Source: Bremerella volcania (GTDB lineage Bacteria > Planctomycetota > Planctomycetia > Pirellulales > Pirellulaceae). From it: 64,000 nt of DNA. Below the pieces are notes generated by a model. That model made no database searches and had not been told where the DNA came from. It saw only the letters and a program-made list of their open reading frames with translations. Location of the stretch: positions 682,001 through 746,000 of the forward strand of contig NZ_CP036289.1 in the NCBI RefSeq assembly GCF_007748115.1, written 5' to 3'. Below, one piece after another: positions 1 to 64,000 of this stretch (the stretch's first letter is position 1; every line of letters begins with the position of its first letter). The translations under genes were made by a program, and so were the position numbers.

Positions 1-2
1 AG

Positions 3-215
3 GCCAAGCAACTGATCGATGCGGCCCGGGTGCTCGTTTTCCGCAAGGGAGACAATGCCCACGATTACAAGTTCAGTTCCGCGATCTTAGAGGACTACTA
101 TCACGTGTCACCTCAATGGCGCGATACGTACCTCGCCTCGAATATCTTCCTGCTGCGGGACTCGCAGCGGGCCGATAACCGGCTTGTCCAGAGGATCCAA
201 GCAGCATTGAGCTGA
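3..215 (+). CDS. C-terminal end of an unknown protein (5' truncated by window)
   Basis: The reading frame is open from the window edge to a TGA at 213-215, giving about 70 residues of C-terminus. The piece is mixed charged and aromatic with no signal, membrane segment or motif I recognise. An internal GTG at 30 could be read as a start, but the frame is open upstream of it, so I treat the gene as truncated. It ends about 120 nt before the TPR-AAA+ ATPase gene on the same strand and could belong to the same transcription unit. Function unknown. Confidence 0.6.
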   Translation, partial: AKQLIDAARVLVFRKGDNAHDYKFSSAILEDYYHVSPQWRDTYLASNIFLLRDSQRADNRLVQRIQAALS

Positions 216-336
216 CCGGTACTCGCGGCGATGTTCTTGGAAAAAGTGCCCGAGGGAGAGTGGGCAAGACATCCCCCACGTGGCATGATAGGGGAGTCTT
301 ACGGAACTGACTTTTCGCTGCAGATGATGGGTGTCT

Positions 337-1683
337 ATGAGTTCTTCTGAAGAATCGCTCCGCGCGCTGGAAGAGGCGTTGCGTTTTAGCCCGGATAACA
401 TCCCTTTGCGGTCTCACCTGGCCGACACGCTTTACCGCTTGGGGAAATTTGAGTCGGCGATTGACCATTTCAAAGAGTTGTCGCGGATCGAGCCCCACAA
501 TCGCGACTGGCCGCTTCGTCTGGCTGACTCTTTCCTGCAAAACAATCAAATCGGTGAAGCCGCCGTCGTCATCGAACGCGTAGTTCATGGAAAAGACGCG
601 TCAGCAGCGGCACATCTGTTGGCATCGCGAATAGCGATGGCGGAAGGCAACACATCTTCGGCCGTATATCACTATAAAACGGCGATCGATCTCGATCCGG
701 AACTTGAGGATGAGGAACTCAGCGAACGCCTGGGCGTGGGGGCTCAGTTCGAGGAGAGCGAAGTCGTCGACGGGCGAATTCGTGTCGGATCGGGTGACGC
801 CCAGGGGGATGTCGGTGCCTCGGTAGAGCGTCCCAAGATCAAGTTCGCCGATGTCGGCGGCATGGAGGATCTCAAGGAAGAGATCCGCATGAAGATCATT
901 TACCCGATGCAGAACCCCGAGATCTACAAGGCCTACGGGAAGACGATCGGAGGCGGCATCATGATGTATGGTCCGCCAGGCTGTGGCAAGACGCACTTGG
1001 CTCGGGCCACCGCTGGCGAGATCAACGCGAACTTCATCAGCATCGGCATCAATGATGTCTTGGATATGTGGATGGGAAACAGCGAGCGCAACTTGCATCA
1101 GCTGTTTCAGCTTGCCCGTAATAGCAGCCCCTGCGTGATCTTCTTTGACGAGGTCGACGCACTGGGGGGGCGTCGTAGCGATATGAACGGAGGCAGTGCC
1201 CGGCAACTGATCAATCAGTTTCTGGCCGAGATGGATGGCGCCGAGCATTCCAACGAAGGGGTGCTGATTCTGGCTGCCACGAACGCTCCGTGGCACGTCG
1301 ATTCCGCGTTTCGCCGACCAGGACGTTTCGATCGCGTGATCTTCGTCCCACCGCCTGACCAGCCATCGAGGACTGAGATCTTGCAGGTTCTTTGCCAGGG
1401 CAAACCGACCAAGGATGTCGACTACGCCTACCTGGCCAAGAAGACCGATCAGTTTTCTGGGGCCGATATGAAGGCGGTCGTCGACCTGGCCGTGGAATCG
1501 AAATTGAGCGAAGCGCTCAAGACCGGTAAGCCGGTGCCCGTGTCTGGCAAGGATTTGCTCGCGGCGGCCAAACGGCATAGACCAACCACCAAGGAGTGGT
1601 TTGCGACGGCGAGAAACTATGCCCTGTATGCCAACGAAGGCGGGCTGTACGACGACATCCTTAGCTACATGAAATTGAAATGA
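337..1683 (+). CDS. TPR-containing AAA+ ATPase
   Basis: This 448-residue protein has two parts. The N-terminal ~130 residues form TPR-like helical repeats, expected to bind protein partners. The C-terminal half is a classical AAA+ module of the FtsH/Vps4/spastin type: Walker A GPPGCGKTH near residue 212, Walker B VIFFDEVDALGG near 267, a sensor-1 AATNAP segment, and the arginine-finger stretch FRRPGRFDR. There is no protease domain, signal peptide or membrane segment, so it is likely a cytoplasmic ATP-driven remodelling enzyme. I chose ATG 337; an in-frame GTG at 331 adds two residues, and neither has a clear ribosome-binding site. The stop overlaps the next gene's ATG (ATGA, 1680-1683), which indicates translational coupling and a shared function. 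Substrate unknown. Confidence 0.9.
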   Translation: MSSSEESLRALEEALRFSPDNIPLRSHLADTLYRLGKFESAIDHFKELSRIEPHNRDWPLRLADSFLQNNQIGEAAVVIERVVHGKDASAAAHLLASRIAMAEGNTSSAVYHYKTAIDLDPELEDEELSERLGVGAQFEESEVVDGRIRVGSGDAQGDVGASVERPKIKFADVGGMEDLKEEIRMKIIYPMQNPEIYKAYGKTIGGGIMMYGPPGCGKTHLARATAGEINANFISIGINDVLDMWMGNSERNLHQLFQLARNSSPCVIFFDEVDALGGRRSDMNGGSARQLINQFLAEMDGAEHSNEGVLILAATNAPWHVDSAFRRPGRFDRVIFVPPPDQPSRTEILQVLCQGKPTKDVDYAYLAKKTDQFSGADMKAVVDLAVESKLSEALKTGKPVPVSGKDLLAAAKRHRPTTKEWFATARNYALYANEGGLYDDILSYMKLK

Positions 1684-2948
1684 GCCAACGACTCCAGCGT
1701 GCTACCATGCTGATCCAGATGCGTCGCTACGATGAAGCGAAGCGCGAACTTACCCTGAGCATGGCGGAAGACCCCGAGAATCCCAGCAACCACATGCTGA
1801 TGGGGCTTTGCCATAGTGAGCTTAAGGAGAACGAACCAGCGATCGAGCATGGCGAGTTAGCCGTACGAATGGCTCCGGACTGGGCGAAGAGCCACTCGAT
1901 GCTCGCTTGGATCTACATGAAGGCGCACAAGTACAAAGATGCCAGACTCGGCGCCGAGCACGCGCTGCAGTTAGACCCGGCCGACACGATGGCATCCAAC
2001 GTGATCGCCATGGTCTGCGCCGATAAAAAGGATTGGGAGGGGGCACTCCGGGCAGCGGAAATGACCCTTTCCCATGACCCGGACGATACCGAAGCGATGA
2101 ACATCCGGGCTCTCGCCCTGCGTAGCCAAGGCAAAGCCGGGGCTTCGGTTGAAGAGCTGAAGCGTTCGCTGCAGGTCGACGCGGAAGATGCCACGTCGCA
2201 TGCCAACCTGGGATGGACCTATCTGCAAAAGGGGGAGCTAGACAAAGCCGAAACTCACTTTCGCGAGGCGCTGCGGATCAATCCCGAGTTGGATTGGGCA
2301 CGCCAAGGAGCATTGGAAACGCTCAAAGCCAAGGTGCCGATCTATCGCTGGATCTTGGGCTACTTCATCTGGATGGCCACCAAGACAGCTGGAATGCAGT
2401 GGGTGATCATCATCGGGCTTTACTTGGGCTACAAGGTCATCTATTTGACCTTGGCTGCCAATCCAGCGACGCAGGGGCTTGCCTACGCGTTCATGGCGTT
2501 GTACCTGTTGTTCTGCGTAACGACCTGGTTTGCCGGCCCCATTTCAGATGCGTTTCTCGTCTTGCACCCTTTTGGTCGTCTGGTGTTGACGCCGTGGGAA
2601 CGCTTTGGCGGACTAGCCGTCGGCGCGGCGATCGTACTCACGTTGGCAGCGCTTGCCGGCGAAATCGTTCTTCAAAATGAAGTCGGCATCATACTCGCGA
2701 TGTGTGTTGGCTTCCCGGCGATTCCGATGGCGATGATGTTCCAATCAAGGGAGGGGACGCCACGCAAGGTGATGGCGCTTGTTACCGTGGCCGCGTTTGC
2801 CATGTCGGTGGGTTTTGGCGTGGGGGCGATCTATGGACTGGATAACCTGCCGATGGCTGTTGCTTCCGTTTGCGAGACGTGTTCCCGCGGGTTCATCTTT
2901 ATCCCGTTGGGGTCGATCATCTTGGCGAACGTCTTGAGCATGCGGTAA
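1680..2948 (+). CDS. TPR-repeat membrane protein
   Basis: This 422-residue protein has roughly six TPR units over residues 1-215 and then four to six hydrophobic segments in the C-terminal half, so it is probably an inner-membrane protein with a soluble TPR domain. It starts inside the stop codon of the preceding TPR-AAA+ gene (4-nt overlap). The pairing suggests that this protein recruits the ATPase to the membrane or presents clients to it through TPR contacts; that role is inferred. The C-terminal membrane domain matches no transporter family I recognise. It converges with the minus-strand sulfatase gene across an 18-nt gap, and I see no terminator hairpin there. Confidence 0.85.
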   Translation: MSQRLQRATMLIQMRRYDEAKRELTLSMAEDPENPSNHMLMGLCHSELKENEPAIEHGELAVRMAPDWAKSHSMLAWIYMKAHKYKDARLGAEHALQLDPADTMASNVIAMVCADKKDWEGALRAAEMTLSHDPDDTEAMNIRALALRSQGKAGASVEELKRSLQVDAEDATSHANLGWTYLQKGELDKAETHFREALRINPELDWARQGALETLKAKVPIYRWILGYFIWMATKTAGMQWVIIIGLYLGYKVIYLTLAANPATQGLAYAFMALYLLFCVTTWFAGPISDAFLVLHPFGRLVLTPWERFGGLAVGAAIVLTLAALAGEIVLQNEVGIILAMCVGFPAIPMAMMFQSREGTPRKVMALVTVAAFAMSVGFGVGAIYGLDNLPMAVASVCETCSRGFIFIPLGSIILANVLSMR

Positions 2949-2966
2949 TCAGGCAAGGCGTCAACG

Positions 2967-4313
2967 TTATTCAGCACTGAGTAGTATCGGTTCCCCGTAA
3001 ACCTTCTGCGGATCCCCTTGCTCCTTCATCCAGGCATCAAGCTGGTCGCTCAGCTTGGCCAGGGTTACTGCGTATTGGGGATCGGTGGCCAGATTGTTTT
3101 GCTCGGTCGGATCAGCATCCAAATCGTAGAGTTCTACCGCCGGCCTTTGCAGGTATCGTTTGACCTTACGGGCTGCCTCGGGGACCGTCTTGGCCTTCGC
3201 GACCCAACTGCCCCAGTACGGTTGAGGACGGTTGTCCCCCAGAATATGGGACGTGAACTTGAACTCAGGGTGAAGGTTGCGAATGTACTTCCAACGCGTC
3301 GTACGGATGCTGCGTGTGGGATAGACGTTCTTATTTCCGTCGCCACTGTGGACGGTGAAAATGACGTCGCGATGATGATCCGTTTCGCCAAGGAGGACCG
3401 GCAGGAAAGACTGCCCGTCTAGTTCTTTTGGCGCCGTTTGGCCGACGGCGGCGTAGAGGGTCGGCAGAATATCGATCCACGAAACCATCGCCTCGGTACG
3501 CTTGCCAGGGGTGATCTTGCCTGGCCAGACAGCGATCATGGGCGTGCGAATTCCTTCGTCGTAGAGGGTCCACTTGCCAAAGGGCCACTGAGCACCGTGA
3601 TCGCTGGTGTGTAAAAACAGAGTATCGTCTCCGAGCTTTTTGTATGCCGCGTCGAAGACTTCGCCCAGTTCACGATCCATCGTTTTGATGGCCTGATAAT
3701 AGCGCGCACGAGCTATGCAAGTCTGGGGCGTATGAACATGGTGCAGCGGAATTTTGATCGATTCGGGATCAATGTCTTCCGGTTCGGGCCAGGGGACATG
3801 CGGCCAGTTAGTGCCGACGAAAAGGAGGAGCGGTTTGTCACTTTCGCGTGCATCGAGCCACTTCAACGCTTCTGGCACGGCGACGTCTTCGTGGTAATTA
3901 AAATGCCGGGCGATATCGAAACCATACTCAGGCGTCTGGCGATAGTGCCCCACCTTGCCAAACGAAACGACCTCGTACCCCAGCTCTTGAAAATAGGCCG
4001 GTAGCTTCTTGATCTCTTCCTTAGGACGCGAGTGATTCGGCTCGGCTCCGTTTCGTGAAGGCATCAACCCGGTCAGCAGTGCCGCACGGCTGGGAGCACA
4101 CGACGGAGAGGCCACAAAGGCCCGGTCAAACGTGAGGCCCTGCTTGGCGACGCGCTCCATGTTGGGGGTCTTCAAGTCGGGCGATCCATACAACGATGAA
4201 TCGACGATGGTGTGGTCATCCGAAAGAAACACCACGATATCGGGAAGCTCAGCTGCCAAAAGTTGGCTGGCCGAGCAGCCGATTGCCAAAAGGCTGAGAA
4301 GAACGCTGCGCAT
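2967..4313 (-). CDS. secreted sulfatase (formylglycine type)
   Basis: A 448-residue sulfatase of the alkaline-phosphatase superfamily. A signal peptide (residues 1-20, ending LLA-A) precedes the metal-binding SDDH segment. The formylglycine signature is CAPSRAALLTG with the modified cysteine at residue 72, and downstream histidine motifs such as SDHGAQW are present. Family knowledge: such enzymes hydrolyse sulfate esters, usually of polysaccharides in planctomycetes, after Cys-to-formylglycine conversion. The start at 4313 was chosen over an upstream in-frame one because AAGGAG lies just before it and the signal peptide starts there. It is last in a run of three sulfatase genes; its start is 47 nt from the previous stop, so co-transcription is likely. 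The exact substrate cannot be read from sequence. Confidence 0.93.
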   Translation of the reverse strand: MRSVLLSLLAIGCSASQLLAAELPDIVVFLSDDHTIVDSSLYGSPDLKTPNMERVAKQGLTFDRAFVASPSCAPSRAALLTGLMPSRNGAEPNHSRPKEEIKKLPAYFQELGYEVVSFGKVGHYRQTPEYGFDIARHFNYHEDVAVPEALKWLDARESDKPLLLFVGTNWPHVPWPEPEDIDPESIKIPLHHVHTPQTCIARARYYQAIKTMDRELGEVFDAAYKKLGDDTLFLHTSDHGAQWPFGKWTLYDEGIRTPMIAVWPGKITPGKRTEAMVSWIDILPTLYAAVGQTAPKELDGQSFLPVLLGETDHHRDVIFTVHSGDGNKNVYPTRSIRTTRWKYIRNLHPEFKFTSHILGDNRPQPYWGSWVAKAKTVPEAARKVKRYLQRPAVELYDLDADPTEQNNLATDPQYAVTLAKLSDQLDAWMKEQGDPQKVYGEPILLSAE

Positions 4314-4360
4314 GAAGAGGCTCCTTGCAGGGAGAATCAATTCGAGGATGAGGTAGGAAG

Positions 4361-5983
4361 CTAGTTGGCTGGTTTCACCCGGTCGAACCAGGTTTGCCAA
4401 TGCTGCTTCATGTCTTTTAGCCGCTGGGGGTGGTCGCCAGCAAGGTTCTTGGTTTCTGTACGGTCTTCTGCCAGATGGTAAAGTTCCCATTTGCCATTTT
4501 GCTTGGGCTGAACGAGCTTCCAGCCATCGGCAATCACGGCTTTGCCTCCTTCGTGCTCGAAGAAGAGTTGGTCGTGACCATCACGCTTCTCGCCGCGGAG
4601 GATCGCCGAAAGGGACTGGCCCTCCAGGGGCGTGATGTCGTGGCCGTCGTAACTCTTGGGGTATTCGGCCCCAGCGATTTCGAGACAGGTCGGCATGACG
4701 TCTATCACATGGCCCGGTTGATCGGTCAGCGAACCCGGCTTTGTTTTCAAGCCACTGGGCCAATGAGCGATCATCGGCGTATGGGTCCCGCCTTCGAACG
4801 ACTGCGCCTTCCAGTAGCGAAATGGCGTATTGGCGGCATTGGCCCAGTACGAGCCAATATAGCCCCAGGTGGTTTCGCTGCCGGGGTTGAAGAGGCCCTC
4901 GTACTGAATGCTGCGGCCGTCTCGCGTTTCGTTCGGTCGGTCGAATCCAGGGTTGAGATAACGTTCGGGCGATGCCCCGTTGTCGGCCATGACCAGAATC
5001 AGTGTATTATCAAACCGTTGAGTCGTCTTGAGTGTCGCCATAATTCGCCCGATGCCTTGGTCGACGCAATCGACCATGGCGGCGTGGACGGCCATCAGTT
5101 GGGCCATGTGTTTGCGGTGCTCGTCGTCCAGGGCCTGCCAGTCGGGGCCATCTCCTTGAAGCCGTGGCTTGGGGAAGGTCTGGGGATCGATTAATCCCAT
5201 TTCAAGCATGCGGTCATAGCGATCGTCGCGTAGCTTCTGCCAGCCTTCGGTGTAGGTCTTCTCATACTTGGCGATGTCCTCTGGCTTGGCATGCAGGGGC
5301 CAATGTGGGGCCGTATGAGCGACGTAAAGAAAGAAGGGAGTGTCCTTCTTCGACATCGTCTCGATGTACTCAACGGCCTTGTCGGTGATGGCATCAGTCA
5401 TGTAGAAGTCATCAGGAACATCTTTCACGATCTTGGTATCGTCGACCAAGGAAAACGGATCGAAGTAATTCACCACGCCCCAGACCGGCCCAAAGTGATG
5501 TTGAAAACCTCGCTTGGCCGGATAGGTATCCAGCGGAGCGAACGGGCGATCGAAGTCGGCTTGATGATTGAGCCAGTCGAGTTGCTTTTGGCGATCGTCG
5601 ATCGGGTTGGTTTGACTTAGGTGCCACTTTCCCGCCATGGCGGTTTGGTAGCCTGCTTGCCCCAGAGCCTCGGCGATGGTGACGCCGTTCTTGGTAAGCG
5701 AACGTCCATTGCGGATGAGACCAACTTGATGTGGATACAGACCGGTGAGCAGAGCCGCACGCGTCGGACAGCAGCGGGCACAATTGTAAAAGGAGGTGAA
5801 ACGCAGGCCATTGTGAGCCAGCGCATCGATGTTGGGCGTTTGGATTTCGCCGCCGTAACAGCCGAGATCGGAATACCCCAAGTCGTCGAGCATGATCACG
5901 ACGATATTAGGGCGATCGTCGGCTTGTACGATTGCGGTAAGAAATAGAACGCACAGGCAGGCGAAGGGAAAACGGAACTTCAT
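4361..5983 (-). CDS. secreted arylsulfatase-type sulfatase
   Basis: A 540-residue sulfatase with a clear signal peptide (residues 1-21), the early metal-binding LDD segment, and the signature CCPTRAALLTG whose first cysteine (residue 71) is the predicted formylglycine precursor. AHTAPHWPLHA and ADNGASPE are typical active-site blocks of the large arylsulfatase A-like subgroup. It resembles the sulfatases at 6005-7726 and 24722-26326 far more than its downstream neighbour, suggesting duplication within the island. It lies 21 nt from the stop of the next upstream gene and is likely co-transcribed with it. It should act outside the cytoplasm on a sulfated glycan; the specific linkage is unknown. 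Confidence 0.93.
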   Translation of the reverse strand: MKFRFPFACLCVLFLTAIVQADDRPNIVVIMLDDLGYSDLGCYGGEIQTPNIDALAHNGLRFTSFYNCARCCPTRAALLTGLYPHQVGLIRNGRSLTKNGVTIAEALGQAGYQTAMAGKWHLSQTNPIDDRQKQLDWLNHQADFDRPFAPLDTYPAKRGFQHHFGPVWGVVNYFDPFSLVDDTKIVKDVPDDFYMTDAITDKAVEYIETMSKKDTPFFLYVAHTAPHWPLHAKPEDIAKYEKTYTEGWQKLRDDRYDRMLEMGLIDPQTFPKPRLQGDGPDWQALDDEHRKHMAQLMAVHAAMVDCVDQGIGRIMATLKTTQRFDNTLILVMADNGASPERYLNPGFDRPNETRDGRSIQYEGLFNPGSETTWGYIGSYWANAANTPFRYWKAQSFEGGTHTPMIAHWPSGLKTKPGSLTDQPGHVIDVMPTCLEIAGAEYPKSYDGHDITPLEGQSLSAILRGEKRDGHDQLFFEHEGGKAVIADGWKLVQPKQNGKWELYHLAEDRTETKNLAGDHPQRLKDMKQHWQTWFDRVKPAN

Positions 5984-6004
5984 CGGGGGTGTTCTCGAGG
6001 GACG

Positions 6005-7726
6005 TTACTTTTTACCAAGATGACCCCAAGGCCACGGAAGGACATCGGAGGCTTCTGCCCAGGCTTGCCATTGGTCGGCCATTTTCTGGACGCGTTCGGG
6101 ATGTTGGCTGGCCAGGTCGTGTTGTTCGGTACGATCTGCCTCCATGTCGTACAGTTCCCACGGCGTGGTCTCGCCAGAGCCCATCTTGCCGTAGCGAACG
6201 ATTTTCCATTTGCCGTCTCGAACGGCGCAGTTCGCTTCATGTTCCCAAAAGATTGGTGTCTTCCGCTGTGGCTGGTTGCCGGCAAACGCTGGCGCCAAGC
6301 TAATGCCTGGAAGTGGAGTGATATCGGTGCCGTTGATCTGTTTGGGGTAGTCGGCTTTCGCGACATCGACACAGGTTGCCATGATGTCGATCAGGTGGCT
6401 GGGGGTGTGATTCAGCTTACCGTTTTGCGAAGCCGCGATACCTTTGGGCCAATGGACGATCAATGGCGTTGAGATTCCTCCTTCGTGAACCCAGTGCTTG
6501 TATTCACGGAAAGGCGTATTGGAAACATTCGCCCAATCACGACCGTAAGCAATGTAGGTGTCGTCGGCTCCTGGCATGGTTTCTGGCCCATGACGAACAG
6601 GTCGACCGTCACGTGTGAACTTGGGGATGATATCCAACTGCAACTCGTCGCTTGCCATAGCCGGACGTGGGGCCGGTAAATTCTTGTCTTTGGCACGTCC
6701 GACCCCTTCGGCACAGCCGCCGTTGTCTTGCATGAAGAAGATGACCGTGTCGTCGAAGTCGCCTGAGTCTTTTAGTCGGGCAGTGATCTTCGCGATGTTT
6801 TGGTCCATGCGGTCGATCATCGCCGCGTAGACTTCCATGTTGCGAATTTCCCACTCTTTGTGCTTAAGGCTGTCCCAGTCGCCGGCCTGTTCCGACATTT
6901 CCCACGAGGCATCAATCAGGCCGAGTTGCTTTAGCTTAGCGAGACGATTCTCACGGATCTCGGTAAAGCCGTTGTCGTAGAATCCGTCATACTTGGCGAC
7001 GTCTTCGGGCAACGCATGCATAGGCCAATGGGCGGACGTGAAAGCGACGTAAAGGAAGAAGGGAGCATCGGCGGATTGCTCGTGATGCTGCTTGAGAAAG
7101 CGCACCGCGTTGTCGCCGATGGCATCGGTGTAGTAGAACGTCTCGGGTTGATACTCGGTGTCGTTTTCTGGGGTGATCAGCGTATTGTCGCGACACAAAG
7201 CAGCGGGATCATAAAAACTACCGGCTCCGGTGATGGTGCCATAGAAGTGGTCGAAGCCACGCTGACGCGGCCAGTTCTTCTTGGTACCTTCAGGCCGAAT
7301 GTTATTGCAGACGTGCCACTTGCCGGTCATGTAGGTTTTGTAGCCTGCTGGCTTCAGGACTTCGGCAATCGTTTGACAGCGCTGGTTCAAGCCCATCTGA
7401 AAACCAGGGAACTTGCTGATGTCGTAGTTACCAGTCACCATATGTCCGATGCCAGCCTGGTGCGGGTAAAGACCGGTCAGCAGCGATGCACGCGTCGGAC
7501 AACAGCGGGCCGTGTTATAGAATTGCGAGAATCGCAAGCCGTTATCGGCCAAGGTGTCGAGTGTTGGCGTTTGAATTTCGCTTCCGTAGCAGCCTATGTC
7601 CGAGTAGCCCATGTCGTCGGAAAGAATGACGATGATGTTCGGCTTATCAGCAGCAGACAGTGCAGCGGTCGAGAAGGCAATCAGGGCGAAAGTCCACGTA
7701 GGGACCCAGGTGGAAAGCTTAGGCAT
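6005..7726 (-). CDS. secreted arylsulfatase-type sulfatase, first gene of the cluster
   Basis: This 573-residue sulfatase has a signal peptide (about 26 residues), the metal-binding ILSDD block, and the signature CCPTRASLLTG with the formylglycine-precursor cysteine at residue 75. FTSAHWPMHA and MQDNGGCAEG are the expected downstream active-site blocks. The frame extends 76 codons further upstream, but that extension is unlike a protein and the signal peptide begins at ATG 7726, so I start there. It is the first gene of the three-sulfatase run. It is divergent from treZ across a 187-nt region that should hold both promoters. Close similarity of pattern to the gene at 24722 suggests paralogy. 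Confidence 0.93.
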   Translation of the reverse strand: MPKLSTWVPTWTFALIAFSTAALSAADKPNIIVILSDDMGYSDIGCYGSEIQTPTLDTLADNGLRFSQFYNTARCCPTRASLLTGLYPHQAGIGHMVTGNYDISKFPGFQMGLNQRCQTIAEVLKPAGYKTYMTGKWHVCNNIRPEGTKKNWPRQRGFDHFYGTITGAGSFYDPAALCRDNTLITPENDTEYQPETFYYTDAIGDNAVRFLKQHHEQSADAPFFLYVAFTSAHWPMHALPEDVAKYDGFYDNGFTEIRENRLAKLKQLGLIDASWEMSEQAGDWDSLKHKEWEIRNMEVYAAMIDRMDQNIAKITARLKDSGDFDDTVIFFMQDNGGCAEGVGRAKDKNLPAPRPAMASDELQLDIIPKFTRDGRPVRHGPETMPGADDTYIAYGRDWANVSNTPFREYKHWVHEGGISTPLIVHWPKGIAASQNGKLNHTPSHLIDIMATCVDVAKADYPKQINGTDITPLPGISLAPAFAGNQPQRKTPIFWEHEANCAVRDGKWKIVRYGKMGSGETTPWELYDMEADRTEQHDLASQHPERVQKMADQWQAWAEASDVLPWPWGHLGKK

Positions 7727-7913
7727 GGTGAGTTCTCGAAAAGCAGAGTTGAGAGTGGTGGCTCTGATTGTAGCCGAAACAAAACCAAAACACGAACCAC
7801 AAATTGTCGAGAAAACGAATCCTTGTCGAATCGACTGAGCCGCGAAATAATCGACTCGTGATTTTAGAGATTTTGCGGCCGTTGAAATCCTTTGCACTGG
7901 AATTGAGTTCGCT

Positions 7914-9719
7914 ATGCTTCGTACCTTTGGTCCCCGTCGTCTGGAAGATGGCAACGTTCTATTTACGGTTCATGCACCAGCGTGCGAGAAGCTTACTCTG
8001 CGGATTGAAGGGGACCATGAGCAAGAACTGCCAATGAACGCGACAGAGGATCGCGAGTTCACTGCTATCGCAAAGGTGCCTCCTGGGACGCGTTATTGGT
8101 TTCGTGTGCCGGACGGAAATCCTCGCCCAGATCCGGCCAGCCGATTTCAACCGGATGGTGTTCACGGCCCTTCGCAGTGGATCGATCCTGCCGCTTATTG
8201 TTGGAAGGATGAAGCATGGCACGGCCTGCCCAAGGATGAAATGATTCTGTACGAACTCCACATTGGCACGTTTACCAAGGAAGGAACGTACCTGGCCGCG
8301 ATCGATCGATTGGCAGAGCTCGTCGATCTTGGAGTTACCGCGATTGAAATCATGCCCTTAGCGCAGTCGGCGGGCAGATGGAACTGGGGCTACGACGGAA
8401 CGAACTTCTTCGCGCCGCGAAACACATTTGGCACACCGGACGAGCTGAAGCAACTGGTCGACGCGGCCCATCAACGCGAAATCGCGGTGATTCTGGACGT
8501 GGTTTACAACCACTTCGGTGCCGAGGGCAACTATCTGCATCCTTTCGGAGGCTATGTCTCGCCGAGGCATCAAACGGTGTGGGGAGATGCTCCGCACTTG
8601 GACGGCGATGGCAGTGCGATGATGCGAGATTATATTGTCGCGAACGTCCGGTACTGGATTGAAGAATTTCACTTCGATGGACTCCGGCTAGATGCGACGC
8701 ATTGTATTCTGGACGAATCGGAATCGCACATTGTCGCCGATGTTGGTAAAGCCTTCGCCGAGATGCAAGTGGAGTTAGGGCGTAAGCTGCATCTGATTGC
8801 CGAAAGCAACGTCTACGATCCGGAACTCCTGCGTCCGCTCGACGAAGGTGGATATGGCTTTGGTGCGATCTGGTGTGACGACTTTCTGCATGCAGTCGCC
8901 GCGGAGACGCGCCCCGACGAACATATGTCCGATCGTCGTTACCTCGCTGGCGAAGATATCGATATGGTTCTGCGCCGTGGGTATGTGTTTCGGGGAACGT
9001 TTGAAGAAAAACGACGACGCATACCACTGGCAGAAGATGACGCGGCGGCGGACTGGGAGTCGTTGATCTTTTCCATTCAGAATCACGACTTCATTGGCAA
9101 CCATCCCGATGGTCTGCGTTTGCATCAGGTCACCTCTCACGAAGCCCACCGCGCGGCGGCCGCTTTGATGTGTCTGATTCCGGCGATCCCCATGCTGTTC
9201 ATGGGAGAGGAGTTTGCCTGTGATAAGCCCTTCTACTTCTTTGCCGACTTTGGCGACGCACACCTTCGCGATGCGGTTGAGAAAGGGCGTCGTCGTGAGT
9301 ACCCGCAGCACGACTGGACCGACACGGTATCTTGTTTGTCCAAAGCAGCGTTTAGGAAATCGCAGATCGGCCCGCGAGAGAAAGGGAGTGAGGAGACGCT
9401 TCAGTGGTATCGTGAATTGATTCGTCTTCGCAAGACGTGGAAGAAACAGGGACTCTTCGCCGGCGCCAATCTGCAGGCACGTTGGGATGCACTAGCGCAC
9501 GCGGCCATTGTTCAATACCAGCATGCGGAGGACTCGGCGTTTGCCGTGATACGACTGGGAACTCCGAAAGAAGTAACAGGCGATCTGCATGTCGAGTTGT
9601 CGGGAAATGTTCTGCTTTCCCAGTGCGCACTACCTTTGGCGGATCAAACGAGTGCCTGGGCAATGGGTGCGTTGGGAGTGCTTGTTGGAGAAGGTCGGAT
9701 TCGCGGCATTTCGATTTAG
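7914..9719 (+). CDS. treZ: malto-oligosyltrehalose trehalohydrolase
   Basis: A 601-residue GH13 protein matching TreZ in length and domain order: an N-terminal CBM48-like beta-domain (about 1-95), then the (beta/alpha)8 barrel. Visible motifs are WNWGYDGTNFFAP (156-168), DVVYNHFG (195-202), FDGLRLDATH with the nucleophile Asp260, LIAESN with the general acid Glu297, and QNHDFIGN with Asp392. TreZ releases trehalose from maltooligosyltrehalose made by TreY, a cytoplasmic route from glycogen to trehalose. TreY is not in this window. The position next to sulfatases seems incidental. The gene ends shortly before a perfect 30-bp palindrome that likely terminates it. GlgB or GlgX is less likely, given the TreZ-like WNWGYDG block. 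Confidence 0.92.
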   Translation: MLRTFGPRRLEDGNVLFTVHAPACEKLTLRIEGDHEQELPMNATEDREFTAIAKVPPGTRYWFRVPDGNPRPDPASRFQPDGVHGPSQWIDPAAYCWKDEAWHGLPKDEMILYELHIGTFTKEGTYLAAIDRLAELVDLGVTAIEIMPLAQSAGRWNWGYDGTNFFAPRNTFGTPDELKQLVDAAHQREIAVILDVVYNHFGAEGNYLHPFGGYVSPRHQTVWGDAPHLDGDGSAMMRDYIVANVRYWIEEFHFDGLRLDATHCILDESESHIVADVGKAFAEMQVELGRKLHLIAESNVYDPELLRPLDEGGYGFGAIWCDDFLHAVAAETRPDEHMSDRRYLAGEDIDMVLRRGYVFRGTFEEKRRRIPLAEDDAAADWESLIFSIQNHDFIGNHPDGLRLHQVTSHEAHRAAAALMCLIPAIPMLFMGEEFACDKPFYFFADFGDAHLRDAVEKGRRREYPQHDWTDTVSCLSKAAFRKSQIGPREKGSEETLQWYRELIRLRKTWKKQGLFAGANLQARWDALAHAAIVQYQHAEDSAFAVIRLGTPKEVTGDLHVELSGNVLLSQCALPLADQTSAWAMGALGVLVGEGRIRGISI

Positions 9720-9753
9720 TGCCAAATAGCGACTGACGCGAACAAGAAACGGA

Positions 9754-9783
9754 AAGACTCGATCGGCATGCCGATCGAGTCTT
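9754..9783. terminator. perfect palindrome, probable bidirectional terminator
   Basis: Thirty bases form a perfect palindrome (13-bp stem with a small central loop), 35 nt after the treZ stop and 30 nt from the end of the minus-strand receptor remnant. It starts with AA and ends with TT but has no long T-run. Its position between convergent genes supports a two-way terminator. Confidence 0.6.
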
Positions 9784-9812
9784 CAAGGTGATGCTCTTCT
9801 CGCTGGTGACGA

Positions 9813-10200
9813 TTAGTAGCTGAACTCGCTCAACGTCTCGTTCAGTTTCGAAGCCAGCGAGGTCATGCGAGTTCCGACGCTGCCCGTCTTGGCGGCATCG
9901 CTCGACGTTCGCTTGGCGACGTCTTCTACTTGGGCGATGTTGCGGCTGACCTCGGCACGGGCTTCCGTCGACTGATCGAGGCTGTGCGAGACCGACTGAA
10001 CTCCGCCAGCGACCGCGGTTCACTGCTCGGAGATGCTCTGAGCGACGCAACGTTGTTCTTCCACGGCGGCTGCGATCGTGGTCGAAATGTTGTGAACTTG
10101 CTTCACGACATTGTCGGCGTCGGAAATCGTTTCCACGGCCAAGCTGGCCGAGGATTGAATGCCAGCGATGCGCGAACGAATGTCATCGTAATCAGCGTGA
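9813..10200 (-). pseudogene. remnant of a methyl-accepting chemotaxis protein
   Basis: Read on the minus strand, this segment encodes the C-terminal signalling/adaptation helix of a chemotaxis receptor: the ISTTIAAAVEEQ and SISEQ blocks, then TAVAGGVQSVSHSL and a tail ending LNETLSEFSY. An in-frame TGA at 10020-10022 falls between SISEQ and TAVAGG, where the family usually has a valine codon. Upstream of about 10200 the homology stops without a ligand-binding, HAMP or full coiled-coil region. It is therefore a truncated, nonsense-mutated fragment, not an active gene. A selenocysteine reading is unlikely, as no SECIS-like context was recognised and the protein is truncated anyway. Confidence 0.7.
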
Positions 10201-10462
10201 TGACCAGTTCCAACTTGATTCCCCGCACGTATCCCTGAGAGAGGCAAGCCAGGCGAGGAATGTCGAAGTAGTTGTCCAGCGGGTACCCGCGACAATCTGA
10301 GTAGTTCCGTTCCGTCTGAATCGATTGCACGGAAGATCATCCCTCTTCCGTTGGACCAGAGTTGCCTTGAGGGATGTGGTAGAAACGCGACTGTCGCGGT
10401 GAATTTTTTCGGGAAAACCAATTGCCGAAAGGACATCAACCAGGGCAATTAGTCTTGGGTTG

Positions 10463-10663
10463 TTAAGCCTGAAGGAGAGTTTGGTCAGCATTCTCGGGCA
10501 GCATCTTGAATAATGCTTCACGAGCCTGATCGTAGGACCGGTAGGTGGCGGGATCGATCAGATAACCGCGCTCTTGGCGAGCCGTATCTTCCGGCAGTTG
10601 TCCTGGCGTGACTTGGGCAATGGTGAGGCTTTGATTCACCTCGATGATGGCAAAACGGACCAT
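10463..10663 (-). CDS. small conserved-looking hypothetical protein
   Basis: A 66-residue protein starting MVRFAIIEVN. It has a strong ribosome-binding site (AAGGAG, 7 nt before ATG 10663), which I used to choose this start over an upstream one. It is soluble, has no cysteines and looks like a compact alpha/beta protein: a beta strand at the start, then acidic and aromatic helices. I do not recognise the family. It stands alone, followed by the decayed chemotaxis-receptor fragment, with no obvious partner gene. Confidence 0.6.
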   Translation of the reverse strand: MVRFAIIEVNQSLTIAQVTPGQLPEDTARQERGYLIDPATYRSYDQAREALFKMLPENADQTLLQA

Positions 10664-11015
10664 GTTGGACTCCTTTGTGAGAACAGATGCACAATCAAAT
10701 CCAAATGCCGAGCGTCCCAATTTCCGCCTAGAACGTTGCGACATCGTCGCTATTTCCTTGCGACGAATACTCCTTATCTCGGTAGTTTCTCAGCTGCCAG
10801 AGAAACTGTAAATGGGAAAAATTTCACAATGTCTGATATTCATCGAGACTGAACAAAAGGTGGCTATCTTGTAGTCACCCTCGCGCAAAACGATACGGAC
10901 TGAGGACATGGTTGGAAAGAAATTGGCCACGTCGCAAAGTGCCTGCATGCGGCTGCCAGCAGAGTCCAGGTGCATAAGTCTGAGCGGACTCTGCGAGAGG
11001 TTTTCCGTTAGCGAC
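10664..11015. other. intergenic region of about 350 nt
   Basis: No gene is supported here. It should hold the promoter of the small minus-strand gene at 10463. At 10959-10994 a 9-bp inverted repeat (GCAGAGTCC with GGACTCTGC) lies downstream of the minus-strand DUF1501 gene and may help end that operon; it has no T-run. Confidence 0.4.
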
Positions 11016-12443
11016 TTAACCGAGCCCAAGGACTTTCATTTCTGCCCGTCCTTCGTTCATGTCGATTCGTTCAGGTCGACCCTTGTGGCGATAGATGAGC
11101 TTGGTGTGGTCGACACCAAGCACACGCATGATGGTTGCATGAAGATCGTGAACGTGTAGCGGATTCTCGACCGCTTTCAGCCCGAGATCATCCGTGGCAC
11201 CAATGGTGCGACCGCCTGGTATGGCGCCACCGGCCATCCACATGGTGAACCCAGTCGGGTTGTGATCCCGACCATTCCCTTTTTCCGACATGGGAGTACG
11301 ACCGAACTCCCCCCCCCAGATCACAAGCGTTTCATCCCAGAGACCTCGACGTTTGAGGTCTTTCAGCAAGCCGGCAATAGGCTTGTCGACCTCCTTGCAG
11401 AGCTTGCCATGGTTGCCTTCGATATTGGAATGGGCATCCCAGCCGCTTCCAGCTCCGCTGTAGAGTTGAACGAAACGAACTCCATTTTCGACGAGCCGAC
11501 GAGCCAGCAGGCAGTTGTTGCCGAAAACGTTCGTTTCCTTCTGGTCGATACCGTAAAGCTGCTTGGTCTCTTCTGTTTCGCTGCTCAGGTCGACAATGTC
11601 CGGTGCTGCAGACTGCATGCGAAAGGCTAGCTCGTACGACTTGATTCGAGCTTCCAGCTCCGAGTAGTCTTCTCGCTCCGCGGCGTGCTCGCGATCTAAC
11701 TGACTGAGGAAATCGAGTTTCGCCTTCTGACGTTTGGATGTGATGTGGCTGGGCGGATTCAGGTTCAAGATTGGATCGGCGCCTGACTTGAACTGAACGC
11801 CCTGATAGGCGGCCGGCATGAAGCCGCTGCCCCAGTTTCGCGACCCGTTGACCGGTTGGCCTTTGCCGTCGGTCAGTACTACGAAAGCAGGCATGTCCTG
11901 GTTTTCCGTTCCCAGGCCATATGTTGCCCAGGCACCCAGGGAAGGGCGACCACCAATGACGTGACCGGTATTCATCTGACAAACGCCGGACGAGTGGTTG
12001 ATGCCGTCCGATACGCACGATCGAATCACGCACAGGTCATCGGCGCAGGTCGCAATTTCAGGGAACCAGTCCGAAACCCACAAGCCACTTTCTCCGTGCT
12101 GCTTCCACTTGCGAGGGCAACGCATCAAGGGAGCATCGTTTTCTCCCATCGCCAGGATCACCTTCCCGAAGCTTTCGGGAAGCTTCTGGCCGGCCAGTTC
12201 ATTGAGCAGGGGCTTTGGATCGAACAGGTCGATATGGCTCGGGCCACCTTCCATGAACAGGAAGATCACATTCTTCGCCTTGGCGGGAAAGTGGGTCGTC
12301 TTCGGAGCCCGGGGATCGGCCGGCGCGGCAGAAGCGGATTGCGCCATAAGGGCGGCCAGAGCCATCGCGCCAAAGCCACCGCCCGACTTGGCCAAAAATT
12401 CGCGGCGAGTGGTTGGGACTTCAATATGAGGTTGATTGTTCAT
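11016..12443 (-). CDS. DUF1501 family Tat-exported protein
   Basis: A 475-residue DUF1501 protein, which belongs to the alkaline-phosphatase/sulfatase fold superfamily but lacks the formylglycine motif. The N-terminus carries a twin-arginine signal (TRREFLAKSGGGFG, residues 12-25) and an Ala-rich cleavage region. Family landmarks are FMEGGPSHIDLFDPK, SGVCQMNTGHVIGG, GWDAHSNIEGNH and the C-terminal EFGRTP/GRDHNPTGFTMW blocks. GGAGGGAG precedes the ATG. In planctomycetes these genes almost always follow a DUF1549/DUF1553 cytochrome gene, as here (47-nt gap); the enzymatic role of the pair is not established. It is last in the ECF sigma operon. Localisation is probably periplasmic after Tat export of a folded, metal-containing protein. 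Confidence 0.9.
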   Translation of the reverse strand: MNNQPHIEVPTTRREFLAKSGGGFGAMALAALMAQSASAAPADPRAPKTTHFPAKAKNVIFLFMEGGPSHIDLFDPKPLLNELAGQKLPESFGKVILAMGENDAPLMRCPRKWKQHGESGLWVSDWFPEIATCADDLCVIRSCVSDGINHSSGVCQMNTGHVIGGRPSLGAWATYGLGTENQDMPAFVVLTDGKGQPVNGSRNWGSGFMPAAYQGVQFKSGADPILNLNPPSHITSKRQKAKLDFLSQLDREHAAEREDYSELEARIKSYELAFRMQSAAPDIVDLSSETEETKQLYGIDQKETNVFGNNCLLARRLVENGVRFVQLYSGAGSGWDAHSNIEGNHGKLCKEVDKPIAGLLKDLKRRGLWDETLVIWGGEFGRTPMSEKGNGRDHNPTGFTMWMAGGAIPGGRTIGATDDLGLKAVENPLHVHDLHATIMRVLGVDHTKLIYRHKGRPERIDMNEGRAEMKVLGLG

Positions 12444-12490
12444 GGCGATTCTCCCTCCGGAGTTTCGGTATAAGGCACGAACTAAGCGGG

Positions 12491-15400
12491 CTAGTCGACG
12501 AATTGGAATTCGCCGGAATTCAATAAAACGTGGCAGTAGTCGCTCAACGCAATCAGAATCGGCCCCAGGCCGCGTCGATCAGAGCGTCGCGAAAGTTCCA
12601 GTTCTCGCTCTGCATTGGCGGTGTCGGCCAACGGACCGTTGGGATTGGAGCGAACGAATTGCCACATGCCGACCGTATCGTCGGTGACAGGATCATTCGG
12701 AGTATTGATCAGGATTTGAGATTCCTCGTTGATTGCATTTCGCGTCAATCGAACGTCATCGATAAGACCGTCCCAATTGTGCGGGCTCTGGGCATCGCGG
12801 CCGCCGACACTGAAGCGAAGCGAATCGGAACCACAGTCGCCCACGATGGAATGCTTGACGACAACCGTTTCCAGTTCCGATTCGTCATACGACATGTCGC
12901 GTGCGTAGAACGTGGCCGTGCCGGCGTCAAAGTCGACCGAAGCAGCAACATAGTAGGGCTTGTCGGAAGGGATACGAATATTGGACGGAACTACTTCGTA
13001 CTTCACCTTGCCGCTCTTATCCTTGCCGATCAGTTGCAGGATCAGGTTTCGGGGGCGATACGCTGACTTGTCACTGGTGATTCCAAAGTTCCAGCCAGGC
13101 GTCGATTGCGATCCATTCCAATGAGCCGCGATCGTACGAACCGAGGCATCCTTGAATAGGGTTCGATTGAAAACCAACGCTTCGATCGTAAAGTTGTGCG
13201 AAGGGAGAGCCTTGGTGTCCGGGAGCGTCAAAAACTGATGAGGCGTTTCATCGCTAATATTGAACGCCGTACTCCAGCGCTGCATCTGAGGTTCATCAAG
13301 CAACGCCGTGGAAGGGAGCTTGCCATCTTTAGCCTTGGTGAGGTCGCGGTTGTAGGCGACTTGCTCTTCGATGAATGACACAGCCGCTTCAAGTTCCTCA
13401 GGCCGGGGCATTCTACCGAAGCACTCTCGGAAGCTTTCACGAACGATGGCTTCGTAGTCGGTGCCATGCTCGCGGTTGAGTCGCCTCGCCATCGCTTCCG
13501 ATCGTTTCAGAGTCCAGTCGCCATTGAACATCAACAGCGATTGGGTCGCGGTGGTGGTGGCATTCCGCTGGGTAACACTGGCAAACCCGGTGGGGGAATC
13601 GAAGCTTTCCAGCAGTGCGTCCGGAGAATTACGCATCTTCTTGGTGAAGACGGTACGCACGGCACTGTTGCTGGACGATGCTGGGCCTCCGGTCTTGTTT
13701 TGAAGTTCGCCACTGACGGCCAGCATCGCGTCGCGAATCTGTTCGGCTTCCAAACGATGGGCAGGGAATCGCCACAGCAACCGATTCTTCGGATCGACCA
13801 TTTTGGCGACTTCCGGAACTTCAATCAACGAGGACTGACGATAAGTCGCCGATAGCAGGATCTGGCGATGAATTGGTTTGAGTCGCCAGCCGTTCTCGAT
13901 AAATTGGCTTGTCAGCCAGTCCAACAGCTGAGGGTGCGTGGGGGGTTCGCCCAGGCGACCGAAGTCGCTGGCATTGGAAGAGAGACCCATGCCAAAGTGA
14001 TATTGCCAAACCCGATTGACGATGACTCGCGGCGAAAGAGGGTTGTCGTCTCGGCAAAGCCACTTGGCGAGCGCGGCACGTCGTCCACTACTTTTCGCGT
14101 TAGCAATCGAAGAACGATCAATCTCTGCGTCGCCAGGTTCCAAAATGGTCAAGAAGCCGGGCTTGATCTCGCGTTGCGAACGTTCGTCTGGGATGGTCGT
14201 CGCAGCGATCGTCCCTTCAGCATCCCCGGCAATGTCGGCGACGGGAGGTCGCTTGGGCTTGCTACCGACGACATCCTGTAGCTTCTTTTTCAGGTCTTCC
14301 CATGTCTGTTGCTTATCCTTGGGAATTCGGCCTTGCAGGCGGTCGTACTCAAACTCGACCTGTTTTTCGACAAGGTAAAAGATTTGGTTTTCGTACGTAG
14401 TCCGCTGGTCAGCCGGTTTCCAGTACATTTCCTGGACTTCTTCAGGAAACATCTCGACTGCTTTTCGCCGGGCACTTTCGCGCGGTTTCTTTTCGATCTC
14501 GGCAATCTGGTCCAATAGATCCCGATGCTTGGCCTCCCATTTAGCCAACTCGTCCTGATACTTCTTAAGTTCTTCGTCGGTGGCCAATGGGTGTGAATCT
14601 TTCCAGACCAACGGCTTGAAGAACGCCTGCAGACGATAGTAGTCATCCCGCAAGATCGGATCGAATTTGTGGTTGTGGCAGTGAGCACAAGCAATGCCCA
14701 TCCCCAGAAACACATCGCCCACGGTATCGGTCAGTTCATCATTGATGAGGACCTGTTGCCCTTCAGCGTCGCGACTGTTGTACTCGTACACACCGCCGCG
14801 CAGAAAGTACGTGGCGACAAGGGCATCCGGATCGTCCGGGGCAACCTCATCCCCAGCTAACTGTTCGGTCATGAACTGCTTGTACGTCTTGTCTTCATTC
14901 AGACTCTTGATCACGTAGTCGCGGTAGCGGTACGCCAGCGGCCGATAGGCATCCTGGCGATAACCATCGGAGTCGGCATAGCGAACGACGTCCAGCCAAT
15001 GGGTCGCCCAGCGTTGTCCATAACGGGGATCGGCCAAGACCTTGTCGACCAGCTCTTCGTATGCCGCAGGGCTCGGGTCGCTGACGAATGTACTCACTTC
15101 TTCCGGAGTCGGCGGTACGCCGAGCATGTCGAAATAGAGACGCCGGATCAGGTCTCGCGGCTCGGCTGGCGGTGCCGCGGACAGCTTTTGATCTTTCAAT
15201 TTGGCGAGAATGAAATTGTCGATCGGGTTGTGGGTGATTGCTTCTGGGGCGACCTGAGGAACGTCAGGCTGTTCGACCGGCTGGAATGCCCACCAGGCAC
15301 GGTCTTCCTCGGTGAACAGTTCGTCCTCTCGCGTTTCGCCTGGGTGTTCAGGCCAGTAGGCACCATTCTTAATCCATGTCTCGAGGATGGCGATCTGCTC

Positions 15401-15721
15401 GTCTGGGAGCGGAGCCGAAGGGGGCATCTCGTAGCTTTCGTACTTCACCGCAGCTAGGAGTTCGCTTTCGTCCGGCTTGCCGGGGACCACAATCGGACCG
15501 CTGCTGCCACCTTTCATGAAGTGGTTGCGGCGGTCGAGACGCAGGTCTGACTTTTGCTCTTTCGCACCATGACACTCAAAGCAGTGCTGAGCCAATAAAG
15601 GGCGAACTTTCGTTTCGAAAAAGATCGCTTGCTTATTGTCATCCGCAGCAATTGCGGGTGAAATCAGTCCCGTCAAAAGCAGCAGTGCCAGTGACGTGAG
15701 TGGGCGAAGGGAAATTGGCAT
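12491..15721 (-). CDS. DUF1549/DUF1553 planctomycete cytochrome with LamG-like domain
   Basis: A 1076-residue secreted multidomain protein. After a signal peptide (1-25) comes a c-type cytochrome motif CFECH (Cys47, Cys50, His51) in a domain of the PSCyt1 type. DUF1549 follows (around 170-380), then DUF1553 (around 540-800). Residues from about 850 look like a LamG/concanavalin-like beta-sandwich (WNGSQSTPGWNFGI, WDGLIDDVRLTRN), which usually binds carbohydrate. It lies 3 nt after the FecR-like gene and 47 nt before the DUF1501 gene, so one transcript is likely. By context it is thought to work with DUF1501 partners on extracellular polymers, perhaps with electron transfer through the heme; that chemistry is inference. 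The very long form with LamG is a common planctomycete variant. Confidence 0.9.
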   Translation of the reverse strand: MPISLRPLTSLALLLLTGLISPAIAADDNKQAIFFETKVRPLLAQHCFECHGAKEQKSDLRLDRRNHFMKGGSSGPIVVPGKPDESELLAAVKYESYEMPPSAPLPDEQIAILETWIKNGAYWPEHPGETREDELFTEEDRAWWAFQPVEQPDVPQVAPEAITHNPIDNFILAKLKDQKLSAAPPAEPRDLIRRLYFDMLGVPPTPEEVSTFVSDPSPAAYEELVDKVLADPRYGQRWATHWLDVVRYADSDGYRQDAYRPLAYRYRDYVIKSLNEDKTYKQFMTEQLAGDEVAPDDPDALVATYFLRGGVYEYNSRDAEGQQVLINDELTDTVGDVFLGMGIACAHCHNHKFDPILRDDYYRLQAFFKPLVWKDSHPLATDEELKKYQDELAKWEAKHRDLLDQIAEIEKKPRESARRKAVEMFPEEVQEMYWKPADQRTTYENQIFYLVEKQVEFEYDRLQGRIPKDKQQTWEDLKKKLQDVVGSKPKRPPVADIAGDAEGTIAATTIPDERSQREIKPGFLTILEPGDAEIDRSSIANAKSSGRRAALAKWLCRDDNPLSPRVIVNRVWQYHFGMGLSSNASDFGRLGEPPTHPQLLDWLTSQFIENGWRLKPIHRQILLSATYRQSSLIEVPEVAKMVDPKNRLLWRFPAHRLEAEQIRDAMLAVSGELQNKTGGPASSSNSAVRTVFTKKMRNSPDALLESFDSPTGFASVTQRNATTTATQSLLMFNGDWTLKRSEAMARRLNREHGTDYEAIVRESFRECFGRMPRPEELEAAVSFIEEQVAYNRDLTKAKDGKLPSTALLDEPQMQRWSTAFNISDETPHQFLTLPDTKALPSHNFTIEALVFNRTLFKDASVRTIAAHWNGSQSTPGWNFGITSDKSAYRPRNLILQLIGKDKSGKVKYEVVPSNIRIPSDKPYYVAASVDFDAGTATFYARDMSYDESELETVVVKHSIVGDCGSDSLRFSVGGRDAQSPHNWDGLIDDVRLTRNAINEESQILINTPNDPVTDDTVGMWQFVRSNPNGPLADTANAERELELSRRSDRRGLGPILIALSDYCHVLLNSGEFQFVD

Positions 15722-15724
15722 AAC

Positions 15725-17455
15725 TTACTCTTCCGTTGAGGTGGGCTCTTCGGGCGAGGCGGAGAAAACAGGCGGGAAGCCCCCGATAAAAACGGGGTCA
15801 ATTAAGTTCTCGTCGTCCATGGCATCTTGAATGAACAATTCGTGAACTTCGGCACCTTCCGGATAGCCAAGATCCGAAAGATCAATACCGGCGGCGATCA
15901 CTTTGGCAGGAACCGCATGAGGGACACCACCGTTGTGATTCGATTGGCAAAGTTCGTCCACGCTACGAATGCGTCGGTCGAATCCGTACAAACGAAAGTT
16001 GCTTAGTTGATGCGAACCATGATCGACGAGCGAGATGTCGTACTCACGAATGGTATGAGACTTCAGACCAGGCTCGAAGTGGGTAGGGGAAACGTGGAAT
16101 GGATCGCCGTCTTCCGGATGAACGACCACGTGCAGATCAAAGAAGATGATGTCCGGGCCGGGAGCATTCACGATTGGCTCGTGGAAGCGAACCGCCAGGC
16201 CTGGCGTCCGTTTGCCCAGGTCTTCGTTGCTGATATCGGGATCTGAAGTCAACGGGATTTCGCTACCACCTGGGTTCAGGATGCCAGTGCAAAGACAATG
16301 ATCGCGATCCAAGTATTCTGCGCGGCGACGTGTGTCATCACCGCTCTTGGGATCAATACTAAGAAGAGGAGTCGTCAGATTGTTGATGTTCTTGTTGACC
16401 TTAAAGTGAATCAAATCGAAGCCAATGAGTTGGTCGACGTCGTAGGTCACGGTCTTACCACCCCGCTGGGCAGTGACCGCCAACAGCTTGTCAGGCTCGG
16501 GATCTCCTTGGGGAGAAACGTCGAACGAGATGATTCGGTCAGGCAGGATCGACTTGTAGGTGCGACCGAACTGCGAGGCATCGCCGGCGGCGACTTCACC
16601 CATCGAGTTGATGACGCGTCCTTCCCCCGCTTCGAGAAGAAGGCCTCCATGAATCGGCTTGCTGGCCTGCTCGGCGGTAAATACCTCGGCGGCTCCTTCG
16701 ATGACTTCAACGTCCGCTTCGCCTGATTCATTGACGCTAATGGAGAACCGCGTTCCTTTATCGACTACTTCGGCCTGAGGAGTCAGGACGCGAAAACCTT
16801 CGGCGCCATCGGGAGCGTAGACCGAGCACTGGCCTACTTTCAAAAGCACGCGTTCGGCAGACTGAACCGCAAAAACGGCAGGTGCCTGGACGATCATCTC
16901 GGCCCCGGTGCGGCTACGAAGCTGAACGCTTCCTTCGACCAGGGCGTAGTCGTGATCCAGGGCAAGCGTATCCCCGGGAGCGAATGCTTCTGGCTCGCCA
17001 AAGAAGCGGCTTCGCGCCAGTTGCATGATCTGCATTTCCGGGTTGGCCTCAGGTCCTGGTTGATCGTCTTCTGGTTTTACTTCTACCGGAGGATCACTCT
17101 GGGCGACCGGATTCTGGTTGGCGATCCAATACACCATGGGAAGAGTAATCATTCCGAGTAGCGTTAGCGCCAATAGCGGCCAGTAACCAATCAGGCTAGG
17201 CGTACGTGTTGGCTGATTGAGCTGCTTCGCAGGGCGAACTACGGCCTGTGGTAAGCTAAGCGTTTGGCGTCCGGTTTCTTCGGCCGCAAGTTTGGCCAGG
17301 CCATACTCCAGGTCCAGGAAAAGGAAGTACTCTTCCCGTGCTTCGGGACTGGCCAAGAGCATTGCTTCCAACTCCGCGTGCTCTTCTGCCGTCAGGCTCT
17401 CGTGAACACTGCGATGTGCTAATTCCGCGAGTCGTTTGTTGGGTTCGATTGTCAT
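15725..17455 (-). CDS. FecR-like anti-sigma/membrane sensor protein
   Basis: A 576-residue protein. Residues 1-85 resemble the small cytoplasmic domain of FecR-like regulators (LAHRSVHESLTAEEHAELEAML). One transmembrane helix lies at about 89-112. A periplasmic FecR domain at about 170-300 contains the typical GQCSVYAPDGAEGFRVLTPQAEVVDKGT type of stretch. The rest (300-576) is a large beta-rich domain of unknown type. The ATG at 17455 overlaps the sigma-factor stop (ATGA), so the two are translationally coupled, as expected for a sigma factor and its membrane regulator. It probably senses an envelope signal, perhaps a glycan, and controls sigma activity. An upstream frame extension overlapping the sigma gene was rejected. 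Confidence 0.88.
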   Translation of the reverse strand: MTIEPNKRLAELAHRSVHESLTAEEHAELEAMLLASPEAREEYFLFLDLEYGLAKLAAEETGRQTLSLPQAVVRPAKQLNQPTRTPSLIGYWPLLALTLLGMITLPMVYWIANQNPVAQSDPPVEVKPEDDQPGPEANPEMQIMQLARSRFFGEPEAFAPGDTLALDHDYALVEGSVQLRSRTGAEMIVQAPAVFAVQSAERVLLKVGQCSVYAPDGAEGFRVLTPQAEVVDKGTRFSISVNESGEADVEVIEGAAEVFTAEQASKPIHGGLLLEAGEGRVINSMGEVAAGDASQFGRTYKSILPDRIISFDVSPQGDPEPDKLLAVTAQRGGKTVTYDVDQLIGFDLIHFKVNKNINNLTTPLLSIDPKSGDDTRRRAEYLDRDHCLCTGILNPGGSEIPLTSDPDISNEDLGKRTPGLAVRFHEPIVNAPGPDIIFFDLHVVVHPEDGDPFHVSPTHFEPGLKSHTIREYDISLVDHGSHQLSNFRLYGFDRRIRSVDELCQSNHNGGVPHAVPAKVIAAGIDLSDLGYPEGAEVHELFIQDAMDDENLIDPVFIGGFPPVFSASPEEPTSTEE

Positions 17456-18021
17456 GCGTCCTCTCCTGTGGCGGCGAGTCGCATCTGGACACAGTGGGCC
17501 AGCTTGCGGCGAATGGTTGCCAACTGATTGTAAAGCGTCTGGGCCGAACGACCGGTGGCGGCCGCCAGGTCGGCGACGGTAGTGGCGCCGCCGTATGCTT
17601 TCCAGACTAATTGCTGTTGATGATCGGTCAGTTTTTTGACGCACAGGCGGAGTGCGGCCAGGTGATCGGGGACGCTCCCCAAATCCTCGCTTCGCTGCTC
17701 TGCTAGAAGGTCTAACAGCGTTTCACTGAATTGCAGGCGGTCTCTCTGAGCCGTTCGCAGGAAATTCTTCACTTCGTAAAAGGCGACGCCGCATGCCCAC
17801 GACAGAAAGTCTCGCTGCTGATCGAACGTGTCAAACTTCTTCCAAAGCAGCAGACTACAGCGTTGGAAAACGTCGTCGGCGTCCGCGTGATGCGGCAGCA
17901 ATGAATAAATATAGGCATGCAGCCGGTCGCAGTCTGCCGAGAAATACGCCAGAAAGTCCGCGTATCGCTGATCTTGCGATTCGTCGTCGAGCGGAGAACG
18001 TTCTGAAAACTCGTAAGACAT
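17452..18021 (-). CDS. ECF sigma-70 factor, planctomycete type
   Basis: A 189-residue ECF sigma factor with region 2 (about 20-95; LHAYIYSLLPHHADADDVFQ and the nearby WACGVAFYEVKNFLR) and region 4 (about 125-180) with helix-turn-helix GATTVADLAAATGRSAQTLYNQL. It fits the Rhodopirellula/Verrucomicrobium family of ECF factors, typically encoded with a FecR-like gene, and that gene overlaps it by 4 nt here. It should direct RNA polymerase to its own operon and possibly to others. A 30-nt element about 70 nt upstream of its start recurs upstream of the DUF1559 gene at 18677-19576 and is a candidate target promoter. Confidence 0.92.
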   Translation of the reverse strand: MSYEFSERSPLDDESQDQRYADFLAYFSADCDRLHAYIYSLLPHHADADDVFQRCSLLLWKKFDTFDQQRDFLSWACGVAFYEVKNFLRTAQRDRLQFSETLLDLLAEQRSEDLGSVPDHLAALRLCVKKLTDHQQQLVWKAYGGATTVADLAAATGRSAQTLYNQLATIRRKLAHCVQMRLAATGEDA

Positions 18022-18090
18022 ATTGCTAAGGCAGGCGTTTTATGGGGGAAGGGTATGAAGCAGCCAATAGCTTCACGGGGCTCTTACCCT

Positions 18091-18120
18091 CTAATCGTAC
18101 GCCTAATGGTTAGTTTACTA
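18091..18120 (-). promoter_or_regulatory. candidate ECF-type promoter element, copy 1
   Basis: On the minus strand this reads TAGTAAA, 12 nt, CGTACGATTAG, with CCATT inside the 12-nt spacer. The same layout, with identical spacing, occurs at 19775-19804. It sits 70-99 nt upstream of the sigma-factor start, so it may be an autoregulated promoter. The match is direct; the promoter function is inference. Confidence 0.5.
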
Positions 18121-18195
18121 CGGAAATCTCGATGAAACCGATTGAATAAAGGGGCATCCCCGCACCTTAAGGGGCGGCAGTACTGGGAAACCTCG

Positions 18196-18624
18196 TTAGC
18201 GGGTTTCCAGTTGAATCACGAAATCGTTCTCGCCTGGACTCACGTGAAATTTGAGTCCGGACGTTTCATACTTTCGGTATCTGTTGGGGAAATTCGGGAC
18301 GGCCACCGCGCCGCCGCCATCTCCGGTCGCTGGGCTGAAAAGGATCACTTCGTGGTCTCCTTCCAGGGCTCCGTCACCATCCTGAAAGGTAGTGAGCCGA
18401 AAGGAACCGTCCGATTGAATTTGCCCGTGAGCTTTGACGATTTCGCCATCTTCGGACGTCGTGCGAAACTTGATAATACCGCCCCCCGCCGGCGATCCAT
18501 TGGCAAGCATGACCGTGCCGGTAACAGGATGGGTGGCGACCGGCGTTTCGCAACCAGCAAGGGGCATCAAGACCAGGGCAACCATCCCAATGCAAAGAGC
18601 GAGACGAGGTGTTGAGGTTTTCAC
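18196..18624 (-). CDS. small lipoprotein with a carboxypeptidase-regulatory-like domain
   Basis: A 142-residue lipoprotein. The signal peptide ends in a lipobox (PLAGC, Cys25), so it should be anchored in a membrane facing the periplasm. The mature part (HPVTGTVMLANGSPAGGGIIKFRT...) is a beta-sandwich of the transthyretin/carboxypeptidase regulatory type seen in many planctomycete lipoproteins. I chose GTG 18624 because the signal peptide starts there and a GGAGG lies upstream; a TTG at 18672 would add 16 unlikely residues. It is 52 nt downstream of a DUF1559 gene, and the same two-gene pairing recurs at 37498-38866. Function unknown, perhaps a partner of the DUF1559 envelope fibre. Confidence 0.82.
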   Translation of the reverse strand: MKTSTPRLALCIGMVALVLMPLAGCETPVATHPVTGTVMLANGSPAGGGIIKFRTTSEDGEIVKAHGQIQSDGSFRLTTFQDGDGALEGDHEVILFSPATGDGGGAVAVPNFPNRYRKYETSGLKFHVSPGENDFVIQLETR

Positions 18625-18676
18625 GGTGTGGCTTGCCTCCGATGCGGGATTGTAAAGAGAAGAGGTTGTCAATCGA

Positions 18677-19576
18677 TTAGAATTCGACGCTAATCACTTC
18701 ACCGTCATCGCGGCTCGCCAGTCGCCCGAGATTGTCTTCATCGATATTGACCTGGATGGGGCGTACACTTGCATCTCCCATGACAAAATTGGTGATGCCT
18801 GGATGAAAGCTGCCAAATACCAGATGTGCAACTCCATCGACGTCATCTCTCATATTGCTGGCCAGCGGGTAGTCTGGGCCGGCTGCTCGCATGGTCGTAT
18901 AGGCCCAGCCACTAAGAATGGGGCCGTCGTGGCCGGTCGTTTCGTCTTTCAGGTTGTCGATTTGAACATGTCGTTCGCCGATCATGATCGTATTGGTCAG
19001 GCCGTCGGTGACCGAAGCGAAGTTCGTCTGACTGCTGTATTTGTCCTTATTGCCCTTGGCCACAATGAGCATGCCCTTTTCCTTGCCCAGTTGGCGAATG
19101 ATGGAGTTGTCGCCACTTGGGCCGCTGACGGTGGCATAGTCCCAGACGGCACCATTGTCGGCGTTGATGGACTGAACGACTTTCGTCAAATCACCTTCCT
19201 GATGGCGACTCGGACAAACGTAACCGGCAACACTGGCTTGTTGGGCAGCCGTCGTTTGATCTTTGTACTTCTTTTTCAGATCGAGTTGATCGAAGAGATT
19301 GTTTTGTTCCATGAAGGGCAGCAGCAAGGCGGACCAGCCAAGGTACTCATATTGAATCCGCGAAGGAGGCAGTTCGCCGTAAGTGTCGTGGAAGTTATGG
19401 ACGGCGAGTCCGACCTGTTTCAAGTTGTTGACGCACTGAGTACGGCGAGCGGATTCGCGCGCTTGCTGAACCGCAGGAAGCAACAAGGCGATCAAAACGC
19501 CAATAATTGCAATGACCACCAAGAGTTCGACAAGTGTAAACCCACCCTTGATGACCGTGGGAGATCGAAGAGCCAT
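18677..19576 (-). CDS. DUF1559 pilin-like protein
   Basis: A 299-residue DUF1559 protein with a type IV-pilin-like prepilin N-terminus: [34 protein letters not shown] follows a short basic leader (cleavage expected before Phe13), the hallmark for PilD-like processing and a hydrophobic helix. The C-terminal domain has the family blocks [22 protein letters not shown] and the conserved [15 protein letters not shown] near the end. Planctomycetes encode dozens of these, probably as minor pseudopilins or envelope fibres. It is followed by a small lipoprotein gene. A copy of the 30-nt element found before the ECF sigma gene lies about 200 nt upstream, hinting at shared control. Confidence 0.9.
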
Positions 19577-19910
19577 AGTGCGTTTCCTGAATAGAAAATA
19601 GATGGATGAGAAATGAGGGGTGAAGCGAGAGCATTCTCGCAGATCAAGGGTCCCTGACTAAAGCCGCATGCGCTGGCCAACAAGTGCGTGCAGGGACTGT
19701 AACTGCATTAGAGAAAAGAGCTTACGGCGAACTTGAGGAGGGTGGGAACATGACGAGGCAACACTCTCCATAACCTAGTCGTACGTCGAATGGAGGCTTT
19801 ACTATAATTTCTTGGGGAAACGAAGAAAAAAAGATCGCACCTCTCAGGGTAATGTTTCCCATGTGCCCTTAATAGGGCATTCAGCTAGTGTAGCGGGCGA
19901 TCAGGCATCC
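19577..19910. other. intergenic region of about 330 nt
   Basis: No gene is supported. It lies between the sulfatase at 19911-21356 and the DUF1559 gene, both on the minus strand. Apart from the 30-nt element at 19775-19804, I see only AT-rich tracts. Confidence 0.4.
19775..19804 (-). promoter_or_regulatory. candidate ECF-type promoter element, copy 2
   Basis: The minus strand reads TAGTAAA, 12 nt, CGTACGACTAG, with CCATT in the spacer at the same place as in copy 1 (18091-18120). It lies about 200 nt upstream of the DUF1559 gene start. The leader would be long, so a processed or regulated 5' UTR is possible. Confidence 0.45.
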
Positions 19911-21356
19911 TCACTTTTTCAAGACTTTTTGGATGTAAGATCGATATTCCCAGCGGTCTTTCCACTCTGGGAGATACTTCTCGTACCGGGGATCGATCGT
20001 CCAGTAGTGAGGTTCGGGGTCAGGCTCGGTCAGCTTACCGGCTGCGTAGTCTTTACCCGCAAAGCTTGCTTCGACGGCGGCGTCCCAGGCCTGGTAGGCC
20101 GACTTGAGTTTCGCGAGTTGGTCAGGCTTCGCTTTGGCAAGGTCCTTCTCTTCGTGCGGATCGTCCTTCAGGTTATAAAGCTCAAACTTGTTGTCTTGTT
20201 CTCGGTTGGACGTCACCAATTTCCAGTCGTTGTCAACCAAGGCAGCTTGTTTCTGGAATCGGAAGCCAATCGGTTGCTCGCGAGGCCCGATCTCATCCGT
20301 AAAAAGCGGCTTTAGACTGACGCCGTCCAGTGGTTTAACGAAGACGTCTTCCGGAAGACCAAGCACGTCCGCAACCGTGGGGAAGAGGTCCATGGTGCAT
20401 GCTGGATAGCTGCTGATTCGTGGCTGAATCATCGACGGCCATTCGATGATGGCCGGGACGCGGAGCCCCCCTTCGTAGACGTTCCCTTTATTGCCTCGCA
20501 ATCCACCGACCGTGTCAGGCTCAATTCGCGGTAGCCCACCGTTATCGCTGCAGAAGACAAACAAGGTATCGTCGGCGATCTTCATTTCACGCAGAGCCGA
20601 ACGCAGCGTACCGATGCTGCGATCCATGGCAACGAGTTCGCCATAGTGGTTTTCGGAGTCGGCTTTGAGATTGCCGAAAGGAATCTTGTCGTCGTCGAGT
20701 GCTTTGAAGGGGCTATGAGGCGTACCAAACCATACGACTGCGAACATCGGTTTGTCACCGTCTTTGTGTTTCTCGAGGAATTTGATGGCCTCGGCCATAG
20801 CCACTTCCGATGAGTCTCCTTCCATTTGCTCGAATTTGCCTTGTCGGCTCATCAGTGGATCGACGTCAAAGAAGTTCGTGACTGAGACCCACTCATCGAA
20901 GCCGAAGTGCCCTGGGCCATAAGTGTCTTCCGCGAGGATTGGCGCACCAGGCCCGCGGAGGCCATTAAGGTGCCACTTGCCGAAGTGCCCGGTGACATAC
21001 CCGGCATCTTTGAGTGCCTGGGCAAGTGTCTTTTCCTGGTGTCGCAAAGCGTAACCGTGCGTCAGAACGCCGCAACGGACCGGTGAACGACCGGTAAGCA
21101 CACTCGCCCGGGTAGGCGAGCAAACACAGCAGCCAGCGTAGAACCGTTCCAGTCGAAGGCCATTGGCGGCCATCAGGTCGAGGTTGGGTGTCTTCAAAAC
21201 GGGATGATTTCGATATCCGGTTTGCCCCCAGCCCATGTCATCCGCCATCACGAAAATGATGTGAGGCCTCTTTTCAGAATCACCCGTCTGCGCGTTGGCA
21301 ACGGACAAGCCAGACGAAACCAGGAAAGCTACGGCAAGAACTGCGATGCGCATCAT
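19911..21356 (-). CDS. secreted sulfatase (formylglycine type)
   Basis: A 481-residue sulfatase with signal peptide (about 1-22, ending ANA), metal-binding VMADD, and signature CSPTRASVLTG with the modified cysteine at residue 79. WFGTPHSPF and CSDNGGLPR are the downstream active-site blocks. Two consecutive ATGs (21356, 21353) and a GTG three codons upstream are possible starts; I use the first ATG. It is the last of four sulfatase genes transcribed together (gap 38 nt from the upstream gene). It probably desulfates an extracellular polysaccharide. Its type resembles N-acetylgalactosamine-6-sulfatase-like members, but the specificity is a guess. Confidence 0.92.
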   Translation of the reverse strand: MMRIAVLAVAFLVSSGLSVANAQTGDSEKRPHIIFVMADDMGWGQTGYRNHPVLKTPNLDLMAANGLRLERFYAGCCVCSPTRASVLTGRSPVRCGVLTHGYALRHQEKTLAQALKDAGYVTGHFGKWHLNGLRGPGAPILAEDTYGPGHFGFDEWVSVTNFFDVDPLMSRQGKFEQMEGDSSEVAMAEAIKFLEKHKDGDKPMFAVVWFGTPHSPFKALDDDKIPFGNLKADSENHYGELVAMDRSIGTLRSALREMKIADDTLFVFCSDNGGLPRIEPDTVGGLRGNKGNVYEGGLRVPAIIEWPSMIQPRISSYPACTMDLFPTVADVLGLPEDVFVKPLDGVSLKPLFTDEIGPREQPIGFRFQKQAALVDNDWKLVTSNREQDNKFELYNLKDDPHEEKDLAKAKPDQLAKLKSAYQAWDAAVEASFAGKDYAAGKLTEPDPEPHYWTIDPRYEKYLPEWKDRWEYRSYIQKVLKK

Positions 21357-21394
21357 GAGGAGCACTCTTCGTCGTTGATAAGTCCAAAAGGAAA

Positions 21395-22888
21395 CTAGCG
21401 AACCTGGCCACGGGCCTGGATTGATTTCAGCTTCTGCTTCAATTGTTGCACAAGTTCCGGCTTGCTTCCGTATAGATTCTTCTTCTCAGCCGGATCATTT
21501 TTCAAATCATAAAGTTCACCAGGCAGGTCGTCTTCCTTGTAGCCGCGCTCTTCGTCGAACCATTTGGGGATTCGATTGTGTGAGCCAGACCGGGCATCGA
21601 CCAGAAGCCAGTCGCCGTCACGGATCGCGTAAGCCTTGGCGGCTGTGTTGTGAACGATCGTTTCGCGCGGGCTCGCTTCATTGGATAGCCAGACCGGCAA
21701 CTGATTGTAGCTGTCGTGCGCGGTATCTTCCGGCAGTTGGTAGTCGACGATCGCGGCGATCGTCCCCATCAAATCGACCTGGCTGATCAGGGCATCGCTG
21801 GTACTGCCCGGCTTGATCTTCCCTGGCCACTTCACGACAAAAGGGACATGATGTCCGCCTTCGTAAAGGTCGCGTTTCACGCCTCGAAACGGGGCGGAAC
21901 TCCAGTGGTTGAAGTTTTTGACTCGCTCGTACGCATAATGTTCCGCGCCGTTGTCGGCCGTGAAAATCACAAGCGTATTGTCTTCCAAGCCATTCTCTTG
22001 AAGCGCGCTGAGGATCTTGCCGGCCATCGCATCCGTCATGTGAACGAAGTCACCGAAGGGCCCTGCCTGGGAACTGCCAACGAACTCTTTGGTCGGGACA
22101 ATCGGTGAATGAGGCGAGTTGAATGGCACGTACAAGAAGAAGGGTTCTTGCTTACCTTTTTGGTGGGCGATCCAGTCGACGGCTTCCTCGGCCAGCCTTG
22201 GCACGACCGCCCAGAAGTCCCAATCTTTAACGGCCGGACCAGGTCGCGCACTCCAGCTGCCTTCAGGTGTCTTGGGAGTTTCCGTCAACATGACCGAGGG
22301 TTGATCAACGACTCGATCATTCTTGAACCAGGCATAGGGCGGAAAGTTGGGGACGTCGTCGCCGAAATATTCGTCGAAGCCGTGCGAGGTGGGTCCACCC
22401 GAGATGGGCTTCGACCAATCGAACGCTTCTGGTTGGATGACCCGGTTGCCGCGATTTGATTTGACATTGGCATCTGGTCGGAGGATTTCATCCCAGTTCC
22501 AACCTAAGTGCCACTTGCCGATGCATGCCGTTTTGTATCCCTTTGCCTTCAGGATTTCGGCCAGCGTCAGTTCGTCTTGGTCGATGACTGGTGAACCGAA
22601 CGCCTGGACAATTCCATGAAACTTTCGCCAGTGATATCGCCCTGTTAGAAGGGCATAGCGACTTGGTGTACAGATACCGGACGAACTGTGCCCGTCTGTC
22701 AATCGTAGCCCTTCTTGTGCCAACCGATCTAAGTTTGGCGTGGGAATCTTAGAATCGGGATTGTTGGCACCTAAGTCGCCAAAGCCCATATCATCCGCGT
22801 AGAGGATGACAATGTTGGGCAGCTCAGCGGCGTATATCGACCCAGCGAGCCAGATCGAAAAAATCGCAGCAAAAAGAAGTCGCTTCAC
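21395..22888 (-). CDS. secreted sulfatase (formylglycine type)
   Basis: A 497-residue sulfatase. The start is a GTG at 22888, chosen because GGGAG lies 6 nt upstream, a signal peptide (MKRLLFAAIFSIWLAGSIYA) begins there, and it lies just beyond the stop of the preceding gene. The longer frame would overlap that gene by 50 nt. The metal-binding block is YADD; the signature is CTPSRYALLTG with Cys73 as the formylglycine precursor; VPFNSPHSP and TADNGAEH follow. It belongs to the same four-gene run and overlaps no neighbour. The pattern is of the arylsulfatase A-like subgroup; the substrate is unknown. Confidence 0.92.
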   Translation of the reverse strand: MKRLLFAAIFSIWLAGSIYAAELPNIVILYADDMGFGDLGANNPDSKIPTPNLDRLAQEGLRLTDGHSSSGICTPSRYALLTGRYHWRKFHGIVQAFGSPVIDQDELTLAEILKAKGYKTACIGKWHLGWNWDEILRPDANVKSNRGNRVIQPEAFDWSKPISGGPTSHGFDEYFGDDVPNFPPYAWFKNDRVVDQPSVMLTETPKTPEGSWSARPGPAVKDWDFWAVVPRLAEEAVDWIAHQKGKQEPFFLYVPFNSPHSPIVPTKEFVGSSQAGPFGDFVHMTDAMAGKILSALQENGLEDNTLVIFTADNGAEHYAYERVKNFNHWSSAPFRGVKRDLYEGGHHVPFVVKWPGKIKPGSTSDALISQVDLMGTIAAIVDYQLPEDTAHDSYNQLPVWLSNEASPRETIVHNTAAKAYAIRDGDWLLVDARSGSHNRIPKWFDEERGYKEDDLPGELYDLKNDPAEKKNLYGSKPELVQQLKQKLKSIQARGQVR

Positions 22889-22889
22889 G

Positions 22890-24686
22890 TTAGTCTCCCA
22901 CGTAACGAACCACGACATAGTAGGCTCCCAGTTCACTACCATCGTCCATGACGAACAGGGGAGACAACTGGCGTGAGCCTGACTTGAGCTTGGTCGTAAA
23001 CGTTACTTCATGAGCATTGGGGGAGACGGGCTTGGACTCCAGGTCTTTCCCGTCAATTCTCAACGTGGCGGATTCGATCGGCAAGGCGACGCCTGGGCGG
23101 GCACGCATCGCTTTGCTGGCCCCAGGTACGTCCGTTCCTGGTGGCAAGTCGGTCAGGATCGATTGATCCGCTTCTGCCGGCCAGCGTCGGAGGCTCACTT
23201 CGTAGGTGCCGTCACGAATGACTTTTACCGCCCAGTGCCCCTTGTGCTTGACGTTTTGCTTCTTCGCGTTGTAGCCGTCGCCATTGCGGATGTGACCTTG
23301 GTTCCATGGAGGATAAGCGTCCTGGATCCAATCGTGCGCGGTCAACGATGCCTCAGGAGCGGCAGGATGTCCGATGTAGATTTCAGTAGGCTCTGCAAAG
23401 GTTGGTTCAAGCTCCGCCCACCACTTGTCGTAGAAAGCGGTCATCTTGGCGACTACGTCCGGGTGGTCCTTGGCGACGTTATTCTTCTGGCCTGGATCTT
23501 TCTGGATGTCGTAAAGCTCCTTGCCGTTGATCAGTCGCCACTGCTGCGACATGACGGCCGTTTGCTTCCACTTGCGTGGGTCTCGGACTCGCTGCGAATC
23601 GGTTACCAGGTAGCGGTCTTCCCAGTCGACAGTCGCCGCGGGATCGAGAAGAGCACGAATCGACTTTCCATCGAACTTATAGTTCTCAGGGGCCGATCCA
23701 CCGGTCAGTTCGAGTAGCGTGGGGGCGATATCGACCGCGTGGGTCAGGCGATCACTCACGTGCTTCTTGTTCATTCCAGCCGCCGGCCAGTAGCACATGA
23801 ACGGCACACGATGGCCGCCGTCGTACTCGCTCCCTTTTTTGCCTCGCATGCCAGCGTTGAAAACGGATCCACCCGTCGCGGTTCCGTTGTCGGTCGTGAA
23901 AATGAAGATGGTGTTGTCGGCGATGCCGAGGTTGTCGAGTAGCTTTCGTGTTTTGCCGACGTTATCGTCGACGTTGGTGATCATTCCAAAAAATGCAGCG
24001 ATCCCCGCCTTTTGATCGGCATACATATCCATGTAGTTCTGAGGACAGTGCAGCGGACCGTGGGGGGCATTGGTAGAAATGTAGGCAAAGAACGGTTTGT
24101 TCGCCTTGGCGCTGTCGCGAATGAACTGATTGGCTTGGCGGAAGAACACATCGGTACAAAAACCCTTGGCCGGAGCAATCTTGCCGTTGTGGAAGTATTG
24201 GCCGTCAAAGTAGGCGTTGTCCCAAAGGTCAGGCGTCTGACCGACGCCCCCTCCGCCGTGACGATAAACTTCGTCGTAGCCGCGGTCTTCGGGGCGATAA
24301 GGATAGTTATCTCCAAGATGCCATTTGCCGAACATGCCGGTGACGTAGCCGTTGTCTTTCATGAGCTGTCCAAGCGTCGTCTCTTCAGCGCGAAGCATCG
24401 AACGTCCCATGATGGTGTGCCAGGCACCAGCCCGGTCGGTCCAGTGACCCGATTGAAGCGCGGCACGCGTCGGTGAACAAGTCGGGGCGACATGATAATT
24501 CGATAGCTGAGACGACTCGGAAGCAAGCTGGTCGATGTTAGGAGTCTTGATGACCGGATTGCCATGGCAGGCCAAGTCGCCATAGCCTTGGTCATCGGTG
24601 ATCACAAGGACGACATTAGGCTTGGCTGCTGACAGGCTGGTACAACTGAATGCCGCGATGAATGCGGCCAGGAATAGCTGTTTCAT
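22890..24686 (-). CDS. secreted sulfatase with extra C-terminal domain
   Basis: A 598-residue sulfatase. Signal peptide 1-20, metal-binding ITDDQ, signature CSPTRAALQSG with Cys70 as formylglycine precursor, then STNAPHGP and TTDNGTATGG. The last ~140 residues (from about 460) lie beyond the usual catalytic region and are beta-rich (GHWAVKVIRDGTYEVSLRRW, then SATLRIDGKDL), probably a separate sandwich domain that may bind the glycan; this is inferred. The signature has QSG where most have LTG, a variant seen in this subgroup. The ATG at 24686 was chosen for the signal peptide. It lies 35 nt from the stop of the next upstream gene. Confidence 0.9.
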   Translation of the reverse strand: MKQLFLAAFIAAFSCTSLSAAKPNVVLVITDDQGYGDLACHGNPVIKTPNIDQLASESSQLSNYHVAPTCSPTRAALQSGHWTDRAGAWHTIMGRSMLRAEETTLGQLMKDNGYVTGMFGKWHLGDNYPYRPEDRGYDEVYRHGGGGVGQTPDLWDNAYFDGQYFHNGKIAPAKGFCTDVFFRQANQFIRDSAKANKPFFAYISTNAPHGPLHCPQNYMDMYADQKAGIAAFFGMITNVDDNVGKTRKLLDNLGIADNTIFIFTTDNGTATGGSVFNAGMRGKKGSEYDGGHRVPFMCYWPAAGMNKKHVSDRLTHAVDIAPTLLELTGGSAPENYKFDGKSIRALLDPAATVDWEDRYLVTDSQRVRDPRKWKQTAVMSQQWRLINGKELYDIQKDPGQKNNVAKDHPDVVAKMTAFYDKWWAELEPTFAEPTEIYIGHPAAPEASLTAHDWIQDAYPPWNQGHIRNGDGYNAKKQNVKHKGHWAVKVIRDGTYEVSLRRWPAEADQSILTDLPPGTDVPGASKAMRARPGVALPIESATLRIDGKDLESKPVSPNAHEVTFTTKLKSGSRQLSPLFVMDDGSELGAYYVVVRYVGD

Positions 24687-24721
24687 AATGGAAAACCCTA
24701 GGGTGAAATCGATGGGTGAGA

Positions 24722-26326
24722 TTATTTTCCGCGGCGCTGTTTCTGAAGCTGATTCCAATCCCAAACTCCGCATCGCTCGGCCCAAGCCTCCCATGCTTCG
24801 GCAAGCTCCTGCGTTTTCTCTGGATGAGACTGGTTGAGGTTGGTCGTTTCCGTACGATCATCTTTCAGGTTGTACAGCGACCAGGGGCCATTCTTGATTC
24901 GAACGGCTTTCCAGTCGCCTCGACGAATGGCCTGGTTTCCTTCGTGTTCCCAAAACAGATCGCGAGACGGGACAGCTTTGGTCGACGAGAATTGATTGGC
25001 GAAGCTTTGCCCTTCTAGAGGAATCGTCGTCTTGCCGTTTCGCTTGTCCGGATAGGTCGCTCCGGCAACTTCCAAAAGGGTTGGCATGACGTCAATGACG
25101 TGACTGGGAGCACTAACCAGGCGTCCGTCGTTTCGTACGCCCCGCGGCCAGTGAATGATCAGCGGCGAAGAAATTCCTCCTTCGCGCGTGTCCATCTTGA
25201 ACTTGCGAAACGGAGTATCGTTGGCATTTGCCCATTCTAGACCGACACTGGCGTACGAGAGACCAGTTCCGATCGGAGCGTCCTTCTTACCGCGACTGAA
25301 GCCGCCTGGTCCCCCTTCGGCCGAGCAGCCATTGTCGGAAAGAAAGACGAATAGCGTGTTCTCGTACTGCTCCAACTCTTTGAGCTTGGCGATCAACTTG
25401 CCAACGTTTTCATCAATGCAAGTGATCTGGGCGGCATAGATTTCCATGCGATGTGCCAGATCTTCTTGAGCAGACTGGGGCATCTTTTCCCACGCTTTGG
25501 CGTCTTTGTCGCGATCGCTCAATTTGGTGCCGCTTGGGAAAAGTCCCATTTTCGTTTGTCGAGTGAATCGTGCGTCACGGGTTGCATCCCATCCTTGATC
25601 GTACTTGCCTTCGTAGCGAGCGATGTCTTCCGGCTTTGCCTGTAGTGGCCAATGGGGAGCAATGTGTGCCAGGTAAAGAAAGAACGGCTTTTGGGTCTCG
25701 TTGACTGCTTCGTCGATGAACTCCATCGCACGATTGGTCAGGTCATCGGTGATGTAAAAGTCGTCTGGTAGCTCGATCTTTTCCTCGTTGTCGACGAAGA
25801 ATACGGTGTTCCGGATCTCAAGCGTGTCTTTAAAGTAGACACCACCGCCTGACGGCGTTCCCCAGTAGCGATCAAAACCTCGCTTGGTCGGCCAGTGTTC
25901 CGGTTTCGACCCCACATGCCACTTGCCGGTCATGAGGGTCGTATATCCTGCCCCACGAAGTGCTTCGGCAATCGTGACGCATTGGTCGTTCAGATAGCCT
26001 TGGTAAGACGGAACACCATAGTCGCCTACCATGTGACCGATACCGGCCTGGTGTTGGTAGAGGCCGGTCAGCAAGGCGGCCCGCGTCGGACAGCAGCGAG
26101 CCGTGTTATAGAACTGCGTGAAGCGAATGCCGCTGTCCGCCAGTTGATCGAGATTGGGTGTTTCGATTTCGCCGCCGTAGCAACCGAGATCCGAAAAGCC
26201 CATGTCATCGGCCATCATTAAAACGATGTTGGGCTTCTCTTGAGCAATGACAAGCGAAGGTGCGACGGATGCCAGTAAAAAGACAGCCGCTAGTGGCAGC
26301 GCGCGCAGGGCGAACCGGTTTAGCAT
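24722..26326 (-). CDS. secreted arylsulfatase-type sulfatase
   Basis: A 534-residue sulfatase with signal peptide (1-29), metal-binding MADDMG, and signature CCPTRAALLTG with Cys78 as formylglycine precursor. LAHIAPHWPLQA and LSDNGCSAEGG are the following active-site blocks. The sequence pattern, including GLYQHQAGIGHM, closely follows that of the gene at 6005-7726, so the two are likely paralogues. It is first of the four-gene sulfatase run, 146 nt downstream of the alpha/beta hydrolase gene. The start at ATG 26326 is set by the signal peptide; an in-frame extension upstream is not protein-like. Confidence 0.93.
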   Translation of the reverse strand: MLNRFALRALPLAAVFLLASVAPSLVIAQEKPNIVLMMADDMGFSDLGCYGGEIETPNLDQLADSGIRFTQFYNTARCCPTRAALLTGLYQHQAGIGHMVGDYGVPSYQGYLNDQCVTIAEALRGAGYTTLMTGKWHVGSKPEHWPTKRGFDRYWGTPSGGGVYFKDTLEIRNTVFFVDNEEKIELPDDFYITDDLTNRAMEFIDEAVNETQKPFFLYLAHIAPHWPLQAKPEDIARYEGKYDQGWDATRDARFTRQTKMGLFPSGTKLSDRDKDAKAWEKMPQSAQEDLAHRMEIYAAQITCIDENVGKLIAKLKELEQYENTLFVFLSDNGCSAEGGPGGFSRGKKDAPIGTGLSYASVGLEWANANDTPFRKFKMDTREGGISSPLIIHWPRGVRNDGRLVSAPSHVIDVMPTLLEVAGATYPDKRNGKTTIPLEGQSFANQFSSTKAVPSRDLFWEHEGNQAIRRGDWKAVRIKNGPWSLYNLKDDRTETTNLNQSHPEKTQELAEAWEAWAERCGVWDWNQLQKQRRGK

Positions 26327-26472
26327 GATTGATTCCAGTGCTTTGGGAAGCCGGATTAGAAGGCAAGGGGAGTGATAGCGCGGACCTGTATTGTCCTCGC
26401 TATCGATCACCCCGTCAAATTATCTCGTCCCAGCGGAAAGGTAGCCGCTGGTCAAAAAACGACGCCGCTGCC

Positions 26473-27297
26473 CTATGGCTTGGCTTCATACTTCTCAATG
26501 AAGTCGGCAACCCGTTTGGGGTCGGGATGAGTAAAATGGTGTCCTTGCGACTTTTCGGTCCCCTCTTGGACTTCAATAATCTCGATATTTCCACCTAGTT
26601 TGCGATATCGCTCGGCCAGAATGAAGGTATTTTCTGCTGGGGGAACAACGACGTCGTTCAGCGAAACAATGTGCAGGATGGGAATCTTAGCCTCGGCGAT
26701 TGGGGCTAGAACATCGATCGGATTCTTGTCATATGCCAGGGCTTCCGCTTCCGTGAAGTCATATTCCTTCAGCAAACGTTGCCAGGTCCCACTGCTTCCG
26801 ACTCCCTTTCCCTTGCCGCCGGGCCAGCTTTTGACGTCACAGACTGGCGTGTCCGCGTAAATGCACGTAACACGATCGGGATGTCGGGATGCCCAGCCGT
26901 AGACGAACAAACCACCGCGGCTGACACCTTCCAAGGCGACATGCTTAGCAAGTCCCTTTTCGGTCACGAAATCGTAGAAGTTGTCCCAGTGCTTCATTGC
27001 TTTCGGGCTACCAAGCATGTCATTCGTGTTGATGTAAGCGACGTGGAAACCTCGTTCCAATAACAGCAAGTCAGCCTCCGCGTGAAAGCCAGGGAAGCGG
27101 GCTCGCCATACCCAGGGGTTACCCTCAGCCGCTTGCTTGGGGACGACAACATAGGCGGGCCGCTGATCGACGGTGAAGTCAACCTTGGCGTACCCGTTCC
27201 ACTGGGACTCTTTCCCAGGCCAATCGGCAGCCGCGAGTGAGCCAAGGAAGGTTATCGTGAATAAAACGGTCGCTGTAACCAGATGAAGATGACGCAC
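26473..27297 (-). CDS. secreted alpha/beta hydrolase
   Basis: A 274-residue alpha/beta-hydrolase fold protein. A signal-peptide-like segment (LVTATVLFTITFLGSLAA) precedes the mature chain. The nucleophile elbow is GVSRGG (serine), followed later by the acid-bearing strand ILHIVSLNDVVVPP and a late histidine in SQGHHFTHPDP, giving a plausible Ser-Asp-His triad. Such secreted hydrolases next to sulfatases often remove acetyl or other esters from polysaccharides; this is inference. I start at GTG 27297 because it immediately precedes the signal peptide; a 34-codon upstream extension is also open but not protein-like. It may be co-transcribed with the sulfatases downstream. Confidence 0.75.
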   Translation of the reverse strand: MRHLHLVTATVLFTITFLGSLAAADWPGKESQWNGYAKVDFTVDQRPAYVVVPKQAAEGNPWVWRARFPGFHAEADLLLLERGFHVAYINTNDMLGSPKAMKHWDNFYDFVTEKGLAKHVALEGVSRGGLFVYGWASRHPDRVTCIYADTPVCDVKSWPGGKGKGVGSSGTWQRLLKEYDFTEAEALAYDKNPIDVLAPIAEAKIPILHIVSLNDVVVPPAENTFILAERYRKLGGNIEIIEVQEGTEKSQGHHFTHPDPKRVADFIEKYEAKP

Positions 27298-27724
27298 AGT
27301 TGGGAGTGTCCCGAGTCTTGGGGGAACGGTCGTTGGAATGCCTGAAAACTGACTTGCAGGATAAGTGCGGATGCCAAGTTCTCTTCCCCAGTTTGACAAC
27401 CAGTTCAGCGTGCCGCAAGTTTTCGACGCTGATTGCCTTGGACGCTTTGCGAATTATCACTTTGCGAGACATGGACATATTCCCATCGGTCGATCTGCCT
27501 CCGGCGCATGATTTGTACCTGGCTGAGTAGTCCACCCGATTGGGCTGTATGGGGCTGGAATTACCTGTTAGCTGCCGCAAAGCTTCTCGCTTTTCTTGAA
27601 CATATTGGCTAGAATTCACGGGAGATGCCGAAGGAATAGAGAGGCCTACCCCCGGTATCGACACCCTCCCAATACCTGCCGTGACCACGCATTGCGGCCC
27701 CTTCCTACCTGCTTAGCGACTGCC
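27298..27724. other. divergent intergenic region of about 430 nt
   Basis: It lies between the minus-strand hydrolase and the plus-strand cytochrome gene and should hold both promoters. Short frames cross it on both strands, but none has a ribosome-binding site or recognisable protein pattern. I see no repeat or clear operator. Confidence 0.4.
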
Positions 27725-30151
27725 ATGAAACTTTCCCTACGTGCTTCGACATGCGCGCATCACACGTACATTGCTGGTGTGACGGGTCTGATTCTATTGC
27801 TGACGTCAACCATCGCACTACATGCCGCCGAATCGACCTCGCCCAATGCGGTCCGAAGCTTCCTGGAAAATAGTTGTTACGATTGCCACCAAGGCGATTC
27901 AGCAGAGGCGGCACTCGATCTTGAGAAGCTTTCTTTTGACCTGGGAGATAGCAGCAATCTGCAGCGGTGGGTTCGTATCTACGATCGAGTTCACCAGGGC
28001 GAGATGCCTCCCGCCGATTACGGCGAGGCGGACCCAAAACAGCGCCAAGCATTCCTGGCGGCCACCTTTCATGGACTGACCAATTTTCAAAAGAGCATCC
28101 ATGCCAAGTATGGACGTGTTCGCGGACGCCGTCTGACCCGAAAGCAAATTGAACGCTCGATGCAAGATCTACTGGGCATCGACATTCCGCTATTGGACTA
28201 TCTGCCGGAAGAGCAAAAGACGGAAGGATTCACGACCGTTGCCTCAGGACAAGGGATGTCACATTTTCAGTTGGCTGCTCATCTTGAGACAGTCGATGTG
28301 GCGCTCGATGAGGCGTTTCGCCGCGCACTTAGTCCTGAAGATGAATACGAACGGGACTTCGATGCTCAAGGGGTTGCTCGAACGAGCCCTCAACGACGCT
28401 GCCGCGAGCCGGAAATGCGAAAGGGCAAGGCGGTCATATGGAGTTCAGGCCTAATCTACTACGGCCGTCTGCCGGCCACTACGGCGAAAACCGATGGATG
28501 GTTTGAATTTGAAGTGACCGTTTCCGGGGTCAAGTTGCCAAAGACAGGCGGCGTCTGGTCGACCGTTCGTAGTGGCCCGTGCGTTTCGAGTGCTCCGCTG
28601 CTTGCTAATGTGACAACGTTCGAGGCGATGGAAGAGCCTAAGGTGGTCAAGTTCACGACATGGCTTCCCAAGGGGCACATGCTCGAGATTCGCCCAGGAG
28701 ACACGACCTTAAAGAAGGGACGTTTCGCTGGCGGTCAGGTAGGTGTCGGCGAAGGGGAACCACAAGACCTTCCCGGTATCGCGTTTGATCGCGTGACCAT
28801 GAAACAGATTCACCTGAACGGTGACGACAATCAGGTTCGCGAATTCTTATTTGGTGACTTGAAGGTCGAGCCGCAGAAAGATAAACGTAAGCCATGGAAG
28901 GTGACGAGCTCGAACCCCAAGGCAGACGCGGAACGCCTGCTGACGCGATTTGCCAGCCGTGCCTTCCGGCGTCCGGTTACCTCCGACGAGATGCAGCCGT
29001 ATCTTGCCGAGGTCAATGCAGCGATCGATGGCAAAGCCGATTTTGTCAACGCGATTCGTCTGGGTTACCGTGCGCTCTTGTGCTCGCCTCGGTTTATCTA
29101 TTTTGCGGAAGAACCGGGCTCGCTCGACGATTACGAGATCGCTACTCGCCTCAGCTATCTTCTGACCGGCAGTACGCCGGATGATCAGCTGATGCAGTTG
29201 GCCGCGGCCGGTAAGATGCGTGACACCGAAACTCTGAAGCAGCAAACACGACGGCTGTTGTCCGGCAGCAACGGCACGAAGTTTCTTCACGATTGGGCGG
29301 CCGAATGGCTCGACCTGGATCAGATCGACTTCACCCAGCCTGATTCCAAGCTATACCGGGACTTCGACCCGATCGTCGAACAGGCCATGCTCAACGAAAC
29401 AGAGACCTATCTCGGTGAAATGCTGAAAGAGAATCTCCACGTTTCGCACCTGATAGATTCTGACTTTACCTACCTCAATAGTCGGCTGGCCCGCTACTAT
29501 GGAATTGATGACATCACTGGGGACGAACTGCAACGCATCAAGCTGAAGCCCCAAAGTCGACGTGGCGGTCTGATCACCCAGGGCGCGATCATGAAAGTGA
29601 CCGCCAACGGCTCGAACACCTCGCCGGTGATTCGTGGAGTCTGGGTCTCCGAGCGTTTGCTGGGTGTCGACGTGCCACCGCCACCGAGCAATGTTCCCGC
29701 GGTCGAGCCAGACATCCGCGGTGCCAAGACGATTCGCGAACAGTTGGCCAAGCACCGTAGTCAAGGCGAGTGTGCCAGTTGTCACAAGAAAATCGACCCG
29801 GCCGGATTTGCACTCGAGAATTTTGATCCGACTGGCAAGTGGCGAGACTATTATCCGCAGGTTTCGGGGCGTGGCGTCAAGAATGGTCCTGCGATCGACG
29901 CCAGTTATGAATTGCCCAGCGGGCAGGAGTTCAAAAACATCGAAGGCTTTCAGAAGATCGTGACCAGCCATCCGCATCGGCTCGCCGCCAACGTAGCCGA
30001 ACACCTCTTGGTGTATGGAACGGGGGCGACGATTGAGTTCGCCGATCGACCGCAAGTTGAAACGATCGCCAATAAGGCTGCCGCGGACGGATATGGGTTC
30101 CGCTCGATTATCGAGCACGTTGTCACCAGCGATCTATTCCTAAGCAAATAA
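27725..30151 (+). CDS. DUF1592/DUF1588/DUF1585 planctomycete cytochrome
   Basis: An 808-residue secreted protein. Signal peptide (about 1-34), then an N-terminal c-type heme motif CYDCH (Cys51, Cys54, His55). The family domains follow in the usual order: DUF1587 ([20 protein letters not shown]), DUF1595, DUF1592 (central, [13 protein letters not shown]), DUF1588 with a second heme-like [19 protein letters not shown] motif, and C-terminal DUF1585. The function is not established; these proteins are thought to act in the periplasm with DUF1552 partners. The DUF1552 gene follows 32 nt downstream, supporting one operon. ATG 27725 is chosen for the signal peptide; the longer frame from 27596 has no support. 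Confidence 0.9.
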
Positions 30152-30183
30152 CCATCCTCACCAAAAACGGAAAGAGACAAGTC

Positions 30184-31479
30184 ATGTCGCGCCAAGTTCA
30201 TTTCAACTTCGGGAAGAAGCTGAATCGCCGGACCGTCTTGCGTAGCACCGCCGGTGTCGGGATGGCCATTCCATGGCTGAGCGCCATGCAAAAGGCATTT
30301 GCCGGAAGTGAACAGCCAAAGGCCCCCAAGCGGTTCGTCGCGATGACGTTGGGGCTAGGTCTGCATGCCGAGAACCTTAATCCAGAAAAAGCGGGTCGCG
30401 ACTATAAGCCATCGCGGTACTTGGAAAAGCTACAAGATATCCGTGACAAGTACACCGTGGTGTCTGGCACGTCGCACCCCGACGTTTCTGGCGGTCACCG
30501 CGCCGAAGCGAGTCTTCTATCAGCCACCCCAATGGGTAAGGGAGCCCAGGCACGGACGACGATCTCGATTGATCAGTTGTTGGCCAAGCACATGGGACAT
30601 CACACCCGGTTTCCTTCGCTGGTGCTCAGCTCGTCCGGAAACAATAGTCCTTCGTACACAGAAAACGGATCGATGATACCGGCGGAAAGCTCGCCGGCAC
30701 GCTTGTTCATGCAGCTGTTTGTTAACGATTCGCCAGAAGAACAGGCGAAACAACTGCACCGTGCTCGTCAAGGTAAGAGCATCATGGACCTGGTTGCCGA
30801 AGATGCGAAGTCGCTGTCGCGAGAGCTCGGGGCAGGCGACCGAGATCGTCTGGCCGCGTACTTTAATAGCGTTCGGGAACTGGAAAAACGCATGGTCGAG
30901 GCTGAGCAGTGGGCCCACTTACCCAAGCCCAAGATCGATGCGAAGAAGCCCATCGATATCAGTAACCCCAATGACTTCATTGGTCGCCAGCGTCTGATGA
31001 GTGACATGATTCGCTTGGCCCTCTCGACGGACTCGACGCGTTTTGTTTCTTTTCACCTGGGTGGAAGTGGCGGCGTGGTTCCGATTGAAGGGGTCGATGA
31101 AGGTTACCACTCATTGAGTCATCATGGTCTCGATGAAGAAAAGCTGGAGCAACTAGCACTCATTGAGACGGCCATCATTCATGCCTGGGCGGACTTCCTG
31201 CGAGGTCTCGATGGCATTCAGGAAGAAGAGGGCAGTTTGCTCGAGAATACCTCCGTGTTGCTGACGAGTAACCTGGGAAATGCCTCCAGTCACGACAACC
31301 GCAACATGCCTGTTCTGTTTGCTGGTGGTGGATTTAAACATGGCCAGCACTTGGCGTTCGACAAGAAGAACAATTACCCGTTGCCGAACCTATTTCTGTC
31401 GGTACTTCAACAATCGGGTCTGGAAGTCGATCAGTTTGCCACGAGCACCGGGACGATGCGCGGCCTGGAGGCTGCCTGA
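30184..31479 (+). CDS. DUF1552 family Tat-exported protein
   Basis: A 431-residue DUF1552 protein, related to DUF1501 and distantly to the sulfatase/phosphatase fold. The N-terminus has a twin-arginine signal ([19 protein letters not shown]), so a folded protein is exported. Family blocks include [33 protein letters not shown] and the C-terminal [31 protein letters not shown] precedes the ATG. It is encoded right after the DUF1592-type cytochrome, the standard pairing in planctomycetes. It converges with the minus-strand gene at 31486 across only 6 nt. The biochemical role is unknown; involvement in extracellular polymer use is inferred from context. Confidence 0.9.
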
Positions 31480-31485
31480 CTTCCG

Positions 31486-32004
31486 TCAGGTAGCGTGAGG
31501 CTTCGAGACGACCAATTCCCACGGATCTTTCTCACCGCACTTGGTGATCATTGAAGGGAAGCCTTTGTCGAGCGCCTCTCGCCACTGGGCAGGGATTTGC
31601 CCTGCGACCGTCGAAAGCTTGGGGCTGCATGGTTTTGATTCGGCTTCGATCAAAAAGAAAACGACCGGTGGGCTCGTCATCCACTGGTCAAAATGATCGG
31701 CGACCCTTTGGGTCAGATCTTCATCGGCTTCAGGGAAAGGATTGTCTGCGACAAAGACAATCTCGAACGGTTTCATCATCTTGCCCCATAGCCGATCACA
31801 GCCACGTTGAAGGACGCCTGAAAGCCGATGGCGGAGAAAGCTGGCTTGCTCGTCGAAGGATTCTCCAATGTAAGGAGACAAGTCTCCTTCTTGAGAGCAG
31901 AGCAGGGGGGTGGTGGTGCCTTCCTGGTCGATGCCGGCGACGTACCAACGGAGTGTGGCCGTTTCGATAAGCACGGTTAGAAGTACGGGTTGTTTGTTAG
32001 GCAA
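31486..32004 (-). CDS. unknown small protein in a two-component cluster
   Basis: A 172-residue soluble protein that I do not recognise. It has no signal or membrane segment. The N-terminal half looks like alternating strands and helices (VLLTVLIETATLRWYVAGID, then EIVFVADNPFP). Five nucleotides separate its start from the stop of the response regulator gene upstream, so it is very likely co-transcribed with the two-component genes. A role as an accessory or output protein of that signalling cluster is possible but unproven. It converges with the DUF1552 gene. Confidence 0.75.
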   Translation of the reverse strand: MPNKQPVLLTVLIETATLRWYVAGIDQEGTTTPLLCSQEGDLSPYIGESFDEQASFLRHRLSGVLQRGCDRLWGKMMKPFEIVFVADNPFPEADEDLTQRVADHFDQWMTSPPVVFFLIEAESKPCSPKLSTVAGQIPAQWREALDKGFPSMITKCGEKDPWELVVSKPHAT

Positions 32005-32009
32005 GGGCG

Positions 32010-32576
32010 CTAGTCTCCAGCGGCAGGCTTACAGGTATCGTTGGTCAAATCCTCCAGCAGGTTCCCAGATTGATGGAACTGCTGAAGTAGGTCAGGGTCG
32101 ACCTGGTGACCATCGTTGCCTAGGCGAAGCTGCTGTGAAATCTGTTGACCCATCGAGACGTATCGCTGTATCTCATGCATCAGTTTCTGGTGGGCTGCTT
32201 CCTTCTCGTAAACTTCAGCCGCTTCGGTCAGCAAGTCAATCAGATCGTCAGGATCCCAAGGCTTGGTAACGTAACGGTAGAGGCCGCCGGTATTGATGGC
32301 TTCGACGACCGACTTGATATCGGCATATCCGGTGAACAAGATGCGAGTCGTGTTGGGGAATCGACGGCAGCAGTGTCGTGCCAGTTCGGCGCCTGTCATT
32401 TCTGGCATCCGCTGGTCGGTCATCAGCACGGCAATGGAGTGCTCGGCCATGATCTGCAGAGCTTCTTCTCCGGACTGAGCCGTGTGCACCGTGAATTGGC
32501 GCCGCAACAAGCCAATGAGGGAATGCAAGATGTCCGGTTCATCGTCGACCAACAGAATTGCTGGCTTAGCTTTCAT
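32010..32576 (-). CDS. response regulator, receiver domain with C-terminal helix region
   Basis: A 188-residue protein. Residues 1-125 form a receiver domain with the acidic pocket DDEPD, phospho-acceptor Asp54 (TDQRMP) and the conserved KPWD lysine near 105. The tail is helical (YEKEAAHQKLMHEIQRYVSM) and holds no DNA-binding, HD or GGDEF domain, so it probably acts through protein contacts. GGGAGG precedes ATG 32576. The start lies 11 nt inside the end of the hybrid kinase gene at 32566-33810, so the two are coupled. It is probably the partner of that kinase. Confidence 0.9.
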   Translation of the reverse strand: MKAKPAILLVDDEPDILHSLIGLLRRQFTVHTAQSGEEALQIMAEHSIAVLMTDQRMPEMTGAELARHCCRRFPNTTRILFTGYADIKSVVEAINTGGLYRYVTKPWDPDDLIDLLTEAAEVYEKEAAHQKLMHEIQRYVSMGQQISQQLRLGNDGHQVDPDLLQQFHQSGNLLEDLTNDTCKPAAGD

Positions 32577-33810
32577 GACTACCTCCCGGTGATTGATTAT
32601 CGAGCGGTCGTACGGGCAATTGTACACTAAAAGTGGTGCCGCGGCCCAATTGGCTGCGGACTTGAATCGATCCGCCATGGTCCCGAACAATTCCATAGCT
32701 GACCGCGAGCCCTAAGCCTTGGCCGCTACCCACGGCACGAGTTGTGAAAAAAGGCTCAAAAATATGGGCCAAATCGCTTCCTGACATGCCACATCCATAG
32801 TCCTGGACGTCAATTTGGACACCTTCGTCGCAGCGTGAGGAACTGAGAGTGACTTTTCCACCGACGTCACTGGCTTGAATCGCGTTCAAAAGCAAGTGGT
32901 GAAGTACTTGTTGTATTTTGACCGGTTCGCAGAGAATCGAAGGAACGTCTCCGGGGTCGACGATTAGTTCGATTTGTCGAGCCTCGATCTCATGGTGCAG
33001 CACTTGCGAGACGGCGAATAAGGCCGCGTTGACGTCCATATGATCGAGCTCCGCCTCATCCAAACGGGCGAAGGAACGCAAGTTCTGGACGATGTCCCGG
33101 ACTCTTTGGAGACCGGTTAACGAGCGATTGAACAACTCTGGCGACTCGTCTCGAATCCATTGGTAGTCGCACTCTTCTTCCAGTTCGGCCGCCTTCTTGG
33201 CTAATTCCGGATCAATTTGGGCGATCTTCTCATGAATCGAACGGTACATATCCAAGAGTTCCAGCGCCGAAGAGACGTCCCGCTTGAGTACCGCCAGGTT
33301 GTTGGCTACCAGGGCGATTGGATTGTTAATCTCGTGGGCCATGCCGGCAGCCATTTGGCCTAAGCTTGCCAACTTCTCACTCTGCACCAGGGCGGCTTGG
33401 GTTTCACGCAGTTGACGATTCTGCTCGGCCAGTTCTTGTTCCAGACGAACAATACGCTCTCCCTCGCGAAGCCGGACACGCAGTTCATTGTGGTCGACTG
33501 GTTTGACCAGAAAGTCATCCGCTCCGGCTTCCATGCCGACGACAAGATCTTCCTTTTCGCTCTTGGCGGTCAGCAAGATGATGTAAACATAGAACGGCAG
33601 ATTGGCCGAACGAATCCGACGTATCAGATCCAAACCGTCCATCTCCGGCATAACCCAATCGGTGAGCACCATACGAAAGGGTTCGGCCTCAAATGCCTCC
33701 CAGGCCTGAGCACCGTTTTCGACTTCCGTGACTTCGTACTTCCAGCCTTCGAGCGCCCGGACGAGAATCCGTCGCATCATCATTCCATCTTCGGCAACAA
33801 GTACTCTCAT
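32566..33810 (-). CDS. hybrid response regulator/histidine kinase
   Basis: A 414-residue soluble protein. An N-terminal receiver domain (1-120, phospho-acceptor Asp51 in TDWVMPEMDG, Lys103 in LVKP) is linked by a coiled coil (VRLEQELAEQNRQLRETQ) to a histidine kinase. The dimerisation domain holds the phospho-accepting His159 in MAHEINNP; the ATPase domain carries the N box, the G1 box DYGCGMSG and the G2 box GSGQGLGLAVSYG. No membrane segment is present, so the signal probably arrives by phosphotransfer to the receiver from another kinase, most simply the large membrane kinase encoded just upstream. It overlaps the response regulator gene by 11 nt. Confidence 0.92.
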   Translation of the reverse strand: MRVLVAEDGMMMRRILVRALEGWKYEVTEVENGAQAWEAFEAEPFRMVLTDWVMPEMDGLDLIRRIRSANLPFYVYIILLTAKSEKEDLVVGMEAGADDFLVKPVDHNELRVRLREGERIVRLEQELAEQNRQLRETQAALVQSEKLASLGQMAAGMAHEINNPIALVANNLAVLKRDVSSALELLDMYRSIHEKIAQIDPELAKKAAELEEECDYQWIRDESPELFNRSLTGLQRVRDIVQNLRSFARLDEAELDHMDVNAALFAVSQVLHHEIEARQIELIVDPGDVPSILCEPVKIQQVLHHLLLNAIQASDVGGKVTLSSSRCDEGVQIDVQDYGCGMSGSDLAHIFEPFFTTRAVGSGQGLGLAVSYGIVRDHGGSIQVRSQLGRGTTFSVQLPVRPLDNQSPGGSHES

Positions 33811-33941
33811 GCAATTCTCGTCTCAACAGTCCCTGGTCCATCTTCCTGGGTTCAATGACAAACGCAATCGTCTTCTGGTGGGTTTTCATCGCTCGCATCA
33901 GAAATCAGGCGGCGTCTGCAGGATGCGGCGTGAAATCGGTT

Positions 33942-37145
<3,204 letters not shown>

Positions 37146-37497
37146 GCAGTAGTCAGACAAGTCGTTGGGAGAGAATAGTCACACAATCTCGCAGATAGGA
37201 AATCGTGATACGCGACATCCAAGAGCCTGTATTAATTTAAGGCAGAAGAGATGAAGCTGGCAACGTCCGAGCGGTCTCAGGCAACAGATAATCCCAAGTC
37301 ATGGGAAACTTCGGCGACTGCCAGTTGACACCGCTTTGCCAGGTGATAGGGCCACGAGCTTCCAACGGACGGTGAAGTCTTCCCTTTTCTCGGACCTTTC
37401 CTGATCGTTGAAGTCGTTCTTTTCGTTCAGCGATGATTGAAGGCTCGACGGAGCAAAATGGAAAAGCCTTCGATTGGGATTGAGCGAGAGGAGATGG
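37146..37497. other. intergenic region of about 350 nt
   Basis: No gene is supported. It must hold the promoter of the large kinase gene and the end of the lipoprotein transcript, both on the minus strand. I see one weak inverted repeat (GAAGGCT/AGCCTTC around 37440) but no convincing terminator. Confidence 0.35.
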
Positions 37498-37935
37498 CTA
37501 TTTCCGCTTAGAGGCCGATGCCGGGACATCCAGATCTTCGACATGATCGGCTTTCGGGAAGTTGAGCTTGATTTCGTAGTCACGAAAAATGACTTGTCCG
37601 TCGGGAAACAGGCCATCTTCATCATTGGGTGGCTGGATTCCGTCGTATCCCTCGATTCTTATGATGTAGGGGCCACCGACGATACCGAAGCGAGATTCTT
37701 CAGTATCGTACTTTCCATCTTCGATCGTCGCGGTTCCCTGGGGACCTTGGTTTCCCTGAGAAGCATCTGGGGTGAAGTAGATCTTACCGGCAGGAAGCGG
37801 TTTACCATCGAATTGGACCTGTCCACGAACATGAAAGGCGGTTGCACTTTCATTGTTGCCGGAACAGCCTGTCAGTCCCGCGAGCAATGCGGCCGCGAAG
37901 ATGAGGAAACGAAGGGAGCAGCAGGATTGGGGCAT
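37498..37935 (-). CDS. small lipoprotein partner of DUF1559
   Basis: A 145-residue lipoprotein. The signal peptide ends in the lipobox LTGC (Cys24). The mature protein starts FHVRGQVQFDGKPLPAGKIYFTPD, the usual beta-sandwich of planctomycete carboxypeptidase-regulatory-like lipoproteins, and continues with an acidic domain. I chose ATG 37935 because it starts the signal peptide; the frame extends about 100 codons into the DUF1559 gene but is not coding there. It sits 43 nt after the DUF1559 gene, the same arrangement as at 18196-19576. It probably sits in an envelope membrane; its function is unknown. Confidence 0.85.
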   Translation of the reverse strand: MPQSCCSLRFLIFAAALLAGLTGCSGNNESATAFHVRGQVQFDGKPLPAGKIYFTPDASQGNQGPQGTATIEDGKYDTEESRFGIVGGPYIIRIEGYDGIQPPNDEDGLFPDGQVIFRDYEIKLNFPKADHVEDLDVPASASKRK

Positions 37936-37978
37936 TATGAATGCTTTCACGGTTCGGTTAACACTCTGAGACTCAAGG

Positions 37979-38866
37979 TTATTGGCCACTGGTCTCGCCG
38001 CCGGATTTACTCGCCGCAGATTGATAGACTTCGAAGTCGATCGTTTCCGGAACGAATCGAACCGAAGCATCCGACATCGTGAACATGACCCCGCCTGGAT
38101 GTTCGCTGCTGAAACTGATGTTGTTGAAGTTTCCGCCGGACTCGTTCTGGAGGCCAATGCCGTAGCGAATGTTCTTGGATGCAGCCATGCCGTTGCCATA
38201 AACACCGCGAACCCAACTGGCATAGCTACCGTTCTCTCCCCCAATCTCGCTCAGTGCGTAGGTGTTGGATAACCCATCCGTTGCGTCTCGGAACCTGACG
38301 CTCTTATCTAGCATCATCATTCCCCCTTCGCAGAAACCACCATGCCCCGAAGGGTTGGGTTCATGGGGATAGGCAGTGCCGGAAACGGGATTCGTGCCGT
38401 AGGGCCCCATGACGCCATAGTAGTGAGTTGTGTAGGTCTTGCGTCCATCGCCCAGCGTACTGCTGCCGTGAGTGGTCAGCAGGCGTGGGGAACTGGGGCA
38501 CATGAACATGTCGATTTCCAACAAACCATGGATGTTTTTGTTGGGACCTTCCTTGTTGGTACCGGCATTCCAGGCACCCGCGTTGAAATTGAACTGGTCA
38601 TGCAGGGCCCCCTGTTCGATGAACGGAAGAATAAAAGAGTGCCAACCAAGGGTGTTGTCGTTAAGCGCCCCTGGTGGAAGCGTTCCAAACGTATCGTGAT
38701 AGTTGTGTAGCCCCAACGCGAGCTGCTTCATGTTATTGGAGCACTGCATCCGGCGAGCCGCTTCGCGTGCTTGCTGCACGGCGGGCAACAAAAGTGCAAT
38801 CAAAACTCCGATGATCGCGATCACCACAAGGAGTTCGACGAGTGTAAATCCGGTTCGTTTTTGCAT
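37979..38866 (-). CDS. DUF1559 pilin-like protein
   Basis: A 295-residue DUF1559 protein. It has a short basic leader and the prepilin-type segment [34 protein letters not shown], expected to be cleaved before Phe7 by a prepilin peptidase. Later blocks are the typical [30 protein letters not shown] and [20 protein letters not shown] near the C-terminus. It forms a two-gene unit with the lipoprotein at 37498-37935. It is probably a surface or envelope fibre component; family function is unproven. No copy of the 30-nt ECF-type element was found upstream. Confidence 0.9.
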
Positions 38867-38930
38867 GACGCAGCCTCTTAGGGGATGATTAGAAAAGATA
38901 GCGGAGAAGTAATGTATCCTGATCGCGTGA

Positions 38931-40001
38931 CTACGTAGGGGGATTGCTCAATTGAACATCGAGGCGCCGGACGGCAATTTCGGGGGCATTTCCCTGAGCT
39001 TGTTCGACTAAGATTTCCGCTAGTTTCGCCCCGATTGATTCTGAAGAATCAACCGTACGTATTGTTGCCCAAGGAAGCTTGGCCTGGTTCCGGCTATAGA
39101 CGTCGGAAACGACGATTGGCGTCGCTTGAATTCTTTTCTGTTTGGAGGCCTTGATTGTCTTGGAGGCCGATTCAGCGAGGGGTTGTGAACGGCAGATGAG
39201 CCCATTGGCACCTTGCTGGTGAAGAAGGTCACGCGTGGCATGCTGGACGGCCTGATCATCCGTCGGCAAAAAACGGATCGTCAGGTCGCTTGGCGTCAGT
39301 CCCAACTCGGCGGCAGTCCGCCAGATCGAATCCAGAAATGGGTGGTCGCCTGGGAGGACCTGGCTACGCATGAGCACGCCCAGCTTTTTCACGCCTTGCT
39401 CGATCAGTGACGTAGTGAGCAACCTGCCTGCAGCAATATGATCACGATCGACTGACGGCAGCGCTTGAATTGAAGGAAATCGCGAACCGAAAATGACCGT
39501 CGGAAGGCCACTCGCTTGAAACAGCCGCTGCGAGGTAAGGGAAGAGCGGGCCAGGACGAACCCCTCGGCCTGCTGCGAACGGGCCGTCTTGGCGATCAGT
39601 TCGGAAACCCATGCCGTATCATCACTACCGGGAAGGTGATTGAATTCGATCTCAGCATGGGGAAGCACGCTTTGAATTCCAACGATCACCCCATCGGCCA
39701 TCATGCCCTCGGTGGCGAGATACGTGTTGTTGACGACAAGATGCACACGATCGATGGTCCGCTGCGTTTCCCCGTGAATGCCATCGGCGACGAACGTCCC
39801 TCTTTTTTGCCGTCGACTCAGGACATTCCGCTGGACAAGCAACTGCATAGCGCGATTGGCGGACGTGGTGCTAACGCCGAGCATGCGTGCGGCATCGGCG
39901 GTACCCAGATAGGGGTCGCCCGATTGAAGGCCGCGACCGGCGATATCGGCCATGATCTGTTCGGCCAACTGAATTACGCGAGGTGTGGTTGAACTGTCCA
40001 T
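38931..40001 (-). CDS. GntR/LacI-type transcriptional regulator with sugar-binding domain
   Basis: A 356-residue regulator. The N-terminal ~70 residues form a GntR-like winged helix ([38 protein letters not shown]). The remainder matches a LacI/periplasmic-binding-protein fold ([51 protein letters not shown]), so it likely binds a sugar or sugar derivative. It is divergent from the sialidase gene, with 187 nt between starts. Three AATATTT motifs in that gap are candidate operators. By position it probably controls the sialidase/nanA unit, perhaps in response to a sialic-acid-related ligand; both statements are inference. Confidence 0.88.
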
Positions 40002-40034
40002 GCTTCTAAGATTATCGCCGAGTTCGAGGATTGC

Positions 40035-40087
40035 AATATTTATTTCCCTAAATCACCAGAATATTTCTATGTGGATTGAAAATATTT
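40035..40087. promoter_or_regulatory. candidate operator: three AATATTT repeats
   Basis: AATATTT occurs at 40035-40041, 40060-40066 and 40081-40087, spaced 25 and 21 nt, roughly two helical turns apart. The last copy is part of the palindrome AAATATTT. They lie between the divergent regulator and sialidase genes. Operator function is inferred from position. Confidence 0.35.
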
Positions 40088-40188
40088 ATCTGGGACACTA
40101 GATTGTTCTAAGGTGGCGAAATGTCACCAACCAGAGATTGCCTCTGTATTCCTGCCATTTCCTTTCCTTCTTCGAGATCCTTCCGCCC

Positions 40189-42915
40189 ATGCGTCCGACT
40201 CACTTCATCACGAGTTGCTGTGCGGCGCTTTTAAGCGTTGGCGTTCTTTTCTTTCCTTTGTCCGCAGAGGTGCTTCACGCTGTTGAGAGTGGCGTCGCGC
40301 AGCAGCTGCGATTTGACGGTCCGGCATGGATTGCCAAAGAGGAAGGCCTGCAAGGAAAAGGGGTCGGCAACGTCGCATGGGCAGCTCGCGGAATCACTGG
40401 CCCCAATGCCAAAGTGCAGATCCAACTGGCTCTTAATGAATTAAACCATACCGCTGCGTCGATTTCTCTAGGGCCTGGCAGTCAATTTGGTTTTGACGGG
40501 TCAGGCAAGCGGCTGTTTCTCCAAGGACCTGTGTTTGGTGGTGAAACCAGATTTCTGGATTCGGCCACTACTGAGATTCAGCCTGGAAAGATGTTTCTGG
40601 TCGAGTTGATGACTTCCGATGGTCGCTTGAATATCGCGATCGATGGCAAACAGGTTTACGAAGGCCCTTTGAAAGGACCACTTGGCCTGGTTGGCCTACG
40701 ACCTTGGCGTTCTACGATGACCGTCCAGCAATTTACGATCGAAGGAGATCTCAGTGAGGGAGCCTGGTTGCCTAAAAAGCTTGGCGATGAGATCGCAGTT
40801 CCCACCATCGATCTCGCTCAGGACGTCTCACGCCAGACGGTGATCGCCAGGGGAACCAAGGATATATACCAAGGGCATCCCACGACACTCTTGATGCCAG
40901 ACGGCAAAACGATTTTCGCCGCATGGACCTACAATCACGGTGGTCGATGTGGTCCTTTAAAGCGGAGCGATGACGGTGGTTTGACTTGGAGCGAGCTGAT
41001 CGACGTTCCAGAAAACTGGAGCGACGTCCAGAATTGCCCATGCCTCCATCGTTTGGTCGATGCCGACGGTACGGCACGCCTGTTCGTATTTGCCGGTCGC
41101 GGCGATATGACCCAGTCCGTTTCTCTCGACCAAGGCAAAACCTGGTCGCCGATGCAGAAGAACGGCCTGAAATGCATTGTCGCGCCCATTACGATCCTGC
41201 CAATCAACGATGGCACCAAGCACCTGGCCATCTATCATCGCGGGGCAGGGGACCGGGACCGCCCGCCGCTACAGATCTGGCAAGCAATCTCTTCCGATGG
41301 CGGACTTACTTGGGAAGATCAACGCATGGTGGCCGCAGTCGAAGGAGCCAATCCCTGCGAGCCATTCCTCCTACGGTCGCCCGACGGGAAGCAGCTCATG
41401 TGCCTGATGCGGGAAAATGCTCGACGACTCAACTCGCTGGTGATGGCCTCGGATGATGAAGGCGAAACCTGGTCAGATCCCCAGGAAGTGAATGCGGCTC
41501 TGACCGGTGATCGACACTGTGCCAGATATACCGAAGATGGCCGGTTAGTCATTGCGTTTCGAGACGTCGTTAAGAAAAGCCCGACCTACGGGCACTTTGT
41601 TGTCTGGGTCGGAAAGTATGCTGACATCCTCGCCGGCAAACCGGGGCAATACCGGGCTCGCCTGCTGGAACATCACGGCCGGCCACTCGACACCGGTTAT
41701 CCCGGTCTCGAACGACTGCCGGACGGAACGTTTGTCGCGACGACCTATGTCGGTTACCGGCGTGGCGAAAGGAATTCAGTCGTCTCGGTGAGATTCATGG
41801 TCGATGAACTCGATCGTCTCGCGAAGGAACTTCAGCCAGTCACCGTTTGGAAGAGTGGTGACGATGGGTACGACACCTACCGCATCCCGGCACTGATACC
41901 AGCGCAAGACGGGACGCTGTTGGCATTCTGCGAAGGACGCCGCCATTCGCGAAGTGACACTGGGGCCATCGATCTTGTGATGAAACGCTCGGTCGATCAG
42001 GGAAAGACCTGGAGTGATCAGGTCGTCGTATGGAAAGATAAAGACAACACCTGCGGAAATCCCTGTCCTGTAGTGGATGAAGCGACGGGGCGCATTCACT
42101 TGTTGCTAACACATAACCTGGGTGAAGATCACGAGTCGGCCATTAAGCTGAAGAAAGCCAAGGGAACGCGGACCGTCTGGGTATGTCACTCTGACGACAA
42201 CGGCCAAACCTGGACCGATCCGGTGGAAATTACCGACACGGCGAAGAACCCTGACTGGGGATGGTACGCCACCGGCCCAGGCGTCGGCATTCAACTTAAG
42301 CATGGTCCCCACAAGGGCCGCCTGGTCATTCCATGCGACCATAGCTATTCGATCGACCCCGCAGTGGACAAGAAGGGCTACGGTTTTGGCTCGCATGTGA
42401 TTTTCAGCGATGACCACGGCAAGTCATGGCAACTGGGTGGAACGATTCATCCGAATATGAACGAATGTCAGATCGTCGAGATCGGCGACCAGGGACAGAT
42501 GGTTATCGATATGCGATCCTATCGCGGTCAGGGGTGCCGAGCCCAGTCGATCAGCAACGACGGCGGACAGACCTGGTCTGAGATTACGGATGCCCGTGAG
42601 TTGGTTTCCCCCGTCTGTCAGGCCAGCCTGGTTCGTTACCGATGGCCAACAACCGACGACCCTGGCATATTACTATTCTCTAGTCCTCGCGATCCCTCCA
42701 AACGTCGAAACCTGACAGTGCTTGCCAGTTTCGACGACAACAAGACCTGGCCCTGGAAGAAGACCCTGTACCCCAGCCACACGGCCTATTCGTGCCTGGC
42801 TCCAGCGGGTGCCGGTCAGGTGGGGTGTTTGGCCGAAGTCGGCGAGAATAACCCCTACGAGACGATTTCCCTTTTCCTGTTCGACCTGCCAAAATCGGAA
42901 GCGAAGAATCGATGA
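40189..42915 (+). CDS. secreted double-domain sialidase-like protein (BNR/Asp-box)
   Basis: A 908-residue secreted protein with a signal peptide (about 1-27), an N-terminal LamG-like sandwich (about 30-190) and two consecutive six-bladed sialidase-type propellers (about 215-555 and 565-900). Asp-box motifs S-x-D-x-G-x-T-W recur throughout: SDDGGLTW, SLDQGKTW, SSDGGLTW, SDDEGETW in the first; SVDQGKTW, SDDNGQTW, SDDHGKSW, SNDGGQTW in the second. The second unit opens with YDTYRIPAL and FCEGRR, the arginine-containing start of true exo-sialidases, so it is the more likely catalytic unit. The first may be a second hydrolase or a sugar-binding module. It overlaps or abuts nanA, which would use the released N-acetylneuraminate. 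ATG 40189 is set by the signal peptide. Confidence 0.9.
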   Translation: MRPTHFITSCCAALLSVGVLFFPLSAEVLHAVESGVAQQLRFDGPAWIAKEEGLQGKGVGNVAWAARGITGPNAKVQIQLALNELNHTAASISLGPGSQFGFDGSGKRLFLQGPVFGGETRFLDSATTEIQPGKMFLVELMTSDGRLNIAIDGKQVYEGPLKGPLGLVGLRPWRSTMTVQQFTIEGDLSEGAWLPKKLGDEIAVPTIDLAQDVSRQTVIARGTKDIYQGHPTTLLMPDGKTIFAAWTYNHGGRCGPLKRSDDGGLTWSELIDVPENWSDVQNCPCLHRLVDADGTARLFVFAGRGDMTQSVSLDQGKTWSPMQKNGLKCIVAPITILPINDGTKHLAIYHRGAGDRDRPPLQIWQAISSDGGLTWEDQRMVAAVEGANPCEPFLLRSPDGKQLMCLMRENARRLNSLVMASDDEGETWSDPQEVNAALTGDRHCARYTEDGRLVIAFRDVVKKSPTYGHFVVWVGKYADILAGKPGQYRARLLEHHGRPLDTGYPGLERLPDGTFVATTYVGYRRGERNSVVSVRFMVDELDRLAKELQPVTVWKSGDDGYDTYRIPALIPAQDGTLLAFCEGRRHSRSDTGAIDLVMKRSVDQGKTWSDQVVVWKDKDNTCGNPCPVVDEATGRIHLLLTHNLGEDHESAIKLKKAKGTRTVWVCHSDDNGQTWTDPVEITDTAKNPDWGWYATGPGVGIQLKHGPHKGRLVIPCDHSYSIDPAVDKKGYGFGSHVIFSDDHGKSWQLGGTIHPNMNECQIVEIGDQGQMVIDMRSYRGQGCRAQSISNDGGQTWSEITDARELVSPVCQASLVRYRWPTTDDPGILLFSSPRDPSKRRNLTVLASFDDNKTWPWKKTLYPSHTAYSCLAPAGAGQVGCLAEVGENNPYETISLFLFDLPKSEAKNR

Positions 42916-42992
42916 ATTCAGACACCATGAAAGCGGTAACGCTCTGCGGGCAAACGACAGAGCCGTTGCCGAAAACGCAGGAACCACGTCCC

Positions 42993-43895
42993 ATGCAATT
43001 GGAAGGGCTGGTCGCGGCCACGTTCACTCCTCTTACCGCTGAGGGAGAAATCAACCGCGAGCCGATCGGCGCGATGGTCGACGTGCTCGTTGCATCGGGC
43101 ATGGCTGGCCTATACGTCAACGGAAGCACCGGGGAAGGCGTTTCGCTGACCGGCAAGGAACGTCGGCAGATGGCCGAAGCGTTTGTCGAAGCGGCGTCCA
43201 GGCGGATTAAGGTCATTGTTCAGGTTGGGCATAACAGCGTGCGAGAAGCACGCGAACTGGCCGAACATGCTCAAGCGATCGGTGCCGATGCCATCAGTGC
43301 GACACCGCCCACTTACTTCAAGCCGGCGAGTATCGAACTGCTTCTCGATTCGTTACGAGAGATCATGCGCGGCGCGCCTGGGTTGCCGTTTTACTACTAT
43401 CACATCCCACGGATCACAGGCGTCGACTTCGATCTGCACGCACTGCTGACGCATGCGGCAAAGGATCTACCGGAACTCAATGGCGTGAAATACACGGCCC
43501 AGTCGATCCATGAGTTCCAGGCCTGTCGAGCACACTTTGCCGGCCAGTTCGATCTGCTATATGGCTGTGATGAAATGCTGCTTTGCGGTCTTGCCGCGGG
43601 AGCGAGCGGGGCCGTCGGTAGTACCTATAACTTCGCACCGGGACTCTATCGCCGCTTGATCGAAGCCTACCGACAAGGCGAAAACGAAGCGGCGCAAGAT
43701 CTACAATTGCTTTCCGTCGAAATGGTCCAAGCTTTCGTGCGCTATCCGGCATTGCCGGCTCAGAAAGCGATCATGGAAATGGTTGGCTTGCCGGTTGGTC
43801 CTCCGCGTTTGCCTTGGCGCGATTTGACGGCACAGGAGAAGAGAACTTTGGAAGGCGACTTGAAAAAGTTGGGGTTCTTTGAGTGGCGTGAGTAA
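42993..43895 (+). CDS. nanA: N-acetylneuraminate lyase
   Basis: A 300-residue member of the DapA/NanA aldolase family. It has the substrate carboxylate-binding loop GSTGEG (44-49), the tyrosine in FYYYHIP (Tyr136) and the Schiff-base lysine in NGVKYT (Lys166). YYYHIP and the late GAVGSTYN match sialic acid lyases better than DapA. It cleaves N-acetylneuraminate to N-acetylmannosamine and pyruvate in the cytoplasm. Length matches E. coli NanA (297) from this ATG; an ATG at 42912 overlapping the sialidase stop (ATGA) would add 27 residues and would give translational coupling, so it remains possible. The rest of the pathway (nanK, nanE, transporter) is not in the window. Confidence 0.9.
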   Translation: MQLEGLVAATFTPLTAEGEINREPIGAMVDVLVASGMAGLYVNGSTGEGVSLTGKERRQMAEAFVEAASRRIKVIVQVGHNSVREARELAEHAQAIGADAISATPPTYFKPASIELLLDSLREIMRGAPGLPFYYYHIPRITGVDFDLHALLTHAAKDLPELNGVKYTAQSIHEFQACRAHFAGQFDLLYGCDEMLLCGLAAGASGAVGSTYNFAPGLYRRLIEAYRQGENEAAQDLQLLSVEMVQAFVRYPALPAQKAIMEMVGLPVGPPRLPWRDLTAQEKRTLEGDLKKLGFFEWRE

Positions 43896-44154
43896 GGTTC
43901 AAGTCGCCAACTTCAAGTCAAAACGCATCCTCCGTGATTGAGTGGGCCCATTCTTTTTTCAAGAATGCTAAGTTTTCAGCGAACCATTTCCTGAGTGGCT
44001 CGTCTAAACACACAGACGTTTGAAACCCAAACCATTTAAGAGTGTGAGCTAATAACCTTCGATGTTGATCAAAAACCACAACGATCGAAATCAAAATGAA
44101 GCTGGTAAGCGATTGCCTGGGCAGGCAGGCAGCGGTTATGCGGCTCATCCTCTG
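43896..44154. other. intergenic region before the tRNA array
   Basis: It holds a small hairpin after nanA (CATTCTT/AAGAATG, 43949-43967), perhaps a weak terminator. The AT-rich stretch at about 44010-44100 is where a promoter for the array leader would lie; I cannot assign boxes with confidence. A 76-codon minus-strand frame here has no ribosome-binding site or family pattern. Confidence 0.4.
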
Positions 44155-44227
44155 CGCTTATGACTTAGGGAAACTATCCCTGACGGCTTTTCAAGCCCGG
44201 TGTCATAAGCGACGCCGGGCTTTTTTT
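44155..44227 (+). promoter_or_regulatory. leader with mutually exclusive stems and intrinsic terminator
   Basis: Structure A: CGCTTATGAC (44155-44164) pairs perfectly with GTCATAAGCG (44202-44211). It closes a three-way junction with hairpins AGGGA-AACTA-TCCCT and GGCTT-TTC-AAGCC. Structure B: AAGCCCGG (44193-44200) pairs with CCGGGCTT (44215-44222), followed by a T-run to 44227, a classic intrinsic terminator. B uses the 3' arm of one A hairpin and places the A closing strand in its 14-nt loop, so A and B exclude each other. This is the architecture of an attenuator or riboswitch, 22 nt before the first tRNA. The stems are seen; regulation is inferred. No known riboswitch class was recognised. 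Confidence 0.55.
44193..44227 (+). terminator. intrinsic terminator in front of the tRNA array
   Basis: The 8-bp GC-rich stem AAGCCCGG/CCGGGCTT with a 14-nt loop is followed by seven Ts. If fully active it would separate upstream transcription from the array; see the overlapping leader entry for the competing fold. Confidence 0.75.
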
Positions 44228-44248
44228 GTGCCCATATCCAAACTATTT

Positions 44249-44321
44249 GGCCCGTTCGACTTCGGGTGAGGTCCGCGGTCTTTCACACCGTGCAGGTTGA
44301 GTTCGACTCTCACACGGGCTG
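44249..44321 (+). tRNA. tRNA-Glu (TTC)
   Basis: A 73-nt cloverleaf: acceptor GGCCCGT/ACGGGCT (G1-T72 wobble), D-stem GACT/GGTC, anticodon arm GCGGT-CTTTCAC-ACCGT with anticodon TTC, five-base variable loop, T-loop TTCGACT, discriminator G. T-stem pair 49-65 is mismatched and position 14 is T, not A. No encoded CCA. First gene of the array. Confidence 0.85.
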
Positions 44322-44355
44322 CTTTGTGTCGCGAGAAGAGATGGTGCATTAGTAG

Positions 44356-44427
44356 GGTAGTCGAGGACTGGTTGTCCATGCCTGACTGATACTCAGGCCG
44401 CGCTGAGTTCGATTCCCAGGGCTACCA
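44356..44427 (+). tRNA. tRNA-Ile (GAT), unusual D-arm
   Basis: A 72-nt gene with acceptor GGTAGTC/GGCTACC, anticodon arm CCTGA-CTGATAC-TCAGG (anticodon GAT), T-loop TTCGATT and discriminator A. The D-arm is GGAC-TGGTT-GTCC with only five loop bases, followed by three linker bases instead of one, and T8 is missing. One T-stem pair (52-62) is mismatched. No encoded CCA. Confidence 0.75.
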
Positions 44428-44496
44428 CTGATCAGGAAAAGGAAAAGTCACATGAACGATGCAAATCGCTGTAAACGCATAGCACAAACTCAAATT

Positions 44497-44568
44497 GAGG
44501 TTGTGGTGTAACGGCAGCATCCCCGACTTTTAATCAGGTGGGCGTAGGTTCGAATCCTACCGGCCTCA
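44497..44568 (+). tRNA. tRNA-Lys (TTT)
   Basis: A 72-nt cloverleaf: acceptor GAGGTTG/CGGCCTC, D-arm GTGT-AACGGCA-GCAT, anticodon arm CCCGA-CTTTTAA-TCAGG (one mismatch, 29-41), T-arm GTAGG-TTCGAAT-CCTAC, discriminator A. The D-arm type (TGTAACGGCAGC) recurs in the tRNA-Lys (CTT) and tRNA-Trp genes of the array. No encoded CCA. Confidence 0.88.
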
Positions 44569-44577
44569 CTTTTTATA

Positions 44578-44650
44578 CGGCGCGTAGCTCAGTGGTGAGA
44601 GCGACGTCCTTATAAGACGTGAGTCGTGGGTTCAAACCCCACCGCTCCGA
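44578..44650 (+). tRNA. tRNA-Ile (TAT), rare anticodon
   Basis: A 73-nt cloverleaf: acceptor CGGCGCG/CGCTCCG with a 4-69 C-T mismatch, D-arm GCTC-AGTGGTGA-GAGC, anticodon arm ACGTC-CTTATAA-GACGT (anticodon TAT), perfect T-arm GTGGG-TTCAAAC-CCCAC, discriminator A. The next bases are CCA, unlike other genes here. UAU anticodons are uncommon in bacteria, which usually read AUA with a lysidine-modified CAU tRNA. Confidence 0.85.
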
Positions 44651-44666
44651 CCAAACCAAACAACAT

Positions 44667-44738
44667 GGGACCGAGGTGTTACGGCAGCATCCCTGGCTCT
44701 TAACCAGGCGGGTGAAGGTTCGAGTCCTTCCGATCCCA
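44667..44738 (+). tRNA. tRNA-Lys (CTT)
   Basis: A 72-nt cloverleaf: acceptor GGGACCG/CGATCCC (5-68 C-A mismatch), D-arm GTGT-TACGGCA-GCAT, perfect anticodon stem CCTGG/CCAGG with loop CTCTTAA (anticodon CTT), T-arm GAAGG-TTCGAGT-CCTTC, discriminator A. No encoded CCA. Confidence 0.88.
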
Positions 44739-44750
44739 CTTTACCAACAA

Positions 44751-44822
44751 GCACTGGTCGTCCAGCGGCAAAGACACCGCATTCGTAATGCGGCTACGAG
44801 GGTTCGAGTCCCTCCCGGTGCT
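44751..44822 (+). tRNA. tRNA-Thr (CGT)
   Basis: A 72-nt cloverleaf with fully paired acceptor GCACTGG/CCGGTGC, D-stem GTC/GAC, anticodon arm CCGCA-TTCGTAA-TGCGG (anticodon CGT), T-arm GAGGG-TTCGAGT-CCCTC, discriminator T. No encoded CCA. A well-formed gene. Confidence 0.92.
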
Positions 44823-44874
44823 CTTCGAGTCTCCATAGACTCGCCGTTCTTTGACAATCGAAAACAAACTATCA

Positions 44875-44945
44875 GCGCCCATGATGTAGCGGCAGCCTAC
44901 TGCCTTGCCATGGCGGATGTGTGGGTTCGACTCCCACTGGGCGCT
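44875..44945 (+). tRNA. tRNA-Gly (GCC)
   Basis: A 71-nt cloverleaf: acceptor GCGCCCA/TGGGCGC fully paired, anticodon arm CTGCC-TTGCCAT-GGCGG (anticodon GCC), four-base variable loop, T-arm GTGGG-TTCGACT-CCCAC, discriminator T. The D-stem is weak (ATGT/GCCT with one mismatch). No encoded CCA. Confidence 0.88.
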
Positions 44946-44955
44946 CTAAATCATT

Positions 44956-45031
44956 CAGGGTGTGGGAAAGCTTGGTCTAATCCGCATACTTCGGGAGTAT
45001 GAGAACGCTGGTTCGAATCCAGCCATCCTGA
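44956..45031 (+). tRNA. tRNA-Pro (CGG)
   Basis: A 76-nt cloverleaf: acceptor CAGGGTG/CATCCTG, D-stem GGA/TCC with a long loop containing GG, anticodon arm CATAC-TTCGGGA-GTATG (anticodon CGG), T-arm GCTGG-TTCGAAT-CCAGC, discriminator A. C1-G72 and G37 fit proline tRNAs. No encoded CCA. Confidence 0.92.
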
Positions 45032-45041
45032 CTTTTAACTT

Positions 45042-45116
45042 TGTGGTGGGTCCTGTGTTGGTACGGGAAGGCGGCTGTTAACCGTTTCGTCGCAGGTTCG
45101 ATTCCTGCCTCCACAG
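45042..45116 (+). tRNA. tRNA-Asn (GTT)
   Basis: A 75-nt cloverleaf: acceptor TGTGGTG/CTCCACA (6-67 T-T mismatch), D-stem TCC/GGA (10 is T, and position 8 is G rather than T), anticodon arm GGCGG-CTGTTAA-CCGTT (anticodon GTT), T-arm GCAGG-TTCGATT-CCTGC, discriminator G as expected for Asn. No encoded CCA. Confidence 0.85.
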
Positions 45117-45128
45117 CTTTAAGATTTT

Positions 45129-45200
45129 GTGCTCTTGGCCGAGCGGCAAAGGTTCCAGGCCTCCAACCTGGCGAGGCGGGTTCGATTCCCGCAGAGCACT
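45129..45200 (+). tRNA. tRNA-Gly (TCC) with C33
   Basis: A 72-nt cloverleaf with perfect acceptor GTGCTCT/AGAGCAC, D-stem GCC/GGT, anticodon stem CCAGG/CCTGG, four-base variable loop, T-arm GCGGG-TTCGATT-CCCGC, discriminator T. The anticodon loop is CCTCCAA, so position 33 is C instead of the nearly universal T. The rest is intact, so this is a specific change, not general decay. Confidence 0.88.
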
Positions 45201-45269
45201 CCTTTCCAGAAAGAAACGATGAATTAGAGCGAACCTTGCTCGAAACGAAGAGTCTCTTTCTGGCAGCAC

Positions 45270-45344
45270 TGCGAGGTAGACGCTGTTGGTAGTATCGCCT
45301 GGCTCTGAACCAGGAGGTCGTTGGTTCGATTCCAACCCTCGCAA
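45270..45344 (+). tRNA. tRNA-Gln (CTG)
   Basis: A 75-nt gene: acceptor TGCGAGG/CCTCGCA fully paired, anticodon arm CCTGG-CTCTGAA-CCAGG (anticodon CTG), T-arm GTTGG-TTCGATT-CCAAC, discriminator A. The D-stem is weak (GAC against ATC, one mismatch) with a GG-containing loop. No encoded CCA. Confidence 0.87.
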
Positions 45345-45356
45345 CCTTTTTGAAAT

Positions 45357-45428
45357 ACGTCTCTGGTGTAACGGCAGCACTACTGGTTCCAACCCAGTCA
45401 GGTCAGGGTTCAAATCCTTGGGGGCGTG
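45357..45428 (+). tRNA. tRNA-Trp (CCA)
   Basis: A 72-nt cloverleaf: acceptor ACGTCTC/GGGGCGT with several G-T pairs, D-arm GTGT-AACGGCA-GCAC, anticodon arm ACTGG-TTCCAAC-CCAGT (anticodon CCA), T-arm CAGGG-TTCAAAT-CCTTG, discriminator G as required for Trp. No 3' CCA is encoded. Confidence 0.88.
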
Positions 45429-45443
45429 CTTAGTTCAACCAAT

Positions 45444-45516
45444 AGTCCTGTGGCCCAGCGGCGACGGCAACTCTCTTACAAAGAGTCGATCGGGGGTTCG
45501 AGTCCCTCCAGGACTA
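45444..45516 (+). tRNA. tRNA-Val (TAC)
   Basis: A 73-nt cloverleaf: acceptor AGTCCTG/CAGGACT fully paired, D-stem GCC/GGC, anticodon arm ACTCT-CTTACAA-AGAGT (anticodon TAC), T-arm GGGGG-TTCGAGT-CCCTC, discriminator A. A1-T72 is unusual for bacterial Val tRNAs, which normally begin with G. No encoded CCA. Confidence 0.9.
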
Positions 45517-45520
45517 CTTT

Positions 45521-45680
45521 ACTGGGGCGCTGGCGGCATCATGCCGCCAGTGTGCCCTCGCCAAGCTCTTCGCGGCTCCGAAAAACGACTGTCGTCGTTG
45601 TTTCGAAGTGCCATCCTTGGCACGCGTAAGCTGCGATCCTGGCGATTTTTTTCAATAGTATTTCGCGAGTCATCGCGCAT
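45521..45680. repeat. hairpin-rich insert inside the tRNA array
   Basis: This 160-nt gap holds three strong inverted repeats: CTGGCGGCA-TCA-TGCCGCCAG (45529-45549), an imperfect CGAAA..CGAC/CGTCG..TTTCG hairpin near 45577-45606, and GTGCC-ATCCTT-GGCAC (45608-45623). It has no open gene or tRNA. The layout resembles a dispersed palindromic element (REP- or MITE-like); its copy number elsewhere in the genome is unknown. Confidence 0.45.
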
Positions 45681-45685
45681 CAAAA

Positions 45686-45758
45686 GTTCTCGTGGAGCAG
45701 CGGAGTGCTCGCTTGCCTGTCACGCAAGAGATCGCCGGTTCGAATCCGGTCGGGAACG
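45686..45758 (+). tRNA. tRNA-Asp (GTC)
   Basis: A 73-nt cloverleaf: acceptor GTTCTCG/CGGGAAC, D-arm GAGC-AGCGGAGT-GCTC-type, anticodon arm CTTGC-CTGTCAC-GCAAG (anticodon GTC), T-arm GCCGG-TTCGAAT-CCGGT, discriminator G as in Asp tRNAs. No encoded CCA. A well-formed gene. Confidence 0.92.
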
Positions 45759-45770
45759 CTTTTTAAGGAT

Positions 45771-45845
45771 GGCACGCTACGCCAATAAGGCAGAGCGACC
45801 TGGCTCAAACCCAGGTGGATGGGGGTTCGAATCCCTCGCGTGCCA
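45771..45845 (+). tRNA. tRNA with Leu anticodon (CAA) but short variable loop
   Basis: A 75-nt cloverleaf: acceptor GGCACGC/GCGTGCC fully paired, D-stem CGC/GCG, anticodon arm CCTGG-CTCAAAC-CCAGG (anticodon CAA), T-arm GGGGG-TTCGAAT-CCCTC, discriminator A. The variable loop is only TGGAT (class I), whereas bacterial Leu tRNAs have a long variable arm (class II). It may be a Leu tRNA of phage-like form or have another identity. Confidence 0.8.
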
Positions 45846-45858
45846 CTGAAATGAAATA

Positions 45859-45945
45859 GGGTTGTGCTCCTCGCAGCGGCCTGTAAAGCCGCCGTCATAA
45901 AAGAAGCGAGGTGGGCGACGAGAGGTTCAATTCCTTCACGGCCCA
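45859..45945 (+). tRNA. tRNA-Tyr (GTA) lacking a D-arm
   Basis: An 87-nt gene: acceptor GGGTTGT/ACGGCCC, anticodon arm GCGGC-CTGTAAA-GCCGC (anticodon GTA), long 28-base variable region closed by CGTC/GACG, T-loop TTCAATT, discriminator A. Only ten bases lie between acceptor and anticodon stem, too few for a D-arm. Six of them, CCTCGC, are complementary to GCGAGG in the variable region, suggesting an extended stem in place of the D-arm. T-stem pair 49-65 is mismatched. Confidence 0.65.
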
Positions 45946-45975
45946 CTCAATGGACTGCATTCGGAAAGACGAAGT

Positions 45976-46488
45976 GTGCCCAAGCTTAAGTGTTCGCGCG
46001 GTTACCGATACATCAAAGAGTTGGGAGGAGCGATACGGCGTCAGTCGATTAGCTTCGCTGCAACCTGGTTGGTGGAGTCCGATTTGATTCGCGGTCGAGT
46101 ACTCGACTATGGGTGCGGATTTGGATTCGATGCGGATTACTTCGGATGGGACGCGTTCGATCCCTACTATCGGCCAACTCCCCCACAAGGTGGTTACGAT
46201 ACGATCGTGTGTAATCACGTTTTGAATATGCTTACACGCTCGTCGCGAAACCAAGTGCTTTCAGCGATTGAGCAGCAATTGGATTCCGATGGTACGGCCT
46301 GGTTGATCGTACCACGAAACATTCCCCCTCGGGGAAAGATTGGCTTGCGAAAGCGGATTCAGAACTATGTGACCCTCGATCTCCCGTCGGTGCTGGTCAA
46401 TGAGAAGCTGGAGATTTACCAGTTCGACCAAAAAGCTTTGATCGTTGATCAAACCGATGAGATCGAACACCGAATTTCCGAGCGATAG
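45976..46488 (+). CDS. small class I SAM-dependent methyltransferase-like protein in the tRNA array
   Basis: A 170-residue protein. Motif I of Rossmann-fold methyltransferases is clear: RVLDYGCGFGFDADYFG (41-57) for SAM binding. GGYDTIVCNHVLNML (72-86) corresponds to motif IV, and WLIVPRN fits a later strand. It starts at GTG 45976, 30 nt after the tRNA-Tyr gene; GGAAAG lies upstream and no ATG occurs before motif IV. It ends 8 nt before the tRNA-Leu (TAG) gene. Its N-terminus is basic (CSRGYRYIKELGGAIRR), suiting nucleic-acid binding. By its location it may modify the array tRNAs; that is inference, and a DNA or small-molecule methyltransferase is equally compatible. Confidence 0.75.
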   Translation: MPKLKCSRGYRYIKELGGAIRRQSISFAATWLVESDLIRGRVLDYGCGFGFDADYFGWDAFDPYYRPTPPQGGYDTIVCNHVLNMLTRSSRNQVLSAIEQQLDSDGTAWLIVPRNIPPRGKIGLRKRIQNYVTLDLPSVLVNEKLEIYQFDQKALIVDQTDEIEHRISER

Positions 46489-46496
46489 AACAACCT

Positions 46497-46579
46497 GGCC
46501 AAGTGGCGGAATCAGAAGACGCGCGACGCTTAGAACGTCGTGCCTGGAGGGCGTGGGAGTGCCAGTCTCCCCTTGGCTA
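46497..46579 (+). tRNA. tRNA-Leu (TAG) with altered D- and T-loops
   Basis: An 83-nt class II gene: acceptor GGCCAAG/CTTGGCT (G1-T72), D-stem GCG/CGC, anticodon arm CGACG-CTTAGAA-CGTCG (anticodon TAG), variable arm with GCC/GGC stem, T-stem GGGAG/CTCCC, discriminator A. The D-loop (GAATCAGAAGA) lacks the conserved GG and the T-loop is TGCCAGT instead of TTCRANT, so both partners of the elbow contact have changed while all stems are kept. Confidence 0.75.
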
Positions 46580-46592
46580 CTTAACTTTTTGA

Positions 46593-46661
46593 CGCGGGTG
46601 AGCCAGTGCTCATTCGGGCCTCATAAGCCTGGACGGTCGGGTGCGACTCCCGGACCCGCTA
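46593..46661 (+). tRNA. tRNA-Met-like (CAT), minimal D-arm
   Basis: A 69-nt gene: acceptor CGCGGGT/ACCCGCT with an unpaired C1-T72, D-arm GAGC-CAGT-GCTC with only four loop bases and no GG, anticodon arm CGGGC-CTCATAA-GCCTG (anticodon CAT), T-stem TCGGG/CCCGG with loop TGCGACT (G55), discriminator A. The mismatched 1-72 pair recalls initiator tRNA, but the initiator GGG/CCC anticodon-stem pairs are not all present. Elongator Met, initiator or Ile2 cannot be decided. Confidence 0.7.
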
Positions 46662-46668
46662 CTTTTTT

Positions 46669-46739
46669 GGTCTGTAGGTGTTCTGGCGGCACACGTCCGT
46701 GGTAAGGACGCGGATCGGGTTCGATTCCCGAACGGACCT
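46669..46739 (+). tRNA. tRNA-Thr (GGT)
   Basis: A 71-nt cloverleaf: acceptor GGTCTGT/ACGGACC, D-stem GTG/CAC, anticodon arm CGTCC-GTGGTAA-GGACG (anticodon GGT), four-base variable loop, T-arm TCGGG-TTCGATT-CCCGA, discriminator T. Position 8 is A rather than T. No encoded CCA. Confidence 0.87.
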
Positions 46740-46751
46740 TGTTAACGGTAT

Positions 46752-46823
46752 GGGCCTGCATGCCGATGGAGGCGACTGATCCTTGCAAGATCGGTGCGAT
46801 CGGTTCGACTCCGATCAGGTCCA
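46752..46823 (+). tRNA. tRNA-Ala (TGC)
   Basis: A 72-nt cloverleaf: acceptor GGGCCTG/CAGGTCC with a G3-T70 pair, the alanine identity element; D-stem GCC/GGC; anticodon arm TGATC-CTTGCAA-GATCG (anticodon TGC); T-arm ATCGG-TTCGACT-CCGAT; discriminator A. No encoded CCA. Confidence 0.9.
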
Positions 46824-46835
46824 CTTTCCATTCAA

Positions 46836-46906
46836 GGGCTGATGGTCCAAAGGGACGACACTGCTCTGGCGGGGCAGAAATCTGGGTTCGATTCCCAGTC
46901 GGTCCA
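46836..46906 (+). tRNA. tRNA-Ala (GGC)
   Basis: A 71-nt cloverleaf: acceptor GGGCTGA/TCGGTCC with the alanine G3-T70 pair, D-stem GTC/GAC, anticodon arm CTGCT-CTGGCGG-GGCAG (anticodon GGC), four-base variable loop, T-arm CTGGG-TTCGATT-CCCAG, discriminator A. Position 38 is G, uncommon. No encoded CCA. Confidence 0.88.
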
Positions 46907-46962
46907 CTGAGGTGATCACATAGTGTGATCGCCAAGTATTTGTTTTTGAAGGAGACTCGACG

Positions 46963-47763
46963 ATGGACGCTCATGTTATCGAGCGGCAGTTCGAGCGAAT
47001 GGGCGGACGGGTAAAGCTCGTTCCGGCCCGCGGTCGCAACGTACGAAGCGACGTCTCCATCGACGTTGGTCACGACGCCGAGGGAGAGTTCTTCGAGATC
47101 TCGCTCGGGTCCCAGGCGGAACCCGACTTGCGCGTGATCGATGTACGGCCTGATATTCGCCACTTGCTGCTCTTGACGGAACAAGAGGACGGAAAGCACA
47201 AGTTCCTGTGCGGTCATGACGAACGCCATTGGTTCGTCGCTGCCGTGCCGGAGCGGGCAACCGTCTCCAACGTAATCACCGCCTTCGACGCACTGAAGCC
47301 ACGTGATGTTCACATCCGTGAGCGTCAGTTGAAGGTAAAGCCGAAGAAGCGGAATCGCCGGAAGAACGATGCGTTCGTTCGCCAAGGCGAATGGTTCTTT
47401 GTGCCTGTCCAGCCGTGGCAGCGCATCGATCTGCGGTGGGTACTGCGGAACGAGCCGATTAATCGCGGCGGCGGAAAGCCTCACATCTGTGAAGAGCTGG
47501 TCCGCCAAGGCGGCGAATTGGTTTACGTAAGTCCGCAACATCCCAACGGATTGACCGAGCGGCAATACGAAAAGCTGATCAGTAAGAAGCCGAAGCTGAA
47601 GAAGCTTTCGTGGATTACGCAGCGTCGTAACCCAGGCGTTTTCGTCCGCGGCAAGGTTCGCCATGCCGATCACAAGACGATCTGCCTGGATGGATGGCAT
47701 CAAGTGATCATGAATACCGAGACCGAATCGGTAGCCATGCGTCACGTGGCGTTTATCGACTAG
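46963..47763 (+). CDS. unknown 266-residue protein inside the tRNA array
   Basis: A protein of 266 residues with a strong ribosome-binding site (AAGGAG, 8 nt before ATG 46963). It has no signal peptide or membrane helix. The first ~95 residues are mostly beta (SDVSIDVGHD, EFFEISLG, LRVIDVRPDIRHLLLLTE). A middle basic segment, VKPKKRNRRKN (near 124-134), suits nucleic-acid binding. Conserved-looking blocks FLCGHDERHWFVAAV, GEWFFVPVQPW, GGKPHICEELV and MRHVAFID contain several histidines and a few cysteines, perhaps a metal site. I do not recognise the family. Its isolated place among tRNA genes suggests a role tied to tRNAs or to the mobility of the array, which is inference. Confidence 0.8.
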   Translation: MDAHVIERQFERMGGRVKLVPARGRNVRSDVSIDVGHDAEGEFFEISLGSQAEPDLRVIDVRPDIRHLLLLTEQEDGKHKFLCGHDERHWFVAAVPERATVSNVITAFDALKPRDVHIRERQLKVKPKKRNRRKNDAFVRQGEWFFVPVQPWQRIDLRWVLRNEPINRGGGKPHICEELVRQGGELVYVSPQHPNGLTERQYEKLISKKPKLKKLSWITQRRNPGVFVRGKVRHADHKTICLDGWHQVIMNTETESVAMRHVAFID

Positions 47764-47771
47764 ACGCGTAT

Positions 47772-47863
47772 GGGTGGCCGGGGCCGCAGCCCTGGGGATT
47801 GATTGCCGAGTCGAGTCCACGGAAGTGGAGGGGACTCCTCGGCATAGGGCCCTGGCCGCCCCA
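47772..47863 (+). ncRNA. unclassified structured RNA with tRNA-like closing stem
   Basis: The end stem is GGGTGGCC (47772-47779) with GGCCGCCC (47854-47861), eight pairs. Inside are a five-pair hairpin GGGGC-CGCA-GCCCT (47780-47793) and a long arm made of TGCCGAG/CTCGGCA enclosing GAGTCC/GGACTC (47804-47844). Size (92 nt), spacing and the 8-nt distance from the preceding gene match the array pattern, but no anticodon arm and no TTC-type T-loop can be drawn. It is not tRNA-Sec by my reading. Folding is seen; transcription is inferred. Confidence 0.5.
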
Positions 47864-47867
47864 TTTT

Positions 47868-47941
47868 GGTGACTGAAGTGTACTCGGTAAGCACGCCTGC
47901 CTGTGAAGCAGGAAGAAGGAGTTCGAATCTCCTCAGTTACC
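47868..47941 (+). tRNA. tRNA-His (GTG)
   Basis: A 74-nt cloverleaf including the extra 5' G (G-1) opposite discriminator C73, the histidine identity pair. Acceptor GTGACTG/CAGTTAC, D-stem GTG/CAC, anticodon arm CCTGC-CTGTGAA-GCAGG (anticodon GTG), T-arm AGGAG-TTCGAAT-CTCCT. Position 8 is A. No encoded CCA. Confidence 0.92.
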
Positions 47942-47948
47942 CCTCCAT

Positions 47949-48021
47949 GGCCTGTGAGTGTGCTGGACTGGCATAGCAGCTTCCGAAGCTGTCGGACCAG
48001 GTTCGATTCCTGGACAGGCTA
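47949..48021 (+). tRNA. tRNA-Arg (CCG)
   Basis: A 73-nt cloverleaf: acceptor GGCCTGT/ACAGGCT (G1-T72), D-stem GTG/CAT, anticodon arm GCAGC-TTCCGAA-GCTGT (anticodon CCG), T-arm CCAGG-TTCGATT-CCTGG, discriminator A. Strongly similar to the next gene in the D- and T-arms, suggesting a duplication. No encoded CCA. Confidence 0.88.
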
Positions 48022-48028
48022 CTGTTTT

Positions 48029-48101
48029 GACCTCGGAGTGTGATGGATTGGCACGCGAGCCTGCGACGCTCGTAGACCAGGTTCGATTCCTGGCGAGGGC
48101 A
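48029..48101 (+). tRNA. tRNA-Arg (GCG), rare anticodon
   Basis: A 73-nt cloverleaf: acceptor GACCTCG/CGAGGGC (2-71 A-G mismatch), D-stem GTG/CAC, anticodon arm CGAGC-CTGCGAC-GCTCG (anticodon GCG), T-arm CCAGG-TTCGATT-CCTGG, discriminator A. Bacteria normally read CGU/CGC with an ACG (inosine) tRNA. Its 3' part from 48070 is repeated at 49338. Confidence 0.85.
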
Positions 48102-48133
48102 TTTGCTTACAGTGATTTCAAATACGAAGTCAG
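48070..48133 (+). repeat. 64-bp direct repeat, left copy (att-like)
   Basis: It covers the 3' third of tRNA-Arg (GCG) plus 32 nt of flanking DNA and is repeated at 49338-49401 with 62 of 64 identical positions. A repeat of a tRNA 3' end bracketing an insert is the usual trace of tyrosine-integrase insertion into a tRNA gene. Confidence 0.75.
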
Positions 48134-48138
48134 CATCT

Positions 48139-48266
48139 AGGCTGGGTCGAGAACCAGCGAAAGAGAATCGGCGGATAGCAGCTCCCCGACTTCAACCGAC
48201 GCGATACGACGAACCTCCGATCGGAATGACACCCTGGATAGATATCGCTGGGTCTCGACCCAGCCT
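48139..48266. repeat. MITE-like segment with 22-bp inverted ends
   Basis: The ends 48139-48160 and 48245-48266 are inverted copies matching at 21 of 22 positions; each end also contains a shorter internal palindrome (CTGGGTC/GACCCAG type). The 128-nt unit has no coding capacity. It may be a miniature mobile element or a long-range hairpin. Confidence 0.45.
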
Positions 48267-48443
48267 GCGTTGCTTCCACGGGGGCCGCTTCAAAAAAATG
48301 GCGCGCGCACTATCTTCAGGCGGCACCAGGCTGGTATATCTAGATCATGCCCGGAGACGTTCCCCGTTTACCTTCTTTTTGTCGCGTGGTTTCTCGAGCA
48401 ACTGGCTCGCACGCGGTGGTTGTTTTCTCCCAGAAAGTTCGCC

Positions 48444-49253
48444 ATGTCCTCGTCCCCTGCACAACCAAAAACCAGCGATCAGCGCTCGACCGAGCGCAGG
48501 TCGCAGGTCGTGGTGCGCGCCGGCAGGCACTATGTGTGCTCGGCCTGTGGGACGTGGGTTGAGATTCCGGCTGACGTCGTGGGTCAGTGGGTCATCGCGG
48601 TCGATTCTTCACCACAGCCAGACCAGCCAAGCCAGGGCGATCCGCCCCAGGAAGACGCGGAAAAAGAGGGTGCCTCAGTCGACAAGCCGCAAGTTCCCGC
48701 AAACACGCCGCGATGGGCATCCTCATGGGTTTCTCCTAATGGCGGTGGTGGTCGCGCTACGTCTGCTTCGTGTTTCGCGCCGATCACCCAGCGGCCGAAA
48801 CCGGCAAGGCCCCGACGTCCCAAGACGCCACTGCGCGACAGCTACACCGGCCAAACGATCGACGGTCTGATCGTTCCCGCGGCCGCGAAGCTCGATCGCG
48901 CGCTTTCCTGGGTTACTTTTCACCTGACGGTGCTCGACCGGCAAGGGACCGAATTCAATCGGCTCAGAAAGCTACTCAAGAAACAACGCGGGCAACACGG
49001 CAGGGCAGCGACCGACCATGCAATCCTGGACCGAGCTGATCTCCAGAAACATTCACGGGTGCCACGCCCAAGTCTTCTTGGGCGTGCCAGGAGATCGTCC
49101 GTACGTGCCCGGCAAAGTGATGCCCACGCACACGTTAGCATGGCATCCCAAGCGATCGGAGTTCTAACTCGCTGGCATCGAAAGTCTGCTACGCCATCGT
49201 GTCAGCGCCGGCTGCGCACTTGGAAACGCATCCAAGGACGAGGGCCTCCATAA
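48444..49253 (+). CDS. unknown protein with CxxC motif in the tRNA-bracketed insert
   Basis: A 269-codon frame. Residues 20-50 (VVVRAGRHYVCSACGTWVEIPADVV) look like half of a zinc ribbon with one CxxC. The middle is proline/acid-rich, and residues 150-195 (DSYTGQTIDGLIVPAAAKLDRALSWVTFHLTVLDRQ) look like a genuine helical domain. The last ~75 residues are arginine/serine-rich and overlap another frame at 49018-49167, so the true C-terminus may be nearer 49020 through a frameshift. No ribosome-binding site is strong. Family unknown. It lies entirely within the 1.27-kb insert and is probably cargo of it. Confidence 0.5.
   Translation: MSSSPAQPKTSDQRSTERRSQVVVRAGRHYVCSACGTWVEIPADVVGQWVIAVDSSPQPDQPSQGDPPQEDAEKEGASVDKPQVPANTPRWASSWVSPNGGGGRATSASCFAPITQRPKPARPRRPKTPLRDSYTGQTIDGLIVPAAAKLDRALSWVTFHLTVLDRQGTEFNRLRKLLKKQRGQHGRAATDHAILDRADLQKHSRVPRPSLLGRARRSSVRARQSDAHAHVSMASQAIGVLTRWHRKSATPSCQRRLRTWKRIQGRGPP
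49018..49167 (+). CDS. possible 49-residue protein overlapping the previous gene
   Basis: A short frame (MQSWTELISRNIHGCHAQVF..., ending WHPKRSEF) in the +1 frame relative to the gene at 48444. Its composition (aromatic, Gly/Pro, balanced charge; VFLGVPGDRPYVPGKVMPTH) looks more protein-like than the arginine-rich frame it overlaps. It could be a separate small gene or the real continuation of the upstream gene after a frameshift. Family not recognised. Confidence 0.35.
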   Translation: MQSWTELISRNIHGCHAQVFLGVPGDRPYVPGKVMPTHTLAWHPKRSEF

Positions 49254-49272
49254 TCTAACGGCAGACAACATG
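49244..49272 (+). pseudogene. possible tRNA 5'-half remnant
   Basis: The stretch from GCCTCCATAATC through the next 17 bases resembles a tRNA 5' half with the array-type D-arm (TCT-AACGGC-AGA), but no matching anticodon or T-arm follows. It is a probable decayed or truncated tRNA gene. Confidence 0.3.
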
Positions 49273-49337
49273 AAGTTTCTTCCCACGGCTCTCGGTAGTT
49301 TTCGTGGCCGCCGGTTCGTCCATGTGCGCGATAGTGG

Positions 49338-49401
49338 TCGTAGACCAGGTTCGATTCCTGGCCAGGGCATTTGCTTACAGTGATTTCAAATACGAAATCA
49401 G
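49338..49401 (+). repeat. 64-bp direct repeat, right copy (tRNA 3' fragment, att-like)
   Basis: The right copy of the repeat at 48070-48133. It carries only the 3' third of a tRNA (end CCAGGGC plus A); no 5' part is present upstream. Its last 27 bases are also the final eight codons and stop of the minus-strand cytochrome gene at 49375, so the left copy contains a duplicate of that gene's end. Confidence 0.75.
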
Positions 49402-51177
49402 ATCGGTCACTTCGCTATCGGTCAGGGCCCGCGTACCGGAGACCTCTTCCGGAGAATGATAGTCCACAAGGACTTCCTCCAGGCTGCCAGCTCGGCCATC
49501 GTGGAGAAAACGTACTTTGCGATAGATGCCGGTTAAGCTCGGCGTGTTGTATCCTTCGTATTCATCCTCTTGCGAGCCAAGTCCCACGTCGTGGATTTTG
49601 CCGTCGGTGAAGTACCTTCCGCTGTGGCAACTGGAACAATTGGCATCGGCACTTTCGAAGACTTTTTGTCCGCGATTCGCCGCCGCGCTTAACGAACCAT
49701 CTTCTTCGCGAAACGGATTGGGCGGAGTGCGACGGGTTCTCAGGTAGGCCAATATTGCGTCGGCTTCTCGGGGACTCGCAGGCCGTCCTTGCATCGTTGT
49801 CGTGAACGACTTGTGCATGGCATCGTGGAGATCTTCTTGCCAACCATGCCAGGTCCAGGGGCCTGTCTTGTCGACGTGTTCCAGCGGCAAGACGGTCTTC
49901 ATCGTTAAAGCAGAACCATCATTCCAGGTATCCATGGCTTTGGAATTCACGCCGCCGTTGTAATGGCACGTGTGGCAGCTGTACCACTGATCGAGACTTC
50001 TACGAGCATCGTAGAAAAGCTCTTCTCCGTGACGAACCTGGGAAGGACGAGGACGCTTGCCCAAGGGGATATGACGAAGGACGTGTCGATCTTCAATGTC
50101 GACCACCTGGATCACGTCTCGCAGGTAATCGGCGACATAAACGGTGCGATCATCCTGAGCCATGGCGAGCCCCATGGGACGGCCGCCAAGGTCCATGCGT
50201 TGGAAGAGGTCGCGGTCCCGCATCAGCTTCGGGTCTATCAGATCGCCTGGGCCGCCGACTCCTTCCCAAGGTAAGTCATCCTTTCGATAGATTAAAAGGT
50301 CGTGCGAACCGGATGCTGAGACGACCAGTCGTTTGTTGGAACGGTTCATGACAATCCCATGGGGATCGGCGACTGCCGTGCCTGGCACGTCGAGCGTGAT
50401 GGCTTCGCGGTATTCCTGCTTGTCGAGGCGAACACGGCCGATGCGACTTCCCAGTACCCAGCCACGTCGGATGTTGTCTCGATTGATCGGGTTGCTGCGA
50501 TAAATCATCCAGGGGAAGTAGACGTATTTTCCATCAGCCGAACATTGCATGTGGCCAATATTGATCCCGCCGGAAAGTTTCGACGAGAAATCGACCTCCC
50601 CCTTGATTAGGTCTATGACGACGATCTTACTTTCGCCACTGCAGCCGACTGCCAGTCGCTCGCCGTTTGGGGACACGGCAAGATAGCGGGGCCAGGCACC
50701 CACCGAGAACTTGCGAGCGACCTTGGCTTCCTTCAGGTCGAGTTGGGCGACTTCGCCTGTCGCGACGAGGCCCACGTAAGCGGTCTGACCATCGGGAGCA
50801 ACGGCCAGGCCTGTCGGTTCAAAGCCGACGTCAATCGATTGTGTTTCGCGCAGCTTTCCCCCTTCTACCTGAATGAGGGAGATCTGGCCGCTGTAAGCAC
50901 AGCTGACAAGTACGTATTTTCCGTCCAGGCAGGCCATAATGGAGGTGGGATGATCACCGCAGGGAATTTCATCGAGAATTTCGCCACTTTCGGTCTCGAT
51001 CAGGCTGACGCTGTCGGATGCTTGATTGGCGACAACTAACCAAGTGTCGTTCTTCATCAAAACGACATCGACCGGCGAGCGGTATTCGGCCGTAAGGGGA
51101 GGGGCCGGAACGGCTAGCACCGGGACACTTGCGACGCAGAGGGCAATGCCGAGGTAGATCAGATGGCGGAACTTCAT
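49375..51177 (-). CDS. secreted beta-propeller protein with two c-type heme sites
   Basis: A 600-residue protein with a signal peptide (about 1-22). Residues 30-370 form a YVTN/YncE-like seven-bladed beta-propeller (repeats such as PTGLAVAPDGQTAYVGL and GRPMGLAMAQDDRTVYVADYL). The C-terminal third is a di-heme cytochrome resembling cytochrome c peroxidase/MauG: CHTCH (Cys401, Cys404, His405) and CSSCH (Cys514, Cys517, His518). It should act in the periplasm in redox chemistry; whether it is a peroxidase is unknown. The last eight codons lie in the 64-bp direct repeat next to the tRNA array. It is divergent from the thioredoxin-like gene at 51419. Confidence 0.88.
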   Translation of the reverse strand: MKFRHLIYLGIALCVASVPVLAVPAPPLTAEYRSPVDVVLMKNDTWLVVANQASDSVSLIETESGEILDEIPCGDHPTSIMACLDGKYVLVSCAYSGQISLIQVEGGKLRETQSIDVGFEPTGLAVAPDGQTAYVGLVATGEVAQLDLKEAKVARKFSVGAWPRYLAVSPNGERLAVGCSGESKIVVIDLIKGEVDFSSKLSGGINIGHMQCSADGKYVYFPWMIYRSNPINRDNIRRGWVLGSRIGRVRLDKQEYREAITLDVPGTAVADPHGIVMNRSNKRLVVSASGSHDLLIYRKDDLPWEGVGGPGDLIDPKLMRDRDLFQRMDLGGRPMGLAMAQDDRTVYVADYLRDVIQVVDIEDRHVLRHIPLGKRPRPSQVRHGEELFYDARRSLDQWYSCHTCHYNGGVNSKAMDTWNDGSALTMKTVLPLEHVDKTGPWTWHGWQEDLHDAMHKSFTTTMQGRPASPREADAILAYLRTRRTPPNPFREEDGSLSAAANRGQKVFESADANCSSCHSGRYFTDGKIHDVGLGSQEDEYEGYNTPSLTGIYRKVRFLHDGRAGSLEEVLVDYHSPEEVSGTRALTDSEVTDLISYLKSL

Positions 51178-51418
51178 CGAATAATGGCCCTGTTTGAGGA
51201 GAACCAGCAGGCATTTTCGGGGTTTGTTAGCAGCATAACAGATTTGCGGAATCTATAGGATAATCATTTCCAAGACTTGTAGCGTGACTCCGGATTGCGG
51301 ATACTGCATTTGATCGGGAAAAACTCCCCGGTCAACCTCGACGCCCAAATAGGGGCGTTTATCCCTTCCGTTACCTCCCCCGTTTTGTTTCCCCTTGGTT
51401 TGTCCCAGGAGACTCTCA

Positions 51419-51985
51419 ATGAAATTTTTGACAATGGCTTTGACTGCGGTCGCTTTGATGGTTGGTTCTTCGCTGCTGATGGCCGAAGAAACCAAGAGCG
51501 GTCTGCAAGAAGGCGAAATGATTGGTGCTTTCTACGTGACCAAGCTGGCAGGTGCGTCCGAAGATGGCGTCGAAGTCGGCAAGAACCTGTGTTATCGCTG
51601 CAAAAACGGCGGTCGTCCTCAGGTGATCATCTTCACCCGTAGTGGTGACAAGGCAGTCGTGGATCTGGTGCAACAACTGGACAAGGCAATCGCCAAGAAC
51701 GAAGAGAAGCAACTTCGTACGTTCGTGAACTACCTCGGCGAAAACAAGGCCGCTGCCAAGGCCGCCGCTGAAAAGCTGGCCAAGACCGCCAAGACCGAGA
51801 ACGTTCCTTTCGTGCTGCCGAACGAATATGAAAACGGCCCAGAAGACTACGGCATCAATCCGAATGCCGAAGTGACCGTCATCCTGGCCAAGGGTGGTGA
51901 AGTGAAGGGTAACTACGCTGCCGCTTCCGCGAAAGACCTGAAGGTCGACGCTGTCGTAAAGGGTCTGGAGTCGATCCTTAACTAG
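51419..51985 (+). CDS. secreted thioredoxin-like protein
   Basis: A 188-residue protein with signal peptide (about 1-22, ending LLMA) and a strong ribosome-binding site (AGGAG) before ATG 51419. The mature part contains CYRC (Cys58, Cys61) just before a strand PQVIIFTR, then two helical segments and a later strand AEVTVILAKGGEV, consistent with a thioredoxin-like fold. It lacks the usual WCxxC context, so catalytic disulfide exchange is uncertain. High Ala/Lys content and clear codon bias suggest good expression. It is divergent from the beta-propeller cytochrome gene and ends at a strong terminator. Confidence 0.8.
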   Translation: MKFLTMALTAVALMVGSSLLMAEETKSGLQEGEMIGAFYVTKLAGASEDGVEVGKNLCYRCKNGGRPQVIIFTRSGDKAVVDLVQQLDKAIAKNEEKQLRTFVNYLGENKAAAKAAAEKLAKTAKTENVPFVLPNEYENGPEDYGINPNAEVTVILAKGGEVKGNYAAASAKDLKVDAVVKGLESILN

Positions 51986-52019
51986 GATTGCCACTGACGT
52001 TTGAACCAATAGAAAAAAA

Positions 52020-52050
52020 CCGCCGATTCAATCGAATCGGCGGTTTTTTT
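52020..52050. terminator. strong bidirectional intrinsic terminator
   Basis: A 10-bp stem CCGCCGATTC/GAATCGGCGG with a four-base loop is flanked by A7 on the left and T7 on the right. It works for the plus-strand thioredoxin-like gene and for the minus-strand DUF1501 gene. Confidence 0.93.
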
Positions 52051-52054
52051 GTTT

Positions 52055-53485
52055 CTAGGCAAAGATGTCCATGACCGGTTTGCCTTTGCCATCTTCGGTT
52101 GCATAGAACGGTCGGCGTTCGACCTCGTATACTGTCTTCGGACTGATGCCCATGGCCGTGAAGATAGTTGCATGGAGGTCGGTCACCGAGATTGGGTTTT
52201 CGGTGGCAACAAAAGGACGTTCGTTGGCGGTCTTGCCGTATAGCTGTCCCTTTTTCACACCGCCTCCCCACATCGCCACGCACGAGCCGCCGGTGAAGTG
52301 GCGATGCTGTCCGTAGTGCTTCAGTTCTTTCAAGACGTCGACCTTTTCGGTGGCTTGATCGCGAGCATTCGAGCCAGGCTTGCCTTCCATGATCATGTCG
52401 CGGCTGAATTCGCTGGCCAGAATGACGAGCGTGCGATCGAGCAGGCCGCGGCTTTCCAGGTCGAGAATCAACTGCGCAATCGGTCGATCGACTTCCTGCT
52501 TCATGCGCTGCAGGGTCGTGAAGCCGTTGGCATGCGTGTCCCAGTTGAGAAACGGAACGTATTCGGTCGTGACTTCGACGAAACGGGCCCCATTTTCGAC
52601 CAGGCGTCTCGCCAGCAGGCATCCACGGCCAAATCGACCGGTATCGTATTTTTCGTACGACTCTTTCGGTTCCAACGAAATATCAAACGCTTCACGTTCT
52701 TTGGCGGATAGAAGTCGATAAGCGTTCTCCATCGAGCGAAGCTGCGACTCGCGCTGGAAGTCGCCGATAAAGTTGCGCTGCGGTGACTGGTCGATCAGCT
52801 TCTGAAAGAGCCTATTGCGATTGGCGAATCGTTCCGACTTCATGCCTTCCGGAGGACGCACTGACTGAGCGGCCTGTTCCGGGTAAGGCAGGTTCATCGG
52901 ACCGAATTCACTGCCGAAGAAACCTGCCGTGGTGAATGCTTTCAATTCTTCCTGTTCGCCGACACCTTCCAGACGCTGACCAATGTTAATAAAGGCCGGC
53001 ATCACGGGATTCAAAGGGCCGAGGACCTTGGCCATCCACGCCCCGATATGGGGACAAGCCACCGTTTGCGGAGGAACGTACCCGGTATGCCAGTGATATT
53101 GATGACGAGAATGAAGAATGCTTCCCAGGTCTGGCAGGACATGCGAGCGAATCAGCGTGGCTCGATCCATGACCTGGGCGATGTTTTCCATCCCTTGCGA
53201 GATCTTGATGTTGTCGACGTTGGTATCGATTGCCGGAAACGTGCTCTCGACGTCGGCAACCGGCAGGCCAACCTCAAATGGGACATACTTCTTAGGATCA
53301 AACGTATCGGGCGCAGCCATGCCTCCGGCCATCCAGATCAGGATGCAGGAATCGGCCTTTGCGGCTGGGTGCTCGACCGGTGCATCATTGGCGGTGACCA
53401 GACGCGGCGCGCCGGCCATCATGGTTGCTGTCGATGCGGCAGCCATTTGTTTCAAGAATTGTCGTCGTATTCGTGCGCGGTCCAT
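52055..53485 (-). CDS. DUF1501 family Tat-exported protein
   Basis: A 476-residue DUF1501 protein with a twin-arginine-like signal (RIRRQFLKQMAAAS). Family blocks include WMAGGMAAPDTFDPK, HQYHWHTGY, CLLARRLVENGARFVEV, NWDTHANGF and ILASEFSRDM; the last is EFGR in most relatives, here EFSR. It ends right beside the strong terminator at 52020-52050. It lies 12 nt downstream of the DUF1549/DUF1553 gene and is certainly co-transcribed with it. It is exported folded and acts with its cytochrome partner in an unknown extracytoplasmic process. Confidence 0.9.
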   Translation of the reverse strand: MDRARIRRQFLKQMAAASTATMMAGAPRLVTANDAPVEHPAAKADSCILIWMAGGMAAPDTFDPKKYVPFEVGLPVADVESTFPAIDTNVDNIKISQGMENIAQVMDRATLIRSHVLPDLGSILHSRHQYHWHTGYVPPQTVACPHIGAWMAKVLGPLNPVMPAFINIGQRLEGVGEQEELKAFTTAGFFGSEFGPMNLPYPEQAAQSVRPPEGMKSERFANRNRLFQKLIDQSPQRNFIGDFQRESQLRSMENAYRLLSAKEREAFDISLEPKESYEKYDTGRFGRGCLLARRLVENGARFVEVTTEYVPFLNWDTHANGFTTLQRMKQEVDRPIAQLILDLESRGLLDRTLVILASEFSRDMIMEGKPGSNARDQATEKVDVLKELKHYGQHRHFTGGSCVAMWGGGVKKGQLYGKTANERPFVATENPISVTDLHATIFTAMGISPKTVYEVERRPFYATEDGKGKPVMDIFA

Positions 53486-53497
53486 GGGGAACCTTAC

Positions 53498-55897
53498 TTA
53501 ATGAACGAGTTGAAATTCTGGAAGCATGAAGACCGCCCACAGGACGTCCTCCATGGCCTCGGCAGGCATCTCGGGGCCAAGGGAGTCCACGAGCGTCGCC
53601 AATTCCGCTTCGGTGGGATCTCGACTCAAGGCGAAGTGATACAGCCACGTAACGAATTGCCGTGGCGACTCCCATTCTCGCTGGCTGAGTCGCTTGGCCC
53701 CCTGTCGAAGCGTGTTGGCCAAGGCTTCTCCGTTTGAGAGGTCGATCGCTTCGAGCGTGGTGAGTTCCAAAGGCCGAACACTGACGACCTGGTCTCGATT
53801 AGGACGCCCCAGCGAACGCATCAAAAAGTCGCTCTTCAACAGCGATGCCCGAACCATGTAACGCTGACCGTCGATCCCCTGCGAAAGCATCTGAGCCATG
53901 ACCGGGCGTAGGCGGGCCATCCATACCTCCTGTGCTTTCGTAACGGCGGCAGGTTGCCAATCGTCAGGCAACTTCTCGAACTTCCCAGACCCCTTGGGCA
54001 CCTGGGCCGTCCACTGCCAGGTTTCATCCGACGCAATGACCTGGTCGTCGAGACGTGCCTCAAAGAGCATTCCCGCGGCGTTGGGACCGCTACCAGCATT
54101 CTTGGCCACGATCAGGATTTCATTCGCTCCCTTTTTGAGCGAGGTGAGTCGAACAAGATCCGGTTCCATCCAATTATTGCCAGCAGCCAGCTTCTTTCCA
54201 TTGACGTAAAGCGTGTATTCATTGTCGCAGGTTATCAGTGCAAACCCATCCGTCGGCACCTCGGAAAGCTCGAATTGTTTCCGGAGTGTGATGGTTTCGC
54301 CGGCTGCGGCCTGGGAAACATCGGCTTGATTCCAGATCCACTGACCAGCGATGGTAATGCGACTGGCCGCGTCCGTTGAGAGATTGCCTCGTATGACAGG
54401 AGCATCGAAGTTCTTCGGAGACGTCTCAGTCACTTGCCACACGCAATCGACGAACTGTTCCGCCGTCATTCGCTTGCTACGGGGGCCGGCATATTGGTAA
54501 CTACCCGCGTCAATTTGTTCGGAGACCCGTTCGGCTTGTGTTTGATAGGCGTGCGAAGTAGCGATCAACTGGAGCGTTTGTTTAAGGTCATAGTTATTCT
54601 CGACCAGATGTTCGGCCAGATAGTCAAGCAGATCGGCATTCCATGGTGGATTCTGCATGGCATCGGTCGGGTGGACGATCCCGTGACCCATCATGCGATG
54701 CCACAGGCGATTGACGATCGTTCGCGTAAATCGCCCGTTCTCGCGATGAGTCATCAGGCGTGCCAACTGTTGTAATCGTTGCGGTTGTGGGGCGGCGGCA
54801 TCGACCTGTCCCAATTCAGGAAAGAGCCACGATGCTTCGGCTGTTTCACCAATGGGTTTATCGCAGCGGTGGAGCTCGAGTGATCGCTCAGCGTAGATCG
54901 CCGCGAGACCGTAAGCGTCCTTGAGCTTCCATCGATCGATGAAACTGTCGTGGCATGACGCACACTTCAAGTTGATTCCCAGGAAAGACTGGCCGACGTT
55001 CTGAGCGAATTGGATTTCAACCGTTTGCCCGGCACTGACTTCCCCACGCCATTTGATGCCTTGGCCGAATCCGGCACTTTCTGGTGTGGGCGGGGCGATT
55101 AGCTCTCGAGTGAATTGGTCGTATGGCTTATTGGTAACGAGTGCCTCGTATAGCCAACGGGAGATTTGCTTGCGGCCGCCGGTGATGAAGCCGGTGCCTG
55201 CATAGTCGTTCCGCAGCAGGTCATTCCAGAAGGTGAGCCAGTGTTCCGCATATTCGACGTCACGATCCAGTAGTTCTCGCACTAAAGTGGCGCGTTTATC
55301 AGGCGAAGCATCGCGCAAGAAGGCCTCTCGCTCGTCAGGCGTCGGCAATAGCCCGATAAGATCCAAATAGACGCGACGTAAAAACGCATCGTCATCCAGT
55401 GGCGGTAACGGGGGCGCGTCTTGCTCAGCTAACTGGGCATCCAGGATTCTATCAATCGGGTTCGAACGGCCTGCAACGACGGGCGGCAATTCTGGATGAC
55501 GCGGCTTGAGTGGCGGTTCGTAGATTTTCTCTCCGAACGTGAAGCCTGGTTCCCAGGGAACGCCCGATTCGATCCAGCGCTTCAAGAGCTTGATCTGTTC
55601 GCTGGAGAGCGGGGCCCCTTCTGGCGGCATGCGGGTGAATTCGTCCTCGGTTGTGACCCGCGCGATCAACTCGCCCTGACTCCCATTTCGAGGAACAATA
55701 GCTTCGCCTGATTCACCCCCAGCCAGCAACGCCTCACGGGTATTCAGCGAGAATCCCCCTTCTTTTTGCGTACCACTATGGCATTTGCCGCATTGCTGCT
55801 TGAGCAAAGGGACAATCTGATGAGCGAAGTCGATCTCTTCGCCAAGAGCGATGCATGGAAACGCGAACGCGAAGGCTACAACGAGGAATGATTTCAT
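53498..55897 (-). CDS. DUF1549/DUF1553 cytochrome with inserted beta-sandwich domain
   Basis: A 799-residue protein. Signal peptide (1-19), heme motif CGKCH (Cys36, Cys39, His40), DUF1549 (about 145-350), then DUF1553, which is interrupted or extended at about 510-630 by a jelly-roll segment (ITLRKQFELSEVPTDGFALI, YTLYVNGKKLAAG, NEILIVAKNAG). That segment resembles galactose-binding-like domains seen in glycoside hydrolases, and should bind a sugar. It ends with the standard LPEFQLVH. It pairs with the DUF1501 gene 12 nt downstream. It probably acts in the periplasm or at the outer surface. The insert is the distinguishing trait compared with the gene at 57474. Confidence 0.88.
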   Translation of the reverse strand: MKSFLVVAFAFAFPCIALGEEIDFAHQIVPLLKQQCGKCHSGTQKEGGFSLNTREALLAGGESGEAIVPRNGSQGELIARVTTEDEFTRMPPEGAPLSSEQIKLLKRWIESGVPWEPGFTFGEKIYEPPLKPRHPELPPVVAGRSNPIDRILDAQLAEQDAPPLPPLDDDAFLRRVYLDLIGLLPTPDEREAFLRDASPDKRATLVRELLDRDVEYAEHWLTFWNDLLRNDYAGTGFITGGRKQISRWLYEALVTNKPYDQFTRELIAPPTPESAGFGQGIKWRGEVSAGQTVEIQFAQNVGQSFLGINLKCASCHDSFIDRWKLKDAYGLAAIYAERSLELHRCDKPIGETAEASWLFPELGQVDAAAPQPQRLQQLARLMTHRENGRFTRTIVNRLWHRMMGHGIVHPTDAMQNPPWNADLLDYLAEHLVENNYDLKQTLQLIATSHAYQTQAERVSEQIDAGSYQYAGPRSKRMTAEQFVDCVWQVTETSPKNFDAPVIRGNLSTDAASRITIAGQWIWNQADVSQAAAGETITLRKQFELSEVPTDGFALITCDNEYTLYVNGKKLAAGNNWMEPDLVRLTSLKKGANEILIVAKNAGSGPNAAGMLFEARLDDQVIASDETWQWTAQVPKGSGKFEKLPDDWQPAAVTKAQEVWMARLRPVMAQMLSQGIDGQRYMVRASLLKSDFLMRSLGRPNRDQVVSVRPLELTTLEAIDLSNGEALANTLRQGAKRLSQREWESPRQFVTWLYHFALSRDPTEAELATLVDSLGPEMPAEAMEDVLWAVFMLPEFQLVH

Positions 55898-56001
55898 GAG
55901 AATACTAAGGTCAGGGCATTAGGTAGGAACCTCTATTATATCTGGAGAGTACCAGTTTGCCCAATGTGCAAAAATGGAATTCGGCTGAGAAATGTGTCAC
56001 G

Positions 56002-57459
56002 TTACGCTAGGATTTCGCGGATGACATGACCATGAACGTCCGTGAGCCGGCGATCGATGCCGTTGTGGCGGACGGTCAGCTTCTCGTGATTGATCCCTAG
56101 TAGGTGGAGAATTGTGGCGTGAATGTCGTAGACCTGCGTGGGGTGATCGCGATCGAGCGGCTTGTAGCCCCATTGGTCTGACTGGCCATGGGTGATGCCC
56201 GGCTTGATACCTCCTCCGCAGAGCCAATTGGTGAAAACGTACGGATTGTGATCACGTCCCTTGCTTCCCTGGGTTGAGGGCATCCGACCGAATTCAGTCG
56301 TCCAAAGGATGATCGTGTCGTCCAGCAGACCACGCTGCTTGAGATCTTGGATCAGCGCGGCCGTGCCGACCGCCATGCCGGTGGCCAATGGGCCGTGGTC
56401 TCGGCGGATGTCTTCATGGCTGTCCCAATTGCGCCGAGGGAAGCCATTGTCGTTCCCGGACCAAATCTGGATAAAACGGACGCCCCGTTCGATCAGTCGA
56501 CGCGCGATGAGACACTTACGGCCGAAGTATTCCGCTTCTTCCGGGGCATTGATTTCGGAAGGATACTCAGCTCCCATCCGATCGAGCCCGTACATCTTGA
56601 GAATGTGGCTGGGTTCGTTGGAGATATCCATGGCCTGCGGAGCGCTCAACTGCATCTTCGCCGCGAGTTCGTAGCTGCGGATCCGCGCCTCGAGTCTCGA
56701 GTCGCCAGGGCGCTGTTGTTGGTAGCGGCCATTGATTTGCTCGAGAAGACGCAGACTGGCATCGTCACCCGAGGCGGAAGTATAGGATGACTTGGGCGTC
56801 AGGTCTTCGATCGGGTTCTCTCGTTGTGGGAAGATTGCCGTTCCCTGGGTACTGGCCGGTAGGAAGGCACTGCTCCAGTTTTTGGGGCCATTGCTGGCAA
56901 AACCGCGGTGATCGGGAAGTACGACGAACGCCGGCAAGTTATCGCTGATACTCCCCAGGCCATAGCTGACCCATGCCCCCATGCCTGGGAAACCGGGCGT
57001 ATCGAAACCGGTCGCTTGAAGATAGGTTGCTTGCGAGTGGACGCCACTCTTCCCGACCATGTTATGAACAAAAGTCATCTCGTCGACGCACGCACCCAGC
57101 GGAGCAACGACTTCGCTGAGCATCTTGCCTGACTGACCATGCGGCGAGAACTTGAAGGGGGACTTCATCCATGGTCCGAGACCATTCTGGAAGGCCTCGA
57201 CGTGCTCGCCAAAATCCGATGCTTCTCCATGGTGTTTGTCGAGCATCGGCTTGTGATCAAACGTATCGATCGGGCTTGCCGCTCCACTCATGAAGAGCTG
57301 AATCACGCGTTTCGCTTTGGGCGGATGGTGGAGTGCCGCCAGCGCGCCATCCTGACCAGGGCCGGCTTGGGCATCCTCGCGCATGAGCAGCGAGGACAGG
57401 GCCAAGGCTCCAAACCCCCAGGCATTTTGCTGCAAGAACTCGCGTCGTGTGGAAAACAT
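56002..57459 (-). CDS. DUF1501 family Tat-exported protein
   Basis: A 485-residue DUF1501 protein with the twin-arginine signal STRREFLQQNAWGFGALAL. It shows the typical LFMSGAASPIDTFDHKP, GVHSQATYLQATGFDTPGFPGMG, RRNWDSHEDIRRDHG, TEFGRMP and GRDHNPYVFTNW blocks and ends with the usual GHVIREILA. It sits 14 nt downstream of the large DUF1553 gene, so the pair is co-transcribed. Its canonical EFGR contrasts with EFSR in the DUF1501 protein at 52055. Function beyond association with the cytochrome partner is not known. Confidence 0.92.
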   Translation of the reverse strand: MFSTRREFLQQNAWGFGALALSSLLMREDAQAGPGQDGALAALHHPPKAKRVIQLFMSGAASPIDTFDHKPMLDKHHGEASDFGEHVEAFQNGLGPWMKSPFKFSPHGQSGKMLSEVVAPLGACVDEMTFVHNMVGKSGVHSQATYLQATGFDTPGFPGMGAWVSYGLGSISDNLPAFVVLPDHRGFASNGPKNWSSAFLPASTQGTAIFPQRENPIEDLTPKSSYTSASGDDASLRLLEQINGRYQQQRPGDSRLEARIRSYELAAKMQLSAPQAMDISNEPSHILKMYGLDRMGAEYPSEINAPEEAEYFGRKCLIARRLIERGVRFIQIWSGNDNGFPRRNWDSHEDIRRDHGPLATGMAVGTAALIQDLKQRGLLDDTIILWTTEFGRMPSTQGSKGRDHNPYVFTNWLCGGGIKPGITHGQSDQWGYKPLDRDHPTQVYDIHATILHLLGINHEKLTVRHNGIDRRLTDVHGHVIREILA

Positions 57460-57473
57460 AGGGTTACCCTGCG

Positions 57474-60473
57474 TCAGTCGAGGTAGAGAAATTCACTTTG
57501 ATTGAAGAGCACCCGGCACAAATTGGCGAGCCCGTGCTCTTGGGCAAATTCGGCGAACTTCTCTCGCTCGAAATCGGTTGGTGCGCGCCCGAGCGTCAAT
57601 TGAACGCCGAGTTCGACCTGCTCCGGCAAGGTTACTGCTTGTTGCTCAAGTCGCTCGGCGAATGATTCTGCCATGACCAACTGAAATGGGTTGTTGAGCA
57701 TGGACAAGGCCTGAAGTGCCGTGAGCGTCTCGCTTCGTTTCGGCGTACTTTGAGACGAGTCGGCACAGTCAAGGGTGGTCATGTAGGGATCGGGCTGCGA
57801 ACGGACAATGAACCGATAGATGCTTCGCCGGTGGGTTGCCGGGTCACGCGGATCGAACTTGTGGTATTCGTAATGAGGAGAATGGGCTTCCTTTTCCAAT
57901 TTAAAGACGAAGAAGCCTGGGCCGCCCATCGTTTTGTCGAGCTTTCCGCTTACCGAAAGAATGGAATCGCGAATCTCTTCGGCCTCCAGTCGTCGACGGT
58001 TCATGCGCCACAGAAACTGGTTGCTGCTGTCTTTCGCATCATACGCTTCATGATGCCGAGACGACTGGCGATAGACGCTGCTGGTGACGATGAGTCGGTG
58101 CAGGTGTTTGAAAGACTGATCGTGGTCTCGGAACTCGACGGCCAACCAGTCAAGCAGTTCTGGGTGCGTTGGCATCTGCCCCATGCGTCCAAAATCATTG
58201 GGTGAGCCGACGATGGCCTGATCGAAATGGTAGTACCAAATCCGATTGACGATGCTACGCCAGGTTAGGGGGTGATCGCGGGACGTGATCCATTGGGCCA
58301 ATGCCGCACGCCGCTCCGATTCATCGTGATCGGTCGGAAGATTTAATGCGTAAGCATCTTGCCCTGGTAGTGGTAAAGTGCCTGGCAATGCTTCCTCGCG
58401 TGGGTCCGTTACGTTGCCTCGATGGAGAACGTGGATTTCACGCGGGATGCCTTGGGTCGGTTGAAACGATCCTTGTGGCTTGAAATGAGTTGCCGCCGCG
58501 TAGACCATTTTACCGGAAGGCAATGATTTGAGTTGTGCTTCGAGTGCGTTTATACGGCTCTTGAACTTGGCCTGCTGGGCAATCCGCTCCGGCGTTTCGA
58601 TCTGCTTTTCTAGAAGCGCCAAGGACTGCCTGGCTTGGTTAAGCTCCTGGGAGACGTTGGCTGAAATGGACTTGGGCCAAAGACCATCGACAAGGTTGGT
58701 GCGTCGCCAGCGGATGGGGGCTTCAATGGAGTCAAGCGACTGGATGTTCTTGTTGAGAGCAACGTTTTTGTTGTGCTTGTCAAAAACCTCCAGTTCCGAT
58801 AGCGCGAAGATAAAGTCGTTCTGCCGCGGGGCCAGCTTCGTCGCCGTGATACGGACGAACCTGGCGGTAACAGGGACTTCGACTTGATAGCTTGCCAAAA
58901 GTGGGTTGGGATAGTCCTCGGTCGTTTCATCCGCCATTACTTGAGAATCGCTGAAAGCGGCATCGCTGGCGGCTTCGATCTTGAAACGAAGCGGGAATCC
59001 GAAGCCGGGACCGATTCCTGCGTAATCATCGTAGCAGGGATGCAATACGACTTTGGTGATCTCGGTGGGATCTCCTAAATCAATTTGCACCCATTTGACC
59101 TGATCGATCGTCTTTTCGATGTGGCTGTGGTAACCATGTTGGGGAACCGTTGTCTCGGGCTTTGCCTGTTGTCGAAGCGTCTGAATCTTGGTGCGTAACT
59201 CCACTAACTGCTTACCACCCGCCGCGGCGATTTCCCGTTGCAGGTTGGCTAGTTGCTTTTCGGCAGATTGCTTGTCGTCGGTAAGCTGTAATCGCTTTTT
59301 CTCGATTTGAGGATCAATGTCGTAAGGACGCTCGGCCCGATCGACCGCTGCGAATACCGCTTGAATACCGTAGTAGTGCTGCTGCGTATATGGGTCGAAC
59401 TTGTGATCATGGCATCGGGCACACTGAATCGTTACGCTGCAAAACGTGTTGAGCGTGTTCGAAACCATCTCGTCACGATCGAGGTTGCGAGCATTCTTGC
59501 CATCGATTTTGCTGGCCGGGACCTCGACGTGCCCGATAAAATCCCAAGGCCCTGCCGCGATGAAGCCAAGTCCCAAGATCCCATCCTGTTCTCCCGGGTA
59601 CAGGGCATCTCCAGCGATCTGCTCTTCGACGAAGCGGGCATACGGTTTGTCCTCGTTGAAAGATCGGATGACGTAGTCTCGATACGGCCACGCGTTGCGG
59701 CGGAGCTTGTCCTTGTCGTAGCCGCAGGTGTCGGCGTACTTCACCACGTCGAGCCAGTGCCGGGCCCATCGTTCACCATAATGAGGCGAAGCCAACAGGT
59801 GTTCGACCAACTGTTGGTATCCGTGTTCTCCTTCATCGAGTTTCGCCATCCATTGACGCATTTCCTCAGGCGTCGGAGGAAGGCCGATCAGGTCATAGTA
59901 CAAACGCCGTACAAGCGTTCTTGAATCGGCCTCGGGGGAAAAGTTCATGCCGCGCTCAAGAAGCTGAGTCAGGATGAACGCGTCGATGGGAGTTCTGACA
60001 CGTGCCTGGGACGTCTCGGGGATCTCCGGGACGGGAGGCCGACTTAATGCTTTGCGAGACCACCAATTATCTTGAGCCTTCAACTTCAGATCACGGGGCC
60101 AAGTGGCGCCGCTGGCAATCCAACGGCGAATCATGGCAATCTCTTGCTGTGAGAGGGGTTGCCCACCTTGAGGCATCTCAGGTGGGTCGCCGGTGATGTA
60201 TTCGAGCAGGAAGCTCGCAGTGGGGTCTCCAGGAACGATCGACTCGCCGCTATCACCCCCGCGTAGGGCTGATAGGCTATTCGAGAGCGAAAGGCCTCCC
60301 TCCGTCCTTTGGTCATTGTGGCATGTGACGCAGTTGGCGGAGAGGATCGGTGCGACCGAATCTTGGAAAAAGCCTTGCGGCAAGTTCGCTTCCTGGGCGT
60401 AAGTCCAGCCGCCAAGGGGGAACAATAGGAAGAGACTGGCTGCTCGAACGAATTGGGAAAATAGACGTAACAT
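57474..60473 (-). CDS. DUF1549/DUF1553 cytochrome with discoidin-like domain
   Basis: A 999-residue secreted protein: signal peptide (about 1-27), heme motif CVTCH (Cys48, Cys51, His52), DUF1549 (about 155-370), a coiled-coil stretch (KRLQLTDDKQSAEKQLANLQ), then an F5/8 type C discoidin-like domain (about 445-570; TEITKVVLHPCYDDYAG, PVTARFVRITATKLAP, FALSELEVF), a second coiled coil, and DUF1553 to the end (VLFNQSEFLYLD). Discoidin domains commonly bind sugars. ATG 60473 starts the signal peptide; the longer frame was rejected. It lies 14 nt before the DUF1501 gene. It probably binds a glycan outside the cell while the cytochrome/DUF core acts on it; that is inference. Confidence 0.88.
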   Translation of the reverse strand: MLRLFSQFVRAASLFLLFPLGGWTYAQEANLPQGFFQDSVAPILSANCVTCHNDQRTEGGLSLSNSLSALRGGDSGESIVPGDPTASFLLEYITGDPPEMPQGGQPLSQQEIAMIRRWIASGATWPRDLKLKAQDNWWSRKALSRPPVPEIPETSQARVRTPIDAFILTQLLERGMNFSPEADSRTLVRRLYYDLIGLPPTPEEMRQWMAKLDEGEHGYQQLVEHLLASPHYGERWARHWLDVVKYADTCGYDKDKLRRNAWPYRDYVIRSFNEDKPYARFVEEQIAGDALYPGEQDGILGLGFIAAGPWDFIGHVEVPASKIDGKNARNLDRDEMVSNTLNTFCSVTIQCARCHDHKFDPYTQQHYYGIQAVFAAVDRAERPYDIDPQIEKKRLQLTDDKQSAEKQLANLQREIAAAGGKQLVELRTKIQTLRQQAKPETTVPQHGYHSHIEKTIDQVKWVQIDLGDPTEITKVVLHPCYDDYAGIGPGFGFPLRFKIEAASDAAFSDSQVMADETTEDYPNPLLASYQVEVPVTARFVRITATKLAPRQNDFIFALSELEVFDKHNKNVALNKNIQSLDSIEAPIRWRRTNLVDGLWPKSISANVSQELNQARQSLALLEKQIETPERIAQQAKFKSRINALEAQLKSLPSGKMVYAAATHFKPQGSFQPTQGIPREIHVLHRGNVTDPREEALPGTLPLPGQDAYALNLPTDHDESERRAALAQWITSRDHPLTWRSIVNRIWYYHFDQAIVGSPNDFGRMGQMPTHPELLDWLAVEFRDHDQSFKHLHRLIVTSSVYRQSSRHHEAYDAKDSSNQFLWRMNRRRLEAEEIRDSILSVSGKLDKTMGGPGFFVFKLEKEAHSPHYEYHKFDPRDPATHRRSIYRFIVRSQPDPYMTTLDCADSSQSTPKRSETLTALQALSMLNNPFQLVMAESFAERLEQQAVTLPEQVELGVQLTLGRAPTDFEREKFAEFAQEHGLANLCRVLFNQSEFLYLD

Positions 60474-60495
60474 AGGCGGGCTCTTAAGGCAGGGG

Positions 60496-60534
60496 CTTCG
60501 ACTTTGTGTCGAAGAAGAAGGCCCTGAGGGCCTT
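60496..60534. promoter_or_regulatory. two adjacent hairpins upstream of the DUF1553 gene
   Basis: CTTCGAC-TTTGT-GTCGAAG (60496-60514) and AAGGCCC-TGA-GGGCCTT (60518-60534) lie between the divergent minus-strand DUF1553 gene and the plus-strand glycosyltransferase. They would form in the 5' leader of the minus-strand mRNA; a regulatory or terminator role is possible. Confidence 0.35.
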
Positions 60535-60692
60535 TCAGTATTCAAGTTTGCCACGTATCGAGGTCATTTGGCAAGTAAAATATCGTGGCCAGCCGATTGG
60601 CTTGCTTGATTCCAGCCAATTGCGAGTTAACGGTTTCTTACCAGTTGCTTAACGCGTTGTACTGGGGCAGCTTAGTATACTGAGGGATTGGC

Positions 60693-61991
60693 ATGCTTCG
60701 GTCCGCGTCTGATAAGTTAGTGGTCCCGTTTCGAATCGACCAAAAATCTCAGGTTTTCGTTGTGGATCGTCCTTTAAATATCGTCAAAGTCATCCCTTAT
60801 CCGTTGCCGGTCCTACGATTTGGTGGCCCGGTCGTTCAGGCCCAAGTCGTTTGTCGGGAACTCGCGGCCCGAGGGCATGAAGTACGCGTCGTGACGACGG
60901 ATATTGATCTTCCCGCGGATATTCCTCGCGATCAGTGGCTTGAGAACGATGGTTATCACGTCTGCTACAGCTCGACGTCGCCGCACCATCGAATGCCACC
61001 CTATTACACGCCGGGCATTCGTCGGCCGCTGCAAGAAACGCTAAAAACCGCGGATGTTGTTCAAACCAACATTGGCCTGACGTTAACCAATGACATGGTG
61101 CGGAAACTGGCCAGGCGAGCTGGGGTTCCCTACGTCTACAACGCGGAAGGGGCACTTTGTCCCAAGCGACTACAAATCAAATCATTCGAGAAGAAGCTCT
61201 TTCGGTACTTCTATGAAAACCGAATTGTCCGCGAGGCAGCTGCCTGCCAGGCTGTTTCACAATACGAACGAGATACGTTGCTTGAGTGGGGCGTTCACCC
61301 GGAACGAATCGCGGTGATTCCCAACGGCTTTTCGTTGCCGCCGGTCGTTTCCGAGGAAGCCAAACAGGCAAGTCGCCAACAGTTAGGCTACGCTGACGAC
61401 GACGTCGTGATTCTGTTCATGGGAAGGATATCCCAGATCAAGGGAATTGACTTGCTGCTCACCGCTTTTGAGCGGATTCGTAACGAGTTTCCCCAGGCCC
61501 AAATGATTGTTGCCGGACCCGACGAAGGGATTCAGGCCGCACTAACACAGTTCGTACGCAAACATGGGCTTGAAAAGCGAGTTCGGTTTCCTGGCATCAT
61601 CGCCGGCGAAGAAAAAACGAATGCACTGCGGTCCGCTGATATTTTCGCGCTTACGAGTCATTCCGAAGGCTTGCCGAACGCGGTGATTGAAGGGCTAGGG
61701 TATGGTTTGGCGATGCTGTTGACCCATCGATGCAACGTGCCTGAGGTTGCGGACTACAATGCAGGGCACGTCGTGGAGGCCGAAGTCGAACCGATCGAGC
61801 AGGCGCTCAGGAAACTTCTTGAAGATGCCCAGCAGAGAGCCAACTGCCAGCAGAATGCGAGACGGCTGGCCGTGGAACGATTCTCGTTAGACAAAGTGGT
61901 AGACGACTTGGAGAATCTCTATCGGGGCCTGGCGGATTCCCCTTCGGATGCTAACGGCACGGCGAATCTACAATCGACCGCTTCGCCGTAA
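60693..61991 (+). CDS. GT4 family glycosyltransferase
   Basis: A 432-residue GT-B fold glycosyltransferase. The N-terminal domain has the glycine-rich acceptor loop (PYPLPVLRFGGPVVQAQVVCRELAARGHEVRVVT). The C-terminal domain contains VILFMGRISQIKGIDLLL, VAGPDEG and the nucleotide-sugar site SHSEGLPNAVIEGLGYGLAML with the E-x7-E glutamates. It transfers a sugar from a nucleotide donor in the cytoplasm, probably in surface polysaccharide or O-antigen assembly. It is convergent with the minus-strand gene at 62004, 12 nt away. The first ~25 residues (before RPLNIVKVIPY) may not be translated; ATG 60693 is the only upstream ATG, so I keep it. Confidence 0.9.
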   Translation: MLRSASDKLVVPFRIDQKSQVFVVDRPLNIVKVIPYPLPVLRFGGPVVQAQVVCRELAARGHEVRVVTTDIDLPADIPRDQWLENDGYHVCYSSTSPHHRMPPYYTPGIRRPLQETLKTADVVQTNIGLTLTNDMVRKLARRAGVPYVYNAEGALCPKRLQIKSFEKKLFRYFYENRIVREAAACQAVSQYERDTLLEWGVHPERIAVIPNGFSLPPVVSEEAKQASRQQLGYADDDVVILFMGRISQIKGIDLLLTAFERIRNEFPQAQMIVAGPDEGIQAALTQFVRKHGLEKRVRFPGIIAGEEKTNALRSADIFALTSHSEGLPNAVIEGLGYGLAMLLTHRCNVPEVADYNAGHVVEAEVEPIEQALRKLLEDAQQRANCQQNARRLAVERFSLDKVVDDLENLYRGLADSPSDANGTANLQSTASP

Positions 61992-62003
61992 ACTTCCACG
62001 CGA

Positions 62004-63038
62004 TCATGTCGTGGGAGTGCCGACAATCCGGTGCCACATCCGCTTGGTGGATGCTCGCAGGTCGTTGGATACCCACTCTGCACGACTTCGCAGGTAGGTA
62101 GCCAAAGAAGGTTGCCACTGCAGTAATTGGGCGACTTCTTCTGGAGGTCGGCGGAATGGCTCACCCAGCAGGTCCCCGTACCACTCGGGGTTCCAATAGC
62201 CTTGTTTGGGATCGGTAAACAGTTGCGGAAACTGGGATTGAACCCATTCCAACTCATGCTTCTGGACGTTTGCATGCAGCAGTTGGGGATTCTTGTTGTA
62301 GTTCGGATCGTATCGCAATGCGCTGGAATCTAAATGGTTATAGGTTCCAAAGATGGACACCCGGCAACCCGAGTAGCCTGCGTAAGGGACATGCGATCCC
62401 AGGACGTGCGTCGTCATCGCCTCGAACGACTGGAACAGTGTCGCCATGCGGCACAACGCATTTTGGTCGTCGACTTTTGCACCGCGGATCCATGGAATTC
62501 CATGTTTCTCGAAGGCTTTGTGCCACATGCCTCGCTTGAGACAGTTTCCGGATATACAGACTACTATCACGTCGAACTGGCTCTTCAACGCGGCGATTTC
62601 CTGGGCATAGATATCCTCGTCGAAGTTGTGGATCGTGTGGGCAAGCGCGTGTGTTGGCATCACCAGCAGCGAATTAGGCACGCGCGTCGTTGGCAGGGGC
62701 GTCGCGTAGATATAGGGCGAGCCAACGGCATGGACATCCTTGAAGCCAAAGCTGGTCAACAGATCGGCTTGTTTTTGCGTGGCGACCAGGTGGCGAAAAC
62801 TGCGAATCTCGATGGAGGTGACTTGCTGCCAGAACGTATTAGGCTCGATGCGCCAACCGTGGACCCACGACGCCCCGGAATGGATTGGCTTGGGGGGATC
62901 ATGAAGGGCACGGGCAATCTCCCAGGCGGCTCCGTAGTACTGCGCTTCCGAGCGAGGATGCACCGTCACGATGGGAGGCAGCCTCTCGATAAGCCACGCC
63001 AGTTCCTTTTCATCAGAAAACTCAAGCGACGTCATCAT
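62004..63038 (-). CDS. unknown protein of a surface-polysaccharide locus
   Basis: A 344-residue soluble protein with alternating strands and helices and no signal peptide. LIERLPPIVTVHPRSEAQYYG, FKDVHAVGSPYIYA and VPNSLLVMPTHALAHT resemble the Rossmann-like halves of GT-B glycosyltransferases or CDP-glycerol-transferase-like proteins, and LGSHVPYAGYSGCRVSIFGTYNH looks like a nucleotide-sugar pocket. I cannot assign a family. Two adjacent ATGs (63038, 63035) are possible starts. It starts 13 nt after the stop of the PseG-like gene, so both are likely one operon for surface-glycan synthesis. Confidence 0.75.
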   Translation of the reverse strand: MMTSLEFSDEKELAWLIERLPPIVTVHPRSEAQYYGAAWEIARALHDPPKPIHSGASWVHGWRIEPNTFWQQVTSIEIRSFRHLVATQKQADLLTSFGFKDVHAVGSPYIYATPLPTTRVPNSLLVMPTHALAHTIHNFDEDIYAQEIAALKSQFDVIVVCISGNCLKRGMWHKAFEKHGIPWIRGAKVDDQNALCRMATLFQSFEAMTTHVLGSHVPYAGYSGCRVSIFGTYNHLDSSALRYDPNYNKNPQLLHANVQKHELEWVQSQFPQLFTDPKQGYWNPEWYGDLLGEPFRRPPEEVAQLLQWQPSLATYLRSRAEWVSNDLRASTKRMWHRIVGTPTT

Positions 63039-63051
63039 GGCTAACAGACCT

Positions 63052-64000
63052 TCAGGAAGCTTGGCGTGACCAATAGTGATTCAATGCTTCGGCGATAATT
63101 CGCTGAGCGCCTGACTTATCGATCAGGTCCTTGCTGGCCGTGTGCATTTGAACGAGCAAATCACGATTGGATTCCAGGAATTCCAGATTGGCGGCGGCCA
63201 CGTGAACCGCCGCATCCATCGGATACCCAGCAGAAAGGCAAGCTCCCTTTTCCGCTAATTCTTCCACCAGAAAATAGTTGTCCGGCGAATGAAACAAATT
63301 GATCGAGGGAAGACCTGCGAACGCGGACTCGTAGGTAACCGTGCCGCCGGCAAGAATCGCCAGAGCACAATTGCGCATGATCCGCCACATCGAATCACTT
63401 GTTTTGGCCAAAATGATCTCGTGATTGGTATCTTGTTTGACCGCTTCAACCAACTCCTCGTAGGAGTGACCGTAGCCTTCGCCCAGCAGTACCCAGAAGA
63501 GAATCGGACGCGGGATGTCGCGGATTGCTTGCAGCAATTTTAAGGTGTTGTTACTGGCGTCCGTCCCACCCATCGAAATAGCAACTGCCAGGGGAAACTG
63601 CTGTGCATTTTGGAGATAAACTTCGGTGGGGATCGACTCGCAGCTTTCTCGAATGATGTTGTATTGCAGGCCACAACGTAGGGAGTCCGTCAGGCCTTCG
63701 TCGCTCCATCTCGGGTTCAGGACGGACGTGCGATGGAAAACCAAGTCGACTTTGTTGAGATGCGAAAAGATCGGGGACAGTGAAAACGTGGCCTCTGATC
63801 GTTTGACGACTGCGAAAAACTCGTCCGAACACTCGAGCATGTCTAGGAAAACGAGGTCCGGCGAGATTTGCTGAATCGCTTCGATCGCCTCCGCTTCGTC
63901 ACGAAACAGGTGATGTTTGATCACCAGCCCGGAGAGCAGTGCATCAAGGTAATGATCTCCGATCACGATCAAATGGACTTCGCAGCAGCGGCTGGCGTGT
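63052..64000 (-). CDS. PseG-like glycosyltransferase-fold protein (5' end beyond window)
   Basis: At least 315 residues; the frame stays open to the window edge. SMGGTDASNNTLKLLQAI, DSMWRIMRNCALAILAGGTVTYESAFAGLPSINLF and HSPDNYFLVEELAEKGACL match the C-terminal GT-B half of PseG, the UDP-sugar hydrolase of pseudaminic acid synthesis, and related MurG-like proteins. The N-terminal glycine-rich loop that carries the catalytic residue in PseG would lie outside the window, so the activity cannot be verified. A TTG at 63972 is a possible but unlikely start. It precedes the unknown gene at 62004 in the same direction. Confidence 0.75.
   Translation of the reverse strand, partial: HASRCCEVHLIVIGDHYLDALLSGLVIKHHLFRDEAEAIEAIQQISPDLVFLDMLECSDEFFAVVKRSEATFSLSPIFSHLNKVDLVFHRTSVLNPRWSDEGLTDSLRCGLQYNIIRESCESIPTEVYLQNAQQFPLAVAISMGGTDASNNTLKLLQAIRDIPRPILFWVLLGEGYGHSYEELVEAVKQDTNHEIILAKTSDSMWRIMRNCALAILAGGTVTYESAFAGLPSINLFHSPDNYFLVEELAEKGACLSAGYPMDAAVHVAAANLEFLESNRDLLVQMHTASKDLIDKSGAQRIIAEALNHYWSRQAS

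Follow-up and report, generated by a model that had tools for sequence, protein, structure and literature searches.

A tRNA array in Bremerella volcania with a candidate leader attenuator ahead of its first gene

What use does a bacterium with a complete set of tRNA genes make of a second, divergent set, and when? The question is raised by a window of 64,000 nucleotides from the Bremerella volcania chromosome (NZ_CP036289.1, positions 682,001 to 746,000; coordinates below are those of the window), in which tRNA genes are packed on one strand. From the sequence, we consider it probable that this array is a reserve set of tRNAs controlled by ribosome-mediated transcription attenuation.

A supernumerary tRNA array and its embedded genes

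ARAGORN detected 22 tRNA genes on the plus strand between 44249 and 48102. Two non-canonical genes were added as real on the basis of conservation: Met-CAT (46593-46661), which has relatives at 15 of the 19 related loci searched, and Tyr-GTA (45859-45945), which has full-length relatives at six of the 19 (one more is truncated and two are weak). The sequence-only reading of 24 tRNA genes on one strand, covering 17 amino acids and lacking Ser, Phe and Cys, is thus confirmed. With 24 genes in 3.85 kb, the locus falls within the definition of a tRNA array unit (at least 20 genes at a density of at least 2 per kb). On the plus strand, the ARAGORN genes are Glu-TTC, Ile-GAT, Lys-TTT, Ile-TAT, Lys-CTT, Thr-CGT, Gly-GCC, Pro-CGG, Asn-GTT and Gly-TCC (44249-45202), Gln-CTG, Trp-CCA, Val-TAC, Asp-GTC and Leu-CAA (45270-45846), Leu-TAG (46497-46580), Thr-GGT, Ala-TGC and Ala-GGC (46669-46907), and His-GTG, Arg-CCG and Arg-GCG (47869-48102).

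The two protein genes noticed earlier inside the array are present, both on the plus strand. The first (45976-46488, 170 aa) has a methyltransferase match slightly below the Pfam cut-off; it is also found in the arrays of genomes G327 and G287 and is absent from that of G043. The second (46963-47763) encodes an orphan protein of 266 aa, here P266, that related arrays carry between the same tRNAs. We found no family for P266 in Pfam, PHROGs or NCBIfam, and a PDB fold search with its structure model (mean pLDDT 83.2) gave 171 matches at E up to 10 and none at E up to 0.001. Around P266 homologues outside arrays (26 loci), no neighbour family was common to more than two or three loci, with the exception of two clusters that are apparently ORFs overlying P266 itself. 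The unclassified RNA of the earlier reading may be a structured hairpin on the plus strand between P266 and tRNA-His (47772-47862, fold z -2.7) or the more strongly folded stretch 45518-45660 (z -6.4), neither of which matches Rfam. Sequence similar to the hairpin is present in G043 and partly in G327, and was not found in G287 or G090.

The rest of the genome contains 45 canonical tRNA genes, which together serve all 20 amino acids, so that the array is supernumerary to a complete housekeeping set. Most array anticodons are duplicated there; Ile-TAT and Arg-GCG are missing from the main set, and with these two exceptions the array does not hold the only copies of its tRNAs. We also detected two more divergent clusters (B and C), which provide the Phe, Ser and Cys tRNAs absent from the array (cluster A). 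Together the three clusters cover 20 amino acids, counting Met and Tyr. A dedicated second set of synthetases was rejected: PF00133 and PF00587 each match four ORFs, which is no surplus for these two Pfam families, with synthetase identity judged by ORF size alone.

The array genes differ in structure from the main set. In a comparison of 31 array genes (22 from the window and nine from clusters B and C) with the 45 main genes, based on ARAGORN structure calls, U8 is present in 20 of 31 versus 42 of 45 and A14 in 15 of 31 versus 36 of 45. The D-loop GG, U33, TTC and A58 are retained in 30-31 of the 31. The impression that general tRNA rules are often broken therefore stands for U8 and A14; the stems were thought to be intact, but unpaired stem positions rise from 0.49 per gene in the main set to 1.61 in the array set. 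In the predicted fold of Tyr-GTA, CCTCGC pairs with GCGAGG of the variable region and there is no normal D-arm, while Met-CAT has a D-loop of four bases and a T-loop without U55. If functional, these conserved Tyr and Met genes would widen the known range of bacterial tRNA shapes.

Sequence comparison places the array in a wider lineage. In 29 comparisons, array genes are closer to the array genes of other genera than to their own main-set counterpart 28 times by best match and 23 times by median, which indicates common ancestry with the Bremerella volcania array. The same flanking genes surround the array in the congeners G043, G327 and G090, and at least the downstream flank is common to G287. 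A phage or integrative element had been suggested as the setting and is not supported, since these flanks are shared by congeners and P266 has no tblastn match in phage and plasmid collections. The core of that reading, a selected second tRNA set apart from the main one, holds on the evidence of the 45 canonical genes, the array-to-array resemblance across genera and the conservation over spacers given below; clusters B and C and the leader had been missed.

A horizontally acquired, decaying and dispensable cluster is an improbable explanation. Passages of PMC4807772 term planctomycete tRNA clusters degenerate, often acquired by horizontal transfer and perhaps dispensable. The losses of U8 and A14 and the extra unpaired stem positions would fit, as would the patchiness of P266 (24 of 100 family genomes). 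P266 and most array tRNAs are lost in G090, so the array is dispensable. Against decay, tRNA genes differ between congeners at 3.6-4.1% of positions versus 24.5-26.1% for spacers, a six- to sevenfold conservation, and P266 has a dN/dS of 0.02-0.03; by these measures, array tRNAs and P266 are under purifying selection. Also against decay, the odd Met and Tyr genes are kept across genera, clusters A, B and C jointly still cover 20 amino acids, and a covarying leader is found across the class (below).

Two other uses can be weighed on gene content. A codon-usage supplement for recently acquired genes, chiefly through tRNA-Ile-UAU, was put forward from codon usage in passages of PMC4807772, and Ile-TAT is both missing from the main set and the highest-scoring array gene. 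We regard this as quite improbable: it leaves unexplained a set with nearly all its anticodons already in the main set, and a leader that would keep it off by default. A non-translational use of the charged tRNAs, as donors for peptide or cell-wall synthesis, would suit the divergent D-arms and the orphan companion protein, but is very improbable given that all 20 amino acids are covered and that anticodons and T-loops are retained; a partial scan of the arrays recognised no donor-using enzyme.

A leader open reading frame and terminator ahead of the first tRNA

Just upstream of the array, and overlooked in the first reading, lies a leader with the features of an attenuator. A leader ORF of 33 codons, MLIKNHNDRNQNEAGKRLPGQAGSGYAAHPLRL (44062-44163, plus strand), ends in a TGA inside the 5' strand of an antiterminator, GCTTATGAC (44156-44164, plus strand). 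This strand pairs with the 3' strand GTCATAAGC (44202-44210, plus strand), which lies within the 5' arm and loop of an intrinsic terminator (44193-44227, plus strand; a 12-bp stem with a T tract) placed 21 nt ahead of the first tRNA. Terminator and antiterminator are mutually exclusive, and the stop codon of the leader ORF falls within the antiterminator; in sequence and predicted folds, this is the architecture of an attenuator.

At this locus, 1 of 500 shuffles gave an equally good antiterminator. The length of the leader ORF, 33 codons without indels, is constant in all five congeneric loci examined. Its dN/dS is not low (0.39-0.62 among G000, G043 and G327, rising to about 1.3 in comparison with G090), the number of changes being small. 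We found no sigma-70-like promoter in 43890-48300 and no Rfam 15 cis-regulator, T-box included, above its curated threshold in 43000-50000; sub-threshold matches at the leader were sX11 (24.1 of 70 bits) and anti-hemB (20.9 of 49.5 bits).

Recurrence of the leader across the class

Of 19 upstream regions scanned, 12 have a terminator-like hairpin no more than 400 nt ahead of the first tRNA, and in two of those missed (L082 and L086) a hairpin with one unpaired base is visible by eye. All 18 hand-picked leaders have the TGA within the antiterminator and at least 35 open codons ahead of it, and the spacing from antiterminator to terminator is 31-41 nt in all but one, where it is 53. Pairing was counted in an alignment of its own, which has 24 columns and 15 distinct rows taken from the 18 leaders; there, 83.3% of antiterminator helix cells are paired versus 72.3% when shuffled (0 of 500 shuffles as high), and sliding the helix gives at most 55%; in alignment A2 the cluster B antiterminator is misplaced by two columns and G087 is omitted. 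The covariation score is 0.360 versus 0.178 shuffled (0 of 500); neither the number of pairs showing any double change (72 of 500) nor that of pair types (60 of 500) clearly exceeds shuffles. Taken singly, six of the 18 antiterminators are not clearly above shuffles (34, 37, 38, 53, 77 and 412 of 500 as good).

In predicted folds of transcripts ending before the 3' arm, the antiterminator forms with a P of at least 0.91 in 16 of 18 leaders; with a ribosome placed at the stop, its P is 0 in all 18. The full-length equilibrium fold without a ribosome prefers the terminator (P 0.89-1.00) in 10 of 18, this locus included, so that attenuation would there need co-transcriptional kinetics.

In this 6.5 Mb genome a covariance model (R1) gave two matches, one ahead of array A and one ahead of array B, and both belong to its training set. 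Among 39 retrieved loci outside its construction (weak model matches fall mostly beyond this context count), a same-strand tRNA lies downstream in 36. An antiterminator of 7 bp or more is present in 35 of the 39 versus 7.5 expected from shuffles, this being the best of several TGAs tried (shuffled 5' parts reach 7 bp or more in 19%) and not fully independent, as the R1 training rows contain the antiterminator sequence. An ATG ORF of 18-53 codons ends at the antiterminator TGA in 35 of 39 (random TGAs, 264 of 1920). At three held-out loci (L175, L177 and L207) shuffles were as good in 26, 118 and 125 of 200. Leader matches without detected tRNAs occur at L179 and L204, and no such leader precedes cluster C or the secondary array pieces L110, L113 and L114. 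In 28 chosen genomes, several of them also in the training set, a leader match is present in 17 of 17 with 60 or more tRNA matches versus 5 of 11 with fewer (P about 0.001). Four weak model matches (E 5e-5 to 1e-3), likewise beyond the context count, lie outside the class.

A terminator common throughout these genomes was ruled out: of 15 genomes, eight contain the pattern a single time and seven lack it, with none in the reversed control. Four of the seven (G013, G037, G264 and G080) have variant leaders by the covariance model. The sole pattern match off known arrays (G087, 2242564) precedes a relic tRNA-Phe read by eye, where ARAGORN calls no gene.

What the leader senses bears on a further reading, in which the attenuator is real but the array responds to a single signal, be it a drug or a metabolite that works via the nascent peptide of the leader, or a single codon family. 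Macrolide resistance genes offer known cases of attenuators with arrest peptides, and 50 leader peptides share residues: position -2 is R or L in 49 and position -3 is L in 39, while P is found at -4 in 22 and at -7 in 22, and N at -10 in 24. The last peptide residues, however, overlap the antiterminator, the peptide varies freely within the genus, and there is no control-codon run of the trp/his type: runs of at least three equal residues occur in 4 of 50 peptides, with four different residues. We consider a specific signal rather unlikely.

Proposed function and known systems

Ribosome-mediated attenuation, the reading we favour, would work as follows. Transcription would begin upstream of the leader ORF. 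When the leader is read through to its TGA, the terminating ribosome would cover the antiterminator strand, the terminator would fold, and RNA polymerase would stop ahead of the first tRNA, leaving the array off. When the leader is stalled or untranslated, through shortage of an amino acid or tRNA, tRNA cleavage or ribosome-targeting drugs, the antiterminator would pair with the 5' arm of the terminator, polymerase would read through, and the array would be made; existing synthetases would charge its tRNAs, whose use may improve survival under translational stress. The function of the array had been left open; with the predicted induction when translation falters it can be narrowed, and replacement of cut tRNAs is kept as one possible trigger.

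That trigger is the whole of another explanation, in which array tRNAs stand in for those cleaved by the anticodon nucleases of phages, toxins or competitors, and the collapse of translation after cleavage switches the array on. It is compatible with the attenuator, and related arrays carry RNA ligase genes (two loci, in G327 and G287) and an endonuclease V gene (in G075); the altered tRNA cores would also suit it. The RNA ligase is, however, absent from the Bremerella volcania array, and the anticodons and U33 are as in normal tRNAs, so that resistance to anticodon nucleases is not evident. We regard it as unlikely. Rather than junk, the array would seem to be a kit for translation in emergencies. 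More tentatively, and with somewhat less than even confidence, the leader ORF across the class may be a general sensor of translation capacity that gates a second decoding set of divergent tRNAs (the D-armless tRNA-Tyr and elbow-less tRNA-Met among them). Accessory genes such as P266 would accompany the set, joined in some species by RNA ligase or an EF-Tu paralogue (an EF-Tu-like GTPase was found at one locus), and translation would be sustained when housekeeping tRNAs are damaged or depleted.

Degenerate planctomycete tRNA clusters with one canonical tRNA-Ile-UAU inside, as described in passages of PMC4807772, are very likely the same kind of locus, the shared phylum being by inference. The main-text passages of that paper mention no leader, and there the clusters are considered possibly dispensable. 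New in the present analysis are the evidence for selection, the leader, P266 and the unusual Tyr and Met genes. The array units of Mycobacterium and of its phages and plasmids described in parts of PMC5966550 are likewise dense arrays of at least 20 tRNAs and enclose protein genes, HNH endonucleases for example, but are often on plasmids or phages, and those parts mention no leader or attenuator. In the Anabaena sp. PCC 7120 trn operon, a supernumerary array of 26 tRNAs on a megaplasmid, the RHH protein TrcR represses at the promoter, and the array is silent in normal growth and induced by translation-targeting antibiotics (PMC10272220, in part). Silence and induction are features of Anabaena and in Bremerella volcania are predicted; the array here is chromosomal, with a leader-ORF attenuator ahead and an orphan protein embedded.

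Degenerate clusters and a stress-induced tRNA operon are thus already published, and an attenuator on a tRNA array appears new: we found no earlier report among the open-access matches listed, and within that scope it would, if true, be the first known. Surplus tRNA arrays occur in several phyla with their purpose mostly open, and a switch set by leader translation offers a testable answer to their timing. If true, cryptic arrays would become a tractable model for a genome that divides its tRNAs into daily and emergency sets. Attenuators of the trp/his type have a leader ORF, a stop codon in the antiterminator strand and mutually exclusive terminator and antiterminator hairpins. The leader described here is alike in all three, but it has no run of a single control codon and would gate tRNA genes rather than biosynthetic enzymes.

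A second set of divergent tRNA genes

ARAGORN identified 22 tRNA genes in array A (44249-48102). The sequence-only reading had counted 24, and this number stands because Tyr and Met, both missed by ARAGORN, are real as judged by their conservation in related loci. It had also taken the array for a second tRNA set and not the main one, which is supported by the 45 canonical, mostly single tRNA genes for all 20 amino acids that ARAGORN detected across every site outside array A (the main set). There are 70 RF00005 matches in the genome, a single contig (C1) of 6.5 Mb in which the window spans 682001-746000. ARAGORN also showed two other divergent tRNA clusters: cluster B (near C1:3314592-3315243) contains Phe, Glu, Ser-TGA, three Leu, and Ser-GCT, and cluster C (near C1:4618655-4618904) contains Cys and one Ser-TGA. 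Together, A, B, and C cover the 20 amino acids, the three missing from array A being supplied by B and C. Duplication of the array anticodons by canonical genes elsewhere holds for most of the 29 cluster anticodons found by ARAGORN and fails for Ile-TAT and Arg-GCG only.

Among the ARAGORN genes, U8 is retained in 42/45 of the main set versus 20/31 of the cluster genes, A14 in 36/45 versus 15/31, and A21 in 44/45 versus 21/31; the T-loop, U33, and the D-loop GG are retained in 30-31 of the 31 cluster genes. The tRNA-Met gene has a D-loop of four bases, and its T-loop lacks U55. The gene shows 97.5-100% identity to its counterparts in three congeners and 86% to that in a fourth (G287), and its flanks diverge. 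Its relatives were found in 15 of the 19 related loci searched, with stems preserved despite substitutions. In the related arrays L082 (9265-9350), L084, L085, and L097, the odd tRNA-Met is accompanied by another CAT tRNA that differs from it in type. The tRNA-Tyr gene is full-length in six of 19 related loci, truncated in one, and a weak match in two. It is without a normal D-arm, and in the minimum-energy fold (fold z only -1.0) the variable-region sequence GCGAGG forms a helix with CCTCGC, in which G287 has a G-U. For most amino acids, cluster and main-set genes agree in the discriminator base (exceptions include Glu, Phe, Gln, Arg-GCG, and one Ser), and because of this agreement, charging of the cluster tRNAs by housekeeping synthetases would be the simplest view. 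No surplus synthetases were detected by PF00133 and PF00587 searches of the genome.

Between tRNA-Val and tRNA-Asp lies a very stable multi-hairpin segment (45518-45660, z -6.4). At the other end of the array, a 64-nt direct repeat (97%; 48070-48133 and 49338-49401) corresponds to the 3' end of tRNA-Arg-GCG and brackets a 1.27 kb insert; the insert is absent in the congener G043 and has related sequence in the congener G327. Repeat and insert together form an att-like scar where the array ends in its final tRNA gene. The insert also contains a 22-nt inverted repeat (48139-48160 and 48245-48266, 95% complementary). Elsewhere in the window, a gene matching Pfam 'Planctomycete cytochrome C' has PSCyt2, PSD1, and DUF1501 neighbours, which points to a planctomycete.

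A leader with two alternative pairings

By scan, a terminator-like hairpin was detected upstream in 12 of 19 regions (18 places). The scan matched no hairpin at cluster C (two regions), at the secondary pieces L110, L113, and L114, or at L082 and L086, where the hairpin contains an unpaired base. The terminator pattern CGGTGTCAN{2,14}CGRGCYTTTTT has a single match in eight of 15 genomes and none in seven (reversed control, 0). Seven of the eight matches are at known arrays, and the eighth (G087) is ahead of a relic tRNA-Phe read by eye; this orphan leader terminator (L152, ~1501-1528) lies about 180 kb from the main array of G087.

Upstream of the hairpin, we found a strand complementary to the terminator 5' arm and loop. 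In array A, GCTTATGAC (44156-44164) pairs with GTCATAAGC (44202-44210); the corresponding partners in cluster B are GCGTTGACT and AGTCAACGC, and in G048 this antiterminator is a 13-bp helix. In all 18 leaders picked by hand, which come from 17 genomes and include six of this genus, a TGA in the antiterminator strand closes a frame open for at least 35 codons, against a baseline of at least 30 open codons before 745 of 1920 random TGAs. In seven of the 18, an ATG ORF of 33 codons ends at this TGA; the leader ORF of array A spans 44062-44163.

Across 15 distinct rows, 83.3% of the antiterminator helix cells are paired versus a shuffled mean of 72.3 (0 of 500), and 19 cells versus 8.1 are changed on both sides of the helix (0 of 500). 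Pairing falls to 25-55% when the partner is slid. Neither the number of pairs with a double change (6 versus 4.5; 72 of 500) nor that of additional pair types (15 versus 12.7; 60 of 500) is decisive. When the 60 nt upstream are shuffled locus by locus, the observed helix is reached 0-14 times of 500 in 12 of 18 loci, 34-77 times in five, and 412 times in G087. In transcripts cut before the terminator 3' arm, the antiterminator has P of at least 0.91 in 16 of 18 leaders (0.66 in G451 and 0.06 in G087), and with a ribosome footprint at the leader stop, the predicted folds give it P 0 in 18/18 and the terminator at least 0.98. For the free full-length leader, terminator P is at most 0.61 in eight leaders and 0.89-1.00 in the other ten, including array A (1.00). 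As the terminator is favoured in these ten, the switch must be kinetic there, according to the modelled folds.

A covariance model built from 17 leaders matched in 49 of 100 family genomes (E up to 0.01) and in 42 of 393 genomes drawn from the phylum (E up to 0.001); its two matches in B. volcania, at arrays A and B, are both training rows. The 39 fetched loci outside training come from the genus and its family, from further families within the order, and from a single additional family in the class. A same-strand tRNA is located downstream (stretch up to 1.5 kb) in 36 of them, the exceptions being L169, whose contig ends 84 nt past the match, and L179 and L204, without a detected tRNA. Thirty-five have an antiterminator of at least 7 bp (7.5 expected from shuffled 5' parts), 35 have an ATG ORF of 18-53 codons ending there (versus 264/1920 random TGAs), and 31 have both; in 33/39, no more than 10 of 200 shuffles reach an equal score. 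Four matches beyond the class are weak by model score. Among 28 genomes that we chose, all 17 with at least 60 tRNA matches have a leader match versus 5/11 with fewer.

The leader peptides (n=50: 15 training and 35 held-out) have a median length of 33 and final residues that overlap the antiterminator. R or L occurs at -2 in 49 and N at -10 in 24, P is found in 22 at -4 and likewise in 22 at -7, and four peptides contain runs of at least three equal residues. Within the genus, dN/dS of the leader ORF is 0.39-0.62 among B. volcania, G043, and G327 and reaches about 1.3 with the congener G090, all on few changes. Our preferred reading is that the leader senses how translation progresses in general; it may instead answer a specific arrest signal.

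Spread and divergence of P266 and the arrays

P266, the orphan 266-aa protein encoded inside array A (46963-47763, + strand), is present in 24 of 100 family genomes and in 25 of 393 genomes sampled across the phylum. At least six tRNAs lie beside it (within the fetched stretch) in 10 genera of the family, and outside the family arrays adjoin it in G451, G264, and G406; the gene order of P266-associated arrays is similar, as judged by eye. A 34%-identical relative occupies the same array position in G287 and G451, and other homologues have no detected tRNAs beside them. G028 and G097 have arrays without P266, split over two (L110, L111) and three places (L112, L113, L114), respectively, with largely complementary tRNA content.

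Some related arrays contain further protein genes as cargo. An RNA ligase (PF09414) is encoded in the arrays of G327 and G287 (L138 and L139), by position between tRNA-Leu-TAG and tRNA-Met, where array A has no room for such a gene. The G406 array contains an EF-Tu-like GTPase (PF00009 with domain 2, PF03144; L141, ~7300-8480; the scan covered the first 300 of its 391 aa). Endonuclease V is encoded in the G075 array (similar ORF in G086), as is Band 7 (similar ORFs in G013 and G086), and an HNH nuclease in the G048 array (similar ORF in G451).

Compared with G043 (without the first tRNA-Glu and without the 170-aa ORF) and G327, respectively, 4.1% and 3.6% of aligned sites differ in the tRNA genes, 26.1% and 24.5% in the spacers, and 8.6% and 7.9% in the P266 gene, whose dN/dS is 0.031 and 0.020. 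The sequence flanking the array has about 80-84% identity in congener alignments. In 28/29 cases by best match and in 23/29 by median, an array gene is closer to those in arrays of other genera than to its main-set counterpart. Counting against selection, the congener G090 kept the site and the leader and has lost P266 and most tRNAs.

Mechanism and comparison with known systems

The array leader shares the anatomy of trp/his-type attenuation. A ribosome at the leader stop would mask the antiterminator so that the terminator forms, and a ribosome stalled upstream in the leader, or none, would leave the antiterminator free. The output would be tRNA, whereas that of trp/his-type attenuators is biosynthetic enzymes. 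Among the open-access matches listed, no title reports this design, that is, attenuation or a leader peptide on tRNA operons or arrays.

In one study, tRNA clusters of many planctomycetes are described as degenerate, with one canonical tRNA-Ile-UAU, and are viewed as frequently gained by horizontal transfer and as possibly dispensable (PMC4807772). The Anabaena trn operon, according to another, comprises 26 genes and is silent and stress-induced, with TrcR as repressor (PMC10272220). Array A belongs to this known kind, the supernumerary tRNA arrays. What appears to be new here, from sequence comparison, is the predicted leader-ORF attenuator, its conservation across the class, the two odd conserved tRNAs, and P266; the predicted attenuator leader would give the array a definite mechanism that is open to test.
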